Assembly (NCBI GenBank): GCA_944376715.1
Contig: CALWDO010000034.1
Coordinates: forward strand, 1-34,403
DNA: 34,403 bases
Direction of reading: 5' to 3'
Source of the DNA: an uncultured Lachnoclostridium sp.
Lineage (GTDB): Bacteria; Bacillota; Clostridia; Lachnospirales; Lachnospiraceae
Shown here: one piece after another, positions 1 through 34,403 of the stretch
Position numbering within the stretch: position 1 is the first letter of the stretch
How the letters are laid out: each line of letters opens with the position of its first letter
Position numbers and translations under genes: made by a program
Notes under the pieces: generated by a model
Databases searched by the model: none
What the model saw: the letters and a program-made list of their open reading frames with translations, nothing else
Told to the model about the DNA's origin: nothing

Positions 1-72
1 AGCACGAGACGGGATTCGAACCCGCGACCCTCGCCTTGGCAAGGCGATACTCCACCACTGAGCCACTCGTGC
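1..72 (-). tRNA. tRNA-Gly (anticodon GCC)
   Basis: On the minus strand the segment folds as a cloverleaf. The 7-bp acceptor stem is GCACGAG/CTCGTGC with discriminator T. The anticodon stem TCGCC/GGCGA encloses loop TTGCCAA, giving anticodon GCC (glycine, GGC/GGU codons). The T-loop reads GGGTTCGAATCCC. The gene runs to the first base of the window, so whether CCA is encoded cannot be seen. It is the second gene of a two-tRNA unit transcribed from the promoter at 243-271. Confidence 0.96.
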
Positions 73-81
73 ATATATATA

Positions 82-96
82 AAACCCTTTCGGGTG
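82..96 (-). other. GNRA-capped hairpin between the two tRNA genes
   Basis: On the minus strand ACCC-GAAA-GGGT forms a small stem with a GNRA tetraloop, followed by TTT and an AT-rich run. It lies between the two tRNA-Gly genes. A nearly identical hairpin precedes the upstream tRNA. It could be a weak terminator or a spacer that helps RNase cleavage of the dimeric precursor. The stem is too short to be sure. Confidence 0.45.
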
Positions 97-100
97 TTTA

Positions 101-171
101 AGCGGGTGATGGGAATCGAACCCACGTATCTAGCTTGGAAGGCTAGTGTTCTACCATTGAACTACACCCGC
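101..171 (-). tRNA. tRNA-Gly (anticodon TCC)
   Basis: The minus strand gives acceptor stem GCGGGTG/CACCCGC with discriminator T. The anticodon stem CTAGC/GCTAG encloses loop CTTCCAA, giving anticodon TCC (glycine, GGA/GGG codons). The T-arm is GTGGGTTCGATTCCCAT. CCA is not encoded: the 3' flank runs straight into TAAACACCC. It is the first gene behind the promoter at 243-271, so both glycine isoacceptors are probably co-transcribed. Confidence 0.96.
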
Positions 172-181
172 ATATATGTAA

Positions 182-197
182 AAACCCTTTCGGGTTG
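182..197 (-). other. GNRA-capped hairpin upstream of tRNA-Gly(TCC)
   Basis: On the minus strand AACCC-GAAA-GGGTT is followed by TTTAC. It sits in the leader, between the promoter and the first tRNA, and closely resembles the hairpin between the two tRNAs. Being inside the leader it cannot be an efficient terminator without silencing the tRNAs, so a role in processing or partial attenuation is more likely. Confidence 0.45.
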
Positions 198-242
198 TTT
201 ACGAATGCGTGTCGGAAACAGCTCCGTTTCGCAACAATGAGT

Positions 243-271
243 ATTCTACTATGGGCTTTCTAAATTGTCAA
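243..271 (-). promoter_or_regulatory. sigma-A promoter of the tRNA-Gly pair
   Basis: The minus strand has TTGACA (266-271), a 17-bp spacer and TAGAAT (243-248), an almost perfect housekeeping promoter. The predicted start is near 236, giving a leader of about 65 nt before the first tRNA. It overlaps the 3' end of the decayed binding-protein gene. Confidence 0.85.
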
Positions 272-280
272 GCGCTTTTT

Positions 281-803
281 TTATTTTTTTGAAAAAAATT
301 TGTTACTATTCACAGCCGATTCAGAAGTGATACCAGATGCGTCGTGCTCGCACAGTTCATTCTCCATGATCTCCTGCGCCAGCTGTGCCCCTTCCGCAGC
401 GATTGCCGCATCTCTGTCCAAAACGAAGATATATTCCGGATTCTTCTCTACGACAAACTCAAAGGACGCCTCATTTCCATGGGTGGAAGTCTCAACCTCC
501 GCATCGACTCCCACATTTTCGAACCCGATCTCTTTTCCGATCAGCGAGCAGCGGACGTCATTTCCCAGTACGTTGAAGCTTCCACTGGTGCAGAGTCCTA
601 TAATGGCAGTGGCAGTTTTCCCCTCCGCAAAAGCCGCCCTCCGATAAAGATCACATCCGGATCGCACGCCATATCCAGGATCGCGATTCTCTCCGGATCA
701 TAAAGGACTTCTACCTCTGCCGTCTCCTGGTTCCCGTTCAGACTTTCCACCATGATCGTTTCCTGCGCTGTATTTCCTCCTGTAAATACCAAAGTCCTTC
801 CCT
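281..803 (-). pseudogene. Siderophore/iron ABC substrate-binding protein, remnant (YclQ/FatB type)
   Basis: Two overlapping frames together resemble a clostridial siderophore-binding lipoprotein. The first (about 803-600) reads GGNTAQETIMVES, then YDPERIAILDMA, then DPDVIFIGGR. The second (about 645-281) reads EGKTATAIIGL, TSGSFNVLGND, STHGNEASFEFVVEKNPEY and FVLDRDAAIAAEG. The signal peptide and lipobox Cys are gone: the residue before GGNTA is Thr, where family members have the lipobox Cys. Most of the N-terminal lobe is missing after ILDMA, the frame shifts after GGR, and the end (NELCEHDASGITSE) lacks the usual segment before the final helix. It lies directly after the ATPase gene, as in yclNOPQ operons. 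The remnant cannot encode a working receptor. Family assignment is by memory of conserved motifs. Confidence 0.8.
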
Positions 804-812
804 CTGGCCTCT

Positions 813-1564
813 TTAATAATAAATGGTCAACGGTTTCCCTGAAATCTCAAGGATTTCAAAATCAACTTTATAAATCTCAGATAAGGTTTCTTTGGTCATT
901 ACCTCCTTCACAGTCCCGAATTTGGCGATCTTCCCATCCACAAACGCGCAGATATAGTCCGAGTAAAACGCAGCGTAATTGATCTCGTGCAATACCAGGA
1001 TCACGGTCTTCCCCAGTTCATCGCAGAGTCTGCGGACCATCTTCATCATGTTGGCGGCATGATAGATATCTAGGTTGTTCGTGGGTTCGTCCAGCAGAAT
1101 GTATTCCGTATCCTGGGCAATCACCATGGCGATGAACGCCCTCTGACGCTGTCCCCCGGAAAGTTCATCAATGAACTGATCCTGGATCTCCTGAAGTTCC
1201 ATATACGCAATCGCCTTGTCGATCATTTCTTCGTCTTCCTCTGTTCTGTGATTTCCAGAGTACGGAAAACGCCCGAAAGAGACCAGTTCTCTCACTGTCA
1301 GTTTCATCTGTACGGCATTATTCTGAGTCAGGATGGCCAGTCTCCTGGACAGATCCTTGCTTTTCCACTTCACGATATCCGTTCCGTTAAAAAACACCTG
1401 GCCTCCGTCCCTGGCGATTAACCGGGATATGATCCCCATGACGGTGGATTTTCCTGCTCCGTTCGGTCCGATGAGAGACAGTACCTTTCCCTTCGGAATC
1501 TCGAATGTAACGCCGTCCACCACTGTCTTTCCGTCATATTTTTTGTCAGTTCTCTGATACGCAT
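813..1564 (-). pseudogene. Iron-siderophore ABC transporter ATPase (YclP/FecE type), frameshifted near the start
   Basis: The body of the gene (from about 1523 down) is an intact ATPase: Walker A GPNGAGKST, Q-loop LTQNN, signature LSGGQRQR, Walker B YILLDEPTNNLD and switch LHEIN. The natural start is the ATG at 1564 behind AGGAGGG. From it the frame reads MRIRELTKN and is then lost, because the run at 1539-1544 has six A on the minus strand. Seven would give MRIRELTKKYDGKTVVDGV, joining the conserved frame. The gene is therefore either inactivated by one base or rescued by slippage. A restart at the GTG at 1523 would drop the first beta strand and the ATP-stacking Tyr. It sits between the permease and receptor remnants, so no complete partner remains here. 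Confidence 0.82.
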
Positions 1565-1565
1565 A

Positions 1566-1745
1566 CTATACCCTCCTGTTTGTCAAAAGGAGATAGAGGA
1601 AATAGATCCCTCCCCCCACGATAATAAACACGCTTACGGGAACCGTGTAAGAAAACACATGTTCCACGATCATCTGTCCTCCCACCAGCACAATCATTCC
1701 GAAGAAAGCAGATCCCAGAATCAGGGTCATCGACCGGTTTTTCAT
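1566..1745 (-). pseudogene. FecCD-type siderophore permease, C-terminal remnant (59 codons)
   Basis: An open frame from ATG 1745, preceded by GAGGAGG, encodes MKNRSMTLILGSAFFGMIV and ends in YTVPVSVFIIVGGGIYFLY-LLLTNRRV. The last 40 or so residues resemble the C-terminus of a YclO/FecCD permease, where the final helix follows a PVS/PVG motif. Full-length permeases are about 320 residues, so more than 80% is missing. The intact ribosome binding site now sits right before the remnant, which suggests an internal deletion fused the 5' end of the operon to the permease tail. It ends 2 bp before the ATPase start. It could be translated into a small two-helix peptide, but no function is claimed. Confidence 0.75.
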
Positions 1746-1766
1746 AAAAGAAACCTCCTCGCAAAA

Positions 1767-1824
1767 GTTAGTTATTGCTAACTATGGGTCGCAGTATGTC
1801 ATATAAGGGGAAAAAAATGCAAGC
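1767..1824 (-). promoter_or_regulatory. Possible iron-regulated promoter/operator of the decayed uptake operon
   Basis: The perfect inverted repeat GTTAG-N6-CTAAC (1768-1783) lies about 20 bp upstream of the remnant start codon. Its half-sites resemble the TTAGG/CCTAA arms of DtxR-family (IdeR/MntR-like) boxes. Just upstream on the minus strand is TTGCAT, an 18-bp spacer and CATACT, a plausible promoter that places the repeat near the transcription start. The assignment is inference only. Confidence 0.4.
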
Positions 1825-1854
1825 ACTTTTTCTCCCCCCTTTTTAGAAATATTC

Positions 1855-2838
1855 TCATTCTGATACATAACCCGTATCAAAATCAACTTTATTAAGCAGT
1901 TCTCTGCCGTTCAGATACCGCTCCAGATTCTGGCAGCAAATCTGTACTACCCGGTTCTCTGTATCTTTGGAATAACCGAAACTCTGTCCTGCGATATGGG
2001 GCGTCAGGATGACCTTTTCCATCTTCCACAACGGATGATCCGCCGGCAATGGTTCCGGGTCCACCACATCCAGAGCCACTCCGCCCAGATGGCCTGCCTC
2101 CAGTACCTCTACCAGCTCGTCTGTACGGATCAGGCTGCCCCGCCCCACATTGATCAGGAACGCGTCCGGTCCCATCATGCAGAGCCGGCGGATATCCAGC
2201 AGTCCTTTCGTCTCCGGAGTCTCCGGCAGACAGCCGATCACTATGTCCGCCAGCGGAAGCTCCCGGTCCAATGCGTCTGTTGTAACCATGGCGTCATAAC
2301 AGTCCGGATAATTGCGGTCCGTTCTTCTCATTCCGGTCACATGGACGCCAAACGCCTTCAAGCGTTTTGCGACTCCGGTGCCGATATCCCCCGCCCCCAG
2401 GATCAGTGCCCGCTTCCCATAGAGCAGCGTTTCCTCTCCCAAAGGATTCCATAACCCTTCGCTCTGCTGTCCGGCATACGCCTTCAGCCGCCGGCACAGG
2501 CTCAGCAAAACGGCCATGACATACTCCGCGATCACCACCTGGAAACATCCTCTGGCGTTCGTAAGAAGAATCTCCCTGGGGAATCCCTCCCTGGATGTAT
2601 AGATATCGGTACCGGCCCAGCCCATCTGGATCCATTTCAGACGCGGGCACTGGCGGATCTCCCGCAGGCCGGGCTGTCCCATCACGATCTCTGCCTCTCT
2701 CAGTATATCCAGACGTGCCTCCCGCGTCATTGTATCGTCTATATAATGCCATTCGCAGCGGTCCGCTCCGGCTTCTTCCAGCTCTTCTCTCTGCATACGG
2801 TCCAGCGGAAACATTACTGCCACTTTAATTTTCTCCAT
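1855..2838 (-). CDS. D-isomer 2-hydroxyacid dehydrogenase family protein
   Basis: This 327-residue NAD(P)-dependent dehydrogenase interconverts a 2-keto acid and a D-2-hydroxy acid; the substrate cannot be told. The Rossmann motif GAGDIG is at about 148-153. The catalytic triad is visible as Arg233 (NVGRGSLI), Glu262 (DVVDPEPLP) and His281 (LTPHIAG). Length is typical for the family. The start ATG at 2838 follows AAAGGAG. It lies downstream of the FGGY kinase but is separated by a good terminator, and I see no clear promoter of its own, so its transcription is unclear. The downstream neighbour is the decayed iron operon, with no functional link. Confidence 0.88.
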   Translation of the reverse strand: MEKIKVAVMFPLDRMQREELEEAGADRCEWHYIDDTMTREARLDILREAEIVMGQPGLREIRQCPRLKWIQMGWAGTDIYTSREGFPREILLTNARGCFQVVIAEYVMAVLLSLCRRLKAYAGQQSEGLWNPLGEETLLYGKRALILGAGDIGTGVAKRLKAFGVHVTGMRRTDRNYPDCYDAMVTTDALDRELPLADIVIGCLPETPETKGLLDIRRLCMMGPDAFLINVGRGSLIRTDELVEVLEAGHLGGVALDVVDPEPLPADHPLWKMEKVILTPHIAGQSFGYSKDTENRVVQICCQNLERYLNGRELLNKVDFDTGYVSE

Positions 2839-2875
2839 ACACCCAATCTCCTTTCCAAAAGTGCCGGTTCATATC

Positions 2876-2923
2876 ATAAAAACAGAGCTGCCGCCCGTTT
2901 TTCCAAACATTCTGCGACAGCTC
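2876..2923 (-). terminator. Rho-independent terminator after the FGGY kinase
   Basis: On the minus strand the 10-bp arms GAGCTGTCGC and GCGGCAGCTC (one G-T wobble) flank a 19-nt loop and are followed by TGTTTTTATG. It lies just past the kinase stop codon. Confidence 0.75.
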
Positions 2924-2940
2924 CATATCATTGGTATCTC

Positions 2941-4536
2941 TTATTTCAGCGCGTCGATCGCGGCCCTCTCAATGGGGAATCCTGCTTTGTAACGTTTGAT
3001 GAACTCGTCGAATCCCTTTACATCTTCCGGATCCGGATCCATCTTTTCGCCTTCGTCCCCGCCGAAGACTTTATTCTGCAGATAATCTGCCAGGCTCTCG
3101 CCTTCTTCTTTCTGAATCATATAAGAAGCCAGCAGGGCAATCCCCCATGCGCCTCCTTCGCCGGCCGTCTTCATGACGGATACCGTAGCGTCCATAGCGC
3201 CTGCCAGAATCTTCTGTCCCACGCCTTTCGTCTTGAAAAGTCCGCCATGTCCGGTGATGCGGTCCACCGCCACGCCCTCTTCTTTCAGAAGGATATCCAG
3301 TCCGACCTTTAATGCCCCCAGGGAAGTATACAGGTTCGCGCGCATGAAGTTGGCAAGATTGAACTTGCTGTCCGGGGTACGCACAAACATCGGACGGCCT
3401 TCCTCAAATCCGGTAATATGTTCTCCGGAGAAATAGTTGTAAGCCAGAAGTCCGCCGCAGTCCTTGTCGCCCTCCAGTGCCTTGTTATATAATGTGCCGA
3501 AAAGCTTGTTCATATCCACTTCTATCCCAAAGCTCTCCGCAAATTCTTTGAAAATATTCACCCACGCATTCAGATCCGAAGTGCAGTTGTTGCAGTGTAC
3601 CATAGCTACCGCGTCTCCGCTGGGCGTGGTCACCATATCGATCTCCTCATGCACTTCCTTCAGCGCTTTTTCCAGAACGATCATGGCGAATACAGAAGTA
3701 CCCGCGGACACATTTCCGGTACGCGGCTTTACGCTGTTGGTGGCGGCCATACCAGTACCGGCGTCGCCTTCCGGCGGGCAAAGCGGGCAGCCCGGCTGCA
3801 GTGTTCCGGTAGGATCCAGCTTCTTTGCGCCTTCAGCAGTCAATACGCCGGCGTCATCTCCCGCGAGGAGTACCTTGGGAAGAAGATTTTCCACTTTCCA
3901 GGGCATTCCTTTCGCCGCCGCCAGCTCGTCAAACTTCTCCAGCATGGAAGTGTAGTAATCTTTTGTATCGGAATCAACAGGGAACATACCGGATGCGCTT
4001 CCCACGCCCAGAACCTTTTCTCCGGTCAGCTGCCAGTGGATATATCCGTCCAGCGTAGTGAAGAAATCCACATCTTTCACATGATCCTCTCCGTTCAGTA
4101 TCGCCTGATACAGGTGCGCGATACTCCATCTCTGCGGAATGTGGAACTGGAACGCTTCCGTAAGCGCTTCGGATGCCTCCTGGGTGATCGTATTTCTCCA
4201 GGTACGGAACGGAACCAGAAGTTCTCCGTCCTTGTTGAACGCCAGATATCCGTGCATCATGGCGCTGAAACCGATCGCTCCCAGTTTCTCCACCTTTATT
4301 CCGTACTGTGCCTGCACGTCCTCGGTCATCTTCTGATAACAATCCTGAAGGCCCGTCCAGATATCCTCCAAAGAATAAGTCCAGATCCCGTTCTCCAGAC
4401 GGTTTTCCCAATCGTGGGCGCCGGATGCGATCGGTGTATTGTGCTCATCGATCAGCACTGCCTTGATCCTGGTAGAGCCAAATTCAATTCCCAGAACCGC
4501 TTTGCCATTTACTATTGTATTTTTCACATCGCTCAT
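2941..4536 (-). CDS. FGGY-family carbohydrate kinase
   Basis: This 531-residue sugar kinase has the two-domain FGGY fold. The N-terminal phosphate motif is [15 protein letters not shown] (about 17-31), the second phosphate motif is NVSAGTSVF, and the C-terminal adenosine motif [10 protein letters not shown] is followed by [11 protein letters not shown]. It transfers ATP phosphate to a pentose/ketose; which one is not decidable by eye. Proteins of this length and type in clostridia are variously annotated as xylulokinase or ribulokinase. ATG 4536 follows AGGAGGGG. It is monocistronic, with its own promoter and a terminator, and no isomerase, epimerase or transporter beside it. It is not closely similar to the second FGGY kinase at 27828-29516. 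Confidence 0.85.
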
Positions 4537-4572
4537 AAATTTCCCCTCCTGATATAAGCCTGTCTTAGGTCT

Positions 4573-4601
4573 ATTATAACCTGACCGACTATATATTTCA
4601 A
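4573..4601 (-). promoter_or_regulatory. Promoter of the FGGY kinase with flanking AGGTC/GACCT repeats
   Basis: The minus strand has TTGAAA (4596-4601), a 17-bp spacer and TATAAT (4573-4578). The -10 element lies inside the imperfect inverted repeat TTAGGT-N8-ACCTGA (forward strand 4565-4584), and another AGGTCA copy is at 4611-4616. This suggests a repressor site over the promoter. The regulator is unknown. Confidence 0.65.
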
Positions 4602-4636
4602 AGATATTTTAGGTCAATTTTACTAAATATTTTAAA

Positions 4637-4936
4637 TTATACCAGGATTCGTTCTACAATAAATACCGCGGCGCATGCTCCCGCCGCCACCATCACCAGA
4701 CCTTTTCCACGGAATGCCAGTCCCACTGCCGTAAGAGCGCCTGCCGCCGCGCTTATGGGACTTTGCGTCGCATAGAAGATACCCGGGATCGTCATAGCCG
4801 TCAGGCAGGTATACGGCACATAGTAGAGGAATGACCGGATATACCGGTTCTCGATCTTTTTCTGAAAAACCGTAAGCGGCACTGCCCGGATCAGATAGGT
4901 CACCACTGCCATTACTATTATATAAAGATAGATCAT
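4637..4936 (-). CDS. azlD: AzlD-family branched-chain amino acid exporter small subunit
   Basis: This 99-residue, very hydrophobic protein has about three to four membrane helices and the family pattern TYLIRAVPLTVF near the N-terminus, then YIRSFLYYVPYTCLTAMTIP. It partners AzlC to export branched-chain amino acids or analogues. Its ATG (4936) overlaps the azlC stop by 4 bp (ATGA), typical of translational coupling. The length matches the family (about 100-110). There is no obvious terminator after it before the FGGY kinase promoter. Confidence 0.9.
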   Translation of the reverse strand: MIYLYIIVMAVVTYLIRAVPLTVFQKKIENRYIRSFLYYVPYTCLTAMTIPGIFYATQSPISAAAGALTAVGLAFRGKGLVMVAAGACAAVFIVERILV

Positions 4937-5646
4937 GCTTCCGTATCTCCTTCCGCCTGCACCGGGAACAGAAATGCCGCCGCCGCGGACGCTGCCACCG
5001 TAGAGAGAATGATCGCCGTACCGGACGAAATTCCCGACAGAGCCGGCACATAATAGATCAGGCAGCTAAACGCTGCCGCCAGCGCTGCCGCGAACAATAC
5101 AGCCCGGGATTTCCGCGCATTTGGCGCCACCACCGCAATGAACATCCCGTATAACGCCACATTCAGCGCGCTGCTAAGGGCAGGAGGCATAAGTCCGGAC
5201 GCCGCCGCGCCCAGGACTGTGCCGGACGTCCATCCCAAGATGGGAAGAATCTGAAGCCCCGCCATATAAGAAAACGTCAGACTCTTGCCGCGGCCCACAG
5301 CCACCGCGAAAATCTCATCCGTGTTCGCAAACGCGATGACCAGACGTTCCCGGACTGTCACCGCCTCCGACAGCTTCTGTGAGAGCGACAGGCTCATAAG
5401 CGCATACCTCAGGTTAATGATAAACTGGGTCAGCGCCATTTCCAGAAGCGTTCCTCCCGCGATAATAACCTGCAGCCCCGCGAACTGTCCCGCGCTGGTC
5501 ATATTGGTCAGGCTCATAAGCGCCCCCTGGAAGATACTCAATCCCCCGCCCAGCACCATAATGCCAAAACTGAAGCTGACCGACAGATACCCTGCCGCAA
5601 TAGGTATCCCATCCTTCAATCCGCATCGAAACTCCTGCATATTCAT
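4933..5646 (-). CDS. azlC: AzlC-family branched-chain amino acid exporter large subunit
   Basis: This 237-residue membrane protein begins MNMQEFRCGLKDGIPIAAGY and continues with the family signature of a large hydrophobic protein: FSFGIMVLGGGLSIFQGALM, MTSAGQFAG and FANTDEIFAVA. With AzlD it forms an export complex for branched-chain amino acids. I chose ATG 5646 (GGGGAT upstream). The frame stays open to a TTG at 5676, but that codon lies against a hairpin and has no ribosome binding site. It may depend on read-through from the upstream glycosidase gene, since only a weak TTGAAC/TAGAAC promoter is seen right at the start codon. Confidence 0.9.
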   Translation of the reverse strand: MNMQEFRCGLKDGIPIAAGYLSVSFSFGIMVLGGGLSIFQGALMSLTNMTSAGQFAGLQVIIAGGTLLEMALTQFIINLRYALMSLSLSQKLSEAVTVRERLVIAFANTDEIFAVAVGRGKSLTFSYMAGLQILPILGWTSGTVLGAAASGLMPPALSSALNVALYGMFIAVVAPNARKSRAVLFAAALAAAFSCLIYYVPALSGISSGTAIILSTVAASAAAAFLFPVQAEGDTEA

Positions 5647-5676
5647 ATGTTCTATCCCCGTATTTCTTTCGTTCAA

Positions 5677-5704
5677 ACAGGGAGTCCGTCCGTGGACTCC
5701 CTGT
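5677..5704 (-). terminator. Stem-loop between alpha-glycosidase and azlC (weak terminator)
   Basis: The perfect 11-bp arms ACAGGGAGTCC/GGACTCCCTGT enclose a 6-nt loop. The trailing T-run on the minus strand is only TTT, so termination is probably partial. It lies 13 bp after the glycosidase stop codon. Confidence 0.55.
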
Positions 5705-5717
5705 CATATCCATTCTA

Positions 5718-7826
5718 TCATTTATTCTTGATCGTTCTCAAAATCATGGAGCAAACCGGCGGCACCTTCAGATAAAGGATGCCTTTCTTCACCTCGTAGA
5801 CTTCTCCCACTGTGCTGAATCCATTTTCCAGAGTCAGCATCAGGCGTTCCATAACCGCCTCTTTGGGAACCTCCGCAAGCCATACCGGAAGATTGATCTC
5901 TTTTTCTTCCTTTCCGTTGTTGACCACCACGACGATCTGCTCTTCCTCGCTGAAACGTCCATAACTGAGGAACTGGTAATCCGCCGCCAGGAAACGGGTA
6001 GAGCCGTGCGTCAGCACCGGATTGCTCTTGCGGATGTGGATCGCTTCTTTGTGGAAGGAAAGCAGCTCCTGGTCTTCTTTTCCCCAAGGATATGTCCGCC
6101 TGTTGTCAGGATCCGTAAATCCGCATACGCCGGCCTCGTCTCCGTAGTAAATAGTCGGCGCGCCCACCCATGTCATCTGGATCACCACAGCCTCCCGCAA
6201 AACGCCTTTATTTACATTCTGGCTGGCCGCGTCGGCTCCTAATGTATGGATACGGCCTACTTTATGGTTTGTACGCGTCAGAAATCTGGAATGGTCATGA
6301 TTCGACAGTTCATTCATGGAAGTCTGCAGCGACGGTCCGTAGAAATTCGACATCTGATAGATCATGGCCCTTACAAACGCGTCGGCGTTGCCGTACATAT
6401 CTTCCCGGTAATCGTCGCTGTGCTTTTCCATGCCGGTCAGGAACCAGGTCACCGGCTCCATGAACGCGTCATAGTTCATGATCGTATCCCACTGATCCCC
6501 CAGCAGCCATTTCTTCGCATTTCCATAATATTCTGCCAGGATCAGCGCATCCGGATTGACTTCTTTGACCGCTTTGCGGAACTTCCTCCAGAATTCATGA
6601 TTATATTCTTCGCTGAACCCCAGATCCGCAGCTACGTCCAGCCTCCATCCGTCCACATTGTACGGGGGAAGCAGCCATTTCTTCGCCACGCCCAGGATAT
6701 ACTCCACCAGCTGGGGCGACTCTTCATAATTCAGTTTGGGCAGCGTATCATGTCCCCACCAGCCCTCATAGAACTCGTTATACGGCCAGTCGTGTTCATT
6801 GTTAAACCGGAAGAAGGACCGGTACGGACTGTCCGCGGAAATATAAGCTCCTTTTTCATAGCCTTCCGCGTGCTCGTACAGAAGCTCCCTGTCCAGCCAC
6901 TTATTGAAGGAACCGCAATGGTTAAATACTCCGTCCAGGATGATCTTCATCCCTCTGCGGTGTACTTCCTCCACGAATTTTGCGAAGAATTCGTTGCTGG
7001 CCTCCAGATTCTTCTTATTGACCACCCGCTGAATGTATTTGGTGGCATGGCTGTTGTTGTTATCCCACTCCGGAAGACATTCTCCGCCGTCTTCCACGAT
7101 CACTCCCAGATGGGGATCAATATAATCATAATCCTGACTGTCGTATTTATGATTGGACGGCGATACAAAGATAGGATTCAGATAGATTACATCCACGCCC
7201 AGGTCCTGGAGATAATCCAGCTTATCCCAGATACCCTGGATATCTCCTCCGTAGAAGGAACGTACATCCATATAATCAGGCGTCTTTTCCCAGTCTGTCA
7301 CCCTATGTACGCCTTCGTTGATATAGATATACTCCCTGTCCAGTACGTCGTTGGATGGATCGCCATTACAGAACCGGTCTGTAAAGATCTGGTACATGAT
7401 CGCGCCTTTTGCCCAGTCCGGCGTCTTGAAGCCGGGAACGATACCAAAGGAATACACTTCCTGCAGATCCTTGGACACGCCCAGTTCATTGTAAAAGCAT
7501 CTCTGTTTTCCCGTGTAAACTTCAAAATAATAATGCAGCGTCCCTTCTTTCAAAGGATCCGTCGTATACGTATAATAATCAAAAGCCCCCTTTGTATAGG
7601 CCTTTTGCATCAGGACTTTCCGGCTGCCGCAGATGATAAATACATAATCCACGTTGTCCCTGGCGGTACGGAATTTAATCGTCACCCGGTCTCCCACCTC
7701 CGGTTCAAAAGGCGTCCGGTAGTTTTCCGTCTCGTCGCTGAACAGCGCCTCCTTATTCATAACAGGTCTCATGTTCAATGCATACTGCTGCACACGTTTT
7801 ACTTTTGCAATATCTTTTTCGTCCAT
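5718..7826 (-). CDS. GH13 alpha-glycosidase (neopullulanase/cyclomaltodextrinase-like)
   Basis: This is a cytoplasmic-looking enzyme of 702 residues with no signal peptide. An N-terminal beta-sandwich of about 125 residues (CBM34-like position) is followed by a GH13 barrel. Conserved regions are DGVFNH (about 299), GWRLDVAAD with nucleophile Asp397, ILAEYYG with acid/base Glu432, and NELSNHD with Asp511. A C-terminal beta domain follows. It should hydrolyse alpha-1,4 and possibly alpha-1,6 bonds of imported maltodextrins. I chose ATG 7826 (AAAGGATG upstream) over the ATG at 7853, which lies in the predicted start region of its own promoter. It is monocistronic, with no maltose transporter nearby. 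Confidence 0.9.
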   Translation of the reverse strand: MDEKDIAKVKRVQQYALNMRPVMNKEALFSDETENYRTPFEPEVGDRVTIKFRTARDNVDYVFIICGSRKVLMQKAYTKGAFDYYTYTTDPLKEGTLHYYFEVYTGKQRCFYNELGVSKDLQEVYSFGIVPGFKTPDWAKGAIMYQIFTDRFCNGDPSNDVLDREYIYINEGVHRVTDWEKTPDYMDVRSFYGGDIQGIWDKLDYLQDLGVDVIYLNPIFVSPSNHKYDSQDYDYIDPHLGVIVEDGGECLPEWDNNNSHATKYIQRVVNKKNLEASNEFFAKFVEEVHRRGMKIILDGVFNHCGSFNKWLDRELLYEHAEGYEKGAYISADSPYRSFFRFNNEHDWPYNEFYEGWWGHDTLPKLNYEESPQLVEYILGVAKKWLLPPYNVDGWRLDVAADLGFSEEYNHEFWRKFRKAVKEVNPDALILAEYYGNAKKWLLGDQWDTIMNYDAFMEPVTWFLTGMEKHSDDYREDMYGNADAFVRAMIYQMSNFYGPSLQTSMNELSNHDHSRFLTRTNHKVGRIHTLGADAASQNVNKGVLREAVVIQMTWVGAPTIYYGDEAGVCGFTDPDNRRTYPWGKEDQELLSFHKEAIHIRKSNPVLTHGSTRFLAADYQFLSYGRFSEEEQIVVVVNNGKEEKEINLPVWLAEVPKEAVMERLMLTLENGFSTVGEVYEVKKGILYLKVPPVCSMILRTIKNK

Positions 7827-7857
7827 GTGACATCCTTTCTGCATTTTCTGCATCTAC

Positions 7858-7887
7858 ATCATACAATGGAATCCCCTTGGGAAACAA
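7858..7887 (-). promoter_or_regulatory. Promoter of the alpha-glycosidase gene
   Basis: The minus strand has TTGTTT (7882-7887), an 18-bp spacer and TATGAT (7858-7863), about 30 bp upstream of the chosen start codon. It lies just downstream of the strong terminator at 7913-7945, so the gene should be a separate unit. Confidence 0.6.
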
Positions 7888-7912
7888 CCCCTTTTCCTTA
7901 AAAATACATAGT

Positions 7913-7945
7913 AAAAAAGACAGCGGGGGTTGTGCTGTCTTTTTT
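7913..7945 (-). terminator. Strong bidirectional rho-independent terminator
   Basis: The perfect 12-bp arms AAAAAAGACAGC/GCTGTCTTTTTT enclose the 9-nt loop ACAACCCCC (minus strand). It has a T-run on both strands. It is the most likely terminator of the tilS-hpt-ftsH operon, 133 bp past the ftsH stop, or of a short transcript starting near 8010. Confidence 0.9.
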
Positions 7946-8010
7946 AGGAGAAGGTATTTCTTATTTCTTATGGGGTGTAGCAAAAACTATATAATGTATT
8001 GGGGGTTTTT
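7913..8010 (-). ncRNA. Candidate small RNA between ftsH and the alpha-glycosidase
   Basis: A perfect TATAAT (8017-8022, minus strand) would start a transcript near 8010 that ends at the strong terminator, about 98 nt long. There is no reading frame of note. The predicted RNA has C-rich unpaired motifs: ACCCCCAA at the very 5' end, CACCCC in the middle, CCUUCUCC just before the terminator stem, and ACCCCC in the terminator loop. Such motifs are typical of Gram-positive regulatory RNAs that pair with ribosome binding sites. The -35 element is poor, so the region may simply be the ftsH 3' UTR. Confidence 0.3.
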
Positions 8011-8078
8011 ACGTTAATTATAATAGCATAGCCGCCCCTTGAAGTGTGCACAAACTTTACAAAAATGCCTCCTGCTTT

Positions 8079-9893
8079 TTAGGTGTTTTGTACAAACAGG
8101 GCTTCAAATTCATCCCTGGTAATCTTCTCTTTTTCAAGCAGAAGCTCCGCGCAGGCATCCAGCACTTTCCTGTTGGCATTGATCAGCTCTTTGGCTTTGG
8201 CGTAGCATTCGTCCACGATCCGCTTTACTTCCGCGTCGATCTGACCGGCCACCTGCTCGCCGTAGCTTCTTGTATGCGCCAGATCCCGCCCGATGAAGAC
8301 TTCTTCATCATCGCTGCCGTAATTGATCAGACCGATTTTCTCGGACATACCGTATTTTGTGACCATTGCGCGGGCAATCGAAGTCGCCTGCTTGATATCC
8401 TGGGACGCGCCCGTGGTAATATCGTCGAAGACCAGCTCTTCCGCCACGCGTCCGCCCAGATCCACGATAATATTCTGCAGCATCTTTCCCTTGGTATTAA
8501 ACATGTCATCCCGCTCCGGAAGCGGCATGGTATATCCCGCCGCGCCCACGCCGGTGGGAATGATAGATACCGTATATACCGGTCCCACATCCGGAAGCAC
8601 ATGGAACAGGATCGCATGGCCGGACTCATGGTATGCCGTAATCCTTTTTTCTTTGTCAGATATAACACGGCTCTTCTTCTCCGCGCCGATCCCTACCTTG
8701 ATAAACGCCTTGCGGATATCCTCCTGGATCATGTACGCGCGGCCTTCCTTCGCCGCGTAGATCGCCGCTTCATTCAGAAGGTTCTCCAGATCCGCTCCGG
8801 TAAATCCCGCGGTGGTCTGGGCAATCTGGTGAAGATCCACGTCGTCGCCCAGCGGCTTGTTCTTGGCGTGTACCTTCAGGATCTCTTCCCGGCCTTTTAC
8901 ATCCGGCCTGCTGACCGCGATCTTCCGGTCAAAACGTCCGGGACGCATGATCGCCGGATCCAGGATATCTACCCGGTTCGTCGCAGCCATGACAATAATC
9001 CCTTCATTCGCGCCGAAGCCGTCCATCTCTACCAGCAGCTGGTTCAATGTCTGCTCCCGCTCGTCGTGTCCGCCGCCCATGCCGGTACCGCGGCGTCTCG
9101 CCACCGCGTCGATCTCGTCGATGAACACGATACACGGGCAGTTCTTTTTGGCGCTGGCAAACAGATCCCTTACACGGGACGCGCCCACGCCCACGAACAT
9201 CTCCACAAAATCAGATCCGGATATGCTGAAAAACGGCACTCCGGCTTCCCCGGCCACCGCTTTGGCGATCAGCGTCTTTCCTGTTCCGGGCGGGCCCACC
9301 AGCAGCACTCCTTTGGGAATACGCGCTCCCACCTTTGTATATTTCCCGGGGTTTCTCAGGAAATCCACGATCTCTTCCAGTTCGCCTTTTTCCTCGTCCA
9401 GTCCTGCCACATCCTTGAAGCTGGTCTTGGTATCACCGGTCATCGTCATCTGAGCCCGGCTCTTTCCGAAATCCAGCATCTTGCCGTTGCTTCCTCCGGT
9501 ATTCCTGCCGAACGCCACAACGATGAGAAATAACATGACGCCGCACATCAGAAGCGTCGGACCGAAAGTAACCAGAAATCCAGGCCCTTCCACCGCCGCC
9601 ACATCATACGCCACGCCGGCGTCTTCCAGCAATGCTCCCACAGTCTCCGTGTTCAGCACATGGGTAATACGCACAGAGCCGTCTTCCAGTGTGTAATTCA
9701 CAGAACCGGTCGGCGTCTCCTCATTGGGCTCGATCTCTGCGTATGCAATCTGCCCTTCTTCCAGACGCTGTACAAACGTCTGGTAGGAGTCTGTCGAATT
9801 CTCGAGGCTCCTGTTTTCAAAAAACACCAGCAGCGCACACAGAAGCGCAAAGACCAGCAGATAGCTGCCAATGTTTTTCCATTGTCCGTTCAA
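8079..9893 (-). CDS. ftsH: ATP-dependent zinc metalloprotease FtsH
   Basis: This 604-residue membrane-anchored AAA+ protease degrades unstable or misassembled membrane and cytosolic proteins. It has TM1 at about 8-25, an extracytoplasmic domain to about 104, and TM2 at about 106-128. The AAA module has Walker A GPPGTGKT (200-207), Walker [10 protein letters not shown] and the second region of homology with RPGRFDR. The zinc site HESGH is at 422-426. The start is a TTG at 9893 with AGGAGG 10 nt upstream; no in-frame ATG is near. It is the last gene of tilS-hpt-ftsH, the same order as in B. subtilis. The length is slightly short of the usual 610-650, mainly at the C-terminal tail. Confidence 0.96.
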
Positions 9894-9910
9894 TCTTTCT
9901 TATCCTCCTG

Positions 9911-10438
9911 TCAATCAAATTCCACCACGCCAATATACGGCAGGTTCCGGTACTGCTGGTCATAGTCCAGCCCGTACCCGACCACAAATTTATCTTCAAT
10001 CTGAAATCCCACATACTCTACGTCCACATCCGTGACTCTGCGCTCCGGTTTGTCCAGCAGCGTACAGATCTTAAGACTCGCAGGCTGCCTCTGGCTCAGC
10101 AGATCTTTCAGATGGCTGAGCGTACGCCCGGAATCGATGATATCTTCCACGATAATCACGTCCCGTCCTGTAATCGGTTCATCCAGGTCTTTTACGATCT
10201 TGACGACCCCGCTGGATTTTGTAGCCGCCCCGTAGCTGGAGCACTGCATGAAATCCATCGTCACCGGCACCGTTATTCTTTTTGCCAGTTCGCAGGTAAA
10301 ATATACGCTTCCCTTTAAAATACAGATCAGATGTACGATCCTTCCCTCATAATCCCGGCTGATCTCTTCGCCCAGTTCCCGAATTCTCTGATTTACCGTT
10401 TCCTCCGGCAGCATGATCTCAATATGATGTTTCTCCAT
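9911..10438 (-). CDS. hpt: Hypoxanthine phosphoribosyltransferase
   Basis: This 175-residue purine salvage enzyme converts hypoxanthine/guanine and PRPP to IMP/GMP. The PRPP-binding motif IIVEDIIDSGRTL is present, with the upstream flexible loop around SSYGAATKSSG and the C-terminal base-binding region VEYVGFQIEDKFVVGYGLDY. ATG 10438 is chosen because GGAGGG lies exactly 7 nt upstream. A start at 10456 would have none. The gene overlaps the 3' end of tilS by 20 bp, so translation is probably coupled, and ftsH follows after 17 bp. Confidence 0.95.
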   Translation of the reverse strand: MEKHHIEIMLPEETVNQRIRELGEEISRDYEGRIVHLICILKGSVYFTCELAKRITVPVTMDFMQCSSYGAATKSSGVVKIVKDLDEPITGRDVIIVEDIIDSGRTLSHLKDLLSQRQPASLKICTLLDKPERRVTDVDVEYVGFQIEDKFVVGYGLDYDQQYRNLPYIGVVEFD

Positions 10439-11816
10439 CCTTTGTCCCTCCGTCATTCATCCACTGTACTTTCAAGACCCTTTTCGTCTGCTCCGTCACT
10501 TTATAACGTTCGCTGATCCGCATGCCTACCGTCCAGATAATATGGCTTCCGTCCGCCAGAAGCGTAAGACTGTCCCGGTCTTCTCTGGGAACTTTACAGT
10601 CGATCAGGTAATCCTTCAGTTTTTTATGCGCGCCGTCCGCCACCTCCAGATAGTCTCCGGGTCTGCGGGTCCGCAGCACGACGCCTTGTTTGATTTTATC
10701 ATAATCGAACCACTTCGTATAGCAATTTACAGGAATTTTCTCCTTTTTCTCCCAATTTTCCAAAGCAAACCGGAAAATATCCCCCCTGTAATGATATTCC
10801 CCGCCGGGCGCGCAATATACCTCTTCCTCTTTCTTTTCCGTTCCATAGCCCTCTTTCAGCAGGACCGCGTCGTATCCCAATACCGCATACCGTCCGTCCG
10901 GAAGCGTGATCCGGCTTCCCCGCCTCCCATGTGTCAGCGCGCTCAACTGCTCCGCATGCACTGCGGACAGGTCCTTTCTGCTCCCGTACAACTTTTCCAG
11001 GCAGTCCATCGCCAGCATCTTGCCCAGCGCCGGATGCAGTTTCCCGAAAGGCTCCAACAGGATCCGGATCTCACGCCCCGTCTGCCGCACGCAGGCAGTT
11101 CTTGCCTGATCCAGATTCTGCTCCAGAAAATCTTCAATTTCCAGCAGGCGCTCCGCCGTCTCCGCCATCCTTTCGACGGTTCCCGGACGGATCTCTTCCA
11201 TGGGAGCAAGCACCTGATGCCGGATCCTGTTTCTGGTGAACTCCAGCTCCCGGTTGCTGGCATCCTCCACCCAGAGAAGCCCTTTCTCTTTCAACCAGGC
11301 TTCTATCTCGTCTCTTTCCACGCACAAAAGCGGGCGGATATACGGCAGACGTACCGGTTCCATGCCCCGCAGCCCCTTGATCCCGCTGCCTCTCATCAGA
11401 TGAAACAGCATGGTCTCCGCCTGGTCGTTCTGATGATGCGCCAGAGCGATCCGGTCTGCCCATCCTTCTTCTATACAGCGTGCAAACGCGCGGTAACGGG
11501 CATTCCGTCCTGCCTCCTCCAGGCCGATTCCATCTGCGGAAGCGTCCGCCGGGACATCTTCCTCGCAGATCCGGACCGGGATCTTCCGCTCCTCGCAGAA
11601 TGTTTCACAAAACCGCTGATCCCGCAGCGCTTCCGCTCCCCGGATTCCATGATTTACATGCAGAGCCTTGACCCGGATCCCCAGACGTTTCCGGTTTTCC
11701 CACAACAGCTGCAGCAGCGCCACAGAATCTGCTCCGCCGGAAAAACCCACGCAGACCGTGATCCCCGGCGCCGTCATCTCCCGCCGGTCCAGATATGCCA
11801 GCACTTTCTCTTCCAT
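10419..11816 (-). CDS. tilS: tRNA(Ile)-lysidine synthase TilS
   Basis: This 465-residue enzyme converts the wobble cytidine of tRNA-Ile(CAU) to lysidine using ATP and lysine; it is essential for AUA decoding. The N-terminal PP-loop is VGFSGGADSVALLQLL. LHVNHGIRGAEA and IALAHHQNDQAETMLFHLMRGSG follow, and the C-terminal TilS domain contains TRRPGDYLE and VPREDRDSLTLLADG. ATG 11816 has AGGAGG 6 nt upstream, whereas the ATG at 11822 abuts it. It is the first gene of a three-gene operon with its own promoter at 11843-11871. Confidence 0.95.
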   Translation of the reverse strand: MEEKVLAYLDRREMTAPGITVCVGFSGGADSVALLQLLWENRKRLGIRVKALHVNHGIRGAEALRDQRFCETFCEERKIPVRICEEDVPADASADGIGLEEAGRNARYRAFARCIEEGWADRIALAHHQNDQAETMLFHLMRGSGIKGLRGMEPVRLPYIRPLLCVERDEIEAWLKEKGLLWVEDASNRELEFTRNRIRHQVLAPMEEIRPGTVERMAETAERLLEIEDFLEQNLDQARTACVRQTGREIRILLEPFGKLHPALGKMLAMDCLEKLYGSRKDLSAVHAEQLSALTHGRRGSRITLPDGRYAVLGYDAVLLKEGYGTEKKEEEVYCAPGGEYHYRGDIFRFALENWEKKEKIPVNCYTKWFDYDKIKQGVVLRTRRPGDYLEVADGAHKKLKDYLIDCKVPREDRDSLTLLADGSHIIWTVGMRISERYKVTEQTKRVLKVQWMNDGGTKDGETSY

Positions 11817-11842
11817 CTTCATCCTCCTGCTTCCTGTTTATA

Positions 11843-11871
11843 ACTATAAAGAATGCCGCCGGAAAATGCAA
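11843..11871 (-). promoter_or_regulatory. Promoter of tilS-hpt-ftsH
   Basis: The minus strand has TTGCAT (11866-11871), a 17-bp spacer and TATAGT (11843-11848). The leader is short, and the SD sequence AGGAGG is at 11823-11828. It lies just past the spoIIE stop codon. Confidence 0.75.
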
Positions 11872-11878
11872 ATGCTTT

Positions 11879-13285
11879 CTATCTTCTCCAGATCCCCGCT
11901 ACCAGGACAGTCATATCATCCCTGGCTCCGCCGTACGCCTGCACCTGTTCCAGCAGGCGTTCCGCCATCTCCGACGGCGTTCCCGGAGCCAGGCCCTGGA
12001 TCAATGTTTTCAGGATTTCCTCTTCCTGTCCTTCGGGCAATGCGTTCAGCACGCCGTCCGTCACCAGGAACAGCAGGTTGCCGTCATACATGCGGATACG
12101 GTACGGCTCCAGAGACAGGCTGCTGCTTGCCCCGGCGGGAAGGCCTGTCCCCCGGATGCACTCCACCCCGTGTTCTCTGCGCAGGAAACTGGGCGCCGCC
12201 CCGATCTTCAGGAAATCACACACCCCCGTATACAGATCGATGGAAGCCAGGTCCACCGTGGAAAAAACCGGAGAATCCGGCTGCAGCACAATAGACGAAT
12301 TGATCATCCGCACCGCCGTTTCTTTGCTGAAACCGGCTTCCAGAAACTGTTCCATCAGGTCCAGCACCAGTTCGCTCTGCGTGCACGCCTGCAGTCCGGA
12401 TCCCATCCCGTCCGACACTCCGGCGTAAAAATATCCGTCCGGGAGCCAGAATACAGAAAAATTATCTCCGGATACCGCTTCGTCTTTCCTGGTCGCCTTT
12501 TTCACCCCGTACAGCGCGTTATACGCCATACCCTCCACAAACAGTACCGTGGTACGGTCCTGAGTGACAAAAGAGCGGCTGTCCCTGGCCGGCATCATCT
12601 CGCAGTCCACGATCTCTGACAGAACCTGGGCAATCTTTTTTACCGGCACGCAGGCCTTCTTTTTGGTCCGCATCGTCACATAGAGCTGCCGCCGTTTTCC
12701 TTTTACCCCATACAGAAAAACCCGCTGCACCAGCACGCCCATCAGACGAAGGCGGTTCCCGATCTCCTGTTCCAGGCCCTCGTCCTCTCTGGTACTGTAG
12801 ATCCGTTCCATAGCGCCTTCCAGAATATTTCCCATCTCCTGAAGCTGACCCGCCGCAGCCAGGCGGCTCTCTGCCAGACGGCTCTGCCAGATACGATCCA
12901 CCCGGTCCAGTCCCTGGACCGGCAGCGGCGCCATGCAGAAGCTCCTGGACAGCTGCGCAAAACTTTCCTGGTATTCCTGCATCCACTGCCGCACCGGATG
13001 GACAGTCTCTTTTTCCTCCTGCCCGTGTCCCCGGGCTTCCAGCCACTCCTTTCCATACCCCAGCAGTACCAACAGCGAAAAAAAAGCAGTCCCCCTGAGG
13101 ACACTGATCGCCATCTCCCAGATCTCCCGGTTCCATATATACTGGACTACCAGATCCATAGCGGCCAGCCCGATACCGGCTCCCGCGCCCAAAAGCCACT
13201 TGTTTCTCTTCTGTCCTTTCCTGCCGAACAAGATCAGCAGTCCTGCTCCCATGGTCAACGCCAACGCATACTTGGTCCATTCCAT
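11879..13285 (-). CDS. spoIIE: SpoIIE-like sporulation PP2C serine phosphatase, short membrane domain
   Basis: This 468-residue protein has about three N-terminal membrane helices (about 5-20, 31-51, 57-77), a long helical linker with regulatory character (about 90-230), and a C-terminal PP2C domain with YFYAGVSDGMGSG, LVTDGVLNALPEG and ARDDMTVLVAGIW. SpoIIE dephosphorylates SpoIIAA to release sigma-F in the forespore and acts at the polar septum. The gene holds the exact spoIIE position between divIC and tilS. B. subtilis SpoIIE has about ten membrane helices and 827 residues, so this is a compact version. ATG 13285 is chosen (AGGAGT 9 nt upstream); the frame extends to a TTG at 13321 that lies on the -10 element. 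A Spo0A-type promoter precedes it. Confidence 0.85.
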   Translation of the reverse strand: MEWTKYALALTMGAGLLILFGRKGQKRNKWLLGAGAGIGLAAMDLVVQYIWNREIWEMAISVLRGTAFFSLLVLLGYGKEWLEARGHGQEEKETVHPVRQWMQEYQESFAQLSRSFCMAPLPVQGLDRVDRIWQSRLAESRLAAAGQLQEMGNILEGAMERIYSTREDEGLEQEIGNRLRLMGVLVQRVFLYGVKGKRRQLYVTMRTKKKACVPVKKIAQVLSEIVDCEMMPARDSRSFVTQDRTTVLFVEGMAYNALYGVKKATRKDEAVSGDNFSVFWLPDGYFYAGVSDGMGSGLQACTQSELVLDLMEQFLEAGFSKETAVRMINSSIVLQPDSPVFSTVDLASIDLYTGVCDFLKIGAAPSFLRREHGVECIRGTGLPAGASSSLSLEPYRIRMYDGNLLFLVTDGVLNALPEGQEEEILKTLIQGLAPGTPSEMAERLLEQVQAYGGARDDMTVLVAGIWRR

Positions 13286-13320
13286 TTCTTCATCACTCCT
13301 CCTCCGGTTTTGTATGGGCA

Positions 13321-13353
13321 ATTATAGGAAGAGTCGTCTGAAATCTTTGTCAT
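13321..13353 (-). promoter_or_regulatory. Spo0A-type spoIIE promoter (21-bp spacer)
   Basis: The minus strand has ATGACA (13348-13353), a 21-bp spacer and a perfect TATAAT (13321-13326). The over-long spacer is the hallmark of Spo0A~P-activated sigma-A promoters such as B. subtilis spoIIE and spoIIG. An octamer TTGTCATT covers the -35 on the other strand. A further perfect box lies upstream. Confidence 0.7.
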
Positions 13354-13363
13354 TTAGAAGTGG

Positions 13364-13386
13364 CTCGAAAAAAATTCGTTCGACAA
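13364..13386 (-). promoter_or_regulatory. Spo0A boxes upstream of spoIIE
   Basis: The minus strand reads TTGTCGAA at 13379-13386, a perfect match to the 0A-box consensus. TTTTCGAG (6 of 8) is at 13364-13371, in the same orientation and 15 bp closer to the gene. They sit at about -70 and -55 from the predicted start. Confidence 0.65.
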
Positions 13387-13427
13387 AAAAGGATCTGCCC
13401 GGAAAGCTGAACTTTCCGGACAGATCC
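13385..13427 (-). terminator. Rho-independent terminator after divIC
   Basis: On the minus strand 16-bp arms (13412-13427 and 13391-13406, one G-T wobble) enclose the 5-nt loop TTCAG and are followed by TTTTTT. It begins 8 bp past the divIC stop and ends the hup-rqcP-yabP-yabQ-divIC unit. Confidence 0.93.
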
Positions 13428-13434
13428 AGACTTT

Positions 13435-13746
13435 TTATTCATCCGCCTTAAAAATAATCTCATCTTCATAGACAAGCCCCAGCTTGTCTTTTGCCACATC
13501 TTCCACGTACTTCTTCGTCTTCGTATAAGCCTCCAGGTCCTCGATCTCCTGAGCCCTGTCCTCTTCGGCCGTTATCTCTTTCTGAAGCGCTTCTTCTCTG
13601 GCTTCATAAGAACGGTTTCTCTGCCTCAACCGTATCCCTCCGATGGTGCTCACCGCGAACACAGCAAGTACTATCAACAGGATCGCCCAGGATCCCAGAT
13701 GTTTTCTCTTTTCCCGTAATCTTCTGCTCCGCGTCTTGTCTGCCAT
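13435..13746 (-). CDS. divIC: Septum formation initiator DivIC/FtsB-like protein
   Basis: This 103-residue bitopic cell division protein has a basic N-terminus (TRSRRLREKRKH), one membrane helix (about 18-40, AILLIVLAVFAVSTIGGI), a coiled coil (about 42-80) and the C-terminal family motif YVEDVAKDKLGLVYEDEIIF. It is expected to work with DivIB/FtsL in septal peptidoglycan synthesis. ATG 13746 has GGGAG 8 nt upstream; the longer open frame to 13911 runs inside yabQ and is not used. The position before spoIIE matches B. subtilis. Confidence 0.9.
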   Translation of the reverse strand: MADKTRSRRLREKRKHLGSWAILLIVLAVFAVSTIGGIRLRQRNRSYEAREEALQKEITAEEDRAQEIEDLEAYTKTKKYVEDVAKDKLGLVYEDEIIFKADE

Positions 13747-13772
13747 CGGCCTCACTCCCTTACATGACGCTC

Positions 13773-14216
13773 TTAAGAGAATAGTATTATTATAAACTCT
13801 TTGAGACTCTTTTTCAATTTCTTTTTGTAGAATTTGCCTGCCATACGCAGAACTTGTACCAGCTTCCCCCAGACCGCACGGAACGGCTTCAGGATCAGCC
13901 CCAGAATCCATCCGAGGATTCCGGAAATCCAGTTGACCAGCCAGTTTCCGAAAATCTGATGATAAACCAGCATACCCACTCCCACTGCCAGCAATGCGTA
14001 TCCCCGCAGCGCGCCGTCATTCTCTCTGTATAAGAGCTGAAAAATCAAAAGCGCCGTACCAATCCAGTAACACAGGTCTTCCAGCGCCACCGTCCAGACG
14101 CCGTGCGGGGCCACTCTCCGGAATATACGGATCAAATCATAAAGCGCCAGAATCAACATCCCCCGCAGAACCGCAAGTCCGAAAAAATGCAGCTCTTTTA
14201 ATATCCCCGGACTCAT
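13773..14216 (-). CDS. yabQ: Spore cortex biosynthesis protein YabQ
   Basis: This 147-residue membrane protein has about four hydrophobic segments (LKELHFFGLAVLRGMLILALY at the start, then LCYWIGTALLIFQLLY, ALLAVGVGMLVYHQI and WISGILGWILGLIL) and a very basic tail (KKKLKKSLK). YabQ localises to the forespore outer membrane and is needed for cortex formation in B. subtilis. It starts 4 bp after the yabP stop and is followed by divIC. It is probably co-transcribed with yabP from the sigma-E-type promoter at 14556-14584. Confidence 0.88.
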   Translation of the reverse strand: MSPGILKELHFFGLAVLRGMLILALYDLIRIFRRVAPHGVWTVALEDLCYWIGTALLIFQLLYRENDGALRGYALLAVGVGMLVYHQIFGNWLVNWISGILGWILGLILKPFRAVWGKLVQVLRMAGKFYKKKLKKSLKEFIIILFS

Positions 14217-14220
14217 CCGG

Positions 14221-14526
14221 TCACCGGAACAGCCGGTTCAGCAGGGATTCTCCACTCTTCTTCAGATCGGAAACCTCCGAATACTGTATGCTGTCGATCC
14301 TTCCTTCCAGGTCTATCTCCCCCTTCTCCAACGACAGACGGTTCACATGCAGATCCGCGCCCTTGATCTGCAACATCCCCAGTTCTGTCTCCAGCAGCAC
14401 CGCCGATATATCAAAGGAGATAACATCCGACACACCTCCGATGCTGGCCGTGCGCCGGTTCAGCAGGGAGATCTTGTGAGCGCCCCGTCCCTGCGGGCGT
14501 TCTTCCACGGTCCCCGTTTTTATCAT
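14221..14526 (-). CDS. yabP: Sporulation protein YabP
   Basis: This 101-residue protein of the YabP/YqfC family has the typical pattern of an N-terminal H-x-I-x-L-x-N-R segment (HKISLLNRRTASIGGVSDVI), then SFDISAVLLETELGMLQIKGADLHVNRLSLEKGEIDLEGRI. In B. subtilis it is a mother-cell sigma-E protein needed for spore cortex assembly and acts with YabQ. ATG 14526 has the SD site AGGAGG 9 nt upstream. That site can be paired with CCTCCT 23 nt further upstream, see the hairpin entry. Confidence 0.9.
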   Translation of the reverse strand: MIKTGTVEERPQGRGAHKISLLNRRTASIGGVSDVISFDISAVLLETELGMLQIKGADLHVNRLSLEKGEIDLEGRIDSIQYSEVSDLKKSGESLLNRLFR

Positions 14527-14532
14527 AGCAAA

Positions 14533-14572
14533 AGACCTCCTCTATATTCTACTCAAATATATTAGGAGGTCT
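14533..14572 (-). promoter_or_regulatory. Hairpin sequestering the yabP ribosome binding site
   Basis: On the minus strand the 9-bp perfect arms AGACCTCCT (14564-14572) and AGGAGGTCT (14533-14541) enclose a 22-nt AT-rich loop and are followed by TTTTG. The 3' arm contains the yabP SD site. The stem would form in read-through RNA from rqcP but not in RNA starting at the sigma-E-type promoter, whose start lies inside the loop. Confidence 0.6.
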
Positions 14573-14584
14573 CTTAAAATATTC
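14556..14584 (-). promoter_or_regulatory. Sigma-E-type promoter of yabPQ
   Basis: The minus strand has GAATATT (14578-14584), a 14-bp spacer and AATATATT (14556-14563). These match the sigma-E consensus KMATATW-N14-CATACAHT at all -35 positions and nearly all -10 positions. In B. subtilis yabP is sigma-E dependent, which agrees. Confidence 0.65.
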
Positions 14585-14585
14585 C

Positions 14586-14825
14586 TTATAAATATCGATA
14601 AAGCTCTTTGGCTTCATCCTTTTTCACGGTCTCCTGCACGTCCAGCACCTCCGCCTTCACGGATCTTGTGCCGAACTGGATCTCGATCACGTCCCCTTCT
14701 TTTACATTCTGGGACGCCTTTGCGACTTTGCCGTTCACCAGGACGCGGCCTGCGTCACAGGCTTCATTGGCCACTGTACGCCGCTTGATCAGCCGGGAAA
14801 CCTTCAAAAATTTATCCAGTCTCAT
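14586..14825 (-). CDS. rqcP: S4-domain RNA-binding protein RqcP (YabO)
   Basis: This 79-residue protein consists of one S4 domain: MRLDKFLKVSRLIKRRTVA, then ACDAGRVLVNGKVAKAS and VKEGDVIEIQFGTRSVKAEVL. RqcP/YabO works with RqcH in bacterial ribosome quality control, stabilising P-site tRNA during Ala-tail synthesis. It lies between hup and yabP, as yabO does in B. subtilis. It is probably transcribed from the hup promoter, since only 7 bp separate the genes. Confidence 0.92.
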   Translation of the reverse strand: MRLDKFLKVSRLIKRRTVANEACDAGRVLVNGKVAKASQNVKEGDVIEIQFGTRSVKAEVLDVQETVKKDEAKELYRYL

Positions 14826-14832
14826 GCGTATA

Positions 14833-15105
14833 TTAGTTCAGAGCGTCCTTTAAAGCTTTTCCTGCTTTGAACTTCGGAGCTTTGGAAGCCGCGATGGACA
14901 TGGGCTCGCCTGTATGCGGATTTCTTCCCTCTCTGGCAGCTCTCTCTGCTACCTTGAAGGTACCAAAGCCTACTACCTGAACTTCTTCACCTTTCTTCAG
15001 CTCTTCTGTAACTACATCAACGAATGCTTTTACTGCTTTCTCAGCGTCTTTTTTTGTCAGTTCTGCCTTGTCTGCCACTGCTGCAACTAATTCAGCCTTA
15101 TTCAT
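14833..15105 (-). CDS. hup: HU-family DNA-binding protein
   Basis: This 90-residue nucleoid protein starts [20 protein letters not shown] and carries the family signature [23 protein letters not shown]-terminal [16 protein letters not shown] completes the fold. It bends and compacts DNA as a dimer. ATG 15105 has AGGAGG nearby and a strong sigma-A promoter (15159-15187). It is the first gene of the hup-rqcP-yabP-yabQ-divIC cluster. Confidence 0.97.
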
Positions 15106-15155
15106 TGTTTATTTCCTCCTGATTTACTAAATGATGCGTACATCTACATGTATCA

Positions 15156-15599
15156 TTAGTTATATCGTGTTTCCTGGGGTTTGTCAAGCTGTATTCCCTG
15201 TATCTTGGCTTTTTTCCTCATTTCTTTCTGCTCTTTTTCTGCTTTTTTGATCTCTTCCCACCGAAGCCGGTTCTGCTCCGCAGATCCGTACTCTTCGTCT
15301 CCGAATACATGAGGATGGCGGCGGACCATTTTCTCCGCCAGGCCGTTGACCACATCCTCCATGGTAAACAGCCCCTCTTCTTTTGCGATCTGAGCATGCA
15401 TCAGTACCTGCAGCAGCACGTCGCCCAGTTCTTCGCACAGGTTTTCCTCGTCTTTCTTCTCAATGGCCTGCACAACCTCTTCGCACTCATCTCTCAGGCA
15501 CGGGATCAGGCTCTCATGAGTCTGGGCCTTATCCCAGGGACAGCCGTGGTCGCTTCTCAGTTCCGCAATGATTCCCACCAGTTCCTCATAACTGTACAT
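15156..15599 (-). CDS. mazG: MazG-family nucleoside triphosphate pyrophosphohydrolase
   Basis: This 147-residue protein has the MazG fold: YSYEELVGIIAELR, then CPWDKAQTHESLIPCLRDECEEV, and the metal motif EEVVQ...EELGDVLLQVL, followed by RRHPHVFG. It removes non-canonical or stress-generated NTPs. It corresponds to the C-terminal half of B. subtilis YabN and lies at the same place, before hup/yabO. The N-terminal methylase-like domain of YabN is absent. I prefer ATG 15599, 6 nt after GGAGG, over ATG 15605 or the longer open frame to 15644. The hup promoter overlaps its 3' end. Confidence 0.9.
   Translation of the reverse strand: MYSYEELVGIIAELRSDHGCPWDKAQTHESLIPCLRDECEEVVQAIEKKDEENLCEELGDVLLQVLMHAQIAKEEGLFTMEDVVNGLAEKMVRRHPHVFGDEEYGSAEQNRLRWEEIKKAEKEQKEMRKKAKIQGIQLDKPQETRYN
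15159..15187 (-). promoter_or_regulatory. Sigma-A promoter of hup
   Basis: The minus strand has TTGACA (15182-15187), a 17-bp spacer and TATAAC (15159-15164), about 55 bp before the hup start codon. It lies across the 3' end of mazG. Confidence 0.85.
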
Positions 15600-15643
15600 C
15601 TTCATCCTCCATCTTCCGCCTCCGTCATAAGCCGGGGCCGTCA

Positions 15644-15668
15644 CGAAAGGGGCGCCAAAGCGCCCCTT
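15644..15668 (-). terminator. Stem-loop terminator after phosphoglucomutase
   Basis: On the minus strand AAGGGGCGC-TTTG-GCGCCCCTT is followed by TCG. It is a very stable 9-bp GC-rich stem with a 4-nt loop but a short T-run. It lies about 50 bp after the mutase stop. Confidence 0.7.
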
Positions 15669-15716
15669 CTATATCAGTTCCCATATAATCCTGCATGTCC
15701 GCCAAAACGGTGTCCT

Positions 15717-17450
15717 TTAGATCATCCCGTTGATCATGGAGAGTACCGCGTCTCCCAGAGCGGCGCTCTTCGCATCCGCGTCTTCCAGAGACGTTCCCTT
15801 CACTCCGTAATAGATCTTCACCTTCGGCTCCGTACCGGACGGCCTTACGCATACCCATGCATTATCCGGCAGGTCATAATACAGCACATTGGATTCCGGA
15901 AGTCCGGTCGGCTTTACTTCTCCCGTCTTCATGTCTTTCACGGTATCCAGCTTGTAATCCCTCGCGGAAACCACCGGATACTCTCCCAGCTTCTCCGGCG
16001 TATTATTTCTCAGGGTATCCATGATCTTCTGGATCTTCGCCAGCCCTTCGATGCCTTTCAGCTCGATAGACTTCACAGCGTCTTTATAATAGCCGTATTT
16101 CTCATACATGGCGATCATGGCATCCCACAGCGTCATACCTTTCATCTTATAGTAAGCCGCCGCCTCGCACAGGGCTACTGTGGCAGAGATCGCATCCTTG
16201 TCACGGGCATAGGTCCCGATCAGGCATCCATAAGACTCTTCCATTCCAAACAGATAGGTGCCTTTTCCGGTAGTCTCGTTTTTCAGGATCTGCTGTCCGA
16301 TGTATTTGAATCCGGTCAGCACTTCCACCAGCCGGCACCCGTAATTCTTCGCAATCGCGTCCACCAGATTGGTTGTTACGATGGATTTTACCACCTGGCC
16401 GTCTGCCGGGATCTTGCCTGCCGCCTGTTTCTGGCTCAGCACATAGTCGCAAAGCAGAGAACCGGACATATTTCCGGTCAGCGGGATGTATTCTCCGGAT
16501 TTGGTATCCTTTACATAGACGCCAAGACGGTCCGCGTCCGGGTCGGTAGCAAGCACCAGATCCGCATTTACCTCTTTTGCCAGTTTCAGACCTAGGGCAA
16601 ATGCCTCCGGAGCCTCCGGATTAGGATAGCTTACCGTCGGGAAATCCCCGTCCGGCAGTTCCTGTTCTTTCACTACGTATACGTTTTCAAAGCCGAGCTC
16701 TCTAAGCGCTCTTCTGGCCGGTATATTGCCGGTGCCGTGAAGCGGGGTATAAACGATGCGGATATCTTTCTGCATCTTGTCAATGGCATCCTGGTTCACC
16801 ACCTGTGCCTTTACATGGCCGATAAACTTGTCGTCAATAGCCTGTCCGATGATCTCATACTTCCCGGCTGCCACCGCGTCCTCACGGGACATGGTCTTCA
16901 CGGTGGACAGATCGGTGATCGCCAGTACCTCTGCGGTCACGCCTTTGTCATGAGGAGGCGTAAACTGAGCGCCGTCCTCCCAGTATACTTTATAACCGTT
17001 ATATTCCGGAGGATTATGGCTGGCTGTAATATTGATGCCCGCTACGCATCCCAGTTCGCGCACTGCAAAGGACAGTTCCGGCGTCGGACGCAGGGATTCG
17101 AACTTATAAGCCTTGATCCCATTGGCAGCCAGCGTCAGAGCCGCTTCCTCCGCGAATTCCGGAGACATATGCCGGGAGTCAAACGCGATCGCCACGCCCT
17201 TGTCCTGGCCTCCCTGTTTGATAATGTAATTTGCAAGACCCTGGGTCGCACGGCGCACCACATAGATATTCATCCTGTTAATGCCTGCTCCGATGATCCC
17301 CCTCAGTCCTGCCGTGCCAAATTCCAGATCTTTATAAAAGCGTTCCTTTATCTCGTTGTCGTCATCTGCAATAGCCCGGAGTTCTTCTTTGGTAGCCTCA
17401 TCGAAATATGGATTGGCAAGCCATTCCTGATATATTTCTTTGTAGTCCAT
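15717..17450 (-). CDS. pgcA: Phospho-sugar mutase (alpha-phosphoglucomutase type)
   Basis: This enzyme of about 577 residues interconverts glucose-1-phosphate and glucose-6-phosphate. Conserved sites are LEFGTAGLRGIIGAGINRMN, the phosphoserine loop TASHNPPEYNGYKVYW, the metal loop ATDPDADRLG, the sugar-binding GMEESYG, and the phosphate loop RPSGTEPKVKIYYGV. Length and motifs match B. subtilis PgcA. The start is uncertain: ATG 17450 lies 12 nt after GGGAGG, while a TTG at 17459 lies only 3 nt after it. A TATAAT sits in the 3' end of the upstream gene, so it may have its own promoter. It feeds glycolysis together with pgi at 32233-33579. Confidence 0.93.
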   Translation of the reverse strand: MDYKEIYQEWLANPYFDEATKEELRAIADDDNEIKERFYKDLEFGTAGLRGIIGAGINRMNIYVVRRATQGLANYIIKQGGQDKGVAIAFDSRHMSPEFAEEAALTLAANGIKAYKFESLRPTPELSFAVRELGCVAGINITASHNPPEYNGYKVYWEDGAQFTPPHDKGVTAEVLAITDLSTVKTMSREDAVAAGKYEIIGQAIDDKFIGHVKAQVVNQDAIDKMQKDIRIVYTPLHGTGNIPARRALRELGFENVYVVKEQELPDGDFPTVSYPNPEAPEAFALGLKLAKEVNADLVLATDPDADRLGVYVKDTKSGEYIPLTGNMSGSLLCDYVLSQKQAAGKIPADGQVVKSIVTTNLVDAIAKNYGCRLVEVLTGFKYIGQQILKNETTGKGTYLFGMEESYGCLIGTYARDKDAISATVALCEAAAYYKMKGMTLWDAMIAMYEKYGYYKDAVKSIELKGIEGLAKIQKIMDTLRNNTPEKLGEYPVVSARDYKLDTVKDMKTGEVKPTGLPESNVLYYDLPDNAWVCVRPSGTEPKVKIYYGVKGTSLEDADAKSAALGDAVLSMINGMI

Positions 17451-17480
17451 TTTGCACAATTACCTCCCGTTTTTTTTATT

Positions 17481-18482
17481 TTAACTAGGATTATTATACA
17501 ATACCTCCATAGAAAATGAAACTCTTTTTTCCCTCTGCGCCAAAAATTTTTCAAGCTTTTCCACGTGTTTTCCGGGGATCCATGCCTTGTTTGTCCGGTA
17601 GTAATAATTTGCCAGCTTCCAGAATTTTTCCGGATATCTCAGACGACAGCTCAGATATTCCCGTTCCGCATATTCCAATGGCTTTACGCTTTCATAAGCC
17701 GCCAGCATCTTTCTGCCCAAATGCAGATCATAGTTTTGCTTTTCCAGTATTTTCCGCAGGAAAAGATACAGGTCTCCGATCTGTATGTCCAGAGAAGCTT
17801 TCTCGAAATTGACTACCGCCATCCTGCCGTCCGATACCAGAATGTTATGGTGCACATATTCGCCATGACACAGATGTCCCTCCTGCACGGCCCGCTCCCG
17901 CAGCTCTCTGTATCCGGAAGTTTCCATAATCCGTTCCGTCTCCTGAGCCTCCCTGATCACATCCGCAAAACAGGATAAATATGCAGCCTCAAATACATTT
18001 TTACGATTTTTCTTCCTGATAAAGCTGTAGATTTTGCGAAGTTCTCTGTTATGGCGCTTCATTTCTTCCAGAATATCAGTCCCGCCCAGGCGCTGGAGGT
18101 CTTCTTCCGTCACAGGAAATACATTTCTCATTACCTTGTGAAGTCCCGCCAGCAAAGAGACAGCCTTCAGGATCTCGCTCTCGCTCCGGGTATCGCACTC
18201 TCTGCCGCCGATATATTCTTTGACAATATAGCGGGCGTTCTCCCTGCAGGAAACAGACAGGCGCCCCTCCCGGTCAGGTTCTATGCGGTCCACCAGAAAT
18301 CCTCTCTCCCTCAGATGTTCCAGCAGTTCCTGCTCCCTCTCCAGTCTGTATGCGCTTCCGGAAAATTCCCTTATCAGCCTTTTGCCCACGCTGGTATCCA
18401 ACAGAAACGCCCCCCGGATCCTGCAGCTTCCTTCCACGGCAAACGGATATTGTTCCAGCACCTGCAGTTCTCTTTCATTCAT
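17481..18482 (-). CDS. CotS-family spore coat kinase-like protein
   Basis: This 333-residue protein has a choline/aminoglycoside-kinase-like fold, as in spore coat proteins CotS/YtaA. The would-be catalytic loop reads LCHGEYVHHNILV (about 206), where active kinases have HGDxxxxN, and the metal-binding DFD is replaced by VNFEKASLD. LYLFLRKILEKQNYDL and the C-terminal YPEKFWKLANYYYRTNKAWIPGKHVEKL are typical of the clostridial CotS group. It is probably made in the mother cell during coat assembly and may be a pseudokinase. ATG 18482 has GGGGGG 7 nt upstream. It is flanked by cca and pgcA, with no obvious coat operon. Confidence 0.8.
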   Translation of the reverse strand: MNERELQVLEQYPFAVEGSCRIRGAFLLDTSVGKRLIREFSGSAYRLEREQELLEHLRERGFLVDRIEPDREGRLSVSCRENARYIVKEYIGGRECDTRSESEILKAVSLLAGLHKVMRNVFPVTEEDLQRLGGTDILEEMKRHNRELRKIYSFIRKKNRKNVFEAAYLSCFADVIREAQETERIMETSGYRELRERAVQEGHLCHGEYVHHNILVSDGRMAVVNFEKASLDIQIGDLYLFLRKILEKQNYDLHLGRKMLAAYESVKPLEYAEREYLSCRLRYPEKFWKLANYYYRTNKAWIPGKHVEKLEKFLAQREKRVSFSMEVLYNNPS

Positions 18483-18560
18483 AGAATTTCCCCCCACACA
18501 CGTCTTCTCGTACTTTCCATCTTATGTGTGCGGAAAGAAAATTATTACGGTATCCGGTTC

Positions 18561-18594
18561 AAAATACAAGGCCGGAAGACTTTATCTTCCGACC
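18561..18594 (-). terminator. Rho-independent terminator at the end of cca
   Basis: On the minus strand the 10-bp arms GGTCGGAAGA/TCTTCCGGCC (one wobble) enclose a 5-nt loop and are followed by TTGTATTTTG. The 5' arm includes the last cca codons and the loop contains the stop codon. Confidence 0.75.
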
Positions 18595-19925
18595 TCTTCT
18601 TTCCAGCGCAGCGCTTCCGCCAGCAGCCATTCTTTATTGTTCCGTCCGGGTTCTTCGATTACCTGATCCAGCAGATGTTGCAGTGTCTCTCCCAATATCG
18701 GACCGGCGGCGAATCCGGCAGCCATCAGATCTCTGCCTGTCACCGCCAGATCTTTCAGTGTCAGGCAGTTCTGATCCTGCAGAATCTGATGGTAGATCGC
18801 TTCCACCCGATCAAGGTCCTCCAGTTTCTCTTCCCGGAAGGTAAGACTCTGAGCCAGAATATCCGCCCGCCTCAGCTTCAGATATAACGGGAACAGATCT
18901 CCGCCGATCTTGCTCACCGACCTGCGTACCGCGGCAGCCGCGGCGGATGGGCGGCAATCATGCCAGTAAACCAGGCGCTTCACCCGCCGCACTGTGTCGT
19001 TATCGAACTTTAATCTTCTCAGGATGCGTCCCGCCAATTCCTCACTGTATGCCGCATGGCCCTGGAAATGATCGACTCCCTGGCTGTCCGTGGTCTTCAT
19101 CTGCGGTTTTCCGAAATCATGGAGCAGAGCCGCCAGGCGGAGCACCCTGTCAGGGTCTGTCCCCTGAATGACGCGGATCGTATGCTCGCCCACCGTGTAC
19201 ATATGATGGGGAGTATTCTGCTCACACTCCATACAGCGGTTGAACTCCGGAAGGAAAACGGCAGTCAGGCCGGTCTCCCAGGCATCCCGGATCCGCTCCG
19301 GATGCGGGGACACCAGCAGTTTCACCAGTTCCGCCTGAATCCGTTCCGCACTGACTTTTTCCAGATTGCGGCACAGTTCCCGGATGGCTCTCCGGGTATC
19401 TTCTTCCAGTTCAAATCCAAGCTGCGCGGAAAAACGCACCGCCCGCATCATGCGCAGCGCGTCCTCCGTAAACCGCTCCCCGGCGTCGCCCACGCAGCGG
19501 ATCAGCCCTCTCTTCAGATCGCCGATCCCGTCGAACTCGTCCACCAGCCCGGTCTCTTCGTTGTAAGCCATGGCGTTGATCGTAAAATCCCGCCGCTTCA
19601 GATCTTCCAGAAGGCTTTTCGTAAAATGTACTTCCGACGGATGGCGTCCGTCCTCATATACGCCGTCCACCCGGTAAGTGGTTACCTCAAAGCTCTCTTT
19701 GCCCATCATAACCGTTACAGTCCCGTGACGGATGCCTGTATCGACAGTTCTGGGAAACAGACGTTTCACCTCCTGGGGGGATGCGGACGTGGTAATATCC
19801 CAGTCCGACGGTTCCCTTCCAAGAAGCGCGTCACGCACACACCCTCCCACTGCATAGGCCTCATACCCTGCAAATGTCAGCGTGCCGATTATTCTGTTGA
19901 CTTTTTCCGGAATCTGAATCTTCAT
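18582..19925 (-). CDS. cca: CCA tRNA nucleotidyltransferase with HD domain
   Basis: This 447-residue enzyme adds or repairs the 3' CCA end of tRNAs. The nucleotidyltransferase core is AYAVGGCVRDALLGREPSDWDITT, with the second metal region RRDFTINAMAYNEETG and the nucleotide-recognising EDALRMMRAVRFSAQLGF. A C-terminal HD hydrolase domain has LLHDFGKP and FQGHAAYSEEL. The need is visible here, since tRNA-Gly(TCC) has no encoded CCA. ATG 19925 has AGGTG 5 nt upstream. It follows proS by 12 bp and is probably co-transcribed with it. Confidence 0.94.
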   Translation of the reverse strand: MKIQIPEKVNRIIGTLTFAGYEAYAVGGCVRDALLGREPSDWDITTSASPQEVKRLFPRTVDTGIRHGTVTVMMGKESFEVTTYRVDGVYEDGRHPSEVHFTKSLLEDLKRRDFTINAMAYNEETGLVDEFDGIGDLKRGLIRCVGDAGERFTEDALRMMRAVRFSAQLGFELEEDTRRAIRELCRNLEKVSAERIQAELVKLLVSPHPERIRDAWETGLTAVFLPEFNRCMECEQNTPHHMYTVGEHTIRVIQGTDPDRVLRLAALLHDFGKPQMKTTDSQGVDHFQGHAAYSEELAGRILRRLKFDNDTVRRVKRLVYWHDCRPSAAAAAVRRSVSKIGGDLFPLYLKLRRADILAQSLTFREEKLEDLDRVEAIYHQILQDQNCLTLKDLAVTGRDLMAAGFAAGPILGETLQHLLDQVIEEPGRNNKEWLLAEALRWKEEVGR

Positions 19926-19937
19926 TGTCACACCTGA

Positions 19938-21374
19938 TTAATATGCTTTTCCCCAGTAAACCAGTTTCCTGGCCGGTCTTCCGCAGCATACGCACTTGTC
20001 GGACAGCTTATGCTGTTCAAACGGCATACAGCGGCTGGTCGCCGTGGTATCTTCTTTGATCTTGTCCTCGCAGGCCTGGTCGCCGCACCACATGGCGCGC
20101 ACAAAACCCGGTTTTGTATTGATCGTCTCTACAAACTCTTCATAAGTTACCGCGTCATAGGTATGCTCGTCCCTGTGACGGCGCGCTCTCTCCAGCATAT
20201 CCTTCTGCATGGTTTCCAGCACCTCGGACAGTTTTGTCTCCAGCTCGTCCAGGGCCACCGGAATCTTCTCTCTAGTGTCTCTGCGCACGATGACTGCCTG
20301 TCCTGCTTCCATATCCTTGGGGCCGATCTCGATACGGGTCGGCACTCCTTTGATCTCCTGCTCGGCAAATTTCCATCCCGGAGATTTTTCCGAATCATCC
20401 ACCTTTACCTGAAATCTGCCGGCCAGACGGTCTCTCAGCTCATACGCCTTCTCCAGAACTCCCTCTTTGTGCTGGGCAATCGGGATGATCACGGTCTGTA
20501 CCGGAGCGATCCTGGGCGGCAGCACCAGTCCTGAATCATCTCCGTGCACCATGATGATGGCGCCGATCATACGGGTAGTCATACCCCAGGATGTCTGATG
20601 TACATATTTGAGCTGATTATCCTTATCGGTATACTGGATATTAAACGCCCTGGCAAATCCATCTCCGAAATTATGGCTGGTGCCGGACTGCAGCGCTTTT
20701 CCGTCGTGCATCAGAGATTCTATCGTATAAGTAGACTCCGCGCCCGCGAATTTCTCTTTATCGGTCTTCTGCCCTTTGATCACCGGTATCGCAAGTACTT
20801 CCTCGCAGAAATCCGCATAGAGATTCAGCATCTGTACAGTCCTTGCCTCTGCCTCTTCTGCCGTGGCATGTGCCGTATGGCCCTCCTGCCACAGGAACTC
20901 TCTGGAACGCAGGAACGGACGGGTGGTCTTCTCCCAGCGCACAACCGAGCACCACTGATTATATACCTTTGGCAGATCGCGGTATGAATGAATGTCATTG
21001 GCATAAAAATCACAGAACAGCGTCTCGGAAGTAGGTCTCACGCACAGGCGCTCCTGCAGCTCTTCCGTACCGCCGTGAGTCACCCACGCCACTTCCGGTG
21101 CGAATCCCTCCACATGATCCTTTTCTTTCTGCAGAAGACTCTCCGGAATAAATATAGGAAGATATACGTTCTCCACTCCGGTCTCTTTAAATCGGCGGTC
21201 CAGTTCTTTCTGAATATTCTCCCAGATCGCGTAACCGGCCGGCTTGATAGCCATACAGCCCTTGACGCTGGTATAGTCGATCAGTTCCGCTTTCTTCACC
21301 ACATCAGTATACCACTGGGCGAAGTCCACGTCCATGGAAGTAATATCTTCCACAAGCTTCTTTTCTTTTGCCAT
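19938..21374 (-). CDS. proS: Prolyl-tRNA synthetase (short, archaeal/eukaryotic-like type)
   Basis: This 478-residue class II synthetase begins [20 protein letters not shown]. Motif 2 is [30 protein letters not shown], and [15 protein letters not shown] and [22 protein letters not shown] follow. The end is a zinc-binding-like region (CGDQACE and CVCCGRP) and a C-terminal aromatic WGKAY. There is no INS editing domain, so this is the archaeal/eukaryotic-like form found in many clostridia. ATG 21374 has AAGGAG about 12 nt upstream. The leader is only about 45 nt and has no T-box. Confidence 0.95.
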
Positions 21375-21422
21375 AATTTAAGGGTTCTCCTTTACTTTTT
21401 ACTGTCTTTTACATTGATTTTC

Positions 21423-21451
21423 ATTGTAAGAAGGAACGCATGTTTTGTCAA
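21423..21451 (-). promoter_or_regulatory. Sigma-A promoter of proS-cca
   Basis: The minus strand has TTGACA (21446-21451), a 17-bp spacer and TACAAT (21423-21428), about 50 bp upstream of proS. Confidence 0.85.
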
Positions 21452-21474
21452 GTATCTTCCCATTTACCAATACT
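21445..21474 (+). promoter_or_regulatory. Possible divergent promoter of the YtvI-like gene
   Basis: The plus strand has TTGTCA (21445-21450), an 18-bp spacer and AATACT (21469-21474), about 55 bp upstream of the start codon. Its -35 overlaps the proS -35 almost base for base. The -10 is imperfect, and a sporulation sigma factor could be used instead. Confidence 0.45.
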
Positions 21475-21529
21475 TTGCTGCCATACTGCGGAGGTTTTTG
21501 CAGATACTGTTATCGGAGGTAGATCACGG

Positions 21530-22441
21530 ATGACACAACAGAGAAAAAAATATCTTCAACAGGCCGGCATCCTTCTGGCAGTCTATCTGTTCCTGCGGTA
21601 CCTGCTCCCGCTGGGAATGCCCTTCTTTCTTGCCTGGCTCACCGTCCACTTTCTGGTTTTTCTGCAGAAATGGATCCGGATGCGGCTGCTCCCGCTGGGA
21701 ATCTGTTTTCTGGCGGTATGTATTCTCCTTATCGGCGCCGGCGTACTGTGCGGGTGCACGCTGCTCTATGAACCCTGTCAGGAGCTGATTCCTGTATGTC
21801 AGGACTACTGGAGCCGTTTCTCCGAACATCTGGTATGGATCCCGGAATCCTTGTCCGGTTTCCTTATGGATCAGATGCCGACGGTTCTCTCCTGGCTGTT
21901 CGGCATATTTATCTATCTCGTCTCAGTCCTTTTTCTTGCCAAAGACTGGGAACGGGTGAAGGGACTTTTGCAGAAACTCCCTTTCTTCACGCCGGTTTCC
22001 CGGGCATCCGGACGTATGGCGCAGGCGTTCCGGGGATGGGCCAGAGCCCAGGGGAAGATCATGCTGGTCATATCCGCGGAATGTGCCGTGGGTTATTTCC
22101 TCCTGCATATCCCTTTCTTTTGGTTCTGGGCGATACTGACCGGACTGGTCGATGCCCTGCCGGTCTTCGGCACCGGCGTCGTCTTCGTGCCCTGGGTCGT
22201 GATCCAGATCCTTCAGGGGAATTTTGCCATGTCCCTCTGGCTGGCGGTTCTTCTGGCTGTCACCTGGCTGACCCGTGAGTTTCTGGAACCGCGGCTGCTG
22301 GGCGGCGGACTGGGACTGCTCCCTATCGGTTTCCTCATGTCCGTCATCGTGGGCCTGCAGCTCTTTGGTCCCTTCGGCCTGTTCTCCGGACCCTTTGGCG
22401 TACTGCTGATCAAAGAGCTGTGGGCGGAACTGGAAATGTAG
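21530..22441 (+). CDS. YtvI-like / AI-2E-family sporulation membrane protein
   Basis: This 303-residue polytopic membrane protein is the only gene on the plus strand. About seven or eight hydrophobic segments are seen. The second half carries the AI-2E/PerM family pattern AQFRGWARAQ-like (QAFRGWARAQGKIMLV), then WAILTGLVDALPVFGTG, TREFLEPRLLGGGLGLLPI and the final FGPFGLFSGPFGVLLIKEL. Clostridial proteins of this group at about 330-370 residues are often named sporulation integral membrane protein YtvI. This one is a little short. ATG 21530 has GGAGG 10 nt upstream. The 3' end overlaps the convergent pseudouridine synthase gene by 32 bp. Confidence 0.78.
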   Translation: MTQQRKKYLQQAGILLAVYLFLRYLLPLGMPFFLAWLTVHFLVFLQKWIRMRLLPLGICFLAVCILLIGAGVLCGCTLLYEPCQELIPVCQDYWSRFSEHLVWIPESLSGFLMDQMPTVLSWLFGIFIYLVSVLFLAKDWERVKGLLQKLPFFTPVSRASGRMAQAFRGWARAQGKIMLVISAECAVGYFLLHIPFFWFWAILTGLVDALPVFGTGVVFVPWVVIQILQGNFAMSLWLAVLLAVTWLTREFLEPRLLGGGLGLLPIGFLMSVIVGLQLFGPFGLFSGPFGVLLIKELWAELEM

Positions 22442-23075
22442 GTTCTACCTGGAAGCTCAGGGGCTCCCCTGTGCGGGGATGGCGGAAGGAAAGTTTACAG
22501 GAACACAAAGAAAGCTGATGAAACCCGGATTCCGCTTTTCCATATTTTGTATCCCCTACAATAGGCATGCCGGCATGGGCTAATTGAACACGTATCTGAT
22601 GATGCCGCCCTGTCAGAATCCGGATTTCCAATAAGCTTTTATCCTGCCAGGTCCTGACCATATGATAAAGAAGTTCACTCCTCTTTGCATTCTGTGTTCC
22701 GGCCGGAACAACACAGGACACATTATGCCCGTTGTCTTTTACTAGATAGTCAATAAGGCGCCCCTCTTTTTCCAATGGTCTTCCATAAACTAATGCCTGA
22801 TATATTTTTTCCATATGAGAATGGTCGCTGACCTGACGGCTTAGTTCTCCGGCAGATTTTGAATTGCGCGCGACCAGAAATATCCCTTCTACCGGCTGGT
22901 CTAATCGATTCACCGGAAAAAGTTCTATATTTTTATCTCCTCTCAGCATCAAATCATTTCTAAGCATGCTCAAAGCGTCCGGCACAGAGGGTCGGGCGCT
23001 TTGAACAGCCAGTCCATATGATTTATAAAGAACAAATAAATCTTTGTCTTCATATAATATCTTATATTTCTTCAT
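22410..23075 (-). CDS. RluA-family pseudouridine synthase
   Basis: This 221-residue enzyme isomerises uridine to pseudouridine in an RNA, target unknown. The catalytic Asp is Asp59 in FPVNRLDQPVEGIFLVARN, where most members read HRLDxxTSG. KIYQALVYG, LLEIRILTGRHHQIRVQLAHAGMPIVGDTKYG and LCSCKLSFRHPRTGE are the other conserved blocks. There is no S4 domain. ATG 23075 has AGAGGG 7 nt upstream. It has its own promoter and lies after the AT-rich sugar operon, whose composition it partly shares at its 5' half. Confidence 0.9.
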   Translation of the reverse strand: MKKYKILYEDKDLFVLYKSYGLAVQSARPSVPDALSMLRNDLMLRGDKNIELFPVNRLDQPVEGIFLVARNSKSAGELSRQVSDHSHMEKIYQALVYGRPLEKEGRLIDYLVKDNGHNVSCVVPAGTQNAKRSELLYHMVRTWQDKSLLEIRILTGRHHQIRVQLAHAGMPIVGDTKYGKAESGFHQLSLCSCKLSFRHPRTGEPLSFQVEPTFPVPPTAL

Positions 23076-23093
23076 ATATTTTCCCTCTTTTTC

Positions 23094-23122
23094 AGTATAT
23101 CGAATTTGGGAAAACAATGCAA
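23094..23122 (-). promoter_or_regulatory. Promoter of the RluA-family gene
   Basis: The minus strand has TTGCAT (23117-23122), a 17-bp spacer and TATACT (23094-23099). It directly abuts the stop codon of the upstream permease gene. No terminator separates the two genes, so read-through is also possible. Confidence 0.7.
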
Positions 23123-24121
23123 TTATTTCCGCGCTTTTCTCCTTTCAGAAACAACATTAATAATCATGACAGCGATCAATACGAGCCCCCATATAAGGTT
23201 TTTATAATAATCTGATATATTCTGGAACAGCGAAAATCCAGACGAAAGCATTTGAAGTATAATAACTGCAAATACCATGCCGCTCACTTTCCCTTTTCCT
23301 CCATTAGGATTTACGCCTGCGAGGACACATATTAATATGGATGGAGTTAAATAGGATTTACCAAAATCAGATCTGGCGGAATTAAAATGTCCGCACATCA
23401 AAATACCCGATACCGAAGCCAGTATTCCACTGATAATATATGTAAAAGTTAATACCTTCTTATTATCTACTCCTGAATACTTCGATGCTTCTTTATTCGA
23501 TCCTATCATATATATCTTGAATCCAAACGCAGTCTTATTCAACAAGAAAGCAACCGTTCCCGCACAAGCAGCAAATACAATGGTAGTAAGCGGGATTACC
23601 CCAAATAAACGGTAATTTACTGCTGTATTCAGAATACTCGGAAGTTCGTTTACTGAAGAACCCTGCGTAATACCTACAGCCAATCCCAAAATAATATCTG
23701 AAGCGCCTAAAGTTGCAACCATGGCAGGTATCCCGATTCTGGAAATCAAAGTTCCTGTAAATACTCCACAAACACTGCCCACAACCATGCCAAATATCAA
23801 AATCACCAGCAGCACTAAAATTTGAACCGGCAATGACGCATTTTCCGGCATAATAGTTTTTAACAGCATACAGCTTAAAATTCCTGCAAGATCTGCTACC
23901 GCTACTACCGTCAGGTCAATTCCCCCGCTGATCATCGCCAACATCATTCCCAAGGACATTACACCCATTTCCGGAAATAAATATGCAACCAACTGCATTT
24001 GCCCAAAGGTCAGAAAAGATCCTCCTGTAGCTATCGTAAGTCCTGCCAAAGTGACCAGTAATATAAACAGCAGCCTCATAATATTAGAATCTTTATTTAA
24101 ATACCTGCTTATACTATTCAT
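23123..24121 (-). CDS. Sugar ABC transporter permease 2 (RbsC/LsrD type)
   Basis: This 332-residue inner-membrane permease has eight to ten hydrophobic helices. The family pattern MSLGMMLAMISGGIDLTVVAVADLAG is followed by IGIPAMVATLGASDIILGLAVGITQGSS and the cytoplasmic coupling region FGFKIYMIGSNKEASKYSGVD. It should pair with permease 1 and the ATPase for sugar import. ATG 24121 has GGAGG 6 nt upstream and overlaps the end of permease 1 by 8 bp. It is the last gene of the operon; no terminator is seen before the rluA-type gene. Confidence 0.9.
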   Translation of the reverse strand: MNSISRYLNKDSNIMRLLFILLVTLAGLTIATGGSFLTFGQMQLVAYLFPEMGVMSLGMMLAMISGGIDLTVVAVADLAGILSCMLLKTIMPENASLPVQILVLLVILIFGMVVGSVCGVFTGTLISRIGIPAMVATLGASDIILGLAVGITQGSSVNELPSILNTAVNYRLFGVIPLTTIVFAACAGTVAFLLNKTAFGFKIYMIGSNKEASKYSGVDNKKVLTFTYIISGILASVSGILMCGHFNSARSDFGKSYLTPSILICVLAGVNPNGGKGKVSGMVFAVIILQMLSSGFSLFQNISDYYKNLIWGLVLIAVMIINVVSERRKARK

Positions 24122-25154
24122 GAGCTGCCTCCTCTCCTGCGGCATCCTTCAAGATATTGGAAGTCACTTTCCTCTCCGCAGAAACCGCTTTATATGCAGA
24201 TACACATACTCCAAGAATAATCAAAATACCTGTCATCAATTTGCTCCATTCCGTCGGTATTCCAAGAAGAATCAAATTGTTTGAAATAATCTTCATCAGT
24301 ACCACTCCAAGAAACGTCCCGAAAACACTTCCGCTTCCTCCTGCAATATTGGCTCCTCCCAGAACTACTGCCGCAATAATTGTCATCTCATAACCATCAA
24401 AGAAATTAATCTGACACATTCCCGACAGAGTGACCTGTGTAAGCCCAGTTATCCCACCGATCATTCCGCAGGCGGTAAAAACAAATACTCTAATAGCCGC
24501 CACATTAAATCCAGCTCTCTCTGCCGCTACCGGATCACCTCCAACTGCATATATGCCCCGACCCAACATAGTATATTTCATAATAAAACCAACAATTAAC
24601 AATGTGACAATCAGGAACAAAATACTTACATGCATAGAACTTCCCAAATTTGTGGCAGCACTCCTGACTGAAAACAGATTGGCGGACACCATATTCTTCA
24701 TAGGTTCCGGAAGCACTGAAATAACGCTGCTTTTCAGAACGCCTTGAGTAAAACCAAGGTATATTGTACATGTCCCGAGCGTAATGATCAGCGTAGGAAG
24801 TTTTAACCATGCTGCCAAGACACCATTAATCATTCCCAGGAAAGCACCAATCACAGCCGCCAGCAAAAATCCCAAGATAACCGGCCCTTGATAGCCTGTA
24901 ACCTGAAACAATTTTGTAACGGCAAACATGCATAACATTGCGGTATAAGGAAATGACACATCAATATTTCCCGATACAATCACCATAAAAAGCCCTGACG
25001 CCATCATACCAGGTACAATCAGGCTTCTCGTCAGGTCGACCAGATTGTTAGCCGTAAAAAATTGCCCGCTGATCGCCTGAATGATCAATGACAATATTAT
25101 AATAATCAAAGCTACATAAAATTCATTACGTTTTAATAACCGTTGTATTTTCAT
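24114..25154 (-). CDS. Sugar ABC transporter permease 1 (RbsC/LsrC type)
   Basis: This 346-residue permease of the ribose/AI-2/rhamnose importer class has VPGMMASGLFMVIVSGNIDVS, LKLPTLIITLGTCTIYLGFTQG, the coupling loop MLGRGIYAVGGDPVAAERAGF, and EMTIIAAVVLGGANIAGGSGSVFGT near the end. The two permeases differ clearly in sequence, so the channel is probably a heterodimer, as in the Lsr and Rha systems. ATG 25154 follows GGAG about 13 nt upstream. It starts 4 bp after the ATPase stop, which suggests tight coupling. Confidence 0.91.
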   Translation of the reverse strand: MKIQRLLKRNEFYVALIIIILSLIIQAISGQFFTANNLVDLTRSLIVPGMMASGLFMVIVSGNIDVSFPYTAMLCMFAVTKLFQVTGYQGPVILGFLLAAVIGAFLGMINGVLAAWLKLPTLIITLGTCTIYLGFTQGVLKSSVISVLPEPMKNMVSANLFSVRSAATNLGSSMHVSILFLIVTLLIVGFIMKYTMLGRGIYAVGGDPVAAERAGFNVAAIRVFVFTACGMIGGITGLTQVTLSGMCQINFFDGYEMTIIAAVVLGGANIAGGSGSVFGTFLGVVLMKIISNNLILLGIPTEWSKLMTGILIILGVCVSAYKAVSAERKVTSNILKDAAGEEAAHE

Positions 25155-25158
25155 ATTG

Positions 25159-26661
25159 TCATCCCACTCCTTCTGTTATCAATGCCTGCAATTTAGAACT
25201 GTCAAGATCCGTATTCTTATACTCTCCCGTAATATGGCCGCTTTTGATGATCAGAATCCTATTGCAATTCATCAAAATCTCGCTGATATCGTCTGAAATC
25301 AACAGAATTGCCATATCTTTCTCCTCCGCAAGTTTTCTGAGGTAATTATGGATATCATATTTCGCTCCTATATCTACGCCTACTGTTGGTCCATTTAAGA
25401 TCAGGACTTTAGGCCTAGTTTCCAACCATTTTCCCAGAACCACTTTCTGCTGATTCCCCCCTGACAGGGTTTGGATTCCGTCTTTCAGTTCATGCAGTTT
25501 AATACCAAGGCTTTTAATCCAATATTTAGAGTCTTCGATTCCCTTTTTATAATCTACAGTTTTATTTTTTCTTTTCAATCTATCAATATTGGATATTATC
25601 ATATTGTTTTCAATAGACTGAGTCAGGAAAAGCCCTTCTGTCAATCTATCTTCCGGAACATACCCTACCTTTAATTTCAGGGCATCCATAGGCGTCCTGA
25701 TCTGTACTTCTTTATCCTCTATATATATTTTCCCTGAACTTGCTGTGTATAAGCCAAAAAGAGTTTTGGCCAATTCTGTCCTGCCGGAACCCAACAAACC
25801 AGTTATTCCTAAAATCTCGCCTGGATGTATGTCAAAATTGATATTTTCAAAGCCATTCTTAAGGCATAAGTTTTCTACCCTGAACAGGGATTTGTTGAAA
25901 TCCGCGTTCTTTGCCGTAAAATACTCTTCCTCAATAGTCCTGCCCGTCATATAATATATAAACTGTTCATTTGTGACATTTTGTGCCGGTTTAGAGATAA
26001 TTGTTTTACCATTTCGGAATACTGTAAACTGATCTGCGATTTCAAAGACCTCATCCAATTTATGACTGACAAATAAAATAGAAATGCCTTCTTCTTGCAG
26101 TTGCCGAATCACTCGAAAAAGCTTGTCCACCTCTTTTCTTGTTAATGCGGATGTTGGTTCATCCATAATAATTAATTTCGAATTATATAAAATGGATCTG
26201 GCAATTGCAATGAGCTGTTTGTCTGCAATTGATAAAGTTCCAACCGTCTCATCTAATGGAATATTTATCCCTATATGATCCAGTGCTTGCCGCGCAATCT
26301 TTCTTACATTCTTCCAATTTACCAGTTTTCTTTTATTATAAAGCTCATAATTCATAGCGATATTTTCAGCTACAGTTAAATTAGGAAAAATAGACATGTC
26401 CTGGTAAATAACCTGAATGCCCATTTGAATTGACTGGTTAATATCCAGAGATGGATACTCCTGACTATCAAAATAAATACTTCCTCCATCCGGTTTATAA
26501 AACCCGGAAATAATTTTTATTAAAGTTGATTTGCCGCATCCATTCTCTCCAACCAGGCAATGAATCTCTCCTTTATGTATGGTCAAATTTACTTTATCAA
26601 GTGCTTTAACACCGCCAAAATGTTTTGATATTTCTTTTGCTTCTAGTAATATCTCGCTCAT
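25159..26661 (-). CDS. Double-domain sugar ABC transporter ATPase (RbsA/LsrA type)
   Basis: This 500-residue protein has two ATPase domains. Domain 1 is complete: Walker A GENGCGKST (38-46), signature LSIADKQLIAIAR and Walker B LIIMDEPTSALT. Domain 2 has the degenerate Walker A GLLGSGRTE usual in this class and signature LSGGNQQKVVLGKWL. Its Walker B reads VLILNGPTVGVDIGAK, so both the Asp and the catalytic Glu of LDEPT are replaced. Only domain 1 is likely to hydrolyse ATP. I chose ATG 26661 (GAGG 5 nt upstream); the open frame to 26721 runs through a hairpin. It follows the binding-protein gene after an 80-bp gap with a stem-loop. Confidence 0.92.
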   Translation of the reverse strand: MSEILLEAKEISKHFGGVKALDKVNLTIHKGEIHCLVGENGCGKSTLIKIISGFYKPDGGSIYFDSQEYPSLDINQSIQMGIQVIYQDMSIFPNLTVAENIAMNYELYNKRKLVNWKNVRKIARQALDHIGINIPLDETVGTLSIADKQLIAIARSILYNSKLIIMDEPTSALTRKEVDKLFRVIRQLQEEGISILFVSHKLDEVFEIADQFTVFRNGKTIISKPAQNVTNEQFIYYMTGRTIEEEYFTAKNADFNKSLFRVENLCLKNGFENINFDIHPGEILGITGLLGSGRTELAKTLFGLYTASSGKIYIEDKEVQIRTPMDALKLKVGYVPEDRLTEGLFLTQSIENNMIISNIDRLKRKNKTVDYKKGIEDSKYWIKSLGIKLHELKDGIQTLSGGNQQKVVLGKWLETRPKVLILNGPTVGVDIGAKYDIHNYLRKLAEEKDMAILLISDDISEILMNCNRILIIKSGHITGEYKNTDLDSSKLQALITEGVG

Positions 26662-26689
26662 CCTATCCTCGCCCTCACTTAAGAATATA

Positions 26690-26719
26690 GCCCGTATATC
26701 CAAAAAAGGATGTACGGGC
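26690..26719 (-). other. Intercistronic stem-loop between binding protein and ATPase genes
   Basis: On the minus strand GCCCGTACATCC and GGATATACGGGC pair (one internal mismatch) around TTTTTT. No T-run follows. Such a hairpin between a binding-protein gene and the rest of its ABC operon commonly protects the upstream mRNA from 3' decay, giving more receptor than transporter. Confidence 0.6.
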
Positions 26720-26740
26720 ATAAATATTCAGACAACCTTT

Positions 26741-27802
26741 TTAGAACGGATAGTCCGCCATATTATCTTTATTAATAACAAGAATCGCATTACCACTGAT
26801 ATTTTTGCCATCTACCGTAACGCTATTATATCCATCTATCCCAAAGTCATATCCTGTCTGGATCTGATCTCCATTTCCATCCAAAATCATGGACGCGATA
26901 TGGCACATTACTTTACCTGAAAGGGCAGGATCCCAGGAAAGTACGCATGGATTAGATCCAGATTCCAGATATGGTCCTGACACAGACGGGACGCCTGTTC
27001 CGACAGCAAAAATCTGTCCTGTCATTCCTAATTCGTCAATCGCTTTCGCCGCACCTGGCGCATCATAACTGGATGCCCCTAAAAAACCTTTAATATCCGG
27101 ATATTTCTTTATGATTTCTTTTGCCTTGTTATAGGCTGTATCCATATTATCTTCACATTCAATTCTTTCTTCAGGAATCAATTCCATATTCGGATACGCT
27201 TCCTGCTGATGCGCGACAGCCGCATCCATCCACTGATTATGCGATACAGATGACAGGAACGCTACCATAGTGACATATTTCCCTTCTTCTCCCATAGCAG
27301 CTGCCAATTCATCCATCATTCTTTCACCATATTCCTGATTGCTAAACGCTTCAACATCATAATCACATTCATCAAATCCTTCTGCTTCATGAGTAACAAC
27401 AACGATTCCTTTCTCCCTGGCTTTGGCAAGTACCGGCCGGCACGCCTCCGGATCGATAGGGACAACACATAAAGCATCAATATCCTGTGCAATCAAGTTT
27501 TCAATCACTTGTATCTGTTCTGCTGAGTCTGTTTTAGACGGCCCTTTTACATAAGCATTATTTCCTGTTTCTTCTGCGAATTCATCAACCCCCTGCTGAA
27601 GCCGGATAAACCATGGGTCTGACATATCTTTTACGACAGTAGCAATCGTATACCCCCCTTCTGATGCTTTGTCCCCACTTTCATTTGTGTCAGAAGCGCT
27701 CGTCTGTGAGTTTGTTTCTGTACTCTGGCTTGATCCACATCCAGTTGCCATTGTCATCACCATTACCATACAAAGAACCATTGACACTAATTTCTTTTTC
27801 AT
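26741..27802 (-). CDS. Sugar-binding lipoprotein (LsrB/RhaS-like periplasmic-binding family)
   Basis: This 353-residue lipoprotein has a signal peptide of about 21 residues ending MATGC, with lipidation at Cys22, then a Ser/Thr/Asn-rich linker. The mature part follows the LsrB pattern: TIATVVKDMSDPWFIRLQQG, VKGPSKTDSAEQIQVIENLIAQ, VVPIDPEACRPVLAKAREKGI, SVSHNQWMDA and the family-typical C-terminal INKDNMADYPF. Residues that LsrB uses to bind AI-2 are not kept (for example Ser-His where LsrB has Asp-Gln before the NQW), so another small sugar is likely. ATG 27802 has AAGGAGG 6 nt upstream. It follows the kinase by 25 bp. Confidence 0.88.
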   Translation of the reverse strand: MKKKLVSMVLCMVMVMTMATGCGSSQSTETNSQTSASDTNESGDKASEGGYTIATVVKDMSDPWFIRLQQGVDEFAEETGNNAYVKGPSKTDSAEQIQVIENLIAQDIDALCVVPIDPEACRPVLAKAREKGIVVVTHEAEGFDECDYDVEAFSNQEYGERMMDELAAAMGEEGKYVTMVAFLSSVSHNQWMDAAVAHQQEAYPNMELIPEERIECEDNMDTAYNKAKEIIKKYPDIKGFLGASSYDAPGAAKAIDELGMTGQIFAVGTGVPSVSGPYLESGSNPCVLSWDPALSGKVMCHIASMILDGNGDQIQTGYDFGIDGYNSVTVDGKNISGNAILVINKDNMADYPF

Positions 27803-27827
27803 ATGTAACCTCCTTCAATTATATAAT

Positions 27828-29516
27828 CTACTCATGATACCTTTCTTCTCTCTTGATCTCTTTCAGCCCTTTCAGCCCTTTCATAAAAGAATCATTCAAT
27901 CCAAAAGTGTCATGCAGTATTCCATAAAAAGAATAAACCTTATCATACAGCTTCCCATTTTCACTGTCCGGATGATAAACAACCACTTCTTTTGGAACCA
28001 GCCTTTCTGCGGCTTCCTGAAAATCTCTACATCCCCATTTTTTATCTGCTTTTCCTAAAGCAACCGCTGCACACACTGCGGCTCCTCTTGCTGAAACATT
28101 ATCAAACCATGGAACAATGATATCTTTATGAAATACATCTGCACACATCTGCATGATCCACGGACTTTTACGTGCAATTCCGCCTACCGCATATATAGCA
28201 TTGATTTCAACGCCATTTTTTTCATAATTCTCTATAATCTTTCTCGATCCGAATATATTTGCCTCCACAAGAGCCCTGTATATCTCTTCCGGTCTGGTTT
28301 CCAATGTCATTCCGACAATTAAACCTGACAAATTATAGTTAGATAAGATACTGCGGTTTCCATTTAACCAGTCCAATGCAACAAGCCCTGTTTCCCCAGG
28401 TTTATATTGAACTGCCATTTCTCCCAATAGATCCAGCAGGCTTTTCCCCTCTTTTCTGGCTCTTTCTGCATATGGTGCCGGTACACAATTTTGTGCAAAC
28501 CAGGAAAAAACATCTCCCGTAGCAGGTTGACCTGATTCATATCCATACAGCCCCGGAATCATTCCATCGGCAGCGACAGAACAAATACCATCAAAAGAAC
28601 GAAATTCTCTATACATCAACTGGTGGCAAGTAGAGGTCCCCATTACAAGTACCATACTTCCACTTTCCGTCACGCCTGCACCACAACCAGATACCGCGCT
28701 ATCTCCATGTCCTGCTGCCACAACTGCTTCTGTGGTAACTCCCAGAAGTTCTGCCATATGAGGAAGTACTTTGCCGACATAATCGCCCGCTTTTACTATA
28801 TCCCCTGCTAATTTTGTATTTGCCGCATCCTCTAAAAGAGGATTTAATGCTCTGGCAAACGCTGCGTCTGGATATCCCTTTCCTTTAACCCAAAAAGCAT
28901 TCACACCTAATATCCCGCTGTTACGGCTATTGATCCCTGTCAGCAGCATGACAATATAGTCAACAGCTTCTATAAAATAATCTGCCTCAATATAAATCTC
29001 TGGATTTTCTTCCGCCACCTGCAACATTTTAGGATATACCCATTCTGACGATACAGAATTTCCAAAATATTCTTTTAACCAGGTAGTATTCTCTTTTGCG
29101 TATTTTTCTATACGTTCCGCATATGGCTGTGCTCCATGATGTTTCCATAATTTGGGCCATGCATTGGGAATATCCCGAAAACGGTCCATTTTGCAGAGAG
29201 GCGTCCCATCTTTTTTAATCGGAATCAACGTACAACTGGTAAAATCTGTCCCTATTCCTGCCACTTCTTCTGGTTTGATCCGGCCTTCCCTTAACATTTC
29301 TCTGGATACAGAAACCATACTTTCCAACCAGTCGTCCGGATCCTGCAGGAACCATTCCGGTTCCAGTTTAATGGGTTTATGTTTCATTTCCCTCGAAATA
29401 ACGCCATTCTTATATGGGCTTTCTGCAGTTGCCGCCATCTTCCCTGTATTCAAATCAAGAGCCACACCTCTGCAGGATAGAGTCCCAAAATCAAATCCCA
29501 AAACATATCTGCTCAT
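27828..29516 (-). CDS. Ribulokinase-like FGGY carbohydrate kinase
   Basis: This 562-residue kinase has the length and motifs of L-ribulokinase AraB: YVLGFDFGTLSCRGVALD, then GIGTDFTSCTLIPI, WPKLWKHHGAQPYAERI, FIEAVDYIVMLLTG, GHGDSAVSGCGAGVTESG, MGTSTCHQLMY, GLYGYESGQPATGDVFSWF, ALDWLNGNRS, ETRPEEIYRALVEA and AVGGIARKSPWIMQMCAD. It should phosphorylate a ketopentose or related polyol inside the cell. There is no araA (isomerase) or araD (epimerase) next to it, so the pathway is not the standard arabinose route. Neighbours are a BtpA/SgcQ-family protein upstream and a sugar importer downstream, in one operon. ATG 29516 has AGAAGG nearby. Confidence 0.87.
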   Translation of the reverse strand: MSRYVLGFDFGTLSCRGVALDLNTGKMAATAESPYKNGVISREMKHKPIKLEPEWFLQDPDDWLESMVSVSREMLREGRIKPEEVAGIGTDFTSCTLIPIKKDGTPLCKMDRFRDIPNAWPKLWKHHGAQPYAERIEKYAKENTTWLKEYFGNSVSSEWVYPKMLQVAEENPEIYIEADYFIEAVDYIVMLLTGINSRNSGILGVNAFWVKGKGYPDAAFARALNPLLEDAANTKLAGDIVKAGDYVGKVLPHMAELLGVTTEAVVAAGHGDSAVSGCGAGVTESGSMVLVMGTSTCHQLMYREFRSFDGICSVAADGMIPGLYGYESGQPATGDVFSWFAQNCVPAPYAERARKEGKSLLDLLGEMAVQYKPGETGLVALDWLNGNRSILSNYNLSGLIVGMTLETRPEEIYRALVEANIFGSRKIIENYEKNGVEINAIYAVGGIARKSPWIMQMCADVFHKDIIVPWFDNVSARGAAVCAAVALGKADKKWGCRDFQEAAERLVPKEVVVYHPDSENGKLYDKVYSFYGILHDTFGLNDSFMKGLKGLKEIKREERYHE

Positions 29517-29535
29517 TTTTAAGCCTTCTAAATAT

Positions 29536-30348
29536 TTAAACCTCTCCTCTAAATCGCTTTACTACATCCATAAATGCTTTTACACGACTTTTGTCCACCT
29601 GATTTTCAAATTTTCCGTTATACTTAAACGTAGTAGCAACTACCGCACCGTCAGCTATTTTTAAAATATCCTCTATTGTTTCTTTTGTACACCCGGTATT
29701 TGCCAATACAACTGTATCAGGGACAACCTCTTTTACTTCTTTAAGAAGTGACTGGTCAGTAGGTGACCCTGCCGTCAACCCTGACACACACAACGCATCC
29801 GGCCTGCAGTTAAATACGGTAGACTTTGCAATTTGTTTCAAATTTCTGTCCGCTAGATATTTAGCCGCCTCCGGCAAAATATTAAACAAAAGCTTTACCT
29901 CTTCAGCTCCAATCTCATGTTGATGCCGTATCGTTGCTCCGCAGTCAGTATCCCATAATCCAAAATCACTGGCATATACTCCTGTAAAAATCTCTCTTAC
30001 AAATTTTGCATCTACAGCAGCCGCCAAATCCAACGACGCGTTAGGATCCCAAAGGACGTTGACTCCATATGGAATTGATATATAAGGTTTTAATTCCCCT
30101 ATAATCCTTGCCATGGATGCCACTGTCACAGTTTCAACAGAAGTAAGATACGGAAGACTATATTCGTTGCTGAACATAATCGCATCCACACCGCCTTCCT
30201 GCAGCGCATCCAAATCTTCTTTTGCCTTTTCTACTACCCATTTCATGCCCTTTTCCTTGTCATAGCCTGGATCACCGGGCATCGCCTGTAAATGGAGCAT
30301 AGAAATAACACATTTTTCTTTTCCTATTACCTCTTTTAACCAACTCAT
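29536..30348 (-). CDS. BtpA/SgcQ-family TIM-barrel protein
   Basis: This 270-residue cytoplasmic protein belongs to the BtpA family (named for a cyanobacterial photosystem I factor, with SgcQ of the E. coli sgc sugar operon as relative). It has CVISMLHLQAMPGDPGY, GGVDAIMFSNEYSLPYL, PYGVNVLWDPNASLDLAAA, REIFTGVYASDFGLWDTDCG and a C-terminal phosphate-site-like ANTGCTKETI...ADGAVVATTFKYNG. The fold resembles phosphate-binding barrels such as tryptophan synthase alpha. No reaction is established. Placed between a DeoR regulator and a sugar kinase, it may act on the phosphorylated sugar. ATG 30348 has GGAGG 6 nt upstream. Confidence 0.87.
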   Translation of the reverse strand: MSWLKEVIGKEKCVISMLHLQAMPGDPGYDKEKGMKWVVEKAKEDLDALQEGGVDAIMFSNEYSLPYLTSVETVTVASMARIIGELKPYISIPYGVNVLWDPNASLDLAAAVDAKFVREIFTGVYASDFGLWDTDCGATIRHQHEIGAEEVKLLFNILPEAAKYLADRNLKQIAKSTVFNCRPDALCVSGLTAGSPTDQSLLKEVKEVVPDTVVLANTGCTKETIEDILKIADGAVVATTFKYNGKFENQVDKSRVKAFMDVVKRFRGEV

Positions 30349-30358
30349 CTTTTTCCTC

Positions 30359-31138
30359 CTATATAGTGATTAAATTTATTGCTTTATCATTTAATATTTC
30401 TACAGTTTCTTCATCAATCCCGGCATCCGTAATAACAACGTCAAAATCATCTATATCACAGACCTTTGTTAGAGCCTTTCTTCTAAACTTTGTGTGATCA
30501 CTAAGAAGCACTCTATATCTCCCACTGGCTATAATACTTCTTTTTATGCCGATCTCTATAAAATTACTGTCAAACACTCCATATTCCGGATTAATTGCAT
30601 CAGCTCCCAAAAATACTATATCTACACAAAGTTTTCTGACCATTTCTTCAGCGATCTGTCCAACCAGGACATTATACCCATCCCTTCTGATTCCTCCAGT
30701 AACAATCAAAGCGGATGTTTTATCTAGTTTAATGTTATATGCAATATCTAAGTTATGGGTAATCACTGTAAGATTCTGAAACCTATGTAAGGTCTTGGCC
30801 AGCAAAAGTGTCGTTGTCCCTGAATCCAGAAAAATACTGCATCCGTCTTTTATCAATTCTGCCGCTTTCTGGGCGATTTTCGTCTTTTCAGGGATCATAA
30901 GTTTCATCTTCTCGTCGACGCCTCTTTCCAGACCAGTTCCTCTCTCAATTACAGCGCCTCCGTGTGTACGTTCCAGATATCCCATACCTGCCATTTCATC
31001 CAGATCTCTCCGGGCTGTAGCCTCTGAGACTTTACACAAGTTTGCAGCTTCTTTTATGGTTATACTTCGTCTTTCATTTAAGTAGTCCATGATACTCTGC
31101 TGGCGTTTCGCTGGCATTGAAGACGTCGTTTGATGCAT
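30359..31138 (-). CDS. DeoR-family transcriptional regulator (operon repressor)
   Basis: This 259-residue regulator has an N-terminal winged helix, RQQSIMDYLNERRSITIKEA then LCKVSEATARRDLDEM, and RTHGGAV. A sugar-phosphate-sensing domain follows, with DSGTTTLLLAKTL, LTVITHNLDIA, VTGGIRRDGYNVLVG, FLGADAI and DHTKFRRKALTKV. It probably represses its own operon and is released by a phosphorylated sugar. ATG 31138 is preferred (AAGGAG 9 nt upstream); ATG 31147 abuts the SD site. It is the first gene of the BtpA-kinase-ABC operon, 10 bp before the next gene. It is closely similar to the regulator at 31346-32125. Confidence 0.93.
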   Translation of the reverse strand: MHQTTSSMPAKRQQSIMDYLNERRSITIKEAANLCKVSEATARRDLDEMAGMGYLERTHGGAVIERGTGLERGVDEKMKLMIPEKTKIAQKAAELIKDGCSIFLDSGTTTLLLAKTLHRFQNLTVITHNLDIAYNIKLDKTSALIVTGGIRRDGYNVLVGQIAEEMVRKLCVDIVFLGADAINPEYGVFDSNFIEIGIKRSIIASGRYRVLLSDHTKFRRKALTKVCDIDDFDVVITDAGIDEETVEILNDKAINLITI

Positions 31139-31151
31139 TCTCTTCATCTCC

Positions 31152-31210
31152 TTGCAATGATATTATCATGTTTTGCAATGTTTTGCAATATTATTTGTTA
31201 TTTTCTGCAA
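31152..31210 (-). promoter_or_regulatory. Operon promoter with helically phased TTGCAA boxes (probable DeoR operator)
   Basis: The palindromic hexamer TTGCAA occurs at 31152-31157, 31173-31178 and 31183-31188, and CTGCAA at 31205-31210. Start-to-start distances are 21, 10 and 22 bp, i.e. one or two helical turns. Two copies form the tandem repeat TTTTGCAATG/TTTTGCAATA. The promoter is the box at 31183 (as -35), a 17-bp spacer and TAATAT (31160-31165, minus strand), right before the SD site. TTGACA (31217-31222) is an alternative -35 for a weaker TAACAA. Tandem repeats are typical of DeoR-family operators. Confidence 0.65.
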
Positions 31211-31295
31211 TATTTTTTGTCAAGCATTGCATTATATTTCATTTTTTTACACAAAACAATAAATACAACTTTATTTTTTGCGTAATCCCGAATAT

Positions 31296-31345
31296 AAAAA
31301 TATTAGGGCCATGCTTTTATTTTCAGCATGACCCTAATATTTTTT
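31296..31345 (-). terminator. Strong terminator after the second DeoR gene
   Basis: Arms AAAAATATTAGGG/CCCTAATATTTTT extend into ATGCT/AGCAT across one mismatch pair, with a 9-nt loop and T-runs on both strands. It starts at the stop codon of the regulator at 31346 and separates it from the operon promoter. Confidence 0.9.
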
Positions 31346-32125
31346 CTATGCATATATTAACTTCACTTGTGTTTTCTGTATCATTTCCGCCGTTTTTTCA
31401 TCTAAGCCCTTATCAGTAATAATTACATCAAATTCCTCAATACCACATACTTTTGTCAACGCTTTCTGCTTAAACTTTGTATGGTCCGCCAGCAATACTC
31501 TTGTTTCCCCACAATGGATACTGCTCCTTTTTATTCCTACTTCTAAAAAATTACTATTATAGATTCCACTATCCGGCATTACCGCATCTGCCCCAATAAA
31601 TGAAATGTCTACCCTCAGCTTATTGACCATCTCCTCCGCAATAGACCCAACCAGCACTCCATAATTATCGCGCCGGATACCTCCAGTTATAATCAATGTA
31701 GAGGAGCTGTCCAATTTTGTATGATAAGCAATATCAAGACTATGTGTAATTACTGTGAGATTTTGAAAAGGCAAAAGTAAATTTGCCAAAAGCAGAGTGG
31801 TTGTCCCTGAGTCAAGATAGACACTGCTTCCATCTTCCACCAGTTTCACTGCTTCTTTAGCAATCTTTGTCTTTTCCGGAATCATTACTTTCATTTTTTC
31901 TGCATGAACCATCTCCAAGGATGTACCTTTCTCAAGGACAGCACCTCCATGTGTTCGTGATAATAATCCTTGAGCAGACAAATCATCCAGATCCCTTCTG
32001 GCTGTTGCTTCCGAGACCTTACAGAGTATCGCAGCTTCTCTAATGGTTATACTATGGTTTTCCTGTAAATATTCCATAATACTTTGCTGGCGTTTCGCTG
32101 GTATCGTGCTCGTTATCTGCCCCAT
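31346..32125 (-). CDS. DeoR-family transcriptional regulator (paralogue, own transcription unit)
   Basis: This 259-residue protein is the same length as the regulator at 30359-31138 and roughly two-thirds identical to it by eye. The reading helix is identical (LCKVSEATARRDLD), and PAKRQQSIM, RTHGGAV, MIPEKTKIA, DSGTTTLLLA, FQNLTVITH and DHTKF are shared. It therefore may bind the same operator sequence. The sensing domain differs more (for example IHCGETR versus IASGRYR). ATG 32125 has GAGAGG 8 nt upstream. It has its own promoter and terminator, and there are no TTGCAA boxes in its promoter. A tandem gene duplication is the simplest origin. Confidence 0.92.
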   Translation of the reverse strand: MGQITSTIPAKRQQSIMEYLQENHSITIREAAILCKVSEATARRDLDDLSAQGLLSRTHGGAVLEKGTSLEMVHAEKMKVMIPEKTKIAKEAVKLVEDGSSVYLDSGTTTLLLANLLLPFQNLTVITHSLDIAYHTKLDSSSTLIITGGIRRDNYGVLVGSIAEEMVNKLRVDISFIGADAVMPDSGIYNSNFLEVGIKRSSIHCGETRVLLADHTKFKQKALTKVCGIEEFDVIITDKGLDEKTAEMIQKTQVKLIYA

Positions 32126-32149
32126 ATACAATACCTCTCTTTAGTAAAT

Positions 32150-32178
32150 TACATATATTTCCATTTTAAGTCATGTAA
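32150..32178 (-). promoter_or_regulatory. Promoter of the second DeoR gene
   Basis: The minus strand has TTACAT (32173-32178), a 17-bp spacer and TATGTA (32150-32155). The outer bases form an inverted repeat TTACAT/ATGTAA. The -35 matches the consensus only moderately. Confidence 0.5.
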
Positions 32179-32180
32179 GA

Positions 32181-32206
32181 AAAAGGCATCGCCGCATAGC
32201 AATGCC
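32181..32206 (-). terminator. Rho-independent terminator after pgi
   Basis: On the minus strand the arms GGCATTGC/GCGATGCC (one wobble) enclose a 6-nt loop and are followed by TTTTTCTT. It lies 27 bp past the pgi stop. Confidence 0.85.
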
Positions 32207-32232
32207 TCTCTCTTACTGGTATTTTCTGAATA

Positions 32233-33579
32233 TTACAGCCTCTTCAGAAGCTCCTCACGCTCTTTTTCATAACCGGGCTTGCCAAGCAGGGCAAACATAT
32301 TCTTCTTGTAGCTCTCTACACCCGGCTGATTGAACGGATTCACACCGAGCATATATCCGCTGACTCCGCAGGCAAACTCAAAGAAATAGAACAGCTGGCC
32401 CAGAGAGAACTCGTCCTGTCTGGGAATCTTCACCAGCAGATTCGGCACTTCTCCATCTGTATGCGCCAGGATCGTACCGTTCATCGCGCTCTTATTAATG
32501 AAGTCTACGTTCTTTCCGGCCAGATAATTCAGGCCGTCCAGATCCACCGGTTCCTCGCCCATCACGATCTCCTGCTCGCATTCTTCTACTTCCAGTACGG
32601 TCTCAAACATGATGCGGGCGCCATCCTGGATGAACTGTCCCATCGAATGCAGATCCGTGGTCAGGTCTACCGATGCCGGGAAGATACCCTTGTGGTCTTT
32701 GCCTTCTGATTCGCCGTAGAGCTGCTTCCACCACTCAGATACATAGTGGAGGCTTGGCTCATAATTGGCCAGAATCTCGGTGGACTTTCCTTTTCTATGC
32801 AGAATATTGCGGAGCGCCGCATACAACACCGCGTCATTCTCTTCATACGGAGCGTTCAGCGCCATCTCGCGTCCGCTTGCGGCTCCTTCCATCAGCTTCA
32901 CGATATCCGCGCCGCTTACCGCGATAGGAAGAAGGCCCACAGCCGTCAGCACAGAGAAACGTCCTCCCACATCATCCGGCACTACAAAACTCTCGTAACC
33001 TTCCTCGGTAGCCAGATTCTTCAATGCTCCTCTTGCCTTGTCCGTGGTCGCATAGATTCTCTTCGCGGCCTCTTCTTTTCCGTATTTTTTCTCCAGCATC
33101 TCTTTAAACACACGGAACGCGATGGCCGGCTCTGTCGTCGTACCGGACTTGGAAATCATATTGATAGAGAAATCACGGTCTCCGATCACATCGATCAGAT
33201 GGGAGATATAACGGGTGGAAATGCTGTTGCCCACAAAATAAATCTCCGGCGTACCGCGCTTCTCCTTCGGAATCATATTATAAAAGCTGTGTCTCAGAAA
33301 TTCGATAGCAGCTCTCGCTCCCAGATAGGAACCGCCGATGCCGATCACCAGCAGTACTTCAGAGTCATTGCGGATCTTCTCCGCAGCCTTCTGGATTCTT
33401 GCGAACTCCTCTTTGTCATAGTCCACAGGAAGATCGATCCAGCCAAGGAAATCATTCCCTGCTCCGCTGCGGTCCAGCAGTACCTTTTTCGCTGCCTCCA
33501 CCTGGACTTTCATGTTCTTTACTTCTTCAGCGCTGACAAAACGCTCTGCCTTGGAATAGTCAAGTGTAATCTTAGACAT
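32233..33579 (-). CDS. pgi: Glucose-6-phosphate isomerase
   Basis: This 448-residue glycolytic enzyme interconverts glucose-6-phosphate and fructose-6-phosphate. Conserved regions are [38 protein letters not shown] (sugar-phosphate site), [20 protein letters not shown] (PGI signature 1 region) and [20 protein letters not shown] (signature 2). The length is typical of Firmicute enzymes. ATG 33579 has AAAGGAG upstream. It is monocistronic, with a promoter (33624-33653) and a terminator. With pgcA it links glucose-1-phosphate to glycolysis. Confidence 0.96.
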
Positions 33580-33623
33580 GCCTTTACTCTCCTTTTCAGA
33601 AATGTCTCTTGTTAATTACATCC

Positions 33624-33653
33624 ATTCTAGCATTGATGCAAGGCAAAAATCAA
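33624..33653 (-). promoter_or_regulatory. Promoter of pgi
   Basis: The minus strand has TTGATT (33648-33653), an 18-bp spacer and TAGAAT (33624-33629), about 45 bp before the start codon. Confidence 0.7.
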
Positions 33654-33677
33654 GTATACAGGCTTAAAAAGTGCCTT

Positions 33678-34382
33678 TCACCCTGATAAAAGTTCCGAGA
33701 GTACTTCCTGGAAGATTTTCTTTTCTTCTTTTTCCAGTACAATAGGTTTTTCCGGTTCGTCATGCACCGGATCAGATACATTTGTCTCAGGAGCGCCCTC
33801 TGCAATAACTTTGTCCGAAACATTTTTCTGTACCGGCTCCGCTTCTTCCTCAAACCCTTCATACTCATGGTGCTGGCGAGGATAGAGCGTATTCGCCACA
33901 TAATCCGTCAGACTATTCTCCGCCCGTATCCACAGGCTGTCCGATTCGAACACGAGCGCGGCAATACGCACCGCAGATACGGACAATAATGCCGCCAGCA
34001 GCCGGTTTACACACAGCAAAGGATCATTTCCCAGGAAATAAAGGATAATGCCCTCTGCCATCCCCGCATACAAGATCAGCCGGACCCACCGGTCAGGCAG
34101 CTTCAGCCATCTCCCCAGCCGGACTCCGAATCGTTTTTCCTGATACAAGTATTTTTTCACGAAAGCGGTAATATCGTGAATCTCCACATGTACCTCATAA
34201 CTCTTCTCGAATTTAAGCGTCATCTGCCGGAGCATTTTCCCCTTGCTCCCGCCTCCCAGGGCTGCTTCCCGGCAAAGTTTTCCGAAGATTCCCCTGCGTG
34301 ACAACGCCAAAAAGACTCCCCAGATACCCAAAAACCAGAACTCCGCATAATTTCTCCACATGTCATAGCATAATACATACAT
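33678..34382 (-). CDS. Unrecognised membrane protein with acidic C-terminal tail
   Basis: I do not recognise the family of this 234-residue protein. It has a hydrophobic N-terminal segment (about 10-28, YAEFWFLGIWGVFLALS), a basic soluble stretch, a second hydrophobic region (about 97-145, WVRLILYAGMAEGIILYFLG then LLAALLSVSAVRIAALVF), and a long, charged, Glu-rich C-terminal tail (about 168-234). ATG 34382 has GGGGAGG 8 nt upstream, so the gene is complete although it starts near the window edge. What precedes it is outside the window. It ends about 100 bp before pgi, which has its own promoter; only a weak hairpin lies between. Confidence 0.7.
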   Translation of the reverse strand: MYVLCYDMWRNYAEFWFLGIWGVFLALSRRGIFGKLCREAALGGGSKGKMLRQMTLKFEKSYEVHVEIHDITAFVKKYLYQEKRFGVRLGRWLKLPDRWVRLILYAGMAEGIILYFLGNDPLLCVNRLLAALLSVSAVRIAALVFESDSLWIRAENSLTDYVANTLYPRQHHEYEGFEEEAEPVQKNVSDKVIAEGAPETNVSDPVHDEPEKPIVLEKEEKKIFQEVLSELLSG

Positions 34383-34403
34383 CCCAAACGCCTCCCCTGT
34401 TTC

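Follow-up and report, generated by a model that had tools for sequence, protein, structure and literature searches.

Which sugar is handled by an operon that joins a BtpA/SgcQ-family protein to an AraB-like kinase and an ABC importer, and does the BtpA protein act on that sugar once it is phosphorylated? The question is raised by a 34,403-nucleotide stretch of contig CALWDO010000034.1 from an uncultured Lachnoclostridium sp., referred to below as the window. Its minus strand carries a seven-gene unit (31147-23123) encoding a DeoR-family regulator, BtpA, an AraB-like FGGY kinase, a lipoprotein, an ABC ATPase, and two permeases (Table 1). Gene order, strand, spacing, and family assignments all bear out the initial annotation, which had read these genes as a single operon. 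Based on sequence comparisons, we give a probability of about 0.5 to the reading that this unit scavenges a ketose, D-ribulose or a closely similar ketopentose being the most likely one, and is related to both the Rbl/Aau and sgc systems.

Genomic organization of the operon

Table 1. Position and supporting evidence of the operon components and of the neighboring regulator in the window.
Feature	Position	Strand	Evidence
DeoR2, second DeoR-family regulator, upstream of the unit	31346..32131	-	family search
DeoR1, DeoR-family transcriptional regulator	30359..31147	-	HTH_DeoR 64.6 and DeoRC 165.2 bits
BtpA/SgcQ-family barrel protein, 270 aa	29536..30348	-	PF03437 300.6 bits; TIGR00259 319.1; 68% identity to E. 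coli SgcQ
19-bp BtpA-kinase junction	29517..29535	-	SIS and NagB-like genes occupy the same spot in the 8 closest relatives (~1.35 kb in L002)
AraB-like FGGY carbohydrate kinase, 562 aa	27828..29516	-	FGGY_N/FGGY_C; PRK04123 570.7 bits
Lipoprotein sugar-binding protein, CUT2 type (presumed), AauA-like pocket	26741..27802	-	Peripla_BP_4 200.4 bits
Double-domain ABC ATPase	25159..26721	-	ABC_tran, 2 stretches, 191.4 bits in total
ABC permease A	24114..25154	-	BPD_transp_2 110 bits
ABC permease B	23123..24145	-	BPD_transp_2 121.2 bits

The two permease genes overlap by 32 bp, and the ABC ATPase probably starts at a later ATG, around position 26661. The importer is presumed to be of the CUT2 type. 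Members of the DeoR family serve as sensors, and the tandem DeoR pair of the window is also found in the related loci L002 and L005. The promoter and terminator scan returned consensus matches only.

The window copy of the seven-gene unit holds no isomerase, epimerase, or aldolase gene. Elsewhere in the genome, outside of the operon, are AraA, an AraD-like gene (both on another contig), Rpe, and another AraB-like gene, so that no dedicated aldolase would be required for a ketopentose phosphate. The initial annotation had named constant co-occurrence with a complete isomerase/aldolase set elsewhere in the genome as an argument against its reading; for L-arabinose, a full isomerase/epimerase set is present in this one genome. 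As for D-ribulose 5-phosphate, the housekeeping Rpe would take it without a dedicated step.

Specificity of the importer and of the kinase

The importer had first been described as LsrB/RhaS-type, a loose label given that the RhaS model TIGR02637 scores 130.9 bits (cut-off 342.25) and the LsrB model 98.9 bits (cut-off 384). Among solved binding proteins, 5BRA comes first (272 bits), annotated only as a putative ribose binder. AauA from enterohaemorrhagic E. coli, third in the list with 175 bits, is the best-scoring solved protein for which we could establish the ligand. Although AauA is only 33% identical overall to the window protein (95/291), five of its six contacts in the D-ribulose complex 9I1M (PMC12307932, section 7) are identical, and the sixth, Glu196, is replaced by Asp (window residues K58, W64, E139, H188, D218, and S245). 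According to the description in PMC12307932, AauA prefers D-ribulose more than 200-fold over L-arabinose, and the Aau locus itself is devoid of any metabolic enzyme, unlike the window operon. The Lys, Trp, Glu, and His contacts are kept by a binding protein in all 15 loci that carry a CUT2 set near BtpA. In L075, however, the binding protein has Gln in place of His, and L040 holds a second ABC set, also upstream of BtpA and on its strand, whose binding protein has neither Trp, Glu, nor His. Together with 5BRA, where by eye Gln likewise replaces His, they count against the D-ribulose reading.

The kinase exceeds the cut-off of the PRK04123 ribulokinase model (570.7 versus 428 bits) and stays below that of TIGR01234 (532.6 versus 583.25), as does the AraB-like kinase that this genome encodes on contig 25 (527.9). 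The L-ribulose ligands of 3QDK, Ala96, Lys208, Asp274, and Glu329, correspond to Ser, Asn, Asp, and Glu in the window kinase, Ser94 and Asn206 standing at the first two positions, and the ligand set is thus incomplete. Asn occupies the Lys208 position in all eight closest relatives as well, whereas the contig 25 kinase keeps Lys208 and E. coli AraB, with Gly at position 96, keeps Lys, Asp, and Glu. The D-ribulokinase RblK of Citrobacter rodentium is described as keeping all L-ribulose ligands except A96 (PMC12307932), and by that description should also keep Lys208. The lack of this residue argues for a different substrate and counts against D-ribulose. AraB is nevertheless reported to be able to phosphorylate D-ribulose (PMC12307932).

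The unit looks complete for sensing, import, and phosphorylation, as had been proposed, for a ketose. DeoR may respond to the sugar itself or to its phosphorylated form, import of the sugar as a ketofuranose would fall to the lipoprotein and the ABC transporter, and the AraB-derived kinase would phosphorylate it. The resulting ketose phosphate could then enter the pentose phosphate pathway via housekeeping enzymes such as Rpe, which would make a dedicated isomerase or aldolase unneeded. This ketose phosphate is probably also the substrate of BtpA, a barrel with distant resemblance to TrpA. Of this scheme, the gene content, its difference from that of the relatives, the pocket residues, and purifying selection are observed, while substrate, flux, sensing, and any BtpA reaction are inferred. 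Two further points weigh against D-ribulose: its use by C. rodentium, as described, would need no BtpA, and it does not account for the NagB-like gene of the relatives discussed below.

The BtpA/SgcQ protein

The window protein clearly belongs to the BtpA/SgcQ family, with scores well above the TIGR00259 and PF03437 cut-offs (153.4 and 30, respectively), while the photosystem I biogenesis BtpA model NF045918 reports 157.2 bits for an equivalog cut-off of 400. Could this protein, as a TrpA-related lyase or isomerase, supply the catabolic step that the operon lacks, by cleavage or rearrangement of the ketose phosphate in an undescribed ketose pathway? This alternative, which we hold only tentatively, draws on remote homology. 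The hhalign comparison of BtpA (42- and 65-row alignments, two settings) with 14 TrpA rows returns P values of 5e-5 to 1.3e-3 (18-68% probability), a stronger signal than with RPE under the same settings (P 0.0022-0.0097, 4-13%) or with five non-barrel families (P 0.056-0.52, 1% or less). The TrpA family model matches a BtpA of genome G006 (E 7.7e-4; 19.3 bits, below the cut-off of 27), the only one it finds of the eight BtpAs in the scanned genomes. With a diverse BtpA profile, 15 of the 24 PDB matches are phosphate barrels (GGGP/heptaprenyl-GP synthases, TrpA, which we take 5EY5 to be, or OMPDC), with alignments lying within residues 172-267; the best E value is 0.002 and only two of the 24 fall under 0.01. 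The polar residues H19, N61, E62, D101, R118, E160, and K242 are conserved across varied operons. The C-terminus, which the initial annotation had likened to a phosphate site, receives weak profile-level support as phosphate-barrel-like; for the phosphate segment expected after strands 7 and 8 of a TrpA-like TIM barrel, too, the similarity is weak and at the profile level only.

Against this alternative, the similarity is weak: a narrower BtpA profile returns nothing in the PDB under E 0.05, the window BtpA alone finds no solved barrel of note, and Glu49 of TrpA faces Met58 of BtpA. Single-sequence profile comparisons with TrpA, TrpC, SgcE, and NagB, at 1.7% probability or less, were uninformative. 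Moreover, no reaction of any BtpA/SgcQ member appears among the matches listed in the open-access literature, and a cyanobacterial BtpA is described as interacting with and stabilizing glutamyl-tRNA reductase (GluTR) (PMC11449065). The literature considered also includes PMC5797941, PMC4880283, PMC3245297, and PMC11433714.

The gene neighborhoods were compared in 80 related loci, BtpA being called in all but L075. The neighbor labels M29, DhaK, DhaL, PTS parts, ADH, Gfo/Idh, AP2, HAD, and SDR, as well as Rqc2-like, IscS-like, and ThiI-like, are presumptive, being read from sequence starts; the other neighbor families were checked on single members. An FGGY kinase, DhaK, or PTS lies near BtpA in 50 of 79 loci, and distant members are found beside uridine-phosphorylase-like and PfkB genes, or beside an IF-2B isomerase-like gene, both of which count in favor of this alternative. 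At its broadest, the enzymatic alternative makes BtpA/SgcQ a possible TrpA-related phosphate-barrel lyase or isomerase of ribulose-type phosphates. The operon and sgc might then belong to widespread, undescribed ketose routes with BtpA as the post-phosphorylation step; in the window, its substrate would come from an AauA-type importer and an AraB-derived kinase whose pocket has changed.

SIS and NagB-like genes in related loci

The absence of isomerase and aldolase genes, correct for the window copy, looks secondary, because a SIS (KdsD-like) and a NagB-like gene occupy the same place, between BtpA and the kinase, in all eight loci whose BtpA is most similar (SIS family call by profile scan in one of the eight, via gene rows in the others). 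Nor is there support for the idea that BtpA is the sole protein left to act on the phosphorylated sugar: the relatives have two more enzymes, and Rpe would suffice for D-ribulose 5-phosphate. Both genes were probably lost in the window lineage, since the tree nests the window inside the clade of loci that bear them (support 100/95; 96/88 with L002 and L004). At this place, DNA synteny with L002 jumps from 10803 to 12150, versus ~30 bp in the window. An assembly slip could be invoked for a draft genome of 79 contigs; a deletion is more likely, because the 19-bp junction coincides with gene edges and exhibits a plausible ribosome site (by eye). Protein searches for SIS and NagB elsewhere in the genome (88% complete) report matches of only 26% and 29%, and 41%, suggesting that orthologues are likely absent from it altogether. 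Four of the seven operon genes were compared with L002, and all four are under purifying selection (dN 0.095-0.138; dS 2.45 or saturated). The ancestral ketose operon would also have held the KdsD-like SIS and NagB-like proteins.

These genes bring in a more doubtful alternative, namely an ancestral operon whose substrate was a ketose containing nitrogen (amino or amide-linked), the NagB-like deaminase and SIS acting downstream; of this operon the window lineage would have kept only uptake, kinase, and BtpA. Besides the conserved NagB-like gene, whose L002 product (the one scanned among the eight) scores 233.3 against the TIGR00502 nagB cut-off of 236.9, 29 of 79 loci have an aminopeptidase-like gene of the M42 or M29 type in the vicinity of BtpA, with the limits that one M42 member was checked and that the M29 label is read from the sequence, no NCBIfam model having been found for it. 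E. coli sgc is reported to be induced on nitrogen-containing carbon sources, an induction that the authors themselves read as a condition-specific transcriptional readout (PMC13343008). On the other side, the window retains neither the NagB-like nor the SIS enzyme, and its binding pocket matches plain D-ribulose.

Comparison with known systems and remaining alternatives

The kinship with SgcQ noted at the outset is close, and the E. coli sgcXBCQAER operon shares with the window this protein (68% identical), a DeoR-type regulator, and a sugar importer. It differs by a PTS in place of the ABC importer and kinase, and by its own RPE-like epimerase and M42 protein. Its substrate and biochemical functions are still called unestablished in a 2026 study (PMC13343008, section 8). 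The Rbl operon of C. rodentium, as described in PMC12307932, shares the ABC importer and FGGY kinase, and the description mentions no BtpA or NagB-like gene. Its KpsF-like isomerase RblI, reported to be dispensable (PMC12307932, section 6), is comparable to the SIS gene of all eight closest loci and is absent in the window. RblK differs, by its description, from the window kinase with its Asn at Lys208.

BtpA might instead be a partner or chaperone that stabilizes an operon enzyme, as reported for GluTR in cyanobacteria (PMC11449065) and in line with the "PTS chaperone-like features" predicted for SgcQ (PMC13343008). We consider this unlikely, as polar residues that stay conserved in a variety of operons would be more typical of catalysis.

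An accessory L-arabinose/L-ribulose operon is very improbable and was rejected. The araBAD operon shares the AraB-like kinase, and the PRK04123 score together with AraA and an AraD-like gene on another contig would suit this assignment. However, no araA or araD is recognized in the unit or in the gene rows of the eight closest loci, Lys208 is lost here and in these relatives, a separate AraB-like gene retains it, and AauA disfavors L-arabinose.

The lsr operon combines a CUT2 importer, an FGGY kinase, and a TIM barrel. Despite this common outline and the LsrB score, an Lsr-type operon for autoinducer-2 uptake and processing is the least credible assignment and was rejected on model scores (LsrB as above; AI-2 kinase 77.7 versus 528 bits) and on the pocket, the Trp and Glu contacts being replaced, as judged by eye, by Phe and Asp in LsrB (1tjy), and the unit has no LsrF- or LsrG-like gene.

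Implications for the BtpA/SgcQ family

BtpA/SgcQ is a widespread family. The present operon has two features that sgc lacks: its importer pocket lends itself to comparison with the solved structure of a D-ribulose complex, and the candidate substrates of its kinase are few. With both available, a small panel of ketoses would point to the class of substrate on which BtpA likely acts. That SIS and NagB appear to have been lost naturally suggests that these parts are dispensable, while importer, kinase, regulator, and BtpA are retained. The genes of this gut-type bacterium probably serve to take up and phosphorylate a D-ribulose-like ketose.

Organization of the operon

The operon consists of seven co-directional genes, the families of which were all confirmed with Pfam and NCBIfam. 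The successive intergenic gaps measure 10, 19, 25, 19 and 4 bp, followed by a 32-bp overlap. A pseudouridine synthase gene adjoins the unit directly downstream, and a gene encoding 448 residues, also present in L002 (one of the eight closest loci described below) and L003, another locus with a BtpA relative, lies further upstream. DeoR regulators stand in tandem ahead of BtpA, a pair also present in L002 and L005. The BtpA protein is the sole match to its family in the window's genome, which is 88% complete. A second, separate FGGY kinase gene lies on the same contig, beside a D-2-hydroxyacid dehydrogenase gene.

Coordinates of the features discussed
Feature	Location	Position	Strand
Unit: DeoR, BtpA, FGGY kinase, lipoprotein binding protein, ABC ATPase, two permeases	window	31147-23123	minus
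DeoR gene of the unit	window	30359-31147	minus
Second DeoR gene, upstream of the unit	window	31346-32131	
Second FGGY kinase gene	window	2941-4536	
D-2-hydroxyacid dehydrogenase gene	window	1855-2838	
L101, richer version of the operon	G015, contig 10	5366-12005	
L102, distant BtpA	G006 (same genus), contig 5	9324-10106	
L107, very divergent BtpA	G057 (same order)	9574-11318	
L022		~476-4673	
L025		~133-5173	

Two enzymes of the relatives are absent from the window

The BtpA protein search of 84,980 species genomes returned 90 related stretches, the best 80 of which were retained. Among these, the eight loci of highest BtpA identity (79-86%, all Clostridia), including those of Clostridium symbiosum ATCC 14940 (L007) and C. 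transplantifaecale (L006), all carry two genes between BtpA and the kinase, encoding a SIS protein of 201-204 residues and a NagB-like protein of mostly 241-250 residues. The initial annotation reported no isomerase or aldolase in the operon, which holds for the window copy but overlooked these two further enzymes of its relatives. Family models were scanned against the L002 copies alone. For the SIS protein, the highest-scoring models are KdsD, KpsF and GutQ (130, 124 and 120 bits), each short of its cut-off (505, 204 and 481, respectively). The top models for the NagB-like protein are GlcN6P deaminases (241.9 against a cut-off of 326), and TIGR00502 nagB scores 233.3 against 236.9.

In a tree of 91 BtpA rows, the window BtpA nests within the SIS/NagB group, in a clade of nine (support 100/95), and groups with L002 and L004 (96/88). 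The SIS/NagB label changes twice on this tree, which can be read as one gain and one loss. The window DNA aligns with L002 on either side of the BtpA-kinase junction, and the L002 coordinate leaps from 10803 to 12150 over ~30 bp of the window. Elsewhere in the window's genome (88% complete), the best matches to the SIS and NagB-like proteins reach 26% and 41% identity. The selection test against L002, covering four of the seven operon genes, returned dN values of 0.138 (DeoR), 0.095 (BtpA), 0.133 (kinase) and 0.119 (binding protein), with dS at 2.45 or saturated.

Binding protein and kinase

Among solved structures, 5BRA (272 bits), 3D02 (177 bits) and 9I1M (175 bits) are closest to the binding protein; 9I1M is AauA of enterohaemorrhagic E. 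coli (EHEC) in complex with D-ribulose (PMC12307932). AauA is reported to bind D-ribulose with a KD of 2 uM, versus 598 uM for L-arabinose, and to contact it through Lys37, Trp43, Glu118, His167, Glu196 and Ser223 (PMC12307932). By alignment, these correspond to Lys58, Trp64, Glu139, His188, Asp218 and Ser245 in the window protein. Among 19 other binding proteins compared, 15, one in each of 15 loci with an importer set near BtpA, keep the Lys, Trp, Glu and His and differ at two positions contacting the C5 hydroxyl. The remaining four lack the full set. In L075 a Gln replaces the His, and the other three lack Trp, Glu and His: an L002 protein encoded far from BtpA, a protein of the window's genome encoded on contig 25, and an L040 protein from a second ABC set that lies upstream of BtpA, a few genes away and in the same orientation. 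Judged by eye, 5BRA has a Gln at the His position, and LsrB departs from AauA at the Trp and Glu contacts. Since Lys, Trp, Glu and His are kept in 15 loci while the C5-hydroxyl positions vary, BtpA operons with this importer type look like ketofuranose importers varying at the C5 end.

Ribulokinase is described as binding L-ribulose through Ala96, Lys208, Asp274 and Glu329 (PMC4880283). In an alignment of 49 rows, the AraB-like window kinase exhibits Ser, Asn, Asp and Glu at these positions, as do the kinases of all eight SIS/NagB relatives. Position 96 is Gly in E. coli AraB and in another AraB-like kinase of the window's genome (contig 25), both of which retain the Lys, Asp and Glu. On contig 2 of this genome, ~1 kb separates the gene for AraA from one for an AraD-like class II aldolase. 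Contig 26 carries Rpe, and of the eight FGGY matches in the genome, two fall within the window. L-arabinose is therefore probably handled elsewhere in the genome and not by the window operon, and a ketopentose 5-phosphate would thus find an outlet without a dedicated aldolase.

Fold and neighbourhoods of BtpA

The first BtpA profile returned no PDB match under E 0.05, and five of its 13 matches at E <=10 are ribosome recycling factors. A more diverse profile matches GGGP synthase (E 0.002), TrpA and OMPDC; 15 of its 24 matches at E <=10 are phosphate barrels, aligned to residues 172-267, and only two fall below E 0.01. The TrpA family model matches one of the eight BtpAs in the genomes scanned (E 7.7e-4, 19.3 bits against a cut-off of 27), the window BtpA not being matched. 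With two BtpA alignments, two settings and 14 TrpA rows, hhalign gives P values of 5e-5 to 1.3e-3 for TrpA (probability 18-68%) and 0.0022-0.0097 for RPE, versus 0.056-0.52 for five non-barrel families. This TrpA/GGGP-type likeness lends weak support to the proposed phosphate site of BtpA. BtpA may have a previously undescribed reaction.

Of the 79 loci with a called BtpA (from the best 80 of 90 stretches), 42 have an FGGY kinase within eight genes, and 50 have an FGGY kinase, DhaK or PTS in that range. DeoR occurs there in 41 loci, a gene resembling M42 or M29 peptidases in 29 and an RPE-like gene in 13; the 29 loci devoid of such a kinase or PTS include some on short contigs. M29-like aminopeptidase genes recur near BtpA in sugar operons (L024, L048, L054, L055, L064, L065 and others), and M42 genes in further ones. 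Five annotated plasmid stretches were examined, a sixth (Rhizobium) having no annotation: BtpA accompanies DeoR, FGGY and SDR genes in Thermus and Labrenzia, one E. coli record carries sgc, and those of Sinorhizobium and Phyllobacterium have sugar genes near BtpA without an FGGY kinase.

Other settings were also observed. L101 combines BtpA and a further FGGY kinase gene with divergently oriented genes for an AraB-like kinase (Ala at the Lys208 position), an AP-endonuclease-type epimerase and RPE. The L102 BtpA lies in a nucleoside-type operon with a PnrA/Bmp binding protein, a PfkB kinase, a uridine-phosphorylase-like protein, an isochorismatase, an iron alcohol dehydrogenase and a TrpA-like paralogue, and L106 has similar clusters. 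The L107 BtpA adjoins an IF-2B-family sugar-phosphate-isomerase-like gene, with amidohydrolase and PTS genes close by. In L022 and L025, Rqc2-like and cysteine desulfurase-/ThiI-like genes, labelled from sequence, flank BtpA in what appears an odd, housekeeping-like setting.

Closest described systems

The Rbl system of Citrobacter rodentium is described as an ABC importer, an FGGY D-ribulokinase and a KpsF-like isomerase, of which the importer and kinase, but not the isomerase, are required for growth on D-ribulose; EHEC AraB also phosphorylates D-ribulose (PMC12307932). Compared by description only, the window operon repeats the Rbl plan, its relatives more so, with BtpA as their addition. 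E. coli SgcQ, encoded by sgc, is 68% identical to the window BtpA. In a 2026 study, the sgc substrate is called unknown, nitrogen-containing carbon sources induce the operon, and mutants exhibit no growth defect across 190 carbon sources (PMC13343008). Pentose or pentulose phosphates may be the theme common to BtpA neighbourhoods. The substrate class of the operon, which looks to be a ketofuranose and perhaps D-ribulose, is the new and testable point.
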